DNA from: a bacterium
GTDB lineage: Bacteria; Cyanobacteriota; Vampirovibrionia; Gastranaerophilales; Gastranaerophilaceae
Assembly (NCBI GenBank): GCA_017467605.1
Contig: JAFUSQ010000024.1
Span: forward strand, 1 to 45,067
Direction: 5' to 3'
Length of the DNA stretch: 45,067 bases
Positions within the stretch are counted from its first letter, which is position 1. Each line of letters opens with the position of its first letter. The notes beneath the pieces were generated by a model. That model was not told where the DNA came from, searched no databases, and was given only the letters and a program-made list of their open reading frames with translations. The position numbers and the translations under genes were made by a program. This document shows, in pieces, positions 1 through 45,067 of this stretch.

Positions 1-285
1 TTTATCTGAACCTGTAGAAACCATGCCGCAATCCAGACCGCCTGAAATATATTTCAGAACCAATTTATAAAATTCTCCAACCTCATATTCACTTGGATTA
101 TACAAAACTCCGTCATCATTCATTCTGCGAATTACCTGACTCAATGTTGAATAAGCTTTCCAAAACTGTGTTTTAAGTCTGTATGCCTTATAATTCGTCA
201 TCAAATTCGGAATAGTCATAGCAGAAACTACCCCGATTACGCCAAGTGTTATTAATACTTCTGCAAGTGTGAAAGCCTTTTTCAT
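1..285 (-). CDS. Prepilin-type N-terminal cleavage/methylation protein (partial)
   Basis: The start codon is at 285, with a TAAGGAGGT ribosome binding site seven bases before it; the gene runs off the left edge, so only the first 95 codons are seen. The protein begins MKKAFTLAEVLITLGVIGVV, a class III (type IV pilin-like) signal: short basic leader, cleavage after Ala4, Phe at +1, Glu at +5 and a hydrophobic helix. Family members are processed by a prepilin peptidase and anchored in or extruded from the inner membrane as pilins or pseudopilins. After the helix comes a TLSQ/NYKA-type pseudopilin neck and a soluble domain with one visible Cys. It is transcribed away from the XRE regulator at 397, with 111 bases between the two starts. 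The specific role is unknown. Confidence 0.88.
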   Translation of the reverse strand, partial: MKKAFTLAEVLITLGVIGVVSAMTIPNLMTNYKAYRLKTQFWKAYSTLSQVIRRMNDDGVLYNPSEYEVGEFYKLVLKYISGGLDCGMVSTGSDK

Positions 286-329
286 GTTTACCTCCTTATT
301 TAAATTAATTATACAATGTTTATCCTAAT

Positions 330-358
330 TAATCTACATGTTAAACCTTGTTAGATTA
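330..358. promoter_or_regulatory. Candidate operator between prepilin and XRE gene
   Basis: The inverted repeat TAATCTA (330-336) / TAGATTA (352-358), separated by 15 bases, lies in the divergent intergenic region between the prepilin at 285 and the XRE regulator at 397. The position suits an operator for the neighbouring regulator, but binding is inferred only from symmetry and location. Confidence 0.35.
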
Positions 359-396
359 CATATTCGTAATATTTAAAATAAAAAAAAGGGCAAAGA

Positions 397-723
397 ATGA
401 GTGTTAATATACAAAAAGAACTTGGGCAAAAAATTAGGGAACTAAGAAAAATTAAAGGCTATAGTCAGGAAAAATTTGCAGAGCGAATTGATATTGCGAC
501 AAACACACTTAGCAGCATTGAAACAGGTAAAGCATTTATGACAGCTCCTACCCTTGAAAAAATACTGGAAACACTAAATATTACCCCTGCAGAACTTTTT
601 GAATTTCCTCAAGTTAAAACTCAAGACGAAATGTACTCATTTATCCTAAATAAATTAGAATTTATTAAATCCGATACAGACAGACTAAAAATTATGTATA
701 ATCTTGTTAAATCACTTATTTAA
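397..723 (+). CDS. XRE-family transcriptional regulator
   Basis: This 108-residue protein has a Cro/cI-type helix-turn-helix over about residues 9-65 (IRELRKIKGYSQEKFAERI, then the recognition-helix region ATNTLSSIETGKA). A short helical tail (residues 76-108) probably serves for dimerisation. A similar tail pattern ends the XRE proteins at 28266 and 34827. A weak ribosome site (AAAGGG) precedes the ATG. The gene is divergent from the prepilin gene at 285 and probably controls that gene and/or itself. Its stop codon overlaps the stop of the convergent symporter by four bases (TTAA, 720-723). The DNA-binding fold is clear; the target is inferred. Confidence 0.87.
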   Translation: MSVNIQKELGQKIRELRKIKGYSQEKFAERIDIATNTLSSIETGKAFMTAPTLEKILETLNITPAELFEFPQVKTQDEMYSFILNKLEFIKSDTDRLKIMYNLVKSLI

Positions 724-2042
724 GCAATTTCCTCATACGCTGACGGATTATTAAACAAATCATAGTTAATTTCATTTTCATTATCAGCAATTGCAGCAGC
801 CACAACAGTATCAGAGAAAACATTGAGCATTGTTCTGAACATATCTGTTAATCGTTCTATTGTAAACAAGAATGCAAAACCTGCGACCAATTGTTCAGGA
901 CTTAATCCCATACCATTCAAAATCAAAGCAATAGTAATCAAACCGCCGCCCGGAATGCCTGCACAAGTACTGGAGGCAACAATTGCCAAAATCGCAATTT
1001 GAACAATCAAAAACGGTGTCAAAGGAACCCCGTAAGCTTGAGCTAAAAATATAACCGCAACTGTTTGCAACAATGCAGTACCGTCAAAATTCAATGTCGC
1101 ACCAAGCGGCAATACAAAACTTGAAATTTTATGAGAAATTCCGCGTTTTTCACAACAAGCAATAGTCAAAGGCAAAGTTGCAGAAGAACTTGCAGTACCA
1201 AAAGCAACCATCATAGCTTCCGCAACTGCTGAAAATAACATTATAGCAGACACTTTTGAAAAACATCTTAAAAATACAGGATAAACAATAAACATCTGTA
1301 ATCCAAAGCCTGCTAATAATACAAGCAAATATTTAGAAATTGATGCAAAAATTCCGCCGCCAAAACTTGAAACCGCACTTGCAGTCAGCGCAAAAACACC
1401 GGGTGCAGCAAATACCATAATCCAATCGGTAATCTTCATTGTTGCAGCAAAAACAGATTCAAAAAATGAAACAATTGGTCTATTCACATCTCCCACTTTA
1501 GCAAGCGCAAGAGCAAACATCACAACAAAAAGAATTATTGAAATCATACTGCCATGAGCGACTGATTCAAAGGGATTGTTCGGAATAAAATCCAAAATCA
1601 AATTTAGGATATTACCTTGCTGTTCCTGCATAGCAGAAGCAACAGAAGCCTGAACATCAGAAGCAACATTTGCAGATATATAATGAGCGGCACCTGATCC
1701 TGGTTTAATTAATAACGCTAAAGCAGAACCGATAGTAACTGCAATAGTAGTTAAAATACCGTAATACAAAATCATCTTAGAACCGAACTTGCCCAATTGC
1801 TTATTATCCCCGACACTTGTAATACCGATAATGATTGCAGAGACAACAAGCGGAATAACAACCATTTGAATTAATCTGATAAATACTTGTCCGATAAAAG
1901 TCAAAATATTATCTACCAACATATTCGGGTGAGAATGAAGGAAAATTCCGACAAGCACACCGGCAATAATACCAAAGAAAATATGCCAGTTACGTTTAAT
2001 ACCAAGACCTAACGCAATAAGTATCTGCATGTGAAGCTTCAT
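720..2042 (-). CDS. Dicarboxylate/amino acid:cation symporter (DAACS family)
   Basis: This 440-residue polytopic inner-membrane protein belongs to the GltP/DctA (glutamate/dicarboxylate:Na+ or H+ symporter) family. About eight hydrophobic helices are visible. Family signatures are present: the serine-rich hairpin with SSATLPLT (about residue 285), NFDGTALLQ (about 320; the usual form is NMDGTA) and the second hairpin CAGIPGGGL (about 365). Length is normal for the family. The ATG at 2042 follows AGAGGA. It would import acidic amino acids or C4-dicarboxylates using a cation gradient; which substrate is used cannot be read from the sequence. It is a single-gene unit, convergent with the XRE gene at 397. 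Confidence 0.93.
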   Translation of the reverse strand: MKLHMQILIALGLGIKRNWHIFFGIIAGVLVGIFLHSHPNMLVDNILTFIGQVFIRLIQMVVIPLVVSAIIIGITSVGDNKQLGKFGSKMILYYGILTTIAVTIGSALALLIKPGSGAAHYISANVASDVQASVASAMQEQQGNILNLILDFIPNNPFESVAHGSMISIILFVVMFALALAKVGDVNRPIVSFFESVFAATMKITDWIMVFAAPGVFALTASAVSSFGGGIFASISKYLLVLLAGFGLQMFIVYPVFLRCFSKVSAIMLFSAVAEAMMVAFGTASSSATLPLTIACCEKRGISHKISSFVLPLGATLNFDGTALLQTVAVIFLAQAYGVPLTPFLIVQIAILAIVASSTCAGIPGGGLITIALILNGMGLSPEQLVAGFAFLFTIERLTDMFRTMLNVFSDTVVAAAIADNENEINYDLFNNPSAYEEIA

Positions 2043-2210
2043 ATATTTATCCTCTTAATCCTTTTATTAGACAATTTAATACGTGACTAGCTTATTATAC
2101 AACTTAATCATACAAAAAGCAAATAATAAAAATAGAATTAAGTCTAGCAAATTTTATTTTTACAGGTTTTAGAACATTAAAAGTTAGGTAAAAATTAAGG
2201 TAGATGTAGA

Positions 2211-2804
2211 ATGAAAGTAAGACAACTTTTTATCGCGAGTTTAATAAATTTATCAACACTTGTTCCATGCAAAGCTCAAAAGGCAGTACAACTTGTATCT
2301 GAAACAGGAATTACGGGGGTTGTGAATAAAGAGGCTTCATTTTACGGTGGTATGAATTTCCAATTACCAAGAGGCAGAAACTTTACTGATTTATACGCGG
2401 GAGTTAATATTCAATCTGATAAAAAAGCATCTTTTGTCGGTCTTGCAATAAATAATTTTTCTTGGACTAAAAATATAAGCAGTTGGGTAAGAGAAACTTT
2501 TGTAGCATCTAAAAGAGGAGCAAATTCTCAACTTGAAGTCGCACCAATTAGAGCAAATGTAGATGCAGGAAAATTTAATTTTTCGTTGAGTCCATCTTAT
2601 ACTTTGTATAATGATTTTAAAGAGGGAACTACAACTCAAGGGATTAATACAATATTTCAAACAACATATTCAATAACTCCGAAAGATATTATTTTTGCAG
2701 AAGCAAAATATACATCTGAACCGTCAAAAAATTTGTTTAATACACATTTTGGTAAACTAAAAGATAATATTTCATATATGGTTTCATATATGAGAAAATT
2801 TTAG
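2211..2804 (+). CDS. Small secreted, possibly outer-membrane beta-barrel protein
   Basis: The 197-residue protein has a signal peptide (basic start, hydrophobic core at residues 6-17, likely cleavage after the CKA at 21-23). The rest alternates polar and aromatic/hydrophobic residues in short segments (for example FNFSLSPSYTLYNDF, NISYMVSYMRKF) and ends in Phe, the usual C-terminal residue recognised by the BAM machinery. This suggests a small outer-membrane barrel, but no named family was recognised. It stands alone, followed by a hairpin terminator, and lies immediately upstream of the left end of the integrated element. Confidence 0.7.
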   Translation: MKVRQLFIASLINLSTLVPCKAQKAVQLVSETGITGVVNKEASFYGGMNFQLPRGRNFTDLYAGVNIQSDKKASFVGLAINNFSWTKNISSWVRETFVASKRGANSQLEVAPIRANVDAGKFNFSLSPSYTLYNDFKEGTTTQGINTIFQTTYSITPKDIIFAEAKYTSEPSKNLFNTHFGKLKDNISYMVSYMRKF

Positions 2805-2890
2805 TTGGCAGAGTAAACTTCAGTCTACCGACAAATTTTGGTAGATAAAAAAATAATAGTCAGCAGTTTTGTTGGGTTTCACCCAACCTA

Positions 2891-2909
2891 AGAGCTACAA
2901 GCTCTTTTT
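2891..2909 (+). terminator. Rho-independent terminator
   Basis: A hairpin AGAGCT / AGCTCT with a three-base loop (2891-2905) is followed by TTTT. A second small hairpin, TTGGGT / ACCCAA, sits just before it (about 2872-2886). Together they end the 2211-2804 transcript. Confidence 0.65.
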
Positions 2910-2948
2910 CTTATGTTCAAACTAAAACAATTCCTTTTTACTTAATCA

Positions 2949-2998
2949 AAAAAATATGCCGCAACTCGGAATTGAACCAAGGACACAGGGATTTTCAG
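2949..2998. repeat. Left attachment site (tRNA-Phe 3' fragment)
   Basis: These 50 bases are identical to 9570-9619. They contain the T arm, acceptor end and anticodon arm up to the anticodon of tRNA-Phe (minus strand), after which similarity stops abruptly. This is the duplicated target produced when the element integrated. Confidence 0.92.
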
Positions 2999-3116
2999 AC
3001 CGTGTTTTATTAAAACTATCAAAAAACATCAAAAACTAAACAATAGATATAACTTGCATTTTGACGATTTTTATTTTATAATTTTTTTGAAAGTTTTTGA
3101 TTTTTTTTCAAAAAGT

Positions 3117-3135
3117 AACAAGAAAATAACAAGAA
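3117..3135. repeat. Paired AACAAGAA repeats, candidate integrase arm site (left)
   Basis: AACAAGAA occurs at 3117-3124 and 3128-3135, 11 bases apart, between the left attachment site and the integrase start. The same paired arrangement, embedded in the same 23-base block, recurs at 9487-9505 near the right end, and a 10-base-spaced pair lies at 9380-9397. The placement is typical of integrase arm-binding sites. Confidence 0.6.
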
Positions 3136-3159
3136 TTTTTAAAAAGGAATCTGTTTAAT

Positions 3160-4269
3160 ATGCACCAAATCCAAAAATACGAAAAGAAAGACGGCACGGT
3201 GTCCTATACCGCTTGTATTCGCGTCAAAGGTTATAAGACAATGACTGCAACATTCAAGAAAAAACAACAAGCGCAATTATGGATACAAGAAAATGAAAGC
3301 AAAATGAAATTAGGACGGCATATACAAACGTCCGAAGCTAAAAAACACACTTTAGCGGAACTCATAGACCGATATATTACAAATGAATTGCCGAAGCGTA
3401 AATCAGATATAAACAAATTTAAAATGCAACTGGCATGGTGGAAAGATAAAATCGGTTGTTATTACTTGTCGGCTATTACCCCCGCAATATTAACAGAAGC
3501 TAAAGAACTACTGGAAAAAGAAAAGAGTTTAAAACCGCAACAAGGGCGCACAACAAGAACACCCGCAACGGTTAATCGGTATTTGGCGACGCTTTCAATA
3601 GTTTTCAGTTATGCTTGTAATGAATACGGGTGGTTGGACGAAAATCCAATGCGTAGAGTTAGAAAAAATAAAGAAAGAGCAAACAAAGACAGATATTTAA
3701 CCCCCGACGAAATAGAACAGTTATTACTGGCATGTAAAAATTATGAATTAAAAACAGAAAACTATAACAATGAAACATATTTATTTGTTTTAATTGCGCT
3801 TACTACTGGCGCGCGCTATTCAGAAATACATAATCTAAAATGGAAAGACATTGATTTTCAGCATAGACAATTTTATTTTTTAAATACAAAAAACAAAGAA
3901 AATCGCGGTGTGCCAATGTCTGAAGCTATTTATCAAGAATTAAGGCAATTCCAGAAAGTCCGAAACATTAAAAGTGATTATTTGTGGACGACAAAAGACG
4001 GCAAAAAATTAATTGATATGCGGGTCCGATTCTATAAAGTGTTAGAACTTGCAAAAATTAAAAATTGCCGTTTCCATGATTTGCGCCATACAGTAGCAAG
4101 CCATATTGCTATGAATGGCGGAAGTTTACTTGATATTGCACAAATAACAGGACATAAAACAATGCAAATGGTTAAAAGATATTCACACCTTACGCAGAAA
4201 CACACGGCAAAATTATTACAAGATACAACAGACATTATGCTAAAGCGTACAAGCCAAAATAACGGGTAA
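3160..4269 (+). CDS. int: Tyrosine recombinase / phage-type integrase
   Basis: The 369-residue integrase catalyses site-specific recombination between the tRNA-Phe site and the element. It has an N-terminal arm-binding-like segment (residues 1-50), a SAM-like core-binding domain (about 65-165) and a catalytic domain (175-350). The catalytic set is complete: Arg219 in TGARYSE, Lys244, His306 and Arg309 in HDLRH, His332 in ITGHK and nucleophile Tyr341 in RYSHL. The gene starts 162 bases inside the left attachment repeat and reads inward. A GGAA-rich stretch precedes the ATG. The intact catalytic residues suggest the element is still mobile. Confidence 0.95.
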   Translation: MHQIQKYEKKDGTVSYTACIRVKGYKTMTATFKKKQQAQLWIQENESKMKLGRHIQTSEAKKHTLAELIDRYITNELPKRKSDINKFKMQLAWWKDKIGCYYLSAITPAILTEAKELLEKEKSLKPQQGRTTRTPATVNRYLATLSIVFSYACNEYGWLDENPMRRVRKNKERANKDRYLTPDEIEQLLLACKNYELKTENYNNETYLFVLIALTTGARYSEIHNLKWKDIDFQHRQFYFLNTKNKENRGVPMSEAIYQELRQFQKVRNIKSDYLWTTKDGKKLIDMRVRFYKVLELAKIKNCRFHDLRHTVASHIAMNGGSLLDIAQITGHKTMQMVKRYSHLTQKHTAKLLQDTTDIMLKRTSQNNG

Positions 4270-4276
4270 TACTGGC

Positions 4277-4978
4277 ATGGAATCAGAAAACTTAAAGGAT
4301 AAAATACAACAACAAACAGTCGAAACAGATACATTAATACAATTAATGCAACTTTTTAAAAAGCAAGATGATTTTGTAAAGCAAGCATTAAAGTTTCTTG
4401 ATGATTTGCGCCAAACTGCCGACGTCTTGAACTTTTCGGAAGAATACAACAAACAAGCGCAAAAACAATTTATAAGCGAAATAAGACGCATAAAAGGCGC
4501 ACTTGAATATAATCGTTATATTGATATTGATTTTAAATTAAAAATGGCTATATTGCTTGTAGAATTGCCAGAAGCACAACGCGAAATATTCTTTTTGATT
4601 GGAATCAAAAAATATTCTTCACTTGCTGAAATCGGACGCGCACGCACCAAAGGACGCACAAGGCAAGCCGTTGACGGTATTTTAAAACAAATGTTTCAAT
4701 ATTTTTTGTATGGTAATACTGGAAAATTTAATATTGCGCAAAAAACAATTTTCGCAAATGCAGACACGCAACACAGGCATGATGAAATTTCAGAAATACA
4801 AGCCTTGTGTGCAAATATGCCCCAAAATGCCGAAATTATAATCAATAGTTTATTTGATGAATTTTTATTACTGGATAAGGACAAACAAGCAAAAGAAAGT
4901 TATATAAACAAATTGCTTGAAATGTACCGCAAAAAAGAAAATAACGACATTCAACCCGACGACTTTTATATTTTATAG
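4277..4978 (+). CDS. Element-encoded helical protein, possible HTH (unrecognised)
   Basis: The 233-residue protein is almost entirely helical and charged. Residues 98-140 (from LPEAQREIFFLIG to RQAVDGILKQMF) resemble the spacing of a sigma-70 region 4 or other helix-turn-helix, so DNA binding is possible but not shown. No family was recognised. It starts seven bases after the integrase stop, inside a copy of the ACTGGCATG motif, with only a CGGG stretch upstream as a ribosome site, so it is probably translationally coupled to int. It could regulate excision or act as a small-terminase-like protein; neither is supported beyond context. Confidence 0.72.
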   Translation: MESENLKDKIQQQTVETDTLIQLMQLFKKQDDFVKQALKFLDDLRQTADVLNFSEEYNKQAQKQFISEIRRIKGALEYNRYIDIDFKLKMAILLVELPEAQREIFFLIGIKKYSSLAEIGRARTKGRTRQAVDGILKQMFQYFLYGNTGKFNIAQKTIFANADTQHRHDEISEIQALCANMPQNAEIIINSLFDEFLLLDKDKQAKESYINKLLEMYRKKENNDIQPDDFYIL

Positions 4979-4986
4979 TTTATTGT

Positions 4987-5001
4987 TTGACATTTTGTCA
5001 A
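4987..5001. promoter_or_regulatory. Candidate operator overlapping the -35 of the alpA/rep promoter
   Basis: The inverted repeat TTGACA (4987-4992) / TGTCAA (4996-5001) overlaps the -35 box of the promoter at 4995-5024. A repressor bound here would block transcription of the excision/replication genes. Confidence 0.4.
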
Positions 5002-5024
5002 TCTTACATACTGGCAAATATAAT
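4995..5024 (+). promoter_or_regulatory. Promoter for the AlpA-like and replication genes
   Basis: A -35 box TTGTCA (4995-5000) and -10 box TATAAT (5019-5024) are spaced by 18 bases, upstream of the gene at 5102. A 17-base stretch that includes the -10 box (5015-5031) recurs at 7700-7716 just after the helicase and 55-residue genes. Confidence 0.6.
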
Positions 5025-5101
5025 TTTAAAATAAAATATGCTAAAACCTTACTATATTAAGAAAACTCAAAAGGCATTAAAAAAGAAAGTGAGGTTTTAT
5101 C

Positions 5102-5347
5102 ATGCCAGAAAAAACACAAAATATTGAAAGCAAACAACAAAACAAAGAGATTCAAGAACTAATCCCATTGAGTAAATGGAATGATTATTACGATTATCCG
5201 ACAGTAGGAACGCTAAGACAATTAGTATTTTATGAACATTCAAACGGATTCAGTAAAGTAATTCGTCGTATCGGTTGCAGAATTTACATTAAAACATCTG
5301 CATTTTTTGAATGGGTAGAAGAAACAAACAAAGCGAGGGCAATATAA
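5102..5347 (+). CDS. AlpA/excisionase-like small DNA-binding protein
   Basis: The 81-residue protein has a basic winged-helix-like core at residues 30-75 (TVGTLRQLVFY, then FSKVIRRIGCRIYIKTSAFFEWV). This pattern of a recognition helix followed by a two-strand wing and a final 'AFFEWV' helix is typical of small phage and island proteins of the MerR/AlpA excisionase type. Such proteins direct excision or activate the integrase. The ATG at 5102 has a purine-rich ribosome site (GTGAGG) and its own promoter with a palindrome over the -35 box. It sits between integrase and replication genes, as AlpA does in several phage satellites. Confidence 0.75.
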   Translation: MPEKTQNIESKQQNKEIQELIPLSKWNDYYDYPTVGTLRQLVFYEHSNGFSKVIRRIGCRIYIKTSAFFEWVEETNKARAI

Positions 5348-5460
5348 AAGCCTAATACAATACTTTTTGATTGATATTAGGCTAAAAGAAATCTGTTTAA
5401 CCTATATATACATTAAAAAGATAGTTATTGCAAGGTTTTTATATTCCAAGAGGGGATATA

Positions 5461-6252
5461 ATGACACAAAAAGATAAACTGGGCGGATATATGCTTATAT
5501 ATCGTAAAATGTTAAATGACCCGTTGTGGCTTTCCGAACGTTTTACAAAAGCACAGGCATGGATAGATTTATTATTTCTTGCCAATTATGAAGACGGTTA
5601 TATTGTCGTAGGTAACGGCGAAACAATACCCGTAAAGCGTGGACAATGCGCGTGGAGCCAATCGCGACTTGCGAAACGTTGGAAATGGACACGGGGCAAG
5701 GTTGAGCAATACTTCAAGCATTTAATCGAGCAAGGAACTATACAACGAATTGAGCAAGGAAAAATCGGGCGCAAGACTACTATTATCAATATTCTTAATT
5801 ATGAAAAATACCAAGACCGAGCAACGAAACAAGCAACAAGTCAAGCGCAAGACCAAGCAACGAACCGAGCACTATATAAAGAAATAAAGAAAGAAAATAA
5901 AGAATCTTCTATAAGCGAATTTTCAAAAAAAGTTTTAGACCCAAATTATTCCCCTGAAGTTCGATATTTTTTAGATACGTTCAAAGAGATTTGCAAAAAA
6001 CATACGTCAATAGGGCAAGGGGAAAGGATAACGCTATCAAAGTATATAAGCGATTTAATGGCGCAAGAATACGATTATAAAACAATAGCGAATACAATAT
6101 GTCAAAATTTCAATAAAACGAGCTTCACCGTCAATTTAGGGCTTAACTGGTTATTGAAATCTGAATCTAATTTTTACGGAATATTTAACGGCGAATTTAG
6201 CAACAAAAAACAAAACATTGAGGGGGTAATAGAAAATGAATACGTCAATTAG
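5461..6252 (+). CDS. Replication initiation / replisome organiser protein
   Basis: The 263-residue protein has an N-terminal winged helix (about residues 45-110, with WSQSRLAKRWKWTRGKVEQY and FKHLIEQG) like the RepO/DnaD-type proteins of Gram-positive phages. Next is a low-complexity linker rich in Ala, Thr and Gln (about 115-140) and a C-terminal helical domain. Such proteins bind the origin and load the helicase. The ATG at 5461 is chosen because it follows AGAGGGG at about eight bases; an upstream in-frame TTG at 5428 has no such site. Its last 17 bases overlap the DnaB-like helicase start, the usual initiator-helicase pairing. Confidence 0.78.
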   Translation: MTQKDKLGGYMLIYRKMLNDPLWLSERFTKAQAWIDLLFLANYEDGYIVVGNGETIPVKRGQCAWSQSRLAKRWKWTRGKVEQYFKHLIEQGTIQRIEQGKIGRKTTIINILNYEKYQDRATKQATSQAQDQATNRALYKEIKKENKESSISEFSKKVLDPNYSPEVRYFLDTFKEICKKHTSIGQGERITLSKYISDLMAQEYDYKTIANTICQNFNKTSFTVNLGLNWLLKSESNFYGIFNGEFSNKKQNIEGVIENEYVN

Positions 6253-7528
6253 AGATAAGTATACTCATACAGATATGGAAATACAACATGATAATGAAAA
6301 ACAAATCATACTTGCACTTGTAGGCGAATCGGATTTTAATATAAAACAACAAATAATTGAACACTCATGCCCGCAAATGTTTACAAATAGCATATATCGG
6401 AAAGTTTATAATATTGTCATTGATTTATACAAAAACAATATTGAAATATACGACCAAAATATTATTGCAAGATTAGACAAAGAAGAACAAAAACGTTTCT
6501 TGATTGAATTGATGAATGAATATATTACCGCAAGAACATATAAATTTCATCTTGAAAAACTTATAAATGCTTATATTCAACGTTTGTTAAATGAATGCGA
6601 TACAATAGAGGGCTACGAAGAAATAAAGAAGCTAAAAGAAAAATATTCATTAAAAGCGCAGACGCGCCCAATTTGGGAAGATACAGACAATTTGATATGT
6701 GATTACTGCAATAGGTGGGAAAATCCCATACAAACGTATTACAAATCCGTAGATAACATTATAGGGAGTTTACAAGGCGGGGATATACTTATTTTAGCGG
6801 GTGCAACTGGCATGGGAAAATCTTGTATGATGTTAAATTTACTTGTTAAAATGGCAAAACACGGCAAAAAGATTTTATTATTCTCTCTTGAAATGTCAGC
6901 CGAACAATTACAGAATCGTATTATTTCAGCAGAAACGGGCATACATGCCAGTAAATATCGTAATTATGAAATGACAGACGACGAATTTAAACAATATTGC
7001 GATTTTGCACAATCTGATAAGTTTAAATCATTACCTATTGATGTATGTACGGAATACCATATCACAATAGACCGCTTAACCGCTATTGTAAACGAAAGCG
7101 ACGCAGATATTGTATTTATAGATTATTTAGGACTTATAAGCGGTAACAAGGGCGCAAACACTTATGAAAGAGTGTCGGAAATATCGCGCGAATTAAAACT
7201 ACTTGCCATGTCGTCCAAAAAGCCTTTTGTTGTATTACATCAACTTAATAGAACAATGACAGACAGAGCAGACAAAAGACCGCAATTATCAGATTTAAGA
7301 GATAGCGGAAAGATAGAGCAAGACGCAGATTTTATCTGTTTTGTATATAGACCCGCATATTATGATAAATCAATGGATAAAAACGCATTAGAATTTATTG
7401 TCAAAAAGAACAGGCATGGGGAAGCCAATTTGACGGCGCGTTTAATATTCGACGGCGCGACACAAAGAATAACAGACGTTCAAGGGGAAACACCGCAAGC
7501 ATTCAGACAATGCGGGATAGGATATTAA
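6236..7528 (+). CDS. DnaB-type replicative helicase
   Basis: The 430-residue hexameric helicase would unwind element DNA. The N-terminal domain (about 15-115) matches the DnaB N-domain that binds primase. The RecA-like domain has Walker A GATGMGKS (189-196), Walker B VFIDYLG (293-299, Asp296), the HQLNR sensor (335-339) and the arginine-finger segment KKNRHGE (390-396). It starts within the initiator gene, after GAGGGGG. The host should carry its own chromosomal dnaB, so this copy implies autonomous replication of the excised element. Walker A is partly encoded by a copy of the ACTGGCATG motif. Confidence 0.93.
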   Translation: MNTSIRDKYTHTDMEIQHDNEKQIILALVGESDFNIKQQIIEHSCPQMFTNSIYRKVYNIVIDLYKNNIEIYDQNIIARLDKEEQKRFLIELMNEYITARTYKFHLEKLINAYIQRLLNECDTIEGYEEIKKLKEKYSLKAQTRPIWEDTDNLICDYCNRWENPIQTYYKSVDNIIGSLQGGDILILAGATGMGKSCMMLNLLVKMAKHGKKILLFSLEMSAEQLQNRIISAETGIHASKYRNYEMTDDEFKQYCDFAQSDKFKSLPIDVCTEYHITIDRLTAIVNESDADIVFIDYLGLISGNKGANTYERVSEISRELKLLAMSSKKPFVVLHQLNRTMTDRADKRPQLSDLRDSGKIEQDADFICFVYRPAYYDKSMDKNALEFIVKKNRHGEANLTARLIFDGATQRITDVQGETPQAFRQCGIGY

Positions 7529-7540
7529 GGCGGTCAATGT

Positions 7541-7708
7541 ATGCAATATACGGAAGCAAAAGAACAATATAAAACCAAACCTAAACAGACTGCGGATAAC
7601 CGATATATACTGTACGAACAAGAAAAAAGGAAATTACGTGCTTTAAATTTAAGTCCTGAAGAATGGGAAATCAGAATCAATCAATTACTTGATGAATTAC
7701 AAATATAA
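7541..7708 (+). CDS. Small 55-residue element protein
   Basis: An open frame starts at ATG 7541, 12 bases after the helicase stop and preceded by AAGGCGG. The product is charged and helical (MQYTEAKEQYKTKPKQ at the start, LSPEEWEIRINQLLDELQI at the end). No family was recognised. Codon use, ribosome site and position at the end of the replication operon support it as real. It may be a helicase-loader accessory or regulator, but nothing in the sequence says which. Confidence 0.6.
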   Translation: MQYTEAKEQYKTKPKQTADNRYILYEQEKRKLRALNLSPEEWEIRINQLLDELQI

Positions 7709-7729
7709 TTTTAAAAATATTTTCCTATC

Positions 7730-7811
7730 CCCCCCATGTATCAAATAGTAGTATGAATCGAAAAGACCGCACCCTTACAGACAAAGAATAAATCTGAAAA
7801 TACATGGGGGG
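7730..7811. repeat. 12-bp perfect inverted repeat around 58 bases
   Basis: CCCCCCATGTAT (7730-7741) pairs exactly with ATACATGGGGGG (7800-7811). It lies in the 279-base gap between the replication operon and the convergent leftward genes. The C6/G6 arms stand out in AT-rich DNA. It could form a structured RNA, a two-way terminator or an origin feature; no T-run follows either arm. Nothing else gene-like is visible in 7709-7987. Confidence 0.7.
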
Positions 7812-7987
7812 TGTGGTATCATATCAATTAGTCCTAATTCCCTTATTTTGCACGTATTTAAAGAATTTTGATAAAATATTTTAAAATAATTCTTTTTTTA
7901 GTTTATTTTGCGCCAAAATACTTGATTTTATAAGGTTATTTGATTATTTTTCAAGCAAAGAATTTTAAATCAAAATCAATCAGTTTT

Positions 7988-8182
7988 TTATGCTTTTTGA
8001 CTGTTTTTTGCGGTGTTTTCGTCCAATTCCGCGCGCTTCCATTCAATCAATTTTGCAATATAGCGGGCGCGCATATAGTCGCGCTCAGCGTCCGAACATT
8101 GTTCGTCTGGTATTCGTATTATTACACCGAACTCTTTAACCCTCTTACCTTTATATACGGGCTTTTTTACGCAATAATCCAT
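7988..8182 (-). CDS. Small 64-residue element protein
   Basis: This leftward gene is the second cistron after the repressor at 8411, 22 bases downstream of its stop. The product is basic/acidic mixed and probably helical in its second half (SDAERDYMRARYIAKLIEWKR); no family recognised. Its start region (CGGGAATACTGGC then ATGGA) is nearly the same as that of the gene at 4277, including the ACTGGCATG motif over the start codon, which supports this frame over the longer opposite-strand frame covering 7940-8344. Confidence 0.62.
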   Translation of the reverse strand: MDYCVKKPVYKGKRVKEFGVIIRIPDEQCSDAERDYMRARYIAKLIEWKRAELDENTAKNSQKA

Positions 8183-8204
8183 GCCAGTATTCCCGCGTTT
8201 ATAT

Positions 8205-8411
8205 TTATTTGCGTTTTACCCATTCTATGTCATAGCCTAATAAATCGGCAATCTTTGAAAGTTCTATATAGTCAAACGTTGCTTTTTTTATACGTTGCGA
8301 AATGTTTTGTTGAGAAGTTCCCAACACTTCCGACAATTTGCTAATATTAAAGCCGTTTTCAGCCAATTTTCCTTTTAAGAAATATTCAAATTCAACTTTA
8401 TTTGAAATCAT
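8205..8411 (-). CDS. Cro/cI-type repressor of the element
   Basis: The 68-residue protein is little more than a helix-turn-helix domain: ISKLSEVLGTSQQNISQRIKK (residues 23-43) with a C-terminal helical end (IADLLGYDIEWVKRK). It is transcribed left from a near-consensus promoter (TTGATA, 17 bases, TATAAT) and has a strong AAAGGGG ribosome site. It faces the rightward gene at 8568 across a region with TACTTG/CAAGTA palindromes, the arrangement of a phage lysogeny switch. It has no peptidase domain, so induction would not be by LexA-like self-cleavage. Confidence 0.83.
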   Translation of the reverse strand: MISNKVEFEYFLKGKLAENGFNISKLSEVLGTSQQNISQRIKKATFDYIELSKIADLLGYDIEWVKRK

Positions 8412-8432
8412 AACAGACCCCTTTCTATTTGT

Positions 8433-8461
8433 ATTATAAACTAATTACTTGTATTTATCAA
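8433..8461 (-). promoter_or_regulatory. Leftward promoter of the repressor gene
   Basis: On the minus strand, TTGATA (8461-8456) and TATAAT (8438-8433) are spaced by 17 bases. The -35 box is overlapped by the TACTTG-N7-CAAGTA palindrome, suggesting autorepression. Confidence 0.7.
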
Positions 8462-8464
8462 GTA
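8446..8464. promoter_or_regulatory. Operator palindrome of the element switch
   Basis: TACTTG (8446-8451) and CAAGTA (8459-8464) form an inverted repeat with a 7-base spacer. The same half-sites recur at 8500-8505 (TACTTG, over the rightward -35) and 8533-8538 (CAAGTA, just after the rightward -10). The likely binder is the repressor at 8205-8411. Confidence 0.6.
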
Positions 8465-8502
8465 TTAAATTGTAAAGTAATGTAAATAATTTAATAAAAT
8501 AC

Positions 8503-8531
8503 TTGAATTATACAATCAAATGATTTATAAT
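8503..8531 (+). promoter_or_regulatory. Rightward early promoter of the element
   Basis: TTGAAT (8503-8508) and TATAAT (8526-8531) are spaced by 17 bases, upstream of the gene at 8568. Operator half-sites flank both boxes, so the repressor should close this promoter. Confidence 0.65.
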
Positions 8532-8567
8532 ACAAGTATAAGGTTGAATAAAAAGAGGTAACAAAAA

Positions 8568-8843
8568 ATGAACAAAGAAGAATTAACAAAACAAGTCAGA
8601 GAATTAAAAGAACTTAAAACAATGCTTGAAGAATTGCAAGGCGAAATCACCGCAATCGAAGACAATATCAAAGCAGAAATGAGCGCACAAAACGTCAATG
8701 AGTTGGTTGTAGATGTATTTAAAATTCGTTGGACACCAGTTTCAAGTAATAGATTTGATACAAAGACATTCAAAGAAAAATATTCAGACTTATACAATCA
8801 ATTTACAAAGGTTATAGAAACAAAAAGATTCAGCATAGCATAA
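8568..8843 (+). CDS. Small phage-type protein of unknown function (91 residues)
   Basis: The first half is a coiled coil (residues 2-45, KELKTMLEELQGEITAIED) and the second half a compact beta segment (VVDVFKIRWTPVSSNRFDT) ending in helices. Similar short 'coiled coil plus K/R-x-W-x-P-V' proteins are common in early regions of Gram-positive phages and plasmids, with no firm function. The ATG follows AAAAGAGGT. It is the first gene under the regulated rightward promoter, so its expression should mark induction of the element. Confidence 0.78.
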   Translation: MNKEELTKQVRELKELKTMLEELQGEITAIEDNIKAEMSAQNVNELVVDVFKIRWTPVSSNRFDTKTFKEKYSDLYNQFTKVIETKRFSIA

Positions 8844-8844
8844 A

Positions 8845-8910
8845 CGGGGGATAATTCCCCCGCAAGGGGAAAGCAAAGCCACAGTCCAAAAAGGGGGCGG
8901 GGGCGGGGCG
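8845..8910. other. GC-rich structured stretch: hairpin and G-run tract
   Basis: CGGGGG/CCCCCG (8845-8862) forms a hairpin two bases after the stop of the 91-residue gene, with no T-run. A tract of G5-C-G5-C-G4 follows at 8893-8908, preceded by GGGG at 8866-8869, giving the four G-runs needed for a quadruplex. The rest of the gap up to 9106 holds only an 11-codon frame at 8941-8976 and a 19-codon frame at 9000-9059, which I do not call as genes. Confidence 0.5.
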
Positions 8911-9106
8911 ACTATGCGCAAAATTTGAAAGGACAAAAAAATGAACATTGATTTTTGCATATTCAAGACGGGATAAAAATTAATTTTACCCGCGCACAAA
9001 TGCCCGATTTTAAAAATTTAATAGCAAGGTGGTATAAAATATCGTCTGAAAATTTTTAAAGGGCTTAAAAACGATTTTGAGAATAGAAAATATAGGAGTA
9101 AAAAAA

Positions 9107-9364
9107 ATGAGTATTGAAAACAAAGTATTTGATGAAAACGAAAAACAAAACGACGAACTAATCGACGAAATCGCGGGTGAAATCGACAATATAGACACTT
9201 TAACAAGTTATATTTGCGCCGATTTTGAACGATTTATCGAAAATAACGGAATTATACGCGCCGACAGTTTACAAGGAACTCAACAACTTGTTTTTATTAT
9301 TGAAAATCAACTTATTTCAATAGCGCGCAAGTTAGCAATCATTGAAAGACGAAAACTGGCATGA
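9107..9364 (+). CDS. Small acidic element protein (85 residues)
   Basis: The ATG at 9107 follows TAGGAG at a good distance; an in-frame TTG 30 bases upstream has no ribosome site. The product is acidic and helical (ELIDEIAGEIDNIDTLTSY at residues 17-35, IARKLAIIERRKLA at the end) with no recognised family. It is the last gene before the right attachment site. Its stop codon lies in a copy of the ACTGGCATG motif, which forms an inverted pair with the next copy. Confidence 0.65.
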   Translation: MSIENKVFDENEKQNDELIDEIAGEIDNIDTLTSYICADFERFIENNGIIRADSLQGTQQLVFIIENQLISIARKLAIIERRKLA

Positions 9365-9379
9365 TAATCTCATGCCAGT

Positions 9380-9397
9380 AACAAGAACTAACAAGAA
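9380..9397. repeat. Paired AACAAGAA repeats, candidate integrase arm site (right, inner)
   Basis: AACAAGAA at 9380-9387 and 9390-9397, 10 bases apart, lie directly after the inverted ACTGGCATG pair and about 170 bases inside the right attachment site. Confidence 0.5.
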
Positions 9398-9486
9398 TTT
9401 AATTATTTAATAATTGAATAATTATAAAATGTTCAAAAATAACTTTTTAAAATTTGCTTATAATTTTTTGTATTTTTCAGATTTTT

Positions 9487-9505
9487 AACAAGAAAATAAC
9501 AAGAA
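9487..9505. repeat. Paired AACAAGAA repeats, candidate integrase arm site (right, outer)
   Basis: AACAAGAA at 9487-9494 and 9498-9505 repeats exactly the 11-base-spaced pair found next to the left attachment site (3117-3135). It lies 65 bases inside the right attachment repeat. Confidence 0.6.
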
Positions 9506-9569
9506 TTTTATAACAAATAAGATTTTTTGATTTTGATGAAATTGTCAAAACCCTTGCTATTACTGAAAT

Positions 9570-9619
9570 AAAAAATATGCCGCAACTCGGAATTGAACCA
9601 AGGACACAGGGATTTTCAG
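9570..9619. repeat. Right attachment site within tRNA-Phe
   Basis: A 50-base perfect repeat of 2949-2998. It covers the tRNA 3' half from the anticodon loop through the acceptor end and continues about nine bases past it. The crossover must lie in this block; the tRNA stays complete after integration. Confidence 0.92.
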
Positions 9620-9650
9620 TCCCTTGCTCTACCAACTGAGCTATTGCGGC
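9578..9650 (-). tRNA. tRNA-Phe (GAA)
   Basis: The minus strand folds as a full cloverleaf of 73 bases: acceptor GCCGCAA/TTGCGGC, D arm GCTC/GAGC, anticodon arm AGGGA/TCCCT with loop CTGAAAA (anticodon GAA), and T arm with GGTTCAATTCC. The discriminator base is A and CCA is not encoded. The gene is the integration target of the element at 2949-9619; its 3' half is supplied by the element's attachment site. Confidence 0.96.
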
Positions 9651-9692
9651 ATATTATTTACTTCAGCGTAACCCATGCAGGTCACAATATCT

Positions 9693-9720
9693 ATATTACT
9701 TACTCAATTTTCATTGTCAA
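9693..9720 (-). promoter_or_regulatory. Candidate promoter of tRNA-Phe
   Basis: On the minus strand TTGACA (9720-9715) and TAATAT (9698-9693) are spaced by 16 bases, about 45 bases before the tRNA 5' end. Confidence 0.45.
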
Positions 9721-9757
9721 TGCTTTTTTGAATGGGTGACTGAGTGAAACACCCAAA

Positions 9758-10252
9758 TTAAGCCTGTGGAGCCAAATACAATGTAACATTTCTTCCTTCA
9801 AGCATTGGTTTCTTTTCAATTTGAATAGGGTCGTTTGCAAAATCCGCAATAAATCTGTTCGCTAAATCAAATGCCAAATTAGCATGCTGCATTTCACGAC
9901 CTCTAAGCATTACAACTATCTTTACTTTATTTCCCTGAGATATAAATTTTCTGACATTCTTTAAACGAACTTCGTAATCATGAACATCAATTTTATATCT
10001 TACTTTTACTTCTTTTACTTCTACTACATGCTGCTTTTTCTTGGCTTCTTTAGCCTTTTTAGCCATTTCATATTTATATTTACCGTAGTCAAGAATTTTT
10101 GCAACAGGAGGAGCTTGATTAGGACTGATTAATACTAAATCTAAATCTGCTTCTTCAGCCATAGCTAAAGCTTTTGAAGTTGGAACTATACCATGATTTG
10201 TACCGTTCTCATCAATTAATCTTACCTCTTTAGAACGAATACGTTCGTTCAT
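9758..10252 (-). CDS. infC: Translation initiation factor IF-3
   Basis: IF-3 binds the 30S subunit, keeps 50S away and checks initiator codon-anticodon pairing. The N-domain (MNERIRSKEVRLIDENG) and C-domain (EVKVRYKIDVHDYEVRLKNV, then VMLRGREMQH) are both present, 164 residues from the ATG at 10252. The family normally has 10-20 residues before the NERIR motif. In the same frame 15 codons upstream is an ATA at 10297-10295 with AGGAG eight bases before it; this is a likely true start (171-180 residues is the usual length), in line with the non-AUG start used for infC autoregulation elsewhere. It stands alone here, without rpmI-rplT. Confidence 0.95.
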   Translation of the reverse strand: MNERIRSKEVRLIDENGTNHGIVPTSKALAMAEEADLDLVLISPNQAPPVAKILDYGKYKYEMAKKAKEAKKKQHVVEVKEVKVRYKIDVHDYEVRLKNVRKFISQGNKVKIVVMLRGREMQHANLAFDLANRFIADFANDPIQIEKKPMLEGRNVTLYLAPQA

Positions 10253-10548
10253 GATTGTTTTGTCCCTGTCCCTTGCGGATCTAGTATCGTTTGCTATTGT
10301 CTTATCTCCTATGTTTTAGTAATACCTCAAATTTATATTAGCATGAAAATGAAAATTGTGCTACTGTTTGCATATAAATGATTATTAAGATTTGTAAATC
10401 ACCCAAATGGCCATCTGCAGTGCATTTTTAATAATTCACTCAAAATTAAAACAAATATTTTAAAGTTTTTAAATTCTTTAGCCGATATAGAAATTGTTGA
10501 GATTAAGGATAATTTACCCGGACAAAATTAAATAAGGAGTATTAAAGT

Positions 10549-10689
10549 ATGGACAACACACAGGCTGAAACAATGATCGCATCTATGGACTGGAGAGACA
10601 ATTCAAATGAAACGGATATTTCAATGCCGTTGCAAACATTATTTGATGAATGTTTAAATTTTATTTCTGTAAACGATTTTAACCTGTAA
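10549..10689 (+). CDS. Small 46-residue protein
   Basis: The ATG at 10549 has a strong AAGGAG site ten bases upstream, and a strong terminator begins 22 bases after the stop. The product (starts MDNTQAETMIASMDWRDNS, ends FISVNDFNL) is acidic and matches no family I know. The ribosome site and terminator make a real small gene or a regulatory peptide likely. The rest of 10253-10548 shows nothing beyond the infC 5' region. Confidence 0.55.
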   Translation: MDNTQAETMIASMDWRDNSNETDISMPLQTLFDECLNFISVNDFNL

Positions 10690-10710
10690 AGCACAAACAA
10701 AAAAATTACA

Positions 10711-10746
10711 AAAAAGAGTAAGATAAAAATATATCTTACTCTTTTT
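10711..10746. terminator. Bidirectional Rho-independent terminator
   Basis: A 15-bp perfect stem (10711-10725 with 10732-10746) and six-base loop has an A-run on the left and T8 on the right, so it works for both the small gene at 10549 (rightward) and the DUF2207 gene (leftward). Confidence 0.85.
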
Positions 10747-10757
10747 TTTGTAACTTA

Positions 10758-12533
10758 TTACCAGGAGCCTCCGCCCCCGCCGCCACCGCCTCCGCCGGAA
10801 TGTCCACCCCCGCCGGAAGATGATGAACTTACTGTAACACCGCCATTTGCGACTGACGGAACGGAGACTGAATTCATTCTATTTGAAAAATAGTTAAAGT
10901 TGTTTGTATTGAAGCGATCTCCCGAATACCAATCCGGATTAAATGTAATAATATTTTCGAATTTAGAAATCCATTTATCAGAAACTTCTAAGATATAAGC
11001 ACTTGGCAAAACATTATAAAAATATTCCGGCTCCTCGTTCACCAATTGTTCCAACCTATGTTTTTCCGCAACTTCAATAAAGTGCTTTAATCCTAACAAG
11101 TTATTGAGTAATCTTTGTCCAAACTTGTTTCGTTTTGGCAATTGATAAGTACAAATTGCAGATATAATAAGCCCGGCAATTCCAAACAACACAACAGGTA
11201 AATTTTCAATTGACATGAATCTAAGAAGATATATCATTGGCATTCCACCAAATAATAAAGCCCAAACTAATATAAAACACCCCGAAAAAAGGTCTTCGAT
11301 TTTTTGCATAAAACCTAAAACAAGAACCAATATCGCAATAAGCGGGAATAACAAAAAAGGAAAGTTTATCATTATAGAACTCATTTGAAAACTAAAAAGA
11401 GTATATACAGTTAAAAATAACAACCCTGCCAAACACAAAAACATTAAAGCCTGAAGCGGGAAGCCAATTGAAGATGGAACAAAAATTTTATCTCTTTTTT
11501 TGTTTAATTTTTCTACTATTTTATTACAATCCAAATAAAAAGTTTTTGAAACAGCCAATTCTGTATCGCGAACCTTATTTGCAGATTTTTTGAACAAAGC
11601 GGTTATATAATCTGATTCTATATCAATATTCCCGTCATAATCCTTAATTTTTTCAATACTAAAACTGTTATTTCCTTCATCAATTATTTTTATATAACCC
11701 TTTTGAGCCAATTCAATCAATAAAGCAACAAGACCTTTTATAGAAGCCTTACCTTTATATAACAATTCCACTTCGGCGGCATTCAAACCTTTTGGAGGAT
11801 AAAAATTTACAACAGGAATAACCGGTTCATCTTTGCCGTATACAAACCAGGTTAAAACAGAAATTGCAACAAGCAAAAGTATTCCAAAAACGACATAATT
11901 TTTCGTATGGTTAACATATTTGGTAAAATAACCATCCGGCACTTCAACTCTGATAGTTACACCTTCGTAAGGCAGGAGAATGCGTTCAACTTTACCTAAT
12001 ATTTTTCTGTCATCACGAACAAAAAATTTAGCCCCGCCATTAAAACCCTTAACTCCCTCTTTTCCGATAGAAAGCCCTACCTTAGAAGGATTAATATCTT
12101 CCGGCATTGAGATATAAAAATAAACTTTTTTAATCTCAACAGGCCACTTTGTACCTATTATGTTATGATAAAATTCATTTTTATTATCATGATAAGCGTA
12201 TTTATAAGAAATCCTATAATGGTGTTTTCCCGTAATATATCTGTCAGGATTACCAATTTTTATATTTACATTATTACCGCTATAAGTAGTTTCAAATCTT
12301 TCAGAGACATTTATATCGGATATTGAAGCATTAGGAAACGGAATATCCCTAAATATTCCATGTGAAGAATTAGTAAAATAAGCATCAATATCTTCTACTA
12401 CATTTACAGTCTTATCCTTATTTACGCGTATTTGAACATCATAACTGTTTATAAAAAAATTTTCAGCGAATACAGACGGCGAAAATAAAGTAAATATAAA
12501 AAATCCAAATATAAATAAAAATATTCTTTTCAT
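10758..12533 (-). CDS. DUF2207-domain membrane protein
   Basis: The 591-residue protein has a signal peptide (residues 1-23), an extracytoplasmic DUF2207 domain (about 24-205; NFFINSYDVQIRVNKDKTVNV, GIFRDIPF), a transmembrane helix near 213-230, a cytoplasmic part with a winged-helix-like region (LNAAEVELLYKGKASIKGL), three or four central helices (about 360-460) and a Ser/Gly-only tail ending in SW. Such tails are typical of this family, whose function is unknown. The start codon directly follows the stop of lemA, a partnership seen in many bacteria, so the two probably form one envelope complex. Confidence 0.88.
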   Translation of the reverse strand: MKRIFLFIFGFFIFTLFSPSVFAENFFINSYDVQIRVNKDKTVNVVEDIDAYFTNSSHGIFRDIPFPNASISDINVSERFETTYSGNNVNIKIGNPDRYITGKHHYRISYKYAYHDNKNEFYHNIIGTKWPVEIKKVYFYISMPEDINPSKVGLSIGKEGVKGFNGGAKFFVRDDRKILGKVERILLPYEGVTIRVEVPDGYFTKYVNHTKNYVVFGILLLVAISVLTWFVYGKDEPVIPVVNFYPPKGLNAAEVELLYKGKASIKGLVALLIELAQKGYIKIIDEGNNSFSIEKIKDYDGNIDIESDYITALFKKSANKVRDTELAVSKTFYLDCNKIVEKLNKKRDKIFVPSSIGFPLQALMFLCLAGLLFLTVYTLFSFQMSSIMINFPFLLFPLIAILVLVLGFMQKIEDLFSGCFILVWALLFGGMPMIYLLRFMSIENLPVVLFGIAGLIISAICTYQLPKRNKFGQRLLNNLLGLKHFIEVAEKHRLEQLVNEEPEYFYNVLPSAYILEVSDKWISKFENIITFNPDWYSGDRFNTNNFNYFSNRMNSVSVPSVANGGVTVSSSSSGGGGHSGGGGGGGGGGSW

Positions 12534-13094
12534 CTAAAAATTAACCTCGACATCTTTTCTTTCATTATCGGAAATTTCAAACATCTTAGCACCTTTAATC
12601 CCAAAAATTGCAGCAATCACACTTGAGGGAAATATTTCAAGATAATTAGATAACTCTCTAACAGTACCATTGTAATATTTTCTTGAATTGGCAATATCAT
12701 TTTCAATATCAACAAGTTCCGACATTAATTTTGAAAAATGTTCATTTGCTTTTAACTCCGGATAATTTTCAGCAACCGCAATAATTTTTGGCAATATAAA
12801 CTCTAATTGTATATTAGTATTAATTTTTGAATCATATGAATATGACGAATAATCACCTGTTCGGATTTTTGAAATACTTTCAAACAACTCTTTTTCGTGC
12901 TGAGCGTATGATTTAACAACTTCTATAAGATTTGGAATCAAGTCCCAGCGTTTTTTAAGATATACGTCCATGATAGAAAAAGCTTCTCTTACATAATTTC
13001 GAAGTTTTATTCCTTTATTGTAAGTAACAATTATATAAATAATACAAATTGTAAATAATAAAATAATAGTAATCGTAAATAACGAATTATCCAT
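12534..13094 (-). CDS. lemA: LemA family protein
   Basis: The 186-residue protein has an N-terminal transmembrane helix (residues 5-25) and the LemA signature: KGIKLRNYVREAF, then KKRWDLIPNLIEVVKSYAQHEKE (residues 48-70), then the coiled helices around the AENYPELKANEHF motif (108-120). LemA proteins are small membrane proteins with long cytoplasmic or periplasmic helices and no settled function. It is the first gene of the lemA-DUF2207 operon. Its ribosome site AGGAGG lies in a CCTCC/GGAGG palindrome (13102-13116), which could hide the site in the mRNA. Confidence 0.9.
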   Translation of the reverse strand: MDNSLFTITIILLFTICIIYIIVTYNKGIKLRNYVREAFSIMDVYLKKRWDLIPNLIEVVKSYAQHEKELFESISKIRTGDYSSYSYDSKINTNIQLEFILPKIIAVAENYPELKANEHFSKLMSELVDIENDIANSRKYYNGTVRELSNYLEIFPSSVIAAIFGIKGAKMFEISDNERKDVEVNF

Positions 13095-13101
13095 TCAAAA
13101 C

Positions 13102-13116
13102 CCTCCTTAAAGGAGG
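13102..13116 (-). promoter_or_regulatory. Palindrome enclosing the lemA ribosome binding site
   Basis: CCTCCTT-A-AAGGAGG is a near-perfect palindrome whose minus-strand GGAGG is the lemA ribosome site (ATG at 13094). Pairing in the mRNA would mask it. Confidence 0.45.
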
Positions 13117-13230
13117 ATAACATTTATACAATATATTTGCAAAATGAGTATACAGAAATTTACAATTAACATATTTTTTATATACACACATAAAATATTG
13201 TAATAAAATAGAGCGTAAAAAGGGGCAAAC

Positions 13231-15360
13231 ATGAAAAAATCATTAGTTACTTTTGCAGCATTAACATTCATAACATATTTATCTAACGGAATTGCTTTTG
13301 CTGATTTTAAAGAACATTTTGATATGGGACAAACTTATCTTGCACAATATCAATATTCAGGAGCAATCACAGAATTTAAAAGTGCGCTTAGAATAAATTA
13401 CCTTGATAATTCTGCAAGAATAGGCTTGATTAATTCTTACCTTGCAAGAGGTTCAGAATTTGCCAACAAAGATAAAGCTTGGACAAAAGCTTCTGATGAT
13501 TTTAGAAGTGCACTGTTTTATATGATGTATTACCCAAATCAAAGTGCCGTACAAAATTCAGCCACAGCAATAACAAAAACAAAAGATAATTTAGAGAAAT
13601 GTTTAACAGCTTCAAATTTTGATTTTTCTTCTGAAAATAGGTTTGAAACCGCAAAAAAGCTCCGTGCAGAAGGTAATTTTTCAGCAGCAGGCTATGAATT
13701 TATGCAAGCTCTTGGAAGCAGGAATTTACAAAAAGAAAGCTTTGAACAAATTGCAGAAATAATGAAAGTATTGGGAAATGAACCAAAAGCTGCCGAATAT
13801 TACAAAAAAGCAATTGCCGTAGCACCAACAGATTTAAAATTAAGACTTGCGTATGCAAAAATACTTGATAACACAAACGACAAAGACGAGGCACTAAAGG
13901 AATATAGTTTCGTCCTTCAAAAAACAACATCGGAAAACAAAGAAATTTTATATACACTTGAAAGAATATTCGGTAAAAAACTTCAAGCTTCACCAAACAA
14001 TGCAAACCTACAAGCAAATATGGGAGCAATCCTACAAAAAGAAGGCAGATTAGATGAGGCTCTAAGTTATTACAAACAAGCAGAAGCTCTTGACCCTTCA
14101 AATATTAATACAAGAATCAATACCGGAACCCTCCACCAGCAAAAAGGGGATTACAGAACAGCAATAAAAGCATACGAATCCGTATTGATACTTTATCCTG
14201 ATAACGTAAATGCTAATTTATACAGAGCTCAGTGTTATGACAAACTGGGTGAAACAAAAATCGCACAGGAAGGATTTAAAAAAGTTTTAGCACTTGATCC
14301 TAACAATGATTATTTAAAAGTCCAAATGGTTGAAAATGCTAAAAAAACTATGCCGCCTGAAGAATTTGTAAATTACGTTAATGCGAGTTTAGCAAACATG
14401 AATCCTGCGGACATTTTGTACAATTATGCCCTCGAACTTCACAAAAACGGAAACCTTAATGACGCTGAATACATGTACAATTCCGCAATAAAAGCTTCAA
14501 ACGGAACAATCTCCGAAATGTACGTAAATTTAGCACTCGCACAAGCTCAAGGGAAAAAATTTGATGAAGCTCTAAACTCTTTACAAATCGCTAAAAATAA
14601 ATTTCCTAAAGATATAACAATTTCAGATACGGCAAAAAATATTGCACTTATGAAAACTGATAATCAATTAACTAAAGCATCTGATGCATACAATAACAAA
14701 GATTATCAAAATGCCATTAATTATTATCTTTCAATAACACCTGCGACAGTTGATTCCATGATTGGAGCAGCATCTTCTTATCAGGAACTTGGCGACAGAC
14801 AAAACGCAATTGAATACTACAAAAAGGCTCTTTCCTTAAAGCCTGTAGATACAAATATTGCTTACTACATAGCATGCTTATACGGTGAAAATGATGATTA
14901 CGAGCATGCAAAAGATTACCTTCAAAAAGCAATTACTTTTGACAAAAATAATACCCAAGCTGTTGAATACTTAAAATCTATTGAAGAAGCAGAAAAATCT
15001 AATTTGCTAAATTCTGCCATAGCTCTTTATGATGAAAGTAAATTTGATGAAAGCTTTGATAAATTTAATGAATTATTGTCAAAAGATTCTCAAAATGCCT
15101 ACGCTCTCTATTATCGCGGAATGATTTATGATACAAAAGAAAAACGTAATGAAGCTATCGCAGATTTAAAAAAGGCGTACAGTCTGAATAACGATTTCAC
15201 AATATGCAATTATCTTATCGCTTCAGACTATGATGCACTCGGGAAATATAAAGATGCATACAATTATTATATAGCCTACGCAAACTCTGATGTTCAAGAT
15301 GATGAATACAAAAAATATGCAAAAGATAGAGCCGAAGAATTAAAACAATATGCAAAATAG
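13231..15360 (+). CDS. Periplasmic tetratricopeptide-repeat protein
   Basis: The 709-residue protein has a signal peptide (residues 1-24, ending AFA) and then about 15 TPR units in two blocks (about 28-360 and 390-700). Examples are AEYYKKAIAVAPTDLKLRLA and ALSYYKQAEALDPSNINTRI. TPR arrays are protein-protein scaffolds; a secreted one would act at the envelope, perhaps assembling pilus, polysaccharide or outer-membrane parts. No enzymatic domain is visible. The start follows AAAAAGGGG. Its 3' end overlaps the dus gene by 11 bases, so the two are co-transcribed, though a shared function is not evident. Confidence 0.9.
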   Translation: MKKSLVTFAALTFITYLSNGIAFADFKEHFDMGQTYLAQYQYSGAITEFKSALRINYLDNSARIGLINSYLARGSEFANKDKAWTKASDDFRSALFYMMYYPNQSAVQNSATAITKTKDNLEKCLTASNFDFSSENRFETAKKLRAEGNFSAAGYEFMQALGSRNLQKESFEQIAEIMKVLGNEPKAAEYYKKAIAVAPTDLKLRLAYAKILDNTNDKDEALKEYSFVLQKTTSENKEILYTLERIFGKKLQASPNNANLQANMGAILQKEGRLDEALSYYKQAEALDPSNINTRINTGTLHQQKGDYRTAIKAYESVLILYPDNVNANLYRAQCYDKLGETKIAQEGFKKVLALDPNNDYLKVQMVENAKKTMPPEEFVNYVNASLANMNPADILYNYALELHKNGNLNDAEYMYNSAIKASNGTISEMYVNLALAQAQGKKFDEALNSLQIAKNKFPKDITISDTAKNIALMKTDNQLTKASDAYNNKDYQNAINYYLSITPATVDSMIGAASSYQELGDRQNAIEYYKKALSLKPVDTNIAYYIACLYGENDDYEHAKDYLQKAITFDKNNTQAVEYLKSIEEAEKSNLLNSAIALYDESKFDESFDKFNELLSKDSQNAYALYYRGMIYDTKEKRNEAIADLKKAYSLNNDFTICNYLIASDYDALGKYKDAYNYYIAYANSDVQDDEYKKYAKDRAEELKQYAK

Positions 15361-16324
15361 TGTGAAAAATTTAATCAAAAGTAAAGTTTCACTTGCCCCA
15401 ATGGCAGGAATAACTGATTACGTACTTCGCTCACTTGTTAGAGAATACTCCCCAAATACACTTCTAACAACAGAGATGATAAGTTCGGAATTTTTAGCAC
15501 AAAATGTACAAACAGAAATAACAAAACTTGATAATACACATCACCCCATTTCTTACCAAATTTGCGGGCACAAACCGCATCTTATGAAATATTCATCAGA
15601 ATATCTGACACAATTTGCCGATATGATAGATATTAATATGGGTTGTCCAGTTAATAAAGTTGTAAAAGGTCAAGACGGCTCAGCTCTGATGAGAAATCCA
15701 AGACTTGCACAAGATTTGGTAAAAGCAGTAAAAGAAGGTACAAATAAACCTGTAAGCGTGAAATTTCGATTGGGATACACGCAAGATGAGATGAATTTTG
15801 TGGAATTTGGACAGCAAATGCAAGAAGCCGGTGCAGAATTTATAACGCTTCATCCCAGAACCCGTTCTCAATTTTATTCAGGACAGGCTGATTGGTTAAA
15901 AATAAAAGAACTTAAACATAATGTAGATATTCCGGTTTTTGCCAATGGGGACATAATTTCAATTGAAAGTGCCGAAAAATGTCTTGAACAAAGTGATGCT
16001 GACGGGGTAGCAATAGGCCGGGGAATATTAGGAGACCCGACTCTTATCGGAAGAATTGCCCATTACTTGAATACAGGAGAAAAATTACCCGCACCATCAT
16101 TAGAAGATAAACTTAGAATGATGAAAAAACATCTCGACGGAGAAATAGAACTTCGTGGAGAAAAAGTTGCAATAAAATTTTTTAGAAAATTCTACCCATA
16201 CTACATTGCAGGTATAAGAAACGCATCAAAAATACGTTCTGTTATGGTACTTGAAGAAAATTATTCTAAAATTTTAGAATACATAGAATACATAAGAAAA
16301 GAAAACGATTTGGTAAAATTATAA
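15350..16324 (+). CDS. dusB: tRNA-dihydrouridine synthase
   Basis: This 324-residue FMN-dependent TIM-barrel enzyme reduces uridine to dihydrouridine in tRNA D loops using NADPH. The signature is complete: LAPMAGITDY (residues 15-24) for FMN, INMGCPVNKV with catalytic Cys99, KFRLGY (about 138), HPRTRSQFYSG (about 164), and the phosphate-binding FANGDI and GVAIGRGILGDP. A small helical C-terminal RNA-recognition domain follows. It fits the DusB subgroup best. Its ATG lies within the last codons of the TPR gene. Confidence 0.95.
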   Translation: MQNSVKNLIKSKVSLAPMAGITDYVLRSLVREYSPNTLLTTEMISSEFLAQNVQTEITKLDNTHHPISYQICGHKPHLMKYSSEYLTQFADMIDINMGCPVNKVVKGQDGSALMRNPRLAQDLVKAVKEGTNKPVSVKFRLGYTQDEMNFVEFGQQMQEAGAEFITLHPRTRSQFYSGQADWLKIKELKHNVDIPVFANGDIISIESAEKCLEQSDADGVAIGRGILGDPTLIGRIAHYLNTGEKLPAPSLEDKLRMMKKHLDGEIELRGEKVAIKFFRKFYPYYIAGIRNASKIRSVMVLEENYSKILEYIEYIRKENDLVKL

Positions 16325-16330
16325 TTTAAC

Positions 16331-16358
16331 TTGATATCCATAAAAAAACTGTTATAAT
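16331..16358 (+). promoter_or_regulatory. Promoter immediately before the gene at 16366
   Basis: TTGATA (16331-16336) and TATAAT (16353-16358) are spaced by 16 bases. Transcription would start at about 16365-16366, on or next to the ATG of the following gene, which has no ribosome site. This suggests a leaderless mRNA. Confidence 0.6.
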
Positions 16359-16365
16359 AAACTTT

Positions 16366-16983
16366 ATGAGATATCTTTTTATTGTTTTAGCATTAATTTC
16401 TACAATTATATTTTCCCCGCAGACAAGTTTTGCAGAAGAAATTGAAAATATTCAACTTGAAATGAGGGGATACGATGAAATTACACTACCTGTAGGAACG
16501 TTTATACCTGTTTTGACTACGCAGGAAATTTCAACGGAAACCTGCCCCGAAGGTTATAAATTAAAGTTTATTGCAACAAATGACCTGTTTATGTACGAAA
16601 CAAATATAATTCCCAGAGATACTGAATTTTACGGTTACATTGAAAAAATAAACGAACCCGTAATCGGAACAAATGCATCAATGAAAATTAAAATTACAAA
16701 ACTTGTAATGGCAGACGGATTTGAAATTCCGATAAAAGGTTACATTTATACATCAAACAACAATTTAATAGGAGGAGAACTGACCCCGCCTGCTGAATGG
16801 GTTAAAATGCCACATTATCAAAGCAAATTTCAAGGAATCTCTTGGAATCACAGAGCCGCAACTTTGCAAATCAGACCCGGTGGCACTCGAAGTATGGGTG
16901 TTCATACAAAAATTCCCGCAGGCGACCAACAAATCGTAATTTTAACCGCACCTGCAGCTATTACCCATACTATGACAGATTAG
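16366..16983 (+). CDS. Secreted protein with VirB10-like barrel features
   Basis: The 205-residue protein has a signal peptide (residues 1-23, ending FAE). The mature part repeats the pattern 'protective pre-strand, D-x-v/f, IP-x-x-t-x-f-x-G-x-I' seen in VirB10/TrbI C-terminal beta-barrel domains (LPVGTFIPVLTTQEI, NIIPRDTEFYGYIEKI, IKITKLVMADGFEIPIKGYI). The next gene has the same pattern and looks paralogous. No other T4SS gene is present, so a stand-alone envelope role is more likely. A near-consensus promoter sits so close that the mRNA may be leaderless. Confidence 0.75.
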   Translation: MRYLFIVLALISTIIFSPQTSFAEEIENIQLEMRGYDEITLPVGTFIPVLTTQEISTETCPEGYKLKFIATNDLFMYETNIIPRDTEFYGYIEKINEPVIGTNASMKIKITKLVMADGFEIPIKGYIYTSNNNLIGGELTPPAEWVKMPHYQSKFQGISWNHRAATLQIRPGGTRSMGVHTKIPAGDQQIVILTAPAAITHTMTD

Positions 16984-16996
16984 TTATATTAACAAA

Positions 16997-17024
16997 TTGA
17001 CAAAACCATAATATTAAGTAAAAT
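16997..17024 (+). promoter_or_regulatory. Promoter of the gene at 17057
   Basis: TTGACA (16997-17002) and TAAAAT (17019-17024) are spaced by 16 bases. The downstream gene also has a strong GGGAGGGA ribosome site. Confidence 0.5.
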
Positions 17025-17056
17025 ATAAGTATAAGATTATAGGGAGGGATATATTC

Positions 17057-17785
17057 ATGAAGAAAATACTTGCAATATCAATTATTTTGATGAGTGTAAG
17101 TTGTGTTGAGGCTTCCCAAAATTTTAGCTACCAAACCAACGTTCAAGAACCTTCCTACAATCCGAATTATTACGGACAAAATAACTACACTGTAGAAAAT
17201 AATACTTTAAAAGGCAGAGTAGTAACTGTTCCTGCAGGAGAAAGTTTTAGAGCCGTTGTAACCTCACCTGTAAGCTCAGAATCAGCCGTAATAGGACAAA
17301 CGGTCACTATGGCATTAGGTTCTGATTTTTATCACAACGGAAATTTAATTGCACCGGCAGGAAGTTCCGTAACAGGCATGGTTATTGATGTTGCAAAAGC
17401 AAAACATGGAAGTATGAACGGTAAACTTTCAATAAGATTTACTCAGATAATTACGCCTACGGGTCAAAATATCCCTATTTCAGCTGTAATAAGAACTGAT
17501 GACAATACCGGAGTACTTGTCGGCGGAACAAAAATGGACGTAACAAAAAACTATGCAAAAGATTTGACAATCGGAGCAGGTGCCGGCGCTCTTGCAGGTG
17601 TAATAATTTCACCATTGGCAGGCGGGAGTATCGGCAGAGGTACAGCTTTGGCAACCGCAGTCGGTGCAGGCGGGGGACTGGCAAAATCTATTTGGGATAA
17701 AGGGTATGATGTCGAAATTCCGGTCAATGCAATGTTGGATCTTGTTCTAACTCAGCCTATAACGGTAAATCCTTCTAATAACTAA
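17057..17785 (+). CDS. Secreted VirB10/TrbI-like beta-barrel protein
   Basis: The 242-residue protein has a signal peptide (residues 1-19; a Cys at 16 might be a weak lipobox). The mature region follows the VirB10-like pattern: GRVVTVPAGESFRAVVTSPV, GQTVTMALGSDFYHNGNLIAPAGS with 'G-x-V' turns, a Gly/Ala-rich hydrophobic helix region (about 168-205) and the closing strand VEIPVNAMLDLVLTQPITV, which is characteristic of the family end. It precedes the TonB-ExbB-ExbD operon by about 90 bases. An outer-membrane-associated barrel or channel part is possible. Function is inferred only from pattern. Confidence 0.75.
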   Translation: MKKILAISIILMSVSCVEASQNFSYQTNVQEPSYNPNYYGQNNYTVENNTLKGRVVTVPAGESFRAVVTSPVSSESAVIGQTVTMALGSDFYHNGNLIAPAGSSVTGMVIDVAKAKHGSMNGKLSIRFTQIITPTGQNIPISAVIRTDDNTGVLVGGTKMDVTKNYAKDLTIGAGAGALAGVIISPLAGGSIGRGTALATAVGAGGGLAKSIWDKGYDVEIPVNAMLDLVLTQPITVNPSNN

Positions 17786-17874
17786 AACTAGTAGGACGGG
17801 TAATAATATTATTAAAAATTTGAAATACAATCAAAACAAATAAGAGTTAATCATATTTGTTGTTAGGGAATAAA

Positions 17875-19104
17875 ATGTCAATATTAGGGAAATACACTCA
17901 AAATACAAATAGCAGAAATCCATATACAGGACAAATAAGAAAAGAACCTGAATATGAAATGCCTGCAGTAACAAGACCGGATTCAACCGAATCCATTACA
18001 TTAAAAAAAGGTTTGATTATTGCAACAATTCTTCACCCTGCAGTTGTTTTAATTTTCTGGCTTATTGTAACGATATTGGCAATATTTGGAATACATTTGG
18101 CATTATTTGACAAACCAAAACCAAAAGTTAACGACATAGAATTTGTACTTGTTGATAAAGAAGAAACTCCAAAAAATAAAAACACGAAATTCAGAGCAGA
18201 TAGAAATTCAAGAACAGGCGGAATTAATGATCCTAAAAAGCCTGTATCACTACCATCTTCAAAACCTGCCGCAAAACCCACTCCGGCATCTCCGTCACCG
18301 GCTCCTAAAAAACAATCTATAATGAATAAAATAACACAAAGTGTTGCGCCGAAAGCGGCAACTAAAACTACACAAAAAGCAACAACGCCGCAGAAAAATG
18401 TTACACCTTCGCCAACACCGCAGCAGGCAATACCAAAACCGCAAGCTGCAAGACCGCAACCGCCAACGGCAAGACCGTCTATGCGGCCTGAATTAACACC
18501 AAAAACGGTACAAAAACCGACCAATTCACCATTTAAAGTTCCTGTTCCTGCAGGTGGAACAAAAGCAGGACAATATGCGACAGGTCCTATTAGCGGTTCA
18601 GGTACGTCAAAAACCGGAGGAACTCAAGGCGGCGGAACATATTCTCCAAATCCGTCATTTGCACCTATCGGAAACGGTTCAGGCTCAGGCTCTAAATCTG
18701 GCTCAGGCACAGGTTCCGGCACCGGCACAGGAGCAGGCAGAGGTTCAGGCTCAGGCGGCGGCAACCCCGGAGGCGGAGGAGGTCGTCCGGGTATTGATGC
18801 CATCAGAGAACCGGATTTCGGACCTTACATGAGAGAACTACAAAGAAGAATTAAAATGAACTGGGATCCTCCAAAAGGAAACGAAAGTAAGCGCGTTGTT
18901 CTTCTGTTCAAAATAGCAAAAGACGGCAGACTTCTTTCATGCAGTGTATTTAAATCTTCAGGATTGCAAAATGCTGATAATGCGGCTCTGAATGCCGTAA
19001 AACTGGCAGCACCGTTCAGACCGTTGCCGCCTGAATTTAAAGGACAAAGTATAGATATTCAATTTACGTTTGATTACAACGTATTTGGAGCTACAAAATA
19101 TTAG
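17875..19104 (+). CDS. tonB: TonB-family energy transducer protein
   Basis: The 409-residue protein (ATG at 17875, chosen for TTAGGGA five bases before; an earlier in-frame TTG at 17857 lacks a site) has one N-terminal transmembrane helix (about residues 50-75), a Pro/Ala/Lys-rich periplasm-spanning stretch (about 115-225), a Gly/Ser-rich stretch (about 225-305) and a TonB/TolA C-terminal domain (about 315-405: IKMNWDPP, VVLLFKIAKDGRLLSCSVFKSSG, NAVKLAAPFRPLP). It carries inner-membrane proton-motive energy to the outer membrane. The next three genes supply ExbB and two ExbD proteins, making a full unit; a TolA-like role is the alternative. Confidence 0.9.
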   Translation: MSILGKYTQNTNSRNPYTGQIRKEPEYEMPAVTRPDSTESITLKKGLIIATILHPAVVLIFWLIVTILAIFGIHLALFDKPKPKVNDIEFVLVDKEETPKNKNTKFRADRNSRTGGINDPKKPVSLPSSKPAAKPTPASPSPAPKKQSIMNKITQSVAPKAATKTTQKATTPQKNVTPSPTPQQAIPKPQAARPQPPTARPSMRPELTPKTVQKPTNSPFKVPVPAGGTKAGQYATGPISGSGTSKTGGTQGGGTYSPNPSFAPIGNGSGSGSKSGSGTGSGTGTGAGRGSGSGGGNPGGGGGRPGIDAIREPDFGPYMRELQRRIKMNWDPPKGNESKRVVLLFKIAKDGRLLSCSVFKSSGLQNADNAALNAVKLAAPFRPLPPEFKGQSIDIQFTFDYNVFGATKY

Positions 19105-19139
19105 GGAAAAGTTATTACAAGAAATGAGGATAAAAAACT

Positions 19140-19787
19140 ATGGAATTACTGTTAGAATCAATTAAAATGGACTGGCCTGTACTATTGCCGATATTCTTAT
19201 GTTCAATATTGGTAGTAGGTGTTGTAATCAGCAAGTGGTCTTTTTACTCAAAAAACCAACGTGACATTACAATTTACATGAGAGAATTAAACAGAGATTT
19301 ATCTAAAAACGATTTATCTGCAGCTCAAAATACAGCTTTACGTTGTGGCGGGGTTATTGGAGAAGTCATTGAAGAAGCTGTCAGAATTTTCTCTGAACAA
19401 CGAAATGGTTTTTCAAGATCTTTTGATATTTCTGCAGCTCTTGCAACAAGAAAACTTGAAAGCCATTTGACAATCTTAGGTACAATCGGTGGTGTTGCTC
19501 CGTTTTTAGGTTTGTTCGGAACAGTTGTGAGAATTTTGTTAACATTCAACATTTTAGCAGATTCAGGAAACCAAGCGGCAACAGTTGCCTCAGGTATCGG
19601 TTCAGCATTGATTGCTACCGCTTTCGGTCTTGGAGTTGCTATAGTTGCGGTTATATTCTTCAACTCTTTCCAATCAATTGTAAAACATTATGAAGATGAC
19701 TTCCAACTTATCAAATTATTATTCTTAAGCTTTGTTGACGGTGAAGCTGAAACTCAAAAATATTCATCTTCAAAAGTTAATCTATAA
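19140..19787 (+). CDS. exbB: ExbB/TolQ proton-channel protein
   Basis: The 215-residue protein has three transmembrane helices (about 13-33, 118-140 and 152-178). The MotA/TolQ/ExbB signature is present: LESHLTILGTIGGVAPFLGLFGTV, then GIGSALIATAFGLGVAIVAV. With ExbD it forms the inner-membrane motor that energises TonB. It follows tonB by 35 bases with a GAGGA site and precedes two exbD genes by 16 bases. Confidence 0.94.
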   Translation: MELLLESIKMDWPVLLPIFLCSILVVGVVISKWSFYSKNQRDITIYMRELNRDLSKNDLSAAQNTALRCGGVIGEVIEEAVRIFSEQRNGFSRSFDISAALATRKLESHLTILGTIGGVAPFLGLFGTVVRILLTFNILADSGNQAATVASGIGSALIATAFGLGVAIVAVIFFNSFQSIVKHYEDDFQLIKLLFLSFVDGEAETQKYSSSKVNL

Positions 19788-19803
19788 TATCAGGTGAAAT
19801 AAA

Positions 19804-20271
19804 ATGGCATTTTCAAACAAGAAAAAACAAAAATTATTTACTGAAATTAATATCACACCGTTGACAGATATTTTCCTTGTACTGTTAATCATTATGATGG
19901 TAGTTGCACCTTCGTTTCAGTCAATGGACAATGCGGTAGATGTTCCCGAAGTAAATAACGGAATAAACATAGAACAAGAAAAAGTTACAGTTTCTATCAC
20001 AAAAGACGGAGCAATGTACATCAACGGCGAAAGTATTAAGCCTTCTCAATTAACAGACAAGCTTATTGCTGCAAAAGGAGATGCTGAAACACCTGAAGTT
20101 GTTGTAAAAGCTGATAAGACAATAAAAAGTTCAACAATTATGAATGTTATGGACGCTGCACAAAATGCTGAATATAAAAAACTAATAGTTGCAGGTGAAC
20201 CTCTTAATAAAAAAGAAGAAAAAGAATTAAAGAAAAATGCAGAAATTAACGTACCGGAGGACGGAGAATAA
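19804..20271 (+). CDS. exbD: ExbD/TolR family protein (first copy)
   Basis: The 155-residue protein has a short cytoplasmic N-terminus, one transmembrane helix (about 22-42; the helix carries the conserved Asp in ITPLTDIFLVLL) and a periplasmic domain with the family VTKDGAMYINGE pattern. A charged C-terminal extension (KKEEKELKKNAEINVPEDGE) sets it apart from the second copy. It works as the proton-carrying partner of ExbB. Its stop codon overlaps the second exbD start (ATGA-type junction at 20271). Confidence 0.93.
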   Translation: MAFSNKKKQKLFTEINITPLTDIFLVLLIIMMVVAPSFQSMDNAVDVPEVNNGINIEQEKVTVSITKDGAMYINGESIKPSQLTDKLIAAKGDAETPEVVVKADKTIKSSTIMNVMDAAQNAEYKKLIVAGEPLNKKEEKELKKNAEINVPEDGE

Positions 20272-20651
20272 TGAGAGAAACATTTAATGAAATCAATATT
20301 ACACCGTTAACAGATATTTTCTTGGTACTGTTAATCATTATGATGGTTATTGCTCCATTATTGGACAAACAAGGTATAAGTTTGACTGTTCCGGAAAATG
20401 TTGAGCAATCCCAAATTGATAAAGAACCCCAAATTCTAACAGTTTTAGTAACTCAAAAAGACAAATATTTTATAAATAACGAAGAAGTTTCTCCTGATAT
20501 GCTTGGAACAGTTTTGAGTAAGGAAATAAAAAATTATCCTGACGGACTTTTAATTCAAGCAGATGGTGATTCAACCCATGGAGCAGTAGTAAGGCTTATG
20601 GATAAAGCTCGTTATGCCGGAGTAAAAGCAATATCTTTAGATCAGATTTAA
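20271..20651 (+). CDS. exbD: ExbD/TolR family protein (second copy)
   Basis: The 126-residue protein has the same NITPLTDIFLVLLIIMMV helix and proton-binding Asp as the upstream copy, followed by a normal-length periplasmic domain (TVPENVEQSQ, YFINNEEVS, LIQADGDSTHGAVVRLMDKAR). The two copies are adjacent paralogues and may form a mixed ExbD dimer. It is the last gene of the tonB-exbBDD operon. Confidence 0.93.
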   Translation: MRETFNEINITPLTDIFLVLLIIMMVIAPLLDKQGISLTVPENVEQSQIDKEPQILTVLVTQKDKYFINNEEVSPDMLGTVLSKEIKNYPDGLLIQADGDSTHGAVVRLMDKARYAGVKAISLDQI

Positions 20652-20660
20652 ATAAATTTA

Positions 20661-20689
20661 TTGACAATATAAATAAAATATGTCATAAT
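20661..20689 (+). promoter_or_regulatory. Promoter of the toxin-antitoxin pair
   Basis: A consensus TTGACA (20661-20666) and CATAAT (20684-20689) are spaced by 17 bases, starting ten bases after the exbD stop and 20 bases before the antitoxin start. Confidence 0.65.
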
Positions 20690-20708
20690 ATATAAAAAGG
20701 AAATAATT

Positions 20709-20984
20709 ATGGCACAAACAAATATTAATATACGTATTGACGATAAATTAAAACAACAATTTGATGCTTTATGTTCTGAACTTGGTTTAACAATGACAGC
20801 AGCTTTTAATATATTTGCAAAAGCTGTAGTTCGTCAAAATGGAATACCATTTGAAATAACCTTAAATACCCAAAATCGGGAAACGATAAACGCGATTAAT
20901 GATTCCGAAAATAATAAAGATTTGAAAGGGCCTTTTTATTCTGTGGATACACTTATGGACTCATTACTTAATGATGAGGAATAA
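20709..20984 (+). CDS. RelB/DinJ-family antitoxin
   Basis: The 91-residue protein begins with a ribbon-helix-helix: INIRIDDKLKQQFDALCSEL (residues 6-25) and GLTMTAAFNIFAKAVVRQNGIPFEI, the DinJ signature. The C-terminal tail (acidic, about 55-91) would wrap and inhibit the toxin encoded eight bases downstream. It has its own consensus promoter and an AAAAGGAAA ribosome site; such antitoxins repress their own operon. Confidence 0.9.
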   Translation: MAQTNINIRIDDKLKQQFDALCSELGLTMTAAFNIFAKAVVRQNGIPFEITLNTQNRETINAINDSENNKDLKGPFYSVDTLMDSLLNDEE

Positions 20985-20991
20985 ATAAGGT

Positions 20992-21264
20992 ATGCTTGAA
21001 GTATATTATACAACTAAGTTTAAAAAAGATATAAAATTATTAAAAAAGCGCGGATACAGAATTGATAAACTTAAAGAAGTTATTGAATTATTGATGCAAC
21101 AAAAAGAACTTTCTGCGAAATACAAAAATCATTCTTTGAACGGGATATACAATAATTACCAGGAATGTCATATAGAACCGGACTGGTTACTGATTTATAA
21201 AATAGAAAAAGAAATATTAACACTTATATTGACAAGAACGGGAACACATAGCGACCTATTCTGA
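20992..21264 (+). CDS. YafQ-family mRNA interferase toxin
   Basis: This 90-residue RelE-superfamily RNase cuts mRNA at the ribosome. Family residues are visible: YTTKFKKDIKLLKKRG (residues 6-21), the acid/base His in KNHSLNG (about 48), ECHIEPDWLLIYKI (59-72; His and Asp), and LTRTGTHSDLF at the end (His87, Phe90). Nothing looks broken. It pairs with the DinJ-like antitoxin. Its last nine bases overlap the 3' end of the convergent waaA gene, so the cassette is wedged tightly between exbD and waaA. Confidence 0.9.
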   Translation: MLEVYYTTKFKKDIKLLKKRGYRIDKLKEVIELLMQQKELSAKYKNHSLNGIYNNYQECHIEPDWLLIYKIEKEILTLILTRTGTHSDLF

Positions 21265-22596
21265 AATAATTTCTTTTAACTCATTTATGACTACATCAAG
21301 TGCACCTTGCTGATCGTGAAATACAGTTTCGCAATCTATGCAGGCTTGTTCATAAAATTCTTTATCCGATAATAACTTTTCCACATAATTACTGAATTCT
21401 TTAGGTGTTTTAACTATTTTTCCTGCATTAGAACGTGACAATAGCCAATATATATCCCTGAAATTATGAATAGAAGGGCCTGTAATCGTAGGTTTGGAGT
21501 AAACCGTAGCTTCCAAAGGATTATGCCCGCCGGTTTTATTAAAGCTTCCTCCGATAAACGCAAATGAACATATTGAATACATCTTACTCAATTCGCCCAT
21601 AGTATCAAGAATAATGACATTTTTATCCTTAAAAGTGTCACCTTTTGAACGGAAACCAAAATTTAGTTTCATTTTTTCCATTATTTGAACTATCTGAGGA
21701 ATTCTATTCATATGTCGAGGAACAAGCAGTAATTTTAAATCCGGATATTTAGAAACTTTTTCATTAAAAATATCCAAAACAATACCATCTTCACCCTTAT
21801 GAGTACTTCCTGCTATCATAACTCTAAAACCGTCTTGTCCAATATCAACGGTTTCATCAGATTTTTTTATATCAAATTTCAAATTTTTCATTACAAAAGT
21901 TTTTTCAACAGGAGCACCTATAGCAATAAGTTTATTTTTATCAATTTCGCTCTGAGTTAAAATTTTTGTGTATTTAGACAAAACATTTTTAAAAAAGCAG
22001 GTTAAACATTTATACAAATGAAATGTAGAGTCGGACATTCTTCCGTTTATACAATAAAGTTTTATATTTCTTGATTTACAAAAGAATGAAAAGACAGGCC
22101 AAAATTCGGTTTCTGCAATAAGCGCGATAGAGGGTTTGACTTTTTTCAAAAATGAATCCACACAAAATGGCACATCAAATGGGAAATAAGTAATAAAATC
22201 AGCTACATTTGAAAATTTCTTAATAGCAATTTCTTGTCCGGTTTTTGTGCCTGTTGTGACAACTATTTTATAATCAGGAAAGACTTCCTTAGTTTTTTTT
22301 ATTAGATTTTCCAGAGCAATAACTTCACCAACAGAGACTCCATGATACATTATAACTTTATTGCCAAGATTCGGAGACTTAAAAAATCCCAATTTTTCTT
22401 TCCAACCGTATAAAAATTTACCGTTGAAAACACGTACAATATAATAAAACGGCAACAATACGATAAATAACAATGTAGTAACAAGTCCGTATAAAAACAA
22501 TTCACTAAACATTGAAATAATAATCAGAATAATCAAAGCTAAAATAAAAAAATACGTAATCATAACACGAGAATTATACACCAAAGAACGAAACAT
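21256..22596 (-). CDS. waaA: 3-deoxy-D-manno-octulosonic acid (KDO) transferase
   Basis: The 446-residue inner-membrane GT-B glycosyltransferase adds KDO to lipid A precursor, the first step of the LPS core. An N-terminal hydrophobic anchor (about residues 12-50) is followed by HGVSVGEV (about 88), the AETEFWP motif (about 150) and the CMP-KDO-binding FIGGSFNKTGGHNPLEA stretch (about 348-364). Length is slightly above the usual 420-430. No clear ribosome site precedes the ATG at 22596; a start at 22563 is also possible. Its presence argues for an LPS-bearing outer membrane. Confidence 0.92.
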   Translation of the reverse strand: MFRSLVYNSRVMITYFFILALIILIIISMFSELFLYGLVTTLLFIVLLPFYYIVRVFNGKFLYGWKEKLGFFKSPNLGNKVIMYHGVSVGEVIALENLIKKTKEVFPDYKIVVTTGTKTGQEIAIKKFSNVADFITYFPFDVPFCVDSFLKKVKPSIALIAETEFWPVFSFFCKSRNIKLYCINGRMSDSTFHLYKCLTCFFKNVLSKYTKILTQSEIDKNKLIAIGAPVEKTFVMKNLKFDIKKSDETVDIGQDGFRVMIAGSTHKGEDGIVLDIFNEKVSKYPDLKLLLVPRHMNRIPQIVQIMEKMKLNFGFRSKGDTFKDKNVIILDTMGELSKMYSICSFAFIGGSFNKTGGHNPLEATVYSKPTITGPSIHNFRDIYWLLSRSNAGKIVKTPKEFSNYVEKLLSDKEFYEQACIDCETVFHDQQGALDVVINELKEIISE

Positions 22597-22632
22597 GTTG
22601 ACATAAGATACAAAAATTTATAAAATCAGGAT

Positions 22633-23139
22633 ATGGCAATAGTTTATCTTAGCTTAGGTTCTAATAAGGGAGATAGAATAGGATATGTTCAACAAGCAGC
22701 AAGTTTAATTGGTGCTGATGAAAACATAACTATTGTTAGAACTTCTGCTTTTTATGAAACTGAGCCTTGGAATATGAATACGCAAACTTGGTTTGTAAAT
22801 GCCATTATTGAAGCAAAGACACAATATACTCCTCAACAGCTTTTAGAAGTTTGCCAGAGAATAGAAAAACAACTTGGCAGAGAACATAAAGATACCCCTG
22901 ATTATGAAGATAGAACAATAGATATAGATATACTTTTTTACAATAAAGACATAATAAATGAAGAAAACCTTACAATTCCGCATAAATACGTACATTTAAG
23001 AGCATTTAACCTTGTACCTATGATGGAACTAAATTCAGAATATGTACACCCTGTATTACATAAAAGCATTGCTGAAATGCACAATGATTTAGAAAATCCT
23101 GAAATGGTATTTTTATATGGAACAAGAGTTGATTTCTAA
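22633..23139 (+). CDS. folK: 2-amino-4-hydroxy-6-hydroxymethyldihydropteridine pyrophosphokinase
   Basis: HPPK transfers pyrophosphate from ATP to 6-hydroxymethyl-dihydropterin in folate synthesis. The 168-residue protein shows YLSLGSNKGDR (residues 5-15), the FYETEPW segment (about 41-47) and the signature EDRTIDIDILFY (about 93-104), with the metal-binding DxD. The gene is divergent from waaA (36 bases between starts) and its last 23 bases overlap the next flavoprotein gene. No other folate gene is in the window. Confidence 0.94.
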   Translation: MAIVYLSLGSNKGDRIGYVQQAASLIGADENITIVRTSAFYETEPWNMNTQTWFVNAIIEAKTQYTPQQLLEVCQRIEKQLGREHKDTPDYEDRTIDIDILFYNKDIINEENLTIPHKYVHLRAFNLVPMMELNSEYVHPVLHKSIAEMHNDLENPEMVFLYGTRVDF

Positions 23140-24280
23140 TCCACATATAGCAATAATCGGAGCCGGACCATCAGGTTGTATATGCGCAAAATTTCTTATT
23201 GATGAAGGGTTTAATGTAACTTTGTTTGATAAAGGAGAGATTTTACATACACTTCTGCCTACAGGGGGAGGGAAATGTAATCTGGCACCTGCGCAATTTT
23301 ATTTTAAAGAACTTTCCAAAAATTATCCCAGAGGAGAGAAGTTTTTATACTCTGTTTTTTCAAAATTCGGTGTAAATGATACTTTAGAATTTTTTGAACA
23401 CCTCGGGGTAAAAACTTACACAAGAGCAGACAAAAGAATTTTCCCTACTTCCAATTCATCAAAAGATGTTCAAGAAAAATTTGTAAAAGCACTAAAAGGG
23501 ATAAAATTTATAAAAGAAAACATTATAGAAATAATCCCCAAATCAAATAAGTACTCAGTAAAAACAAATAAAGATTCATATGACTTCGATGTTTTAGTCA
23601 TTGCAATCGGCGGACATGCAGGAGTTCAAATTTTAAAAAACTTTAATTTAAAAATAAATGAACAAACACAAGCCCTTGTTGGGCTAACGACACAAAAAGA
23701 TTATTCCGAATTAGCAGGAGTATCTTTTAAAAATATTAAATGCGAAAATTATCAAGGGGATATATTATTCACCCACAAGGGGATTTCAGGACCGTTAATT
23801 TATACAATATCTTCTATTCACGCGAGAAAAGAATTTCCATATAAATTAAAATTGAAACTCATGGAAGATGTAGATTTTCAGGATTTATTAAACAAAAATT
23901 CGCACAAGGAAATAAAAAATCTTGTAGGACAATTTGTTCCAAAATCATTTGCAAAATATCTATTAGAAGATTTAAACATAGCCCCTGATACAATGTGCCA
24001 TAAAATAGACGGGAAAACCCGTAATAGAATAACAAATACACTATACAATTTTGAAATCACGGTAACAGGAAAAGTTTCGGACGGAGAAGTTGTAACATGC
24101 GGCGGCATAGATTTAAAAGAAATCAACCCCAAAACAATGGAAGCAAAAAAATACCCTAATTTGTATTTTTGCGGAGAAATTCTTGATATTGACGGGTTTT
24201 GCGGGGGATATAACCTTCAAAGTTGCTGGTCAACAGGTGCAATTGCCGCCAAAAGCATTATTTCCAATTTTCTGGTATAG
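23117..24280 (+). CDS. BaiN/YhiN-family FAD-dependent oxidoreductase
   Basis: This 387-residue flavoprotein of the HI0933/YhiN/BaiN family has an N-terminal Rossmann motif (IAIIGAGPSGCICAKFLIDEG, residues 12-32), the GGGKCN motif (about 52-57), the middle insertion domain (about 190-330) and the C-terminal FAD site (YFCGEILDIDGFCGGYNLQ). The physiological substrate is not settled for most members; BaiN takes part in bile-acid dehydroxylation, but that cannot be assigned here. It starts inside folK and its end overlaps the convergent prepilin gene by 23 bases. Confidence 0.9.
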   Translation: MEQELISNPHIAIIGAGPSGCICAKFLIDEGFNVTLFDKGEILHTLLPTGGGKCNLAPAQFYFKELSKNYPRGEKFLYSVFSKFGVNDTLEFFEHLGVKTYTRADKRIFPTSNSSKDVQEKFVKALKGIKFIKENIIEIIPKSNKYSVKTNKDSYDFDVLVIAIGGHAGVQILKNFNLKINEQTQALVGLTTQKDYSELAGVSFKNIKCENYQGDILFTHKGISGPLIYTISSIHARKEFPYKLKLKLMEDVDFQDLLNKNSHKEIKNLVGQFVPKSFAKYLLEDLNIAPDTMCHKIDGKTRNRITNTLYNFEITVTGKVSDGEVVTCGGIDLKEINPKTMEAKKYPNLYFCGEILDIDGFCGGYNLQSCWSTGAIAAKSIISNFLV

Positions 24281-25127
24281 GTTTGCGCAAATAATCCATA
24301 TTGCCATGTCTTAATAACCAACCGGAGCAAAATGCACCATTCTTTTGGGAAGTATCATTGTATTTGCATGTATCTCCATAAGAACCTGTTTTATCAAATA
24401 AAGCAAGATTTTCTTGTCCAATTGAAAGAGTAAAATAATCAACACCTGCTTTATTTGGAGGATCAATGCCATTTATATCAACAAAAATAGCTCCACATTG
24501 ATCGTTATCGCACCCAGAACCATTTGACCAAAAAGCAATACTTGTGCCATTTAATAATTGTCCGCGAGCATAAACAGAATGCGAATTAGGCTGCCATGCA
24601 TATCTGTCACTAAACAATGCCTTGTATGTGCCTTCGTAAAAACAACCGTGAGACGTTCCACACTCTCTTGCAAGTTTTAAGTGAGGTTTATAAATTTCAT
24701 AAAGTTTTCTTGCTCCATCTGCACTATCTTCCGTTCCAATATCCCAGCCTTCTGCTGAACCGTTCTCTGCCACTGCTAATTTATGTGCTTGATTAAGTAT
24801 TGCATATGTCGCTTTTAATTTATTATAAGTAGTTTTTTCCTGAATTTTTGTCATCAAAGTAGGAATTGTCATTGCACTCACAACTCCGATTATGCCGAGG
24901 GTTATCAAGACTTCCGCGAGCGTAAATGCTGATTTTTTAAAGTGGATAAGTTGATAAGTAGATGAGTTGATAAGTTCTTTACGGTTATTAAACCTCCCGT
25001 CATTGCGAGGAGCGAAGCGACGTGGCAATCCAGATTGCCCCCTCTCCTGTCCTTCGGACACCCTCTCCCGTAGGGCGAGGGAATGACATTTACCCCTGTC
25101 ACCAATTTTACATTTCATAAATTTCAC
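24258..25127 (-). CDS. Prepilin-like protein with repeat-derived long leader
   Basis: The 289-residue protein carries the prepilin signature KKSAFTLAEVLITLGIIGVV only at residues 64-83; Phe at +1, Glu at +5 and Ala before the cut site are all present. The first 63 residues are unlike any leader: residues 14-50 (HSLALRERVSEGQERGQSGL, then PRRFAPRNDG) are the translation of a palindromic repeat at 24999-25087, and residues 50-62 come from a tandem TTGATAAG-type stretch. The start is GTG at 25127, eight bases after GGAGG; ATG at 25118 is in frame. The mature part has several Cys and a Trp/Gly-rich C-terminal domain. It is divergent from the XRE gene at 25218. Whether the long leader is still processed is unknown. 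Confidence 0.85.
   Translation of the reverse strand: MKFMKCKIGDRGKCHSLALRERVSEGQERGQSGLPRRFAPRNDGRFNNRKELINSSTYQLIHFKKSAFTLAEVLITLGIIGVVSAMTIPTLMTKIQEKTTYNKLKATYAILNQAHKLAVAENGSAEGWDIGTEDSADGARKLYEIYKPHLKLARECGTSHGCFYEGTYKALFSDRYAWQPNSHSVYARGQLLNGTSIAFWSNGSGCDNDQCGAIFVDINGIDPPNKAGVDYFTLSIGQENLALFDKTGSYGDTCKYNDTSQKNGAFCSGWLLRHGNMDYLRKPIPENWK
24999..25087. repeat. Palindromic dispersed repeat inside the prepilin leader
   Basis: Ends are inverted (GTCATT at 24999-25004, AATGAC at 25082-25087). Internally there are hairpins GGCAATC/GATTGCC (25024-25038), TGTCC/GGACA (25048-25060) and CCCTC/GAGGG. GC content is far above the surroundings. It looks like two fused small repeats of a type known from many bacterial genomes (the 'gcgaggagcgaagcg' and 'ccctctcc' kinds). 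It is open in the frame of the host gene. Confidence 0.8.
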
Positions 25128-25168
25128 TTAAAAAACCTCCCATTATGTAATTAATTCTTCTCTATCTG

Positions 25169-25192
25169 TTTAGTTTACTATATAGAACTAAA
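25169..25192. promoter_or_regulatory. Candidate operator between prepilin and XRE gene
   Basis: TTTAGTT (25169-25175) and AACTAAA (25186-25192) form an inverted repeat with a 10-base spacer. It lies in the 90-base region between the divergent starts at 25127 and 25218. Confidence 0.5.
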
Positions 25193-25217
25193 AAGTCAAT
25201 AATGTAAAATACGAAAT

Positions 25218-25427
25218 ATGTATAAAAAGGATTTGACACAGATTGGGAATAATATTAGAGCCGAGAGAGCCAGAAAGGGATATTCACAAGAAAAACTTGC
25301 AGAACTTGCCAACACAACCCGAAGGTCAATAAGCATGATTGAAACAGGACTTCAAAACCCAAAAATACTTTTACTGTTAGATATTGTTAATATTCTTAAT
25401 ATTGATATAAATAAAATTTTAAAATAG
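25218..25427 (+). CDS. Minimal XRE-family regulator
   Basis: The 69-residue protein is a single Cro/cI helix-turn-helix (IGNNIRAERARKGYSQEKLAELAN, then TTRRSISMIETGLQNPKILLLL) with no extra domain. It resembles the XRE protein at 397 in its first 35 residues. It is divergent from the prepilin at 25127, with the palindrome TTTAGTT-N10-AACTAAA between them. The ribosome site is poor. The regulated target is inferred from position. Confidence 0.85.
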   Translation: MYKKDLTQIGNNIRAERARKGYSQEKLAELANTTRRSISMIETGLQNPKILLLLDIVNILNIDINKILK

Positions 25428-25472
25428 TGTACATATTACAATAAATATGCTAAACTGTGAATGTAACTAGTT

Positions 25473-25543
25473 AGGGGGATCCACCCCTCAAGGCGGTAAA
25501 TAAAACGAACCGGCAGATGTGGCTGTCAGTTTTACATTTACCG
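25473..25543 (+). promoter_or_regulatory. Structured 5' leader of thrS
   Basis: Two hairpins precede thrS: AGGGG/CCCCT (25473-25488, loop GATCCA) and a long stem CGGTAAAT-AAAAC (25494-25506) with GTTTT...ATTTACCG (25529-25543; 2-base bulge). The second ends five bases before the AAGAAAGG ribosome site. The placement suits translational autocontrol, as known for thrS in E. coli, but the class is not recognised; there is no T-box sequence. Confidence 0.5.
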
Positions 25544-25558
25544 AAGAAAGGATAGAAT

Positions 25559-27352
25559 ATGGAAAAAAACAACGAAAATTTGAGAGTTTTAAGACACTCT
25601 TGCTCACACATTATGGCACAAGCCGTTCAAAAGCTGTTTCCTCAAGCAAAGTTAGCTATCGGGCCTGCTACTGATGACGGTTTTTACTATGACTTCGATT
25701 TAACTGACGGTTATGCATTTACCGCTGATGATTTGGCTAAAATCGAAGAAGAAATGAAAAACATTATTAAACAAAACTTGACCTTTGAAAAATATGAAGT
25801 TCAAGATGTAGATGCCAAAATTGCAGAGTTTAAAGCAGAAGGTGAAATCTACAAAGCCGAATTGTTGGAAGAACACAAAAATGACAATCCCACTCTTTAT
25901 TTAACAAAAGATAAAGACGGAAATGTTCTATTTAACGACCTTTGTGCAGGTCCGCATATTCCAAATACTTCATACATCAAAGGTAACGCAATAAAACTAT
26001 TAAAAGTTGCAGGTGCATACTGGAGAGGTAACGAAAAAAATAAAATGCTCCAAAGAATTTACGCTACTGCATATTGGAATAAAGAAGATTTGCAAGCATA
26101 TCTGACATTTTTGGAAGAAGCTGAAAAACGTGATCACAGAAAACTCGGAAAACAATTAGATTTATTCTCAACTCGTGAAGAAATGGGTGGAGGTCTTGTT
26201 TTATGGCACCCAAATTTGGCTTGTGTTCGTGAACAAATTGAAAACTACTGGAGAGAAGAACACAGAAAAAGAGGTTATGTAATTGTCAATACTCCTCAAA
26301 TTGCAAAATCAACTCTTTGGGAAATTTCAGGCCACATGGATCACTACAAAGAAAACATGTTCTTTGTTCAAAAAGATGAAGATTCAGATGACCAATTTGT
26401 AGTCAAACCTATGAACTGTCCGTTCCACATATTGATATACCAAGCAAACAGATATTCTTACCGTTCATTACCGCTTAGAATGGCTGAACTTGGAACAGTT
26501 TACAGAAAGGAAAAATCAGGCGCATTATCAGGTTTGACTCGTGTTCAAGGCTTTACTCAAGATGATGCCCATATTTTCTGTACACCTGAACAACTGGTTG
26601 ATGAAATCAATGACATTATTGATTTTGTCGCTGATACAATGGCAATATTTAACATGGAATTTGAAGTAGAACTTTCAACTCGTCCTGAAAGTTTTGTCGG
26701 TGAAATCGAAAACTGGAACAAAGCTGAAGCAGGATTGAAAGAAGCTATGGAACGCCGCGGTATGAAATACGATATTAACGAAGGGGACGGCGCGTTCTAC
26801 GGACCAAAAATTGACTTCAAAGTTAAAGATGCTATCGGAAGAACTTGGCAATGTGCTACAATTCAATTAGACTTCAACTTACCGGCAAGATTTGATATCA
26901 AATATCAGGATAAAGACGGTCAATTAAAAACTCCGTTAATGTTGCACAGGGTAATTTTTGGTTCAATGGAAAGATTCCATGGTATCTTAATCGAACATTA
27001 CGCAGGAGCATTCCCAACATGGCTTGCTCCGACACAAGTAAATATCGTTCCGATTTCTAACGAAAAACACGTTGATTTTGCAGAACAGGTTTACAAAAAA
27101 ATGCGTCAAGCAGGAATAAGAGCAAATCTTGATGACCGTTCGGAATCTATGAACTACAAAATCAGAGAAAGTTTGCAAGATAAAAAAATCCCTTACGTTT
27201 GCGTAATCGGAGATAAAGAAATTGAAGCAAATTCTGTTGCAGTTCGTGCTCGAGGAATTGGACAAATCGGAGTATTTCCGGTTGATGAATTTATCGAAAA
27301 AATCAACGAAGAAATTAAATCAAGAGCAAATAAATCATTTGCAAAAGAATAG
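25559..27352 (+). CDS. thrS: Threonyl-tRNA synthetase (no TGS domain)
   Basis: The 597-residue class II synthetase charges tRNA-Thr. The N-terminal editing domain is present (HSCSH at 13-17 and LCAGPHIP near 140). The catalytic core has MNCPFH with zinc ligand Cys287, the RMAELGTVYR motif 2 region and HRVIFGSMERFHG motif 3 (about 462-474). The C-terminal anticodon-binding domain follows (WLAPTQVNIVPI onward). The usual TGS domain of about 60 residues is absent at the N-terminus, accounting for the length below the usual 640; such short forms are known. Regulation is probably through its structured leader. Confidence 0.96.
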   Translation: MEKNNENLRVLRHSCSHIMAQAVQKLFPQAKLAIGPATDDGFYYDFDLTDGYAFTADDLAKIEEEMKNIIKQNLTFEKYEVQDVDAKIAEFKAEGEIYKAELLEEHKNDNPTLYLTKDKDGNVLFNDLCAGPHIPNTSYIKGNAIKLLKVAGAYWRGNEKNKMLQRIYATAYWNKEDLQAYLTFLEEAEKRDHRKLGKQLDLFSTREEMGGGLVLWHPNLACVREQIENYWREEHRKRGYVIVNTPQIAKSTLWEISGHMDHYKENMFFVQKDEDSDDQFVVKPMNCPFHILIYQANRYSYRSLPLRMAELGTVYRKEKSGALSGLTRVQGFTQDDAHIFCTPEQLVDEINDIIDFVADTMAIFNMEFEVELSTRPESFVGEIENWNKAEAGLKEAMERRGMKYDINEGDGAFYGPKIDFKVKDAIGRTWQCATIQLDFNLPARFDIKYQDKDGQLKTPLMLHRVIFGSMERFHGILIEHYAGAFPTWLAPTQVNIVPISNEKHVDFAEQVYKKMRQAGIRANLDDRSESMNYKIRESLQDKKIPYVCVIGDKEIEANSVAVRARGIGQIGVFPVDEFIEKINEEIKSRANKSFAKE

Positions 27353-27373
27353 AGATAAATTTATAAATAAAGC

Positions 27374-27404
27374 GGCGCGCCATTTGAAATGGCGCGCCAC
27401 TTTA
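27374..27404. terminator. Terminator between thrS and the convergent prepilin gene
   Basis: A 12-bp perfect GC-rich stem (27374-27385 with 27387-27398) is followed by CTTTATTTATTTT rightwards and by AT-rich DNA leftwards, serving both converging genes. Confidence 0.75.
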
Positions 27405-27405
27405 T

Positions 27406-28104
27406 TTATTTTGCAGTATTCAAAACATATTTAGCAGCATTTGTCGCAGGTTCTACGATACTATCATGATAAAATACCGGATAAATATCTGTCATATGAT
27501 TGGCGTCATTTTTAACCACACAATCTTGGTAATTTTCGTCCCATACAAACATTGTATCTGTTCCATCTGAACATGTTGCTTCCTTATTTGGCAGGCTATA
27601 TCCGTTTACATCTATTACTCCGTAGCATTGCCACATATCTTTACCTTGTTCTCCAGGTTCCATATGGCAATCGCCAATAGATAATCCAGGTGTAAATGTG
27701 AACAAAGACCCGTCTGATAATTGGTAAACAAAATTATCATCTTCGATATGTGATACTAAAGTTCTTGTCACACCTGAATATGAATTGCTTGAATATGTAA
27801 AACCTGATAGAGTTCCGTTAAACAATGCCCAAGGTGATGTTTCTTCTTCGGGTGATGCTTGTGCATATTTTGTATCTTGATACGTAGCACCTTTTACTGC
27901 AAAATCAAATCCGTATTGAGCTTGAGACATTCTTGCTGCATTACTTATTGTAGAAATTGTTTTTTTGAATTGACTCCTGAATTTATTTGCATTTATATTA
28001 GCTATCAAAGTCGGTATCGTCAGGGCAGCAACAACCCCTATTATGCCTAAAGTAATCAAGATTTCTGCTAATGTGAACCCGCATAAAAATTTCTTGTCAT
28101 TCAT
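27406..28104 (-). CDS. Prepilin-like protein
   Basis: Start at ATG 28104 after AAGGAG (an upstream in-frame ATG at 28140 lacks a site), giving 232 residues. The leader MNDKKFLCG is cut before FTLAEILITLGIIGVVAALT, a textbook class III signal with Gly at -1 and Glu at +5. The neck NINANKFRSQFKKTISTISN and a Cys-containing soluble domain (GDCHMEP, MWQCYGVIDVNG, EATCSDGTD) follow. The 'CYGVIDVNG' stretch resembles 'GAIFVDINGID' in the prepilin at 24258, so they are one paralogous family. It faces the XRE gene at 28266 and shares the thrS terminator. Confidence 0.92.
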   Translation of the reverse strand: MNDKKFLCGFTLAEILITLGIIGVVAALTIPTLIANINANKFRSQFKKTISTISNAARMSQAQYGFDFAVKGATYQDTKYAQASPEEETSPWALFNGTLSGFTYSSNSYSGVTRTLVSHIEDDNFVYQLSDGSLFTFTPGLSIGDCHMEPGEQGKDMWQCYGVIDVNGYSLPNKEATCSDGTDTMFVWDENYQDCVVKNDANHMTDIYPVFYHDSIVEPATNAAKYVLNTAK

Positions 28105-28120
28105 AATCAATCTCCTTATA

Positions 28121-28188
28121 AAACATTTTTGTTTAATCATATTAATTAGTATAACAAATTTGTTTTATAAATACAACATTTTTGTTTT
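28121..28188. promoter_or_regulatory. Three operator-like AACA-TTTGTTT repeats
   Basis: AAACATTTTTGTTT (28121-28134), AACAAATTTGTTTT (28153-28166) and AACATTTTTGTTTT (28175-28188) form three quasi-palindromic sites between the prepilin and the XRE regulator, one of them in the prepilin 5' leader. They are good candidates for cooperative binding by the XRE protein at 28266. Confidence 0.55.
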
Positions 28189-28265
28189 ATTTTGTAAAGA
28201 TATTAAACATATTTATTATTAAAAATTAATCATTAATAACCTAAAATTCTACAAAAGAGGTATTT

Positions 28266-28583
28266 ATGATTGATAAAAAGCTTTTCGGTAAGAGGTTAAA
28301 AGAATTACGGGAAAAAAGGGGAATGACTCAGGAAGAATTAAGTAACTTGCTTGATATCGAATGGCAGCACATCAGCAGGCTGGAAAACGGCAAAAATTTA
28401 CCCTCTTGCAGTATTTTAATCGGTATTGCAAATATTTTTGATATAGACATTAGAAAATTGACAGAATATGAACACCTCGATGACAATCTAAATATCGATT
28501 ACGAAATTACTAATTTACTAAAAATTGCAGATACAGAGCAAAAAAGAATGTTTTATAACATTCTTTCCGCTATATTAAAATAA
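28266..28583 (+). CDS. XRE-family transcriptional regulator
   Basis: The 105-residue protein has an N-terminal helix-turn-helix (LKELREKRGMTQEELSNLLD, WQHISRLENGKNLP) and a helical tail (about 75-105) ending EQKRMFYNILSAILK, similar in layout to that of the regulator at 397. A GAGG site precedes the ATG. It is divergent from the prepilin at 28104, with three repeats between them, and its 3' end overlaps the convergent gene at 28575 by nine bases. Confidence 0.88.
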   Translation: MIDKKLFGKRLKELREKRGMTQEELSNLLDIEWQHISRLENGKNLPSCSILIGIANIFDIDIRKLTEYEHLDDNLNIDYEITNLLKIADTEQKRMFYNILSAILK

Positions 28584-29924
28584 TTGAGCCTTTGCTCTTG
28601 CACCGCTATTATAGAATTTTACGGTCTCAGTCAAACCTTCTTGAATACCATTAATAGTTTTTAAATCCTGTTCTAATTCTTTTTCTAATTTTGCCTTACG
28701 AATAGCCGAAGATTTACTTATTAAGGTGTTGTAAAAATCATTTACCCCTGTAATTAAATCTTCAAAATAATTTTTAAATAAAATTTTATCTTGATTGCTG
28801 AATTTTATTTCAGTTTCATCAGTTATAGCACGATAATCTTTATTTTTAGCATTTAAAAATTCTTTTTTAGAAACATTACTTCTAAATAATTCTTGAATTA
28901 AGTCAATAAAATCTCTTGGCCTCTTGGTTAATCTTGCATATCTTTCATTTTCAAAATATTTTGTAATTTTTAGCTCTCCGAATTGACGAAGGAAAGAATA
29001 AACTTTTTCAGATTCAAAGTGTTTTGCAGCCGCATAATTTTTACCAAAAAGTACAATTAACTCATGTTGAACAGGCATTTTATTTTTATCATAATCTCTG
29101 ACAAATCGCATTTGAATATCTTCATAATGAGACTTTTGAGGTTTACCTATAGAATAAGCCAATTCGGGAGCTAATTTAGACTGCTGAGATTTTATATCCT
29201 TTAATCTTATATCAATATCCGGAACTGATTTTCTTACAATATTTAATTCAGCCAAAATCTCATCTTGAGAAGGAGTATGACCAAATTTTTGCAGTCTTTC
29301 TATCATACTTTGAATATCATGCAAATTATAATCTTTTTCTTTAAATTTTGAAATCAATGCCTTTATATTAGCATTATTTGGCTTTTTGAAATAGTTTACT
29401 AACATTGATACTTCTTCTGTCGGAAGATAGCCGCGCTTAATTAAATCTTTTAATGGCATTTCCGCAGTCGCCAGCACATAACCGCGCTGCTTCATCTCAG
29501 CAAGCAAGGCATTTAGTTTAGACAAATCATAAGGATCATTACAAAAAATTGTTGCTCTTATCGCATCAGGAATTTTTAAAGTTTTGCTACGTTTAATTTT
29601 ACTGATACTTGATTCAGAAGATTTGACAGGACTCATTTCGCAGTATTTTCGACTCAATGAAAAACCCATCTCTTTCAAACTTGATGAAACAGATTCCAAT
29701 ACATCAAGAAATACCGTGGAAATTCTGTTCATTCTATTCGGAATCATTGTCTCCAATTGAGCCTGATATAATTCAATCATTTTAGCACCTGAACCTGTAA
29801 AGGATACAGTATCTGCCTTCAAACCGCTAAGGTTTGAAGGCATTACAGGGTTACTGTAATGCGAATTTTCACGCTTTTGCAAAGATTTAGGCAAAAAACT
29901 CGGAGACAATAAATTTATGTTCAT
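28575..29924 (-). CDS. Unrecognised protein with RelA/SpoT-like motifs
   Basis: The 449-residue soluble protein has no signal peptide. Its first 45 residues are disordered and end in the short motif DTVSFTG. Residues 104-145 (SSISKIKRSKTLKIPDAIRA, then TIFCNDPYDLSKLNALL) match the spacing of the RelA/SpoT nucleotidyltransferase opening ('S-i-x-K-i ... i-D-x-x-g-x-R-i'), and residues 263-309 (QKSHYEDIQMRF, HELIVLFGKNYAAAKHFE) could be its 'GYrsiH ... E(I/L)Q' and 'aeH' motifs. A helical insert of about 110 residues separates the two. The tail is coiled coil. The match is by eye and weak; it may instead be an unrelated lineage protein. Confidence 0.6.
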   Translation of the reverse strand: MNINLLSPSFLPKSLQKRENSHYSNPVMPSNLSGLKADTVSFTGSGAKMIELYQAQLETMIPNRMNRISTVFLDVLESVSSSLKEMGFSLSRKYCEMSPVKSSESSISKIKRSKTLKIPDAIRATIFCNDPYDLSKLNALLAEMKQRGYVLATAEMPLKDLIKRGYLPTEEVSMLVNYFKKPNNANIKALISKFKEKDYNLHDIQSMIERLQKFGHTPSQDEILAELNIVRKSVPDIDIRLKDIKSQQSKLAPELAYSIGKPQKSHYEDIQMRFVRDYDKNKMPVQHELIVLFGKNYAAAKHFESEKVYSFLRQFGELKITKYFENERYARLTKRPRDFIDLIQELFRSNVSKKEFLNAKNKDYRAITDETEIKFSNQDKILFKNYFEDLITGVNDFYNTLISKSSAIRKAKLEKELEQDLKTINGIQEGLTETVKFYNSGARAKAQLF

Positions 29925-30096
29925 ATTAAACCTTTCACACTACCTATATATAAAACAACGCAGAACAGAATTTAAATTTTACATCATTATAAAATTTCCC
30001 GAAAAATTGTAACATAAATTTACAACCGGAGGGTGAAGAAAAATCCAAAAAATGACAATTTTTTGAGATTTTTCAAACCCGACCTAAGGTGTGTGA

Positions 30097-30184
30097 GAGT
30101 CAGGTCGTGTGCGGGATAGCACACAACCTGACTCGAAACCGTTCCCCGGAGTTTGCGAAGAAAAACGAAGTTTTTCGCAAACTC
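30097..30184 (+). promoter_or_regulatory. Two strong hairpins upstream of nifJ
   Basis: Hairpin 1: GAGTCAGGT/ACCTGACTC plus GTGTGC/GCACAC with one C-A mismatch, loop GGGATA (30097-30134). Hairpin 2: GAGTTTGCGAA/TTCGCAAACTC (30149-30184). They occupy most of the 369-base gap before nifJ, about 110 bases from its start, and are GC-richer than their surroundings. This could be a 5' leader, a small RNA or an intergenic palindromic repeat. No T-run follows, so terminator function is unlikely. Confidence 0.6.
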
Positions 30185-30293
30185 ACTAAAAATTAAGAAG
30201 TAAGTTTGTCAGCGCAAATGTTTGTAGTAACATGTAAGAGTACAGTTGTAATTAAGTTATAGTAAATAGCTAAGAGATAAGGAGGGCAAATAT

Positions 30294-33200
30294 ATGCCAG
30301 GAAAAACAATTACAGTTGACGGTAATTATGCTGCCGCTCATGTTGCTTACGCAATGAGTGAAGTATCAGCAATTTACCCAATTACTCCATCATCTACAAT
30401 GGGTGAATGGATTGATGAATGGGCTTCACAACACAAGAAAAACATTTGGGGCAAAGAAGTAAAAGTTGCCGAAATGCAATCTGAAGCAGGGGCTGCCGGT
30501 GCAGTTCACGGGGCTTTAGCTGCAGGTTCTTTAACTTCTACATATACAGCTTCACAAGGTTTATTGTTGATGATTCCTGTAATGCACAAAATCGCAGGCG
30601 AAATGTTACCTTGCGTATTTCACGTTGCTGCAAGAGCACTAGCTGCTCAATCATTGGCAATTTTTGGTGATCATACAGACGTTATGGGTTGCCGTAACAC
30701 AGGTTTTGCAATGTTATCAGCAAACTCAGTTCAAGAAGAAATGGATTTAGCTTTAGTTGCACACTTAGCTACTTATAAAGCTAAAGTTCCGTTCTTGCAA
30801 TTCTTTGACGGATTTAGAACATCACATGAAATTCATAAAATTGAAGAAATTTCTTATGAAGATATCGCTTCATTAGTTGAACCAAAATACATTGAAGAAT
30901 TCAGACAAAGAGCATTGCGTCCGGAAGCTCCGATTTGTAAAGTTGGGGCTCAAAACACAGACGTATACTTCCAAGGTAGAGAAACTGTTAACAAATACTA
31001 TGATGCAGTTCCTGAAATTGTTCAAGAATATATGGACAAAGTTGCAAAACTTACCGGTCGTCAATATCACCCGTTCGATTACGTTGGTGCACCTGATGCC
31101 ACTGATGTAATTGTTGCTATGGGTTCAGGTTGTGAAACTATTGAAGAAACAATCGAATACTTGAATTCTACTCGCGGAACAAAATATGGTTTGGTTAAAG
31201 TAAGATTATACAGACCATTTGATGTTAAACGTTTCCAAGATGCATTACCTGCATCTGTTCAAAGAGTTACAGTTCTTGACAGAACAAAAGAACCCGGTTC
31301 TATAGGTGAACCTTTATACTTAGATGTTGTTGCAGCATTAGAAGGTAAAGGTGTTAGAATTATTGGCGGACGTTACGGTTTATCATCTAAAGAATTCACA
31401 CCTTCAATGGTTTTAGCTATTTATAAACACGCAGCTAACAATGGATTCCATGGATTTACCGTTGGTATTGAAGATGACGTAACTCACAAATCTTTAGATT
31501 ATTCAGAACATATAGTAACAGAACCGGCTGGAACTACAAATTGTATGTTCTGGGGCTTGGGTTCTGATGGTACTGTTGGGGCTAACAAAAACTCAATCAA
31601 AATTATTGGTCAATATACTAACAAAGATGCTCAAGCATACTTTGCTTATGACTCTAAAAAATCATTCGGTGTAACAGTTTCTCACTTGCGTTTTGGTGAT
31701 AAGCAAATCAAATCAACTTATTTGATTACTGCACCTGATTTTGTATCATGTTCAGCACATGCTTATGTTGGCAGATACGATTTGTTAAAAGGTATTAAAG
31801 AAGGCGGAACTTTCCTTCTTAATTCACCTTATTCAAAAGACGAAGCTTTTGCTCACTTAACACGTGATATGCAAAAAACTATCATTGATAAGAAAATCAA
31901 ATTCTACAACGTAGATGCAGAAAAACTTATCAAAGAACAACCGGGTCTTAGAGGCAAAGGTGCTAACACAGTTATGATGGTTGCATACTTCAAAGTTTCA
32001 GGAATTATACCGTTTGAACAAGCTTTGGAAGGTATGAAAGCTATGACGACAAAAACCTTTAAGAAAAAAGGTGATGACGTTGTTAATATGAACTTAGCTC
32101 TTATTGATGCGGCAGTTAACGCTACGGAAGAAGTTCCTGTTCCTGCAACATTAGATGGCGTTGGTTGCGTAGATGAAGTAAAATTAATCTCAGATGACGC
32201 TTCTGAATTTGCTAAGAAAATTATTGAACCGTCAATGAGACAAAAAGGCGACGATATTCCTGTTTCAGCAATGTCTGTAGATGGTGTAATTCCAACAGGT
32301 ACAGCTTGTTTAGAAAAACGCGGTATCGCACCGAGAGTTCCTCATTGGAACAGCGAAAACTGCTTACAATGCGGTATTTGTGCTTCAGCTTGTCCTCACG
32401 CTGCAATCAGAACTAAATTGATTGAAGCTGATGATTTGAAAAATGCACCTGCTTCATTTAATACAGTTGACGCTAAACCAAATGACCACGGTGAAAAATT
32501 CAAACTTCAAGTATATTGCAAAGATTGTACAGGCTGCGGAGTTTGTTTGGATCAATGTCCTACAATGAAAATGGCGGAAGAAAAACACGCTTTATCTTGG
32601 TCATCAATTGAAAAAGAAGAAGAAGCTTGTGAAGGCGTAAACGAAGAATTCTTTGACAATTTACCTGATAATGTAATGGGTAAAAACTCAACTAAAACAA
32701 TCAAAGGTGCAATGCTTAGAAAACCGTTATTCGAATTTTCAGGAGCTTGCGCAGGTTGTGGTGAAACACCTTACGTTAAATTAGTTTCACAATTGTTCGG
32801 AGAAAACGCAATTGTTGCTAACGCAACAGGCTGTTCTTCAATTTACTCAGGAACATTCCCAACAATTCCGTATACAAAAAATAAAGAAGGCAGAGGTCCG
32901 GCTTGGGCTAACTCATTATTTGAAGATAACGCTGAATTCGGTTATGGTATGAGATTAGCAGTTGATGCTAACAGAGATACTTTGAAAACTTATGTTCAAA
33001 AAGTTCTTGACAATCCAAATGCTAAACCTGATGTAAAAGAAGCTTTGGAAGGTGCTATGGCTCACTGGGATAACTCAAAAACTCCTGAAGCAGTTGAAGC
33101 TCAAAACAAAGTTAAAGAAGTTTTGGCTAAACACGCAGATGATATGTGTCCGACTTGCGCTAAAATCAGAGAACTTCAAGATTACTTCACAGATAAATCT

Positions 33201-33830
33201 ATCTGGATTATAGGTGGTGACGGTTGGGCAAATGATATCGGATACGGTGGTATCGACCACGTATTAGCGCAAAATAAAAACGTTAACATCTTAGTTCTTG
33301 ATACAGAAGTTTACTCAAATACAGGCGGTCAAGCTTCTAAATCAACACCAACCGGTGCTGTTGCAAAATTTGCTACCGGCGGTAAGAGAACATACAAGAA
33401 AAATATGGGCTTAATGAGTATGTCTTATGGTTACGTTTATGTTGCATCAGTTGCGTTGGGTGCAGATAGAGCTCAAACTCTTAAAGCATTCCAAGAAGCT
33501 GAAGCTTATGACGGACCATCAATCATATTTGCTTACGCACCTTGTATTGCTCACGGTATTGATATGTCAAAAACTCAAACCGAACAAAAACGCGCTGTTG
33601 AAGCAGGTTATTTCCCACTTTACAGATATAACCCTGCGAATGAACAACCGTTCACTTGGGACGCAAAAGATCCTAAAGGAAGCTATCAAGACTTTATCAG
33701 ATCAGAAGGTCGTTATAAGTCATTACTTAAAACAAACCCTGAAGCTGCTGAAGAATTGTACACTCAAGCAGAAAAAGATGCTTCTCAAAGAATGGCTGTT
33801 TACAAAGCCGTTGGCGAATTGATGAAATAA
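30294..33830 (+). CDS. nifJ: Pyruvate:ferredoxin (flavodoxin) oxidoreductase
   Basis: This 1178-residue single-chain PFOR converts pyruvate and CoA to acetyl-CoA, CO2 and reduced ferredoxin, the central step of anaerobic energy metabolism. It contains the pyrimidine-binding domain at the N-terminus (AAAHVAYAMSEVSAIYPITP), the gamma domain (about 410-600), two 4Fe-4S motifs (CLQCGICASACP near 688 and CTGCGVCLDQCP near 743), further cluster Cys (CAGCGETP near 820) and the TPP motif GDGWANDIGYGG (about 975) with NTGGQASKSTP. Length is normal for the family. A GGAGG site precedes the ATG at 30294. It is a single-gene unit ended by a strong terminator. Confidence 0.97.
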   Translation: MPGKTITVDGNYAAAHVAYAMSEVSAIYPITPSSTMGEWIDEWASQHKKNIWGKEVKVAEMQSEAGAAGAVHGALAAGSLTSTYTASQGLLLMIPVMHKIAGEMLPCVFHVAARALAAQSLAIFGDHTDVMGCRNTGFAMLSANSVQEEMDLALVAHLATYKAKVPFLQFFDGFRTSHEIHKIEEISYEDIASLVEPKYIEEFRQRALRPEAPICKVGAQNTDVYFQGRETVNKYYDAVPEIVQEYMDKVAKLTGRQYHPFDYVGAPDATDVIVAMGSGCETIEETIEYLNSTRGTKYGLVKVRLYRPFDVKRFQDALPASVQRVTVLDRTKEPGSIGEPLYLDVVAALEGKGVRIIGGRYGLSSKEFTPSMVLAIYKHAANNGFHGFTVGIEDDVTHKSLDYSEHIVTEPAGTTNCMFWGLGSDGTVGANKNSIKIIGQYTNKDAQAYFAYDSKKSFGVTVSHLRFGDKQIKSTYLITAPDFVSCSAHAYVGRYDLLKGIKEGGTFLLNSPYSKDEAFAHLTRDMQKTIIDKKIKFYNVDAEKLIKEQPGLRGKGANTVMMVAYFKVSGIIPFEQALEGMKAMTTKTFKKKGDDVVNMNLALIDAAVNATEEVPVPATLDGVGCVDEVKLISDDASEFAKKIIEPSMRQKGDDIPVSAMSVDGVIPTGTACLEKRGIAPRVPHWNSENCLQCGICASACPHAAIRTKLIEADDLKNAPASFNTVDAKPNDHGEKFKLQVYCKDCTGCGVCLDQCPTMKMAEEKHALSWSSIEKEEEACEGVNEEFFDNLPDNVMGKNSTKTIKGAMLRKPLFEFSGACAGCGETPYVKLVSQLFGENAIVANATGCSSIYSGTFPTIPYTKNKEGRGPAWANSLFEDNAEFGYGMRLAVDANRDTLKTYVQKVLDNPNAKPDVKEALEGAMAHWDNSKTPEAVEAQNKVKEVLAKHADDMCPTCAKIRELQDYFTDKSIWIIGGDGWANDIGYGGIDHVLAQNKNVNILVLDTEVYSNTGGQASKSTPTGAVAKFATGGKRTYKKNMGLMSMSYGYVYVASVALGADRAQTLKAFQEAEAYDGPSIIFAYAPCIAHGIDMSKTQTEQKRAVEAGYFPLYRYNPANEQPFTWDAKDPKGSYQDFIRSEGRYKSLLKTNPEAAEELYTQAEKDASQRMAVYKAVGELMK

Positions 33831-33841
33831 ATCAATAAAAA

Positions 33842-33883
33842 AAAACATGGCGGACTTTTTTCAAAAGTCCGCCATGTTTTTTT
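33842..33883. terminator. Bidirectional terminator between nifJ and the gene at 33889
   Basis: An 18-bp perfect stem (33842-33859 with 33863-33880, loop TTC) is flanked by an A-run on the left and T-run on the right, ending both converging transcripts. Confidence 0.9.
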
Positions 33884-33888
33884 AATCG

Positions 33889-34569
33889 CTACTTATGAGA
33901 ATATCTTCTAATTTCAATCTTTGAATTTGAATCAGTTTTTATAGTTGCTTCTTCTCCTAATAAGACTTTAGTCGGGCTATCCCAAATCATACCCATTTCT
34001 TTTACATTATCTAAAACAAGTGTACCTTTGAAATAAGCACCACTAATATTTCTTATATCAGAATTTCTAATAGTTATCTTATCAGCTCCTCGACTTCCTA
34101 CATTCAACATACCACCGGAAACCCCATCATAAAGAGCTGTCCTGTTACGGAAATCGAATACTATTTTACCGCCTTTGAGATGACCTGCCTGTTTTAATAA
34201 TGCAGCATTTTCTTTTAATTCGTCTAAATTATTATATTTTATAGTACAAGTACAACCGGTTTTCTTATTGTAAGCTTTTAATTCACGTTTATTCTTATCC
34301 AAACTGAATTGATAATTATTGAAGTTTTCAGCTTCTTTTTTACTATATTTACCGTCACCGCCGTTATAGTTATTCTCTTTTGTCGGTTTAACACCTGTAT
34401 TATCAAATGCTTTAGCAACAATCTTTTGAGCTTCGGAACCGTTTTTCTCAACATCTTTTACTGTCATTCCTTCAAAAATTTGAACTTTTTGTTCCGCTTT
34501 TTTAGCAGTTTTTGTGGTTGGTGCACCTGTAGTTTGTGCCTGTGCAATTTTTGATACTTCATTTACCAT
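33889..34569 (-). CDS. Unknown protein, possibly beta-helical C-terminus
   Basis: The 226-residue protein has a low-complexity Ala/Thr/Lys start (about residues 8-28), a segment NGGDGKYSKKEAENFNNYQF (about 65-84) reminiscent of an EF-hand-like loop, and a C-terminal half whose strands alternate in a right-handed-solenoid manner (KIVFDFRNRTALY, KITIRNSDIRNISG, LVLDNVKEMG). No signal peptide or membrane segment is seen. A strong AAGGAG site precedes the start. No family recognised. It is divergent from the XRE regulator at 34827, the same layout as the prepilin genes in this window. Confidence 0.72.
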   Translation of the reverse strand: MVNEVSKIAQAQTTGAPTTKTAKKAEQKVQIFEGMTVKDVEKNGSEAQKIVAKAFDNTGVKPTKENNYNGGDGKYSKKEAENFNNYQFSLDKNKRELKAYNKKTGCTCTIKYNNLDELKENAALLKQAGHLKGGKIVFDFRNRTALYDGVSGGMLNVGSRGADKITIRNSDIRNISGAYFKGTLVLDNVKEMGMIWDSPTKVLLGEEATIKTDSNSKIEIRRYSHK

Positions 34570-34826
34570 AATTTAATCTCCTTATCTTAACTGTTACCTC
34601 ATGATTTGTGTTGCAACATCACTTATCACTTACACTGTTATAAAGGATTTATAATTTTATTAATTGCTACAAATTTATATATTATTTACAAAACTTAATA
34701 ATTGCATTATTGCTTATTATTAGTTGATTTTAACCATATAGATTGTTTTTATAATGTGTAATTATATTTACTATATACAAAATATTTACATAGAAAAATT
34801 ATATAAAAAAGGGTAATCTTTTTTAT

Positions 34827-35174
34827 ATGAAAGATATTGAACTAAGATGCAATGAAACAACTAAACACATCTCGGATAAAATATTATTGTTAAGACGAGC
34901 AAACAAACTTACTCAGGAAGAATTTGCAGAAAAAGTTTCACTGGACAGAAGAACTATAGCCCGCGCCGAAGCCGGTAAACATCGTCCGTCTGCTGAAACT
35001 ATGGAAATGATAGCCCAAGCCTTTAATATCCCGATAAGCTACTTTTTTGATTCTTCAACCTTTAAAACTGATATCAGCAAAACTGCATTAATCTACGAAA
35101 TCAATACCAGACTCAATGTCCTTTCAAAAAATAATTTAAAAAAAGTTAAAAGCTTTATTGATATAATTGAATAA
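34827..35174 (+). CDS. XRE-family transcriptional regulator
   Basis: The 115-residue protein has a helix-turn-helix at about residues 17-70 (LLRRANKLTQEEFAEKVSL, RRTIARAEAGKHRPS) and a helical tail (about 88-115, LSKNNLKKVKSFIDIIE) like those of the regulators at 397 and 28266. It lies 257 bases from the divergent gene at 34569. That gap is very AT-rich (it includes TATAAT at 34750-34755) and shows no other clear feature. Confidence 0.87.
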   Translation: MKDIELRCNETTKHISDKILLLRRANKLTQEEFAEKVSLDRRTIARAEAGKHRPSAETMEMIAQAFNIPISYFFDSSTFKTDISKTALIYEINTRLNVLSKNNLKKVKSFIDIIE

Positions 35175-35175
35175 A

Positions 35176-35207
35176 AACCGGTCAGACTTTTTAATCCGCC
35201 GGTTCTT
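35176..35207 (+). terminator. Probable terminator after the XRE gene
   Basis: AACCGG (35176-35181) and CCGGTT (35199-35204) form a six-bp stem with a 17-base loop, followed by CTTT. It is a weak terminator between the regulator and the convergent tRNA-Pro. Confidence 0.4.
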
Positions 35208-35214
35208 TAAAATT

Positions 35215-35288
35215 TCGGAACGACAGGATTTGAACCTGCGACCCCTACCACCCCAAGGTAGTACGCTACCAAGCTGCGCTACGTCCCG
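35215..35288 (-). tRNA. tRNA-Pro (TGG)
   Basis: The minus strand folds into a 74-base cloverleaf: acceptor CGGGACG/CGTTCCG (one G-U pair), D arm GCGC/GCGT-type with AGCTTGGTAGC, anticodon arm with loop CTTGGGG giving anticodon TGG, T arm with GGTTCAAATCC, discriminator A. CCA is not encoded. Confidence 0.95.
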
Positions 35289-35364
35289 AGGGGTAAATAT
35301 TGAATTACAATACTTACTCCGATTGCACTAATGATAATACCATGTACCAGAAACTTTGTAAAGC

Positions 35365-35766
35365 TTAGTTATTTTTAGTATTATATTCGCTATAATCCTT
35401 TGAAATATCGCGCCATTCATCTTCAACAATACTGAATGCATGATTCCAAAATTTTTCTATAGCATAAGTTTCTCGTTCCTCTTTATGAAGAATATGAACA
35501 ACCACATCACCGTAATCAATTAAATTCCAGCGATTTTTAGCATCATTTTCTTGTCTGACAGGCAATCTTGAAAACGCAAGTTTTACCCTATCTTTAACTG
35601 TTTCCATTAAGGCTTTTACATGAGGTGTAGAATCTCCGGTAACAATTACAAAATAATCAGCCAAAGAAGATACATTACTAATATTTAATATTGTAATATC
35701 TTTTCCTAGTTTATCATCCAAAAATTGCGCAACAATACAAGCGAATTTTTTTGAATCTATTTCCAT
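35365..35766 (-). CDS. rsfS: Ribosomal silencing factor RsfS
   Basis: The 133-residue protein binds ribosomal protein uL14 and blocks subunit joining under starvation. The family pattern is complete: LDDKLGKDITILNISNVSSL (residues 17-36), ADYFVIVTGDSTPHVKAL, RWNLIDYGDVVVHILHKEER (about 85-104) and YAIEKFWNHA. A short charged tail follows. It lies 59 bases after rpiB on the same strand; a small hairpin (GAAATC/GATTTC, about 35780-35796) is in the gap. Confidence 0.93.
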   Translation of the reverse strand: MEIDSKKFACIVAQFLDDKLGKDITILNISNVSSLADYFVIVTGDSTPHVKALMETVKDRVKLAFSRLPVRQENDAKNRWNLIDYGDVVVHILHKEERETYAIEKFWNHAFSIVEDEWRDISKDYSEYNTKNN

Positions 35767-35825
35767 AACTATCCCTTCTCGAAATCATAGATTTCGGTCC
35801 TAACTATTTAAGGACAACAAGTATG

Positions 35826-36260
35826 CTACTCAATCATATCGACACGACGCTTATGTCTGCCGCCTTCAAAGCCGGTTTTTAGCCATATATCGACAATATC
35901 AAGTGCCAAATGCTCACCAACAACGCGAGAGCCTAAACATAAAACATTAGCATTATTATGAGCTCTTGAAACACGTGCAGAATAAGTATCACCGCACAAT
36001 GCAGCTCTTATACCATGAACCTTATTTGCAGCAATAGATACCCCGATACCTGTACCACAGATCAATATTCCTCTATCAACTTCGGAAGATATAACTTTTT
36101 CTGCAACTTTTCTTGCTATTTCAGGATAATCACAAGATTCCGGAGTATATGTTCCAACATCTGTATATTCAATATTTCTTGCCTTCAAATAATCAATAAC
36201 AATTTCTTTGTAATGAAAACCCGCATGGTCTGCGCCAATTGCAACTTTTAAATGTTCCAT
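35826..36260 (-). CDS. rpiB: Ribose-5-phosphate isomerase B
   Basis: This enzyme interconverts ribose 5-phosphate and ribulose 5-phosphate in the pentose phosphate pathway. The start at ATG 36260 is chosen because AAGGAG lies just upstream; an in-frame TTG at 36278 is part of that leader. The 144-residue product has the signature VAIGADHAGFHYKE (residues 5-18), SCDYPEIA (about 42-49), and GILICGTGIGVSIAANKVHGIRAAL with the catalytic Cys (about 68), plus the AHNNANVLCLGSRV segment. Length is typical. Confidence 0.95.
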   Translation of the reverse strand: MEHLKVAIGADHAGFHYKEIVIDYLKARNIEYTDVGTYTPESCDYPEIARKVAEKVISSEVDRGILICGTGIGVSIAANKVHGIRAALCGDTYSARVSRAHNNANVLCLGSRVVGEHLALDIVDIWLKTGFEGGRHKRRVDMIE

Positions 36261-36417
36261 TCTAAACTCCTTATACAAACTGATAGACTTTATTGTACAT
36301 ATATCTTACAATTTTTGATAAAAAATGTAAATATCAATAATGTAAATTTACAAAATTTCATACAAAAAAGAGGCTGATAAAGCCTCTTAGATAAAATGGA
36401 GTTTAACATAATATATA

Positions 36418-37257
36418 TTAAGAACTACTTACCATCTGCATAGCCTGCTGCAAGAGTTCTTTATTAGATGAAATTAATTTATTTACAACTTCCATTTGCA
36501 TTTTTGCCATTTGATAGTATGAAATATTACCTTTAAAATCGGCATTTGAAAGTTCTAATAGTCCGGAACGAATTTCACCGCAGCCTAAAACAGGTTTGCC
36601 TGATTCTTCTGTTTCCAAATACAAACCGTCTTTATACTCATATAAACCGGCCGCATTATGGAAATTCCTTGTAGTAATTCGATATAGAGGAACAACTTTT
36701 TTACCGTTTTCAGCTTTACCTACAATTGTACCGTCGCTTTTTATTTCATATTCATCATATTTTCCTAAATATTTCCCGTTATTAGGGTCAATCCACATTT
36801 TAATATTTGTAGTCGGAATATCCAAAGCACCCCCTTTTAATGCGGTTTCCTGATATAAATCCGCACTAATAGGTTTTGTACCCTGCATAATTTCGCCTTT
36901 ATCATTCAAAATATATCCTTGAACAGTATTTCCGTTTTTAGCACGATAAACACCTTCACCATCAAAGGTAAATTCACCTAAACGAGTATAAACACTTCTC
37001 CCTTCAGGAGTTTTGGTTAGAAAGAACCCTTTACCCTCTAAAAACACATTATCTTTAGAGGTACCCGGAGTAGATTTACCTTGACCCATATTTTTGTCGT
37101 AATCATCATTAATTGCACCGCCCAAAAAGGTTTTAAAATTAACTTGTTTTTCTTTAAAACCCGGGGTATAGACATTTGTCATATTATCGGCAATAACGTC
37201 CATCCAATTAATCGTAGCATATTGAGTATTTATAGCTGTTATAAATGCATCATTCAT
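36418..37257 (-). CDS. Flagellar hook/basal-body rod protein (FlgE/F/G family)
   Basis: The 279-residue protein begins with the shared axial-protein motif (INTQYATINWMDVIADNMTN, then VYTPGFKEKQVNF), has the central beta domain (FFLTKTPEGRSVYTRLGEFTFDGEGVYRAKNG) and ends with the matching C-terminal helix (AKMQMEVVNKLISSNKELLQ). Length fits FlgG or FlgF; its place after fliJ and the fliK-like gene would suit FlgE, which is normally longer. It forms part of the rod or hook. An AAGGAG site precedes the start. No flgD is visible between it and fliK. Confidence 0.88.
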   Translation of the reverse strand: MNDAFITAINTQYATINWMDVIADNMTNVYTPGFKEKQVNFKTFLGGAINDDYDKNMGQGKSTPGTSKDNVFLEGKGFFLTKTPEGRSVYTRLGEFTFDGEGVYRAKNGNTVQGYILNDKGEIMQGTKPISADLYQETALKGGALDIPTTNIKMWIDPNNGKYLGKYDEYEIKSDGTIVGKAENGKKVVPLYRITTRNFHNAAGLYEYKDGLYLETEESGKPVLGCGEIRSGLLELSNADFKGNISYYQMAKMQMEVVNKLISSNKELLQQAMQMVSSS

Positions 37258-37272
37258 AATAACTAAATCTCC

Positions 37273-38166
37273 TTATTTATTTCTTCTTTGCTCTTTTTGC
37301 TGCTTTGAACCGCGATTTGAATATGATAATTCAGAATACGGCAAATCTTGCTCATTAAATGTTGCTTTTAATGATTCTATATTGTTTCTCAAATATTGCT
37401 CAACCGCTTTATCTCCCGGTATAAAATTAGCTGCCAAAGCTCCGTCTTTACCAAAACGCAAAACTACTGAAATATTTTGATCAAAATCAACTCTTAAAGG
37501 TTGATTATTTTCTTTTGCAGTATTTATTGCATTTAACAAAGCCTGAGATATTTGAACATTTTGTCTGACTTTAGAAGCATCTGCTCCGCTGCTTATCATA
37601 CTTTGTGCTTGAGACACGATATTTTGAGTTGATATATTATCATTTTGAGTAAGCGCAATAAAGAACTCAGCATCAGATTGAGTCATTGAAAGATTATTAG
37701 TGAAATTAAAACTCAACATTCCATTGTCATTATTTAACTCAGACATTGCAAAAACACCTTCGCTAGCGGGAACAGCAGTTGAATTATTAATCATTTGTCT
37801 TATATCATTCGTCAACATATTATTAGCATCATTCATAGAAAGAGATGCAAACTTTGAGGCATCATTTTCATTTGCTTCTACTTGATTATCCGAAATATTT
37901 TCATCAGACTCAACATTTTGTTTAGCCTCAGATTTTTTAGTTTTTTCTTGTTTTTCAACTTTTTCTTCTTTTGTTTCAGTATTAGTTTTGTTTTCTACTT
38001 CTTTTTTATCATCTTTTTTTTCTGTAGTTGTAACCTTATCCATTTCTTCTTTAAATGAAGAATCAGCAGATGATTTTTGCATAATTGGCGAATTTGAATT
38101 CGCATTTTTTGCAGCTGATACTGCTGCACTGTTCATAGATGAAGATGTTGTTGAATTAATACTCAT
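37273..38166 (-). CDS. fliK: Flagellar hook-length control protein (FliK-like)
   Basis: The 297-residue protein has a disordered, Lys/Glu/Asn/Ser-rich first half (about 1-110), as in FliK rulers, and a C-terminal domain (about 215-280: QPLRVDFDQNISVVLRFGKDG, LRNNIESLKATFNEQDL) that matches the Flg_hook/FliK switch domain which binds FlhB. A Gln/Arg/Lys-rich end follows. It starts one base after the fliJ stop. FliK halts hook growth and switches export to filament substrates. Sequence similarity is modest; position supports the call. Confidence 0.72.
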   Translation of the reverse strand: MSINSTTSSSMNSAAVSAAKNANSNSPIMQKSSADSSFKEEMDKVTTTEKKDDKKEVENKTNTETKEEKVEKQEKTKKSEAKQNVESDENISDNQVEANENDASKFASLSMNDANNMLTNDIRQMINNSTAVPASEGVFAMSELNNDNGMLSFNFTNNLSMTQSDAEFFIALTQNDNISTQNIVSQAQSMISSGADASKVRQNVQISQALLNAINTAKENNQPLRVDFDQNISVVLRFGKDGALAANFIPGDKAVEQYLRNNIESLKATFNEQDLPYSELSYSNRGSKQQKEQRRNK

Positions 38167-38167
38167 T

Positions 38168-38656
38168 TTAATTACCTTCTATTTCACTTAATTGTTTCAT
38201 TATTTCCTGTTCGTCTTCAATTGCTCTTTCCTGCGCTTGTTTAAAGAATCTTGTAACACCCAGTTCGGAGAATTGTTTTAATTCTGCTGCCTTTTCTTCG
38301 GCAAGATATAATTCTTTATTCTTTTCTTTGTGCTTTTCCAAAACTTTTACGGCTTGCTCGCATTTCACAAGTTTTGCAACTTCTATATCTAAAAGTCTTT
38401 GGAGTTCTTGCCTTTTTGCTTCAAGTTCTTCTGCTTTAGCCCAAAGGTGTTTAAGAAAGTTATCATATGACTCATATAACATAGGATCTGCAGTTCTCAT
38501 ACCATTTTTTGTATCCAGAATATCCTGATTATTCTTTTTTATATCCTGTTCCGCTTGATAAACTGCCTGCTGAGCTTTTTGAACTTTCATTCTTTGCTCC
38601 TCTTTTTGGTTTATCCTAAAGTCTAAAACCTTCTGCAATCTATACCGGAATGGCAT
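38168..38656 (-). CDS. fliJ: Flagellar export chaperone FliJ
   Basis: The 162-residue protein is one long antiparallel coiled coil and begins MPFRYRLQKVLDFRINQKEE, the usual FliJ opening. FliJ acts as the stalk that links the FliI ATPase ring to FlhA in the flagellar type III export apparatus. It is the first gene of the fliJ-fliK-hook/rod operon (38656 to 36418). FliI and other export genes are not in the window. Confidence 0.85.
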   Translation of the reverse strand: MPFRYRLQKVLDFRINQKEEQRMKVQKAQQAVYQAEQDIKKNNQDILDTKNGMRTADPMLYESYDNFLKHLWAKAEELEAKRQELQRLLDIEVAKLVKCEQAVKVLEKHKEKNKELYLAEEKAAELKQFSELGVTRFFKQAQERAIEDEQEIMKQLSEIEGN

Positions 38657-38760
38657 GCTAACTACTCTTTCTTGCTTTTATTATGTATTACATTTCAAGA
38701 GTAATAAACATCTAAATGTATGATATTGTATTAATGATGATTTTATAAAAGTCAACAAAG

Positions 38761-38800
38761 AGAGAGGGGGAATTTTATTAAAATAAAATTCCCCCTCTCT
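38761..38800 (-). terminator. Terminator after the S1-domain gene
   Basis: An 18-bp perfect stem (38761-38778 with 38783-38800, loop TAAA) lies 18 bases after the stop of the leftward S1-domain gene; CTTTGTTG follows on the minus strand. Confidence 0.8.
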
Positions 38801-38818
38801 TAATTCACAAATTTTAAA

Positions 38819-39907
38819 TTATTCTTCCGGAGCTGCTTCGTCTTCAATCGTTCCTTGTTCATGAACCGATAAAGCAATTCGCTTATCATCAGGATTAAAT
38901 TTTAGAATATATGTACTTATTTTATCTCCAACTTTAACAATTGATTTGGATTCATTCTGATAATCAACGACTTCATTATGAGGAAGCAAAGCTTCAACCC
39001 CCGGAAATACTTCAATAAAAGCACCAAAGTGTTTTAATCTTGTTACAGTACCTTCAACCTTGTCACCCTCTTTAATTTTATCAGAAGCTTCAATCCAAGG
39101 ATCCGGCTCTAAATTTTTCAAACTCAAAGAGACTCTTTGTTTATCATGATCAACTGCTATAACTTCAACATCAATTTTATCACCGACTTTTAAAATATCA
39201 GTCGGGTGATCAATCCATCTCCAAGATAATTGAGATAAAGGCAGCAAGCCATCAAGTCCTCCCAAATCGATAAATGCACCAAAATCAGTAATTCTTACAA
39301 CTTCACCTTTTACAACTTGACCAGGTTCAATTTGGGAGAAAATATTTTTTCTTGCTTCTTCAGCCGTATCTTCATAAACCTTTTTATTAGATAGAATAAA
39401 ATTATTTTGCTGAACATCAAGAGTTAAAATTTTAAGTTCAAGTTTAGAACCTACTTCGATATCAGTTTCCTTAGTTCTTAATTGAGAAGAAGGGATAAAA
39501 CCTCTGACACCTGAGACTTCAACCAATACACCGCCTTTGACAACGTTAACGACAGTACCCAAAATTGTTTCATCAGAAGATTTTGCTTTTTCAAGTTCTT
39601 TCCATGCATAAGCAAAATCAACTTTCTTCTTAGAGAGTAAAAACTTGCCGTCTTCGTCTTCTTCCTTAATTATAAGGAACTCGCCTTCATCACCTTTTTT
39701 ATATCTGTCTTCAGGATTTTCACCCTTTTCGACTGCCTCATAAGAAGGGATAATTGCAGTAGTTTTTGCACCAATATCAACCATAACTCCTTGGCTGTCA
39801 AAGCCGCAAATAACTCCCTTTACTAAATCACCTTTTTGAAACTTATAATCATACTGCTCAAGTAAAGCTTCAAAATCTAATTCTGCTTTTTCCTTTTTTG
39901 TTGCCAT
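38819..39907 (-). CDS. rpsA: Ribosomal protein S1-like, four S1 domains
   Basis: The start at ATG 39907 is chosen for GGAG six bases before it (an in-frame ATG at 39925 is further upstream), giving 362 residues. Four S1 RNA-binding domains are seen: about 24-95 (GDLVKGVICGFDSQGVMVDIG), 110-175 (GTVVNVVKGGVLVEVSG), 195-265 (VKGEVVRITDFGAFIDLGGL) and 280-350 (VEGTVTRLKHFGAFIEVFPG). S1 helps dock mRNA on the 30S subunit. Four domains is shorter than the six of E. coli and near the three to four of cyanobacterial and Gram-positive forms. A short acidic tail follows. Confidence 0.92.
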   Translation of the reverse strand: MATKKEKAELDFEALLEQYDYKFQKGDLVKGVICGFDSQGVMVDIGAKTTAIIPSYEAVEKGENPEDRYKKGDEGEFLIIKEEDEDGKFLLSKKKVDFAYAWKELEKAKSSDETILGTVVNVVKGGVLVEVSGVRGFIPSSQLRTKETDIEVGSKLELKILTLDVQQNNFILSNKKVYEDTAEEARKNIFSQIEPGQVVKGEVVRITDFGAFIDLGGLDGLLPLSQLSWRWIDHPTDILKVGDKIDVEVIAVDHDKQRVSLSLKNLEPDPWIEASDKIKEGDKVEGTVTRLKHFGAFIEVFPGVEALLPHNEVVDYQNESKSIVKVGDKISTYILKFNPDDKRIALSVHEQGTIEDEAAPEE

Positions 39908-40014
39908 AACTAACTCCATTGTCAAATAGACACTACCATTACTATCATGGTGATAATACTAGCAGATTTCTAAAAATATGTAAAGGTTTGTTAATTTTGC
40001 TTAATATTTACAAA

Positions 40015-40326
40015 TTAAGCATTAGCTTTTGTAAACATGCCGGCTATAGCATTAAAAAATGAATTTTCGACTGATTTTCTATCCCCGGAAACGGCATAGC
40101 CATCACTTGGGACCCAAGCATCACCTGATTTTACTTCATTTACACAAACAAAATTTTCATCATCAAGAGATAATCTGACTCTGCTTGATGGGGTTTGTTG
40201 AATGATATGCTCTGATTTAACGGAAGAAAAGTGTTCTCTTACTTTTAATCTGTTTGTTTTAAAATAACGATTAACCATTTTTTGTGCTTCATGTGTGTCT
40301 TTTCCGATTGTTGATGTTCTAATCAT
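40015..40326 (-). CDS. Unknown 103-residue protein
   Basis: A clear AAGGAG site precedes ATG 40326. The product is soluble and mixed alpha/beta (SRVRLSLDDENFVCVNEVKS in the middle, ENSFFNAIAGMFTKANA at the end). No signal peptide, no known motif. It lies between valS and the S1-domain gene, 88 bases before the upstream regulatory region of the latter, on the same strand. I cannot assign a role. Confidence 0.68.
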   Translation of the reverse strand: MIRTSTIGKDTHEAQKMVNRYFKTNRLKVREHFSSVKSEHIIQQTPSSRVRLSLDDENFVCVNEVKSGDAWVPSDGYAVSGDRKSVENSFFNAIAGMFTKANA

Positions 40327-40382
40327 GTATAACTCCTTTTTACAATATGTATAAAACCCATAAAAAAATTTTTTGCCAGCAA

Positions 40383-40412
40383 ATAGGATAATCTTTTAAA
40401 AGATTATCCTAT
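40383..40412 (-). terminator. Terminator after valS
   Basis: A perfect 15-bp palindrome (40383-40397 with 40398-40412) lies 26 bases after the valS stop. The minus strand reaches a T-rich run about 15 bases further on. Its lack of a loop also allows cruciform formation. Confidence 0.65.
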
Positions 40413-40437
40413 CCTATTTTATTAAGAGCTATACAAA

Positions 40438-43086
40438 TTATGCCTTTAAAGAAGCTATTAATTCATTTATTGCATCTTCCTGAACCAATATTTCTTCAAT
40501 TCTGCCTTTAGTTTGATTAATCAAATCTTCAGGAGCATTAGAAACAAACTTAGGATTATTCATTCTGCCTTCCAAAGACTTACGTTCATTTTGTAATTTG
40601 CCTAACTTCTTTTCTTGTCTTGCAATCTCAGCATTGAAATCAATCAAATTCTCAAGTGAAACAACAATTTTTGAAGCCGATACAACTGCAGTAGCAGATT
40701 TTTTAGCAACAGGCGCAGTTGCAGCAGAATAAGTTATATTTTCAACTTTTGCCATACGTTTAATATAACTTTCAATAGCTTCAAATATTGGTTTTTCAGA
40801 ATCAACAGCCTGAATTTCAATATCAAATTTCAAACTCATAGGTATATTAAAACTTTGTCTGAGATTTCGTAAAGATTTAATTGTTTCAAATACAAGCTCC
40901 ATTTCCTTAGCTTCATCTTTGAATACTAATTTGTCACTGTAAACAGGATAATCAGCAAGCATGATAGCACTGAAATCTGTATTTTGCGGAATCAATTGCC
41001 ATACTCTTTCTGTTATATGAGGCATTATCGGGTGTAAAAGTCTCAATGACATATCAAGTACATACCTTAATACTCTTTGAGTATTCAATTTTAATGATTC
41101 ATCTTGAAGCTGAATTTTAGCAATTTCAACATACCAATCACAATATGAATTCCAAAAGAAATCGTAAAGAATATGAGCAGTTTCACCTATTCTATAATTT
41201 TCAATATTAGAATTAACTTCTTTTGCCACATCATTTAAGCCGTTCAATATCCACTTATCGGCAATTGTTAACTTATCAAAATCAATATCATTATTATCAA
41301 CTCCTTCAAGATTCATAAGGACAAATCTTGAAGCATTCCAAATTTTATTCGCAAAGTTTCTGCCGTACTCAAAACGTTCATCGGAAATTTTAATATCCTG
41401 ACCGCCATAAGTACAAAGTGAAGTCATAGTAAATCTTAAAGCATCACAACCGTATTTATCGATAATCACAACAGGATCAATTGTATTGCCCTTTGATTTA
41501 GACATTTTTTGACCTTTTTCATCACGAATTAAACCATGTATATAAACAGTAGAAAACGGAGCTTTTCCTGTGAATTCCAACCCCATGGTTATCATTCTTG
41601 CAACCCAGAAGAAAATAATATCAAATCCTGTTACAAGAGTTGTTGTAGGATAGAATTTTTTAAAATCTTCACTATCCGTATTTGGCCAGCCCATGGTTGA
41701 GAACGGCCATAAACCTGAAGAAAACCAAGTATCTAAAACATCAGTTTCCTGTTCCCAAATAGCAGGGTCAGGATTTTCCTTTGCAACTATCATTTCCCCT
41801 GTTTGTTTGTTATGATATGCAGGGATTTGGTGTCCCCACCAAAGTTGACGGGAAATACACCAATCACGAATATTTTCCATCCAGCCTAAATAATTCTTTT
41901 CCCAGCGTTCGGGAATAAACTTAATTCTGCCATCTTTTACGGCTTTTATAGCTTCTTGAGCCAGAGGTTTCATTTTTACAAACCATTGTTCGGAAAGTAA
42001 CGGTTCAATTGTTGTTCCGCAGCGCTGACATTTACCGACATTATGTTCATGTTCACGTGTTCGTAATAATGAATGATTATATTCAAGCATACCGATAATT
42101 TGCTTGCGAGCTTCATACCTGTCAAGTCCATGAAGATTTGAAGGAACTTCTCCGCAGGCCTTCATCTTACCCTGCTCGTCTATAACCCAAATCGGTTCAA
42201 AGCCATGACGTTTCCCGACTTCAAAGTCATTCGGATCATGTGCCGGTGTAATCTTAACCGCTCCGGTTCCAAAATTTTTATCAACATATTCATCTGCAAT
42301 AATGGGGATTTCTCTGCCGGTTAAAGGTATAACAACGGTTTTGCCAATAAGCTCTGAATATTTATGATCATCAGGGTGAACCGCAATTGCAACATCACCG
42401 AAAATAGTTTCAGGACGGGTAGTTGCAACAATTATTGCTCCGCTTTCACCTTTTAAAGGATAAGAAATTTCCCATAAATGCCCTTGTTCAGTTTCATACT
42501 CTGTTTCAACATCAGATATTGCAGACTGACAGCGAGGACACCAGTTAACAATATATGCGCCTTTATATATCAAACCTTTTTCATAAAGTCTTACAAAAAC
42601 TTCTTTAACGGCATCAGAACAACCTTCATCGAATGTAAATCTTTCTCTTGTTCGGTCAAATGATGCACCCAAACGTTTACATTGGTCAAGAATCCTTGAT
42701 TTATGAGCATTTGCCCATTCCCAAGTCTTTTCTAAAAACTTATCTCTGCCCAAATCGTGACGAGATAAACCTTGTTCTCTAAGCTGTTTCTCTACAACGT
42801 TTTGAGTCGCAATACCTGCATGGTCAGTCCCAGGAACCCAAAGAGTTTCATAACCGCTCATTCTGTGATAACGTACGAGAATATCTTGCAAAGTTTCGTC
42901 CAATGCATGTCCCATGTGCAAGACGCCCGTAACATTCGGAGGCGGAATTACGATAGAATAAGGTTTTTTAGGACTTTTCGCATCTGCCTTAAAAAACTCA
43001 TGTTCTTCCCAAAATTTGTAAATACTTTCTTCTGTTTCCTTCGCATTATAAACGGTAGGTAAATCTTCAATTTTAACTGCTGGCAT
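40438..43086 (-). CDS. valS: Valyl-tRNA synthetase
   Basis: The 882-residue class I synthetase charges tRNA-Val. It has the HIGH motif as HMGH (residues 57-60, after PPPNVTGVL), the CP1 editing domain (about 190-330; TTRPETIFGDVA, GTGAVKITPAHDPND), the KMSKS motif (about 525), the anticodon-binding helical domain (about 610-760) and the C-terminal coiled coil (about 820-880, EIARQEKKLGKLQNERKSLE). All are intact and length is normal. A TTAAGAGGAT site precedes the ATG. It is transcribed alone or with the small gene at 40326. Confidence 0.97.
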   Translation of the reverse strand: MPAVKIEDLPTVYNAKETEESIYKFWEEHEFFKADAKSPKKPYSIVIPPPNVTGVLHMGHALDETLQDILVRYHRMSGYETLWVPGTDHAGIATQNVVEKQLREQGLSRHDLGRDKFLEKTWEWANAHKSRILDQCKRLGASFDRTRERFTFDEGCSDAVKEVFVRLYEKGLIYKGAYIVNWCPRCQSAISDVETEYETEQGHLWEISYPLKGESGAIIVATTRPETIFGDVAIAVHPDDHKYSELIGKTVVIPLTGREIPIIADEYVDKNFGTGAVKITPAHDPNDFEVGKRHGFEPIWVIDEQGKMKACGEVPSNLHGLDRYEARKQIIGMLEYNHSLLRTREHEHNVGKCQRCGTTIEPLLSEQWFVKMKPLAQEAIKAVKDGRIKFIPERWEKNYLGWMENIRDWCISRQLWWGHQIPAYHNKQTGEMIVAKENPDPAIWEQETDVLDTWFSSGLWPFSTMGWPNTDSEDFKKFYPTTTLVTGFDIIFFWVARMITMGLEFTGKAPFSTVYIHGLIRDEKGQKMSKSKGNTIDPVVIIDKYGCDALRFTMTSLCTYGGQDIKISDERFEYGRNFANKIWNASRFVLMNLEGVDNNDIDFDKLTIADKWILNGLNDVAKEVNSNIENYRIGETAHILYDFFWNSYCDWYVEIAKIQLQDESLKLNTQRVLRYVLDMSLRLLHPIMPHITERVWQLIPQNTDFSAIMLADYPVYSDKLVFKDEAKEMELVFETIKSLRNLRQSFNIPMSLKFDIEIQAVDSEKPIFEAIESYIKRMAKVENITYSAATAPVAKKSATAVVSASKIVVSLENLIDFNAEIARQEKKLGKLQNERKSLEGRMNNPKFVSNAPEDLINQTKGRIEEILVQEDAINELIASLKA

Positions 43087-43174
43087 AATTTTATCCTCTT
43101 AACCTAAAATGTATACAATCAGAATAACACAAAAATACCATTAAAAAATCTAATGTAACAAAAGTTGTAAATTC

Positions 43175-43203
43175 TTGAAAATAAGTTGCCTATGTGTTAT
43201 ACT
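43175..43203 (+). promoter_or_regulatory. Promoter of the prepilin/S74 gene
   Basis: TTGAAA (43175-43180) and TATACT (43198-43203) are spaced by 17 bases. A GGAG ribosome site at 43226-43229 precedes ATG 43238. The gene therefore seems to be expressed on its own. Confidence 0.65.
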
Positions 43204-43237
43204 TAAAGAATAGAATAGTTATTCTGGAGTTTAGATT

Positions 43238-45049
43238 ATGAGGATTAAAGACAATAAAAAGAAGGCATATACTTTAGCTGAAATCATGATTGTAATACTT
43301 ATATTAACAATCATATTTGCAGCATTTGCTCCGTTTTTTACCAAACGTACAATGACCAATTACGGCAGCCGTTACAATGTTTGGCAGTATGCGAACAGAA
43401 CAGCATTTGACGCGTATTCTGATCCCGGTAAAGCTACAAATACTGCTCAATTATTTTTCGGGGTTACTCCAAATGACAGAAGTGATGTTACCAGTACATT
43501 GCTACCTTCATCTAAAATAGTAGTTCGTTCAGGATATGTTACTTCTACAAAAATGCTCCAAAGACAAATTCAGTTCAGATACGGCAGAACAGGCGAAAAA
43601 GATGCCGGAACATTTGCCGGAACTTGGTTTATGAATGGTAAAAACCTCTTTTTAGGAAGTGCTTACCCAACTGTAAACTTAACTAATACCGGAGCAATGA
43701 ATAACGTTGCAATAGGTGTTGGTGCTTTGAATAACGTTACAACATCAAAAGGTAATACCGCTGTAGGTTATAATGCTCTTTCAGTAGCCTCAACAAGTAA
43801 AAATAATTTAGCAATTGGTGCATATGCCGGCTCTAATACAAACGGTAATGATAATACTCTTGTCGGTTATTATGCCGGAAAAAGTACTACCGGAAGTAAT
43901 CAAACTGCAATTGGCTACATGGCTATGGGTCAAAGCAGCGGAAGCCCATCAGGGATTAATACTTATATTGGTGCTTGGGCAGGAAACAATGTTTCAAGTT
44001 CATCATATGCTAACGTTGGTATAGGAACCTATACTATGGCTAATAGCTCAGTCTCAGGACACCATAACGTTGCAGTTGGGGCCTATGCTCTTAAAAATTT
44101 AACATCAGGCTCTTATAACGTTGCAATCGGATACAATGCCTGCGGAGAAGTTACAACCGGTTCTCGTAAAACTTGTATCGGATATAATTCAGGACCGCAC
44201 GAGAGAACAACCGCAGACTTTTTAGGTGGTCGGACTGATGATATTGAGCGTACATATATCGGATCTAAACCTTATAATTTTGGCGGTGATGCAGTATTAG
44301 AAATTCATAATCCGAATCCAAATCCTGAAGATTCACAAACTAATAAAGTTCCTGTTAATTCAGGGATTCCGGCTATCACAGGAATATTAAGCAGTGAAAA
44401 TAGAAACGGTAGAAATGCTTCCGGTGATGGTTCAGGTTCGGTATCTAATACAACTACTATAGTTAACGGTAATTTAATTGTAAGAGGACGACCATATTTT
44501 ACAACCGGAGCGACATTACACCATTTCCATGACGATAATATATTGCCTGATCGTGCCCCGGTAAGATATTACGGTTACTTGTATGAAAGCGATACAAACT
44601 ATGCAAAATGTGCAACAACTTATGCTACTTATAGCTTTAATTCAAAATGTATAAATATGAACACTTCTACATCAGACAGAAGATTAAAAAATATCGGTAC
44701 AAGATATACTTACGGACTTGATAAAATAAACGAATTAAAAGTTTATAATTACACATTTAAAGATGATAAAAACAAATCTCCGCATGTTGGTGTAATTGCG
44801 CAAGAATTGCAGAAAGTATTTCCAAATTCAGTATTTAAAGGAACTGACGGATATTTAAGAATTCGTTGGGACGAAATGTTCTACGCAGTAATCAATTCTA
44901 TAAAAGAATTAGATGCCAAAGTTGTTGCACTTGTTAAAAGAACAACAAATGTAGAAACTCAAATTTCAAAACTGGAAAAAGAAAATATTGAATTGAAATA
45001 TCAGGTTGAGAACTTAGCTTCAAGAGTTAACAAATTGAAGGCCCAATAA
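43238..45049 (+). CDS. Prepilin-anchored fibre with adhesin-like repeats and S74 chaperone
   Basis: The 603-residue protein joins three modules. (1) Residues 1-38 are a prepilin signal and helix: KKKA then YTLAEIMIVILILTIIFA, with Glu at +5 after the likely cut. (2) Residues 155-320 hold about ten 16-19-residue repeats of the form N-x-A/V-IG-x-x-A-x (NVAIGVGAL, NTAVGYNAL, NLAIGAYAG, NVAIGYNAC), like the head repeats of YadA-type trimeric adhesins. (3) Residues 475-603 are a Peptidase_S74 intramolecular chaperone: TSDRRLKNI with the Ser479/Lys484 dyad, PHVGVIAQELQKVFP, and a final coiled coil (LEKENIELKYQVENLASRVN). In phage tail spikes this domain drives trimer folding and cuts itself off before the Ser. 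A self-processing trimeric surface fibre is inferred. Confidence 0.9.
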   Translation: MRIKDNKKKAYTLAEIMIVILILTIIFAAFAPFFTKRTMTNYGSRYNVWQYANRTAFDAYSDPGKATNTAQLFFGVTPNDRSDVTSTLLPSSKIVVRSGYVTSTKMLQRQIQFRYGRTGEKDAGTFAGTWFMNGKNLFLGSAYPTVNLTNTGAMNNVAIGVGALNNVTTSKGNTAVGYNALSVASTSKNNLAIGAYAGSNTNGNDNTLVGYYAGKSTTGSNQTAIGYMAMGQSSGSPSGINTYIGAWAGNNVSSSSYANVGIGTYTMANSSVSGHHNVAVGAYALKNLTSGSYNVAIGYNACGEVTTGSRKTCIGYNSGPHERTTADFLGGRTDDIERTYIGSKPYNFGGDAVLEIHNPNPNPEDSQTNKVPVNSGIPAITGILSSENRNGRNASGDGSGSVSNTTTIVNGNLIVRGRPYFTTGATLHHFHDDNILPDRAPVRYYGYLYESDTNYAKCATTYATYSFNSKCINMNTSTSDRRLKNIGTRYTYGLDKINELKVYNYTFKDDKNKSPHVGVIAQELQKVFPNSVFKGTDGYLRIRWDEMFYAVINSIKELDAKVVALVKRTTNVETQISKLEKENIELKYQVENLASRVNKLKAQ

Positions 45050-45050
45050 A

Positions 45051-45067
45051 ATAAGTAAGTAAGTAAG
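45051..45067. repeat. Tetranucleotide tandem repeat at the window edge
   Basis: TAAG is repeated four times at 45052-45067, starting a few bases after the stop of the prepilin/S74 gene and running to the edge of the window, so its full length is not visible. Confidence 0.6.

Follow-up and report, generated by a model that had tools for sequence, protein, structure and literature searches.

A 6.6-kb element integrated at a tRNA-Phe gene of a Gastranaerophilaceae bacterium is, judging from its sequence and that of its relatives, probably a minimal member of a PICI/PICMI-like family of phage satellites in Gastranaerophilales, and is treated here as a putative satellite. It occupies positions 2949-9619 of the window, the whole 45,067-nt stretch analysed from contig JAFUSQ010000024.1 (assembly GCA_017467605.1), and was delimited by repeat, tRNA and profile searches. 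Phage satellites are known chiefly from Firmicutes, Proteobacteria and marine bacteria. The first-pass annotation knew of no described example from this lineage, and a literature search found no published description in Gastranaerophilales, where the family is apparently large and undescribed. Satellites in several genera of these non-photosynthetic gut relatives of cyanobacteria would widen the known satellite range, and would show convergence on the architecture int - variable gene - alpA - replication.

Bounds and gene content of the element

The features identified are reported in Table 1. The attachment repeats, described earlier as perfect over 50 bp, are identical at all 50 bases with a mismatch thereafter (53-nt repeat family at 98%); given the position of the tRNA gene, the attR copy spans its 3' half plus 7 bp. 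Empty tRNA-Phe sites, proposed earlier as a check on integration, were found for siblings of the element, but none was found for the window's own species by left-flank synteny: the symporter gene of the left flank is not adjacent to tRNA-Phe elsewhere, and the window's joined flank aligns just 14 bp into the left side. Neither the element's integrase nor a 3' duplicate was seen in the stretch read at any of 20 further tRNA-Phe loci, 12 of which are informative, since 8 end at contig ends (7.3 kb or less).

Table 1. Features of the element, by position in the window
Feature	Position	Strand	Evidence or remark
attL	2949-2998	.	50-bp copy of tRNA-Phe 3' part
Tyrosine integrase, 369 aa	3160-4269	+	PF00589, E 4e-32; phrog_1, 2e-70
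13 dispersed CATGCCNG sites	3429-9379	.	word count
p233, orphan protein in variable int-alpA slot	4277-4978	+	sigma-70 region 4, matched weakly (E 0.15)
AlpA/Xis-like small winged HTH, 81 aa	5102-5347	+	position and fold
DnaD-like helicase loader / initiator	5461-6252	+	phrog_2514, 1e-22
Phage-type DnaB helicase	6236-7528	+	PF03796, 2e-67
55-aa protein	7541-7708	+	weak phrog_2465
64-aa protein, function not assigned	7988-8182	-	ORF
XRE-type repressor, 68 aa	8205-8411	-	HTH PF01381, 1e-5; homologs in other satellites and myophage contigs
Divergent promoter/operator region	8412-8567	.	homologous to region in phage contigs L341, L342
p91, 91-aa early protein	8568-8843	+	phrog_6244; 64% and 79% in two siblings
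95-aa protein (or 85-aa from 9107)	9077-9364	+	position matches siblings' ~92-aa last gene
attR	9570-9619	.	50-bp direct-repeat partner of attL
tRNA-Phe(GAA), intact	9577-9651	-	ARAGORN and Rfam

All 10 ORFs have intact reading frames. When they were searched with Pfam, PHROG and NCBIfam profiles, no meaningful-score match was obtained to structural, packaging/terminase, relaxase or T4SS families, nor to the capsid, portal, TerL and tail genes of a complete prophage. The integrase residues R219, K244, H306, R309, H332 and Y341, which we take to be catalytic, are intact, as first annotated, and invariant in six family members. Relatives of the integrase at 51-87% identity occupy the same tRNA-Phe site. 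The AlpA-like assignment was retained for position and fold: the 81-aa protein matches no Pfam or NCBIfam family, PF05930 and PF12728 included, and the label therefore rests on its place in the gene order and on its model (pLDDT 81), a small winged HTH whose top TM-score among the PDB matches listed is with Tn916 Xis (0.64 by target; E 0.7). Across 241 genomes of the order, p233 has one weak match besides itself, and its AlphaFold model is unusable (pLDDT 41); some of its counterparts in the int-alpA slot bear a LuxR-type HTH.

The DnaD and DnaB genes resemble phage replication modules. DnaB was confirmed, and the gene first called an initiator is a replication gene, more exactly a DnaD-like helicase loader. 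The repressor switch was also recovered, as an HTH gene with a divergent regulatory region; PHROG terminase-like matches of the 68-aa repressor (best E 2e-4) span its HTH alone. None of the GenBank virome records that match p91 weakly shares the satellite backbone. A G-run inverted repeat at 7717-7824 may be a cos site.

Relatives of the element and rival readings

Within Gastranaerophilales genomes, 15 elements, including that of the window, were delimited at tRNA-Phe with both att copies; the boundaries of L327, L328, L333, L334, L335, L336 and L337 were not fixed by att sites. The family gene order is int - variable gene - alpA - replication - repressor switch - attR, and the same compact order is found in several genera, with TerS or a tape-measure protein (TMP) among the variable genes. 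A small terminase subunit is encoded in two sibling elements, L076/L191 (phrog_51, 5e-41) and L337 (PF03592, 2e-28), accompanied by RusA and phrog_2412, and no large terminase was seen in these siblings. Several others carry a lone tape-measure protein related to those of myophages, arranged with its neighbour as in myophage loci L275-L287 (L079 and L084) or as in phage L341 (L328); these genes suggest that tails, besides capsids, are a target. The absence of virion parts, claimed at first, holds for the window member but not for the family.

The satellite reading is strengthened by these siblings, with TerS lacking its large subunit or a lone TMP, and by the satellite-type repressor present in three related myophage contigs. 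The operator region is also homologous in two phage contigs, L341 and L342 (alignment score 79, against a shuffle maximum of 37), while the regulatory regions of L325, L077 and L327 gave no match to the phage region. Phages bearing the repressor and operator would hold the satellite repressed, or share its control; the common cassette ties satellites to phages, within an uncultured lineage, in a way that can be tested directly. In the proposed cycle, the repressor would keep the element silent until phage infection lifted repression; the AlpA-like protein, perhaps with p233, would steer the integrase to excision, DnaD would load DnaB to replicate the excised circle, and myophage machinery would package it. 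Counted against the satellite reading are the absence from the window element of a hijack or packaging gene such as TerS, of tail genes and of a capsid-remodelling gene, and the fact that we infer the hosts of L341, L342 and L344. An L284-sheath-type helper was found in none of 46 genomes of the genus, in a search run without a positive control. As a large-terminase probe, phrog_2 was discarded: it matched 11 of 14 controls as well as 45 of the 46 genomes, which makes its matches uninformative on prophages.

The integrase, too, weighs against a satellite, being unlike those of phages (at most 29.4% identity among the 20 best-covered phage records listed). Its relatives are spread over chromosomal contigs from many phyla and also occur in some plasmids. 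The cargo of further siblings is not of phage type (type III restriction, a protease, a giant beta-helix protein), so the chassis is not confined to satellites. The range of the integrase relatives, their distance from phage integrases and the restriction or surface-protein cargo would suit an integrative element of non-phage origin, either IME-like or an integrated replicon inherited vertically, with borrowed phage-like replication genes and moved by conjugation or transformation. We regard this as unlikely, since neither the relaxase expected of IMEs and ICEs nor the T4SS expected of ICEs was found in the element ORFs, siblings carry TerS, TMP and phrog_2412, and the repressor region is common to phages. 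Decay of a formerly complete prophage is less probable again: it would account for the phage-type replication and repressor genes and for the single tail or terminase genes of siblings, which resemble leftovers, but the ORFs are intact and the att repeats perfect, the recurrence of the compact order across genera, with TerS or TMP as variable genes, argues against simple decay, and INT or ALPA homologs occur in none of 15 phage loci (12-19 kb read of each).

Comparison with known systems

A packaging or hijack gene such as TerS is common in satellites, but not universal. PICIs, such as the SaPIs, carry an integrase, a divergent repressor switch and a replication module, with Pri/Rep and cpm/ppi; a primase-type replication gene lies next to the switch. 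The element shares the integrase, the divergent switch and a replication module, and TerS occurs in its siblings; it differs in having DnaD/DnaB in place of the primase-type gene, no Pri/Rep, no recognised cpm/ppi-like genes and another host lineage. Tycheposons and VEIMEs, thought to be virion-carried, integrate at tRNA genes by a tyrosine recombinase; compared by description only, they resemble the element in both respects, and differ in their marine hosts, as against gut Gastranaerophilales.

They are named in PMC10803314, the account of the minimalist PICMIs of Vibrionaceae. According to that account, PICMI gene order is int - variable gene - alpA - replication and excision is triggered by AlpA. 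The element is likewise small, with a terminal int, an adjoining variable gene, alpA, replication and no virion genes. Unlike the PICMIs so described, it lies at tRNA-Phe rather than fis, has no DUF3987/DUF5906 primase and no PF05930/PF12728 AlpA match, and bears a separate HTH switch with DnaD/DnaB replication; some siblings add TerS or TMP. The gene content also fits the generic satellite definition in PMC13376191 (an integrase flanked by att repeats, genes for regulation and replication, none for virion structure), at 6.6 kb against a stated 7-20 kb.

A dispersed 8-bp word

The word CATGCCNG, present about once per kb, is a puzzling sequence signal backed by sharp controls. In the element it starts at 3430, 3727, 4272, 4774, 5101, 5554, 6366, 6807, 6944, 7411, 8180, 9356 and 9371, 13 copies in all; the genome has 13 ACTGGCATG sites, 8 of them among these copies. 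Across the family it ranks first among 420 words of the same composition. The repressor-bearing set counted comprised 12 loci, leaving out L325 and L329 as near-copies and L326, L330, L331, L332, L336, L338 and L339 as partial or not element-like; most of the latter showed no enrichment. Elements of other phyla with the same integrase were not clearly enriched (150 copies vs 123 expected, 58 loci). In ten myophage loci, which are related to each other (L282 was excluded as a near-copy of L281), a single copy was found where 14.3 were expected, which places the word at rank 396 of 420 and is suggestive of depletion; four other phage loci, counted apart, held 8 against 5.0.

Many short asymmetric sites scattered along an element recall the stoperators of cluster A mycobacteriophages, as presented in PMC9283540. 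The stoperator model was rejected, as orientation does not track transcription (30 same, 23 opposite, over 12 elements). The HTH repressor is unlikely to be the binder, because the core of the word is absent from all 14 divergent regions upstream of the HTH and phage loci L340-L342, whose HTH is 72-74% identical, have no copy (0.9-1.4 expected each).

A speculative scheme, which we rather doubt, is that the word marks satellite DNA for an element- or lineage-specific factor acting in replication, packaging or silencing, that same-host myophages avoid it, and that the captured repressor and operator form a cassette for immunity against satellites, with each phage carrying a different subtype's allele. 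The AlpA-like protein or the integrase may be the binder. Among protein clusters compared with motif content over 28 loci, the HTH cluster, which lumps unrelated small HTHs, showed no association (12/15 vs 7/13, p 0.23). L191 is motif-rich and lacks the int-alpA slot protein; this protein nonetheless ranked first, occurring in 9 of the 15 motif-rich loci and in none of the 13 others (p 8e-4, uncorrected for the number of clusters tested).

The tRNA-Phe element family and its integration sites

The window element lies in a genome of 2.19 Mb (79 contigs, completeness 96.5%) and, as the first-pass annotation had claimed, is flanked by 50 identical bases, which a repeat search placed inside a 53-nt direct-repeat family; the right-hand copy consists of the 3' portion of a tRNA-Phe(GAA) gene, which is intact. 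The integrase residues, also described there as intact, occupy positions which we take to be catalytic and which are invariant in all six family members compared. The ten ORFs (see table) include the AlpA-like protein, initiator, DnaB helicase and repressor that had been reported; the small repressor has PHROG hits at HTH level, but beyond these none of the ten matches virion, terminase, relaxase or T4SS families, in line with the reading of an element devoid of virion and conjugation parts.

A second, partial tRNA-Phe copy of at least 43 bp was found in 6 of 46 genomes of the genus, the window's own included. Each of the other five holds an element whose integrase (51-70% identity) and small HTH (40-51%) are those of the family, but whose cargo differs. 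Genome-contig and family searches delimited 15 tRNA-Phe elements by both att copies, ranging between 4.7 and 18.8 kb; siblings L079 and L080 are apparently one element in two genomes, and the L084 element lies at tRNA-Met rather than tRNA-Phe. The closest integrase relatives of named lineage are Candidatus Gastranaerophilales, Gastranaerophilus or Melainabacteria; one, L090, is labelled Acinetobacter, which is taken for a binning error.

Empty sites were evaluated by joining the sequence left of attL to the tRNA and aligning it with element-free loci. The aligned flank measured 73 bp for L071 (98%, against two genomes), 46-58 bp for L087 (94-97%), 104 bp for L073 (89%) and 151 bp for L075 (80%); for the window element only 14 bp align. 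An empty tRNA-Phe site was thus found for these four siblings, but not for the window element itself. A tandem tRNA-Phe pair in genome G027 (G027:C25:35665-35822, locus L230), its second copy partial and 16 bp apart, is perhaps an integration scar, and was kept apart from the six-genome count. The contig of L077 breaks within attR/tRNA-Phe (11585-11656), which a mixture of the integrated state with empty or excised ones would be expected to cause.

Among tRNA-Phe elements, L087 has as cargo a protein whose roughly 1660 aa include polymorphic-membrane-protein repeats (12188-17167); the 18.8-kb L317 element, whose integrase is of the same family, carries genes for a type III restriction endonuclease, a DNA methylase and an AAA_13 protein (2321-9520). 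In L072 (1-3600, genome G005) a second integrase adjoins tRNA-Arg and DnaB is 44% identical to that of the window: a replication module of related type, sitting at a different tRNA.

Location of features in the window element, sibling elements and myophage contigs
Feature	Location	Remarks
Attachment repeats	window 2949-2998, 9570-9619	identical
ORFs of the window element	window 2949-9619	n=10: integrase, p233, small AlpA-like HTH, DnaD-like loader, DnaB, p55, p64, XRE-type HTH, p91, p95
Delimited tRNA-Phe elements	window, L073, L074, L075, L079, L080, L083, L087, L091, L071, L077, L090, L076, L089/L317, L325	
CATGCCNG sites	window 3430-9379	n=13; about 24-fold denser than genome average
Lone tape-measure gene	L067:3863-6402, L084:11671-13923, L090:12988-14670, L328:6427-8022	some with partner gene; satellites without other tail genes
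Satellite-type repressor in myophages	L341:9980-10207, L342:10001-10204, L344:7637-7834	inside late gene clusters, on the opposite strand

Gene order and relation to described satellites

In the window subtype, the integrase is followed by a variable slot gene (p233 in the window), alpA, a DnaD-like or O-like initiator and DnaB or a DnaC-like loader; then come variable genes, a minus-strand HTH, early genes with p91 among them, a gene of about 92 aa and attR. Single members show losses. In some siblings the slot gene lies close behind or overlaps the integrase gene and encodes a LuxR-type HTH (GerE, 2e-5 in L334). The layout is similar to that of the PICMI satellites of Vibrionaceae, where a variable gene overlaps or adjoins int and, in the prototype, cannot be dispensed with for excision, while AlpA triggers excision (PMC10803314). 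By analogy the window element may work like a PICMI, yet it is set outside that group because AlpA and primase Pfam matches, part of the PICMI gene criteria, are absent. An inverted repeat with C7/G6 runs (CCCCCCCATGTAT ... ATACATGGGGGG) occupies an intergenic gap at window 7717-7824, and G9-G10 runs occur within hairpins in L074, L075 and L079; these are possible terminators or cos-like sites. A GGGGGCGGGGGCGGGG run lies between p91 and p95 (8893-8908); element GC is 33%.

Among the openly licensed papers listed, partly judged by title, none dealt with a satellite or integrative element from Gastranaerophilales or Melainabacteria, which is not proof of absence; this agrees with the earlier statement that no described example was known from this lineage. 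Satellites of Cyanobacteria and Actinobacteria are named in a review (PMC11389934).

Phage genes and a regulatory region common to probable satellites and myophages

Small terminase subunits are encoded in L337 and in L191, which is the L076 element's IMG/VR contig at its full 13.9 kb (in the host contig, att copy at 2433 and tRNA-Phe ending at 16293). They match phrog_51 (5e-41 in L191, 3e-35 in L337, the latter also PF03592 at 2e-28) and occur together with RusA and phrog_2412, whereas neither locus showed a large terminase. The L067 tape-measure protein (TMP), used as query, found matches in 28 of 241 genomes of the order, and 16 loci were read around them. A conserved myophage head-tail cluster is present in 11 (L275, L277, L278, L280-L287), where the TMP has the small neighbour gene known from L079 and L084; in L284, PHROGs identify portal, protease, decoration, major head, sheath and baseplate proteins. 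Of the remaining five loci, L276 is the L084 satellite and the others are phage-like loci of a different kind. Since TMPs measure 575-645 aa in the myophage loci versus 531-640 aa in satellites L079/L080, L084, L090 and L328, tail shortening is not implied.

Above 100 bits, the profile of the repressor HTH, A4, has 21 hits across 383 family genomes (next at 56 bits); in IMG/VR it has nine loci. Among the latter are related myophages: L340 and L341, which are apparently one phage, L342 and L344. The 12-20 kb covered of each contig contains sheath, major head, TMP or baseplate genes, and that of L342 a large terminase as well. The repressors of L341 and L342 share 72-79% identity with the type found in the window, L328 and L334, and that of L344 is 71% identical to the L332/L191 type. 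A conserved protein of about 337 aa, with a weak polynucleotide-kinase/ATPase match, adjoins the repressor in L341, L342 and L344. The L341 regulatory region aligns with that of the window with a score of 79 (maximum 37 in 300 dinucleotide shuffles, z 14), and that of L342 with 71 (shuffle maximum 39). L341 is also above every shuffle against L335, L334, L337, L328, L336, L076 and L333, with no match to L325, L077 or L327. Repressor and operator region have thus been swapped as one unit between satellites and phages, whichever the direction; a capture of the repressor for control or immunity is inferred. The TMP of L328 and its next gene also match those of L341, in order, at 38-39%.

A dispersed word in the elements

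ACTGGCATG is present 8 times in the window element and 5 times elsewhere in the genome; CATGCCNG, of which sibling elements carry variants, has 13 sites in the element and 174 in the whole genome. When the element was shuffled by synonymous codons and by dinucleotides, the mean was 2.2 and the maximum 5 in 3000, versus 13 observed. Ranked against every 8-mer, ungapped or with a single gap, the word takes first or second place in 12 of the 21 loci that bear the repressor; enrichment is absent in four that are not clearly elements (L331, L332, L338, L339). It totals 95 versus 4.0 expected in 12 repressor-bearing elements (rank 1 of 420 same-composition words), 18 versus 2.5 in 9 elements lacking the repressor (rank 1), 1 versus 14.3 in ten myophage loci (rank 396), 8 versus 5.0 in four other phage loci, 11 versus 8.2 in the chromosome, and 150 versus 123 in 58 loci of integrase relatives in other phyla. 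The word varies from element to element (CATGCCAGTA in the window, CATGCCTGCA in L324, CATGCCGGCATG in L090), which suggests a putative reader encoded by the element. Other enriched words, TAACCACAA and CACGTGCA, were found in L074/L075 and L328/L329.

Follow-up and report, generated by a model that had tools for sequence, protein, structure and literature searches.

The open reading frame at 43,238–45,049 bp (+ strand) of the window, which is the whole stretch of 45,067 nucleotides that was analysed, encodes a protein of 603 aa. This protein is probably one chain (C) of a tail-spike-like fibre at the tip of a type IV pilus; the fibre would be a pilin-anchored heterotrimer that is matured by S74 domains. 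On balance, we favour an obligate heterotrimer, in which three modular pilins (A, B and C) would be held in a fixed cyclic order by coiled-coil charges and would mature by self-cleavage. The following features were assigned:

43,238–45,049 (+): S74 modular pilin, paralogue C, whole ORF (ORF call, Pfam, conserved synteny)
43,238–43,267 (+): prepilin leader, residues 1–10, MRIKDNKKKA, followed by YTLAE (Pfam N_methyl match at residues 6–29; residue −1 A, G or S in relatives)
43,268–43,342 (+): pilin N-terminal hydrophobic helix, mature positions +1 to +25, with Glu+5 (E15) and Pro+22 (P32)
43,700–44,191 (+): YadA-like head with about ten N-x-A-IG repeats, residues 155–318 (pattern, PHROG, model comparison)
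44,294–44,488 (+): neck and stalk, from the VLEIHN to the NGNLIVRG motif, residues 353–417 (motifs common to A, B and C at similar positions)
44,489–44,671 (+): variable segment beside the cleavage site, residues 418–478, which would presumably become the distal tip once S74 is released (ortholog identity lowest or nearly so)
44,672–44,893 (+): S74 intramolecular-chaperone domain with Ser479 (44,672–44,674) and Lys484 (44,687–44,689) (Pfam, profile, model, dyad)
44,894–45,046 (+): C-terminal parallel coiled coil with putative trimer-specificity charges at e and g (model helix, charge scoring)
40,438–43,086 (−): valS, a conserved upstream neighbour that marks the locus and is not part of the fibre (ORF call, synteny)
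45,050–45,067 (+): (TAAG)n tract closing the contig (also present at the start of contig C36)

Domain architecture of paralogue C

The original prediction described one frame joining a pilin signal, adhesin-like repeats and an S74 domain with its dyad, and both this three-part composition and the boundaries of the frame were confirmed. The Pfam N_methyl match at the N-terminus had 21.9 bits against a cut-off of 21.2 and is marginal on its own. The class III pilin signal also holds in the relatives with a readable pilin N-terminus, where Glu+5 was found in 97/97, Pro+22 in 96/97 and A, G or S at position −1 in 97/97. With this signal and its extra modules, namely the head and S74, paralogue C has the composition of a modular pilin. 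The genome encodes a secretin, a PilB-type ATPase and a PilC-type platform in one cluster, and also a PilT-type ATPase. PilD was missed by the default PF01478 search and was found by a permissive search and by A24_N_bact (3.9e-36), its A24 catalytic domain being below the Pfam cut-off. The divergent PilD of the genus (L194, 13,303–14,403) has a clear A24_N_bact part, with the A24 catalytic domain below the cut-off in most congeners.

In the genome (G000, 2.19 Mb), at least 149 N-termini of prepilin type exceed the Pfam cut-off, a lower bound with 150 of 218 candidates scored; two of these sites lie in the window, at 214–285 (−) and 24,867–24,938 (−). In congeners, the number was 9 to 111 (G006, 9; G009, 18; G022, 93; G001, 105; G007, 111). 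Many of the prepilin-type proteins of G000 are dispersed, about 250 aa long and carry FTLAEVLITLGIIGVVAA. Some prepilin leaders at L075, L089 and L096 look interrupted or duplicated in frame, e.g., GFTLAEGSRRTGHFATNFCKTHRLMRSAGFTLAEV, as if a small repeat element had been inserted ahead of the cleavage site.

A pattern search revealed nine N-x-A-IG repeats at residues 155–298 and a tenth, degenerate one (KTCIG), which together account for the ten repeats counted originally. A YadA head was not called by Pfam in the 603 aa protein. Comparison of the AlphaFold model of residues 130–301 with the YadA-like head of BoaA gave Z 10.1 and 2.4 Å over 126 residues (VIA-align), and the heads of CbpF, AtaA, BpaC and UspA1 were among the next matches. 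Unrelated left-handed beta-helix acyltransferases score nearly as high against this model, so the sequence repeats are also needed for the assignment of a YadA-like head. PHROG tail-spike and tail-fibre profiles matched the repeat region and the C-terminus. The full-length AlphaFold model (mean pLDDT 53) is confident in the head and the C-terminal helix only and poor elsewhere, and a Foldseek search with it gave no match at E 0.001 or better.

The S74 domain was matched at residues 479–532 (Pfam, E 2.5e-16, 60.1 bits against a cut-off of 22). Its dyad, SDRRLK, places Ser479 and Lys484 five residues apart, a spacing shared with endoNF (Ser911/Lys916) and MyRF (Ser587/Lys592) (PMC8326128). The Ser, Asp and Lys of SDxxxK were invariant in 100/100 S74 copies from Gastranaerophilales-type genomes. 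A search of the S74 family profile against the PDB led to the MyRF ICA domain 7dc3 (2e-12), 8jov, 6f45 and 3gud. When the C-terminal 147 residues were modelled separately (mean pLDDT 86), the model matched 7dc3 in Foldseek at E 3.7e-5 and the phage chaperones 3gud and 3gw6 more weakly. The S74 domain with its SDxxxK dyad is thus supported by Pfam, the relatives and the fold, and the predicted terminal coiled coil is found as a helix at positions 88–146 of the C-terminal model (pLDDT > 90), with a/d heptads present. The calculated mass of residues 479–603 is 14.6 kDa, in agreement with the C-terminal fragment of about 14 kDa foreseen earlier. In the MyRF ICA domain, cleavage occurs only in the trimer, and trimerisation proceeds mainly via the C-terminal coiled coil (PMC8326128). 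At L136 (2626–3926), the prepilin and S74 parts lie in two frames, likely due to a frameshift, and CDRRLK replaces SDRRLK, i.e., Cys stands for the catalytic Ser.

In each chain, conservation is lowest or almost lowest in the segment from NGNLxVRG to Ser479 (ortholog identity of 0.28 for C, 0.20 for A and 0.24 for B); by contrast, S74 identity is 0.61 to 0.72. This segment would presumably become the fibre's C-terminus once S74 is released. A Gly/Ala-rich hydrophobic stretch lies in it just before S74 in 10 of 26 A chains; in the A chain of this genome (contig C36, L033, 4298–6331), the stretch spans residues 449–506, and nine other A chains have a similar one. The character of this stretch is conserved and its sequence is not; it is possibly a membrane-active or buried tip. 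The head length up to the VLEVHN motif is nearly equal in the three chains (median positions 361 for A, 368 for B and 370.5 for C), as an in-register fibre requires.

Relatives and genomic locus

S74 genes were found in 37 of the 59 relatives searched, usually three per genome; named relatives were mostly Gastranaerophilales or Melainabacteria metagenome genomes. A readable prepilin N-terminus was present in 97 of the 100 S74 copies. The outcomes named beforehand as contrary to the original prediction (no S74 match, a lost dyad, relatives lacking the prepilin signal) did not occur, and, judged from these sequences, the fusion of prepilin and S74 is no local chimera. Single S74 genes in the family's other genera were prepilin fusions in 13/13 full-length cases; two further genes were cut by contig ends. 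Outside the order, one member of the phylum was read (G077), and its S74 protein has no prepilin signal. Exactly three S74 copies as a family-wide rule was rejected, as other genera of the family have 1 to 11 copies; G116 and G327 (same family, genus g18) have eleven S74 genes each, scattered over contigs. In family f7 (L054, 7121–8605), a fourth large prepilin-like gene (494 aa, without S74) directly follows the S74 trio.

The gene order valS< C> metK> <B <A MFS> was found in 20 complete loci. The (TAAG)n tract shared by the end of the window and the start of contig C36 indicates that the gene of the window is C and that metK, B and A lie just past the break. It is very likely that the two contigs adjoin as C> metK> <B <A, with metK, B and A on C36, outside the window. 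No phage genes were found around the gene, its neighbours being valS, metK, MFS and typA. In three congeners without S74 (G003, G006 and G024), valS, metK, MFS and typA are in place, and neither C nor A+B is present. The secretin was kept in five of the six S74-less congeners searched. Absence on both sides of metK, together with the retained secretin, indicates that A, B and C co-occur at two sites as accessories of a retained pilus; that they are missing together may reflect one event in a single lineage.

Coiled-coil charges and trimer composition

In a parallel coiled coil, the g position of each helix lies opposite the e position in the next heptad of its neighbour. The C-terminal helices of A, B and C begin at the same invariant Asn and have the same heptad register, as set by hydrophobic a/d positions. 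All 11 possible rings were scored in 22 genomes of genus g1, with six g–e pairs per interface and values of +1 for opposite and −1 for like charges. The ABC ring had a mean of +8.32 with 0.41 repulsive pairs and was the best of the 11 rings in 22/22 genomes, which share ancestry and are not independent trials; with a looser helix definition it was first in 21/22, one helix start being apparently out of register. The opposite cyclic order, ACB, had a mean of −1.77. Among the homotrimers, BBB had a mean of −6.27 with 7.8 repulsive pairs per ring, CCC 0.14 with 4.5 and AAA +2.45; summed, the homotrimers gave −1.2 against the ABC mean of +8.3. As far as charges at e and g can tell, the B homotrimer is disfavoured and the A and C homotrimers are left weak; AAA and mixed rings, e.g., BCC (+4.2), would still be permitted electrostatically.

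With wrong registers and partner offsets, the mean was at most 4.2 and mostly near 0, i.e., the ABC effect was mostly or wholly gone. Permutation of e/g residues within each chain gave P 0.0003 for this genome and 0.0019 to 0.047 for four others. The within-genome ABC value of 8.32 was never reached in 5000 between-genome shuffles (mean 6.9), a comparison that leaves relatedness in. In addition, charge swaps on both sides of an interface were found: C16–A21 changes from RE to EK/DK and B30–C35 from DK to KE. For the ABC ring, nine g–e′ salt bridges are predicted (same helix numbering): A16–B21, A23–B28, A44–B49, B16–C21, B23–C28, B30–C35, B44–C49, C16–A21 and C44–A49.

The first alternative is that A, B and C each form their own pilin-anchored homotrimeric S74 fibre, like phage spikes and MyRF. 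The S74 assemblies described in the literature consulted are indeed homotrimers (PMC8326128), the AAA ring is scored positively, and relatives that have only one S74 pilin must do without paralogues. However, 7.8 and 4.5 repulsive pairs per ring in BBB (−6.3) and CCC (0.1), against 0.4 in ABC, and the fact that all three genes are missing together on either side of metK make this alternative rather unlikely. The original prediction of a cellular, pilin-anchored, S74-matured, tail-spike-like fibre fits the domains, the dyad and the prepilin signal of the relatives, but its homotrimeric form is probably wrong in view of the A–B–C charges.

As a control, 15 genomes with a single S74 gene were scored as homotrimers; the mean was +2.9 per interface (14/15 at 2 or more), about the per-interface value of the ABC ring. 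These genomes also show that the trio is not universal, which counts against the heterotrimeric reading. In the trios of families f6 and f7, one heterotrimer order (+5) was the best of 11 rings (P 0.0025 to 0.028), and these figures agree between two scorings. In S74-domain trees, A, B and C resolve as groups, and the f6 and f7 domains group apart from those of the genus. Given the few columns and long branches of these trees, the f6 and f7 trios are likely, but not proven, to have originated separately. In the heterotrimeric reading, a homotrimeric S74 pilin would have given rise to such trios repeatedly (in genus g1 and in families f6 and f7).

Proposed assembly and comparison with known systems

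In the heterotrimeric reading, A, B and C would each be inserted in the inner membrane by the prepilin N-terminus and processed by the PilD of the genome. Selection by the C-terminal coiled coils would bring together one chain of each kind, always in the same cyclic order. Next, the S74 domains would nucleate the folding of the stalk and head of the trimer and release themselves by cleavage before Ser479; the fibre that remains would be stable and variable at its distal tip. Since each chain has its own pilin helix with Glu+5, the trimer could be extruded through the secretin as a type IV pilus tip complex, probably an adhesin. The pilin that caps a tip complex usually does not have Glu5 (PMC10191384), and its presence in the A, B and C chains counts against such a position.

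It is also conceivable, if somewhat less so than separate homotrimers, that no pilus is involved, the chains being either released or held in the periplasm as fibres anchored in the inner membrane, with the prepilin signal acting as a membrane anchor only. There are at least 149 prepilin-type proteins in the genome and one secretin match, and many of these proteins may not be pilus subunits. On the other hand, invariant Glu+5 and near-invariant Pro+22 are both associated with filament assembly, and an adhesin-type head with a variable tip would have little purpose in the periplasm. A captured phage tail-fibre gene, fused by chance to a pilin and without a cellular role, is very improbable: phage fibres with the same head and S74 exist (the best record, MW202484, covers residues 150–568 in two pieces at 31% identity), but the valS, metK and MFS flanks in 20 complete loci, the dyad in 100/100 copies and the pilin fusions in 13/13 full-length single-copy relatives of other genera argue against it.

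The combination of prepilin and S74 was originally considered new; however, the architecture IPR012902–IPR030392 is already catalogued among the 15 most frequent modular pilin architectures (Raynaud et al. 2021, PMC8179133). These S74 pilins have the same domain pair as paralogue C. In that work, S74 was taken to give the pilus a predicted peptidase function, while for the present protein an intramolecular trimerisation chaperone is the better interpretation; in addition, A, B and C have a YadA-like head between the two domains and form trios with heterotypic coiled coils. The CofB-type minor pilins of type IVb pili form a trimer at the pilus tip (PMC10191384), so three pilin helices at one tip have a precedent. 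CofB, likened here by its description, is described there as a trimer of one protein, with no S74 chaperone mentioned. In the PilABC and PilHIJK systems of S. sanguinis, different minor pilins, some of them modular, occur in one tip complex (PMC10191384), but they do not form a three-fold intertwined S74 fibre.

Phage S74 spikes and fibres (endoNF, the T5 L-shaped fibre, GA-1 gp12) share the C-terminal S74, the Ser–Lys dyad and the coiled coil with paralogue C, and some phage fibres share the head repeats. They differ in being phage-encoded homotrimers whose N-terminus attaches to the virion. MyRF, the ICA domain of which is the closest solved structure, is also a cellular, membrane-tethered S74 protein, but it is a eukaryotic transcription factor and a homotrimer, not an adhesin. 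With trimeric autotransporter adhesins (BoaA, AtaA, UspA1 and CbpF heads), the YadA-like head fold is common by model comparison, but paralogue C is without the YadA beta-barrel anchor and its pilin anchor is at the opposite end of the chain. A C-terminal YadA membrane anchor was not matched by Pfam, the C-terminus consisting of S74 and the coiled coil.

The literature search, with most subscription journals outside its scope, found no paper on a heterotrimeric S74 assembly and none on S74 pilins in Gastranaerophilales. The new part thus appears to be the heterotrimeric assembly of the S74 fibre, the domain pair itself being known. If true, this would be the first heterotrimeric S74 assembly known to us and a mixed-pilin, tail-spike-like pilus tip, and it would turn a catalogued but unstudied pilin architecture into a specific, easily tested assembly rule. 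It would show how single pilin subunits can give rise to a three-fold fibre, and would supply naturally occurring sets of specific trimeric coiled coils. The findings suggest that bacteria adapted a phage spike-folding device for pilus-tip fibres and that gene triplication let three chains diverge yet stay locked together. They also provide predicted surface adhesins for a widespread, little-cultured gut lineage that is a relative of cyanobacteria.
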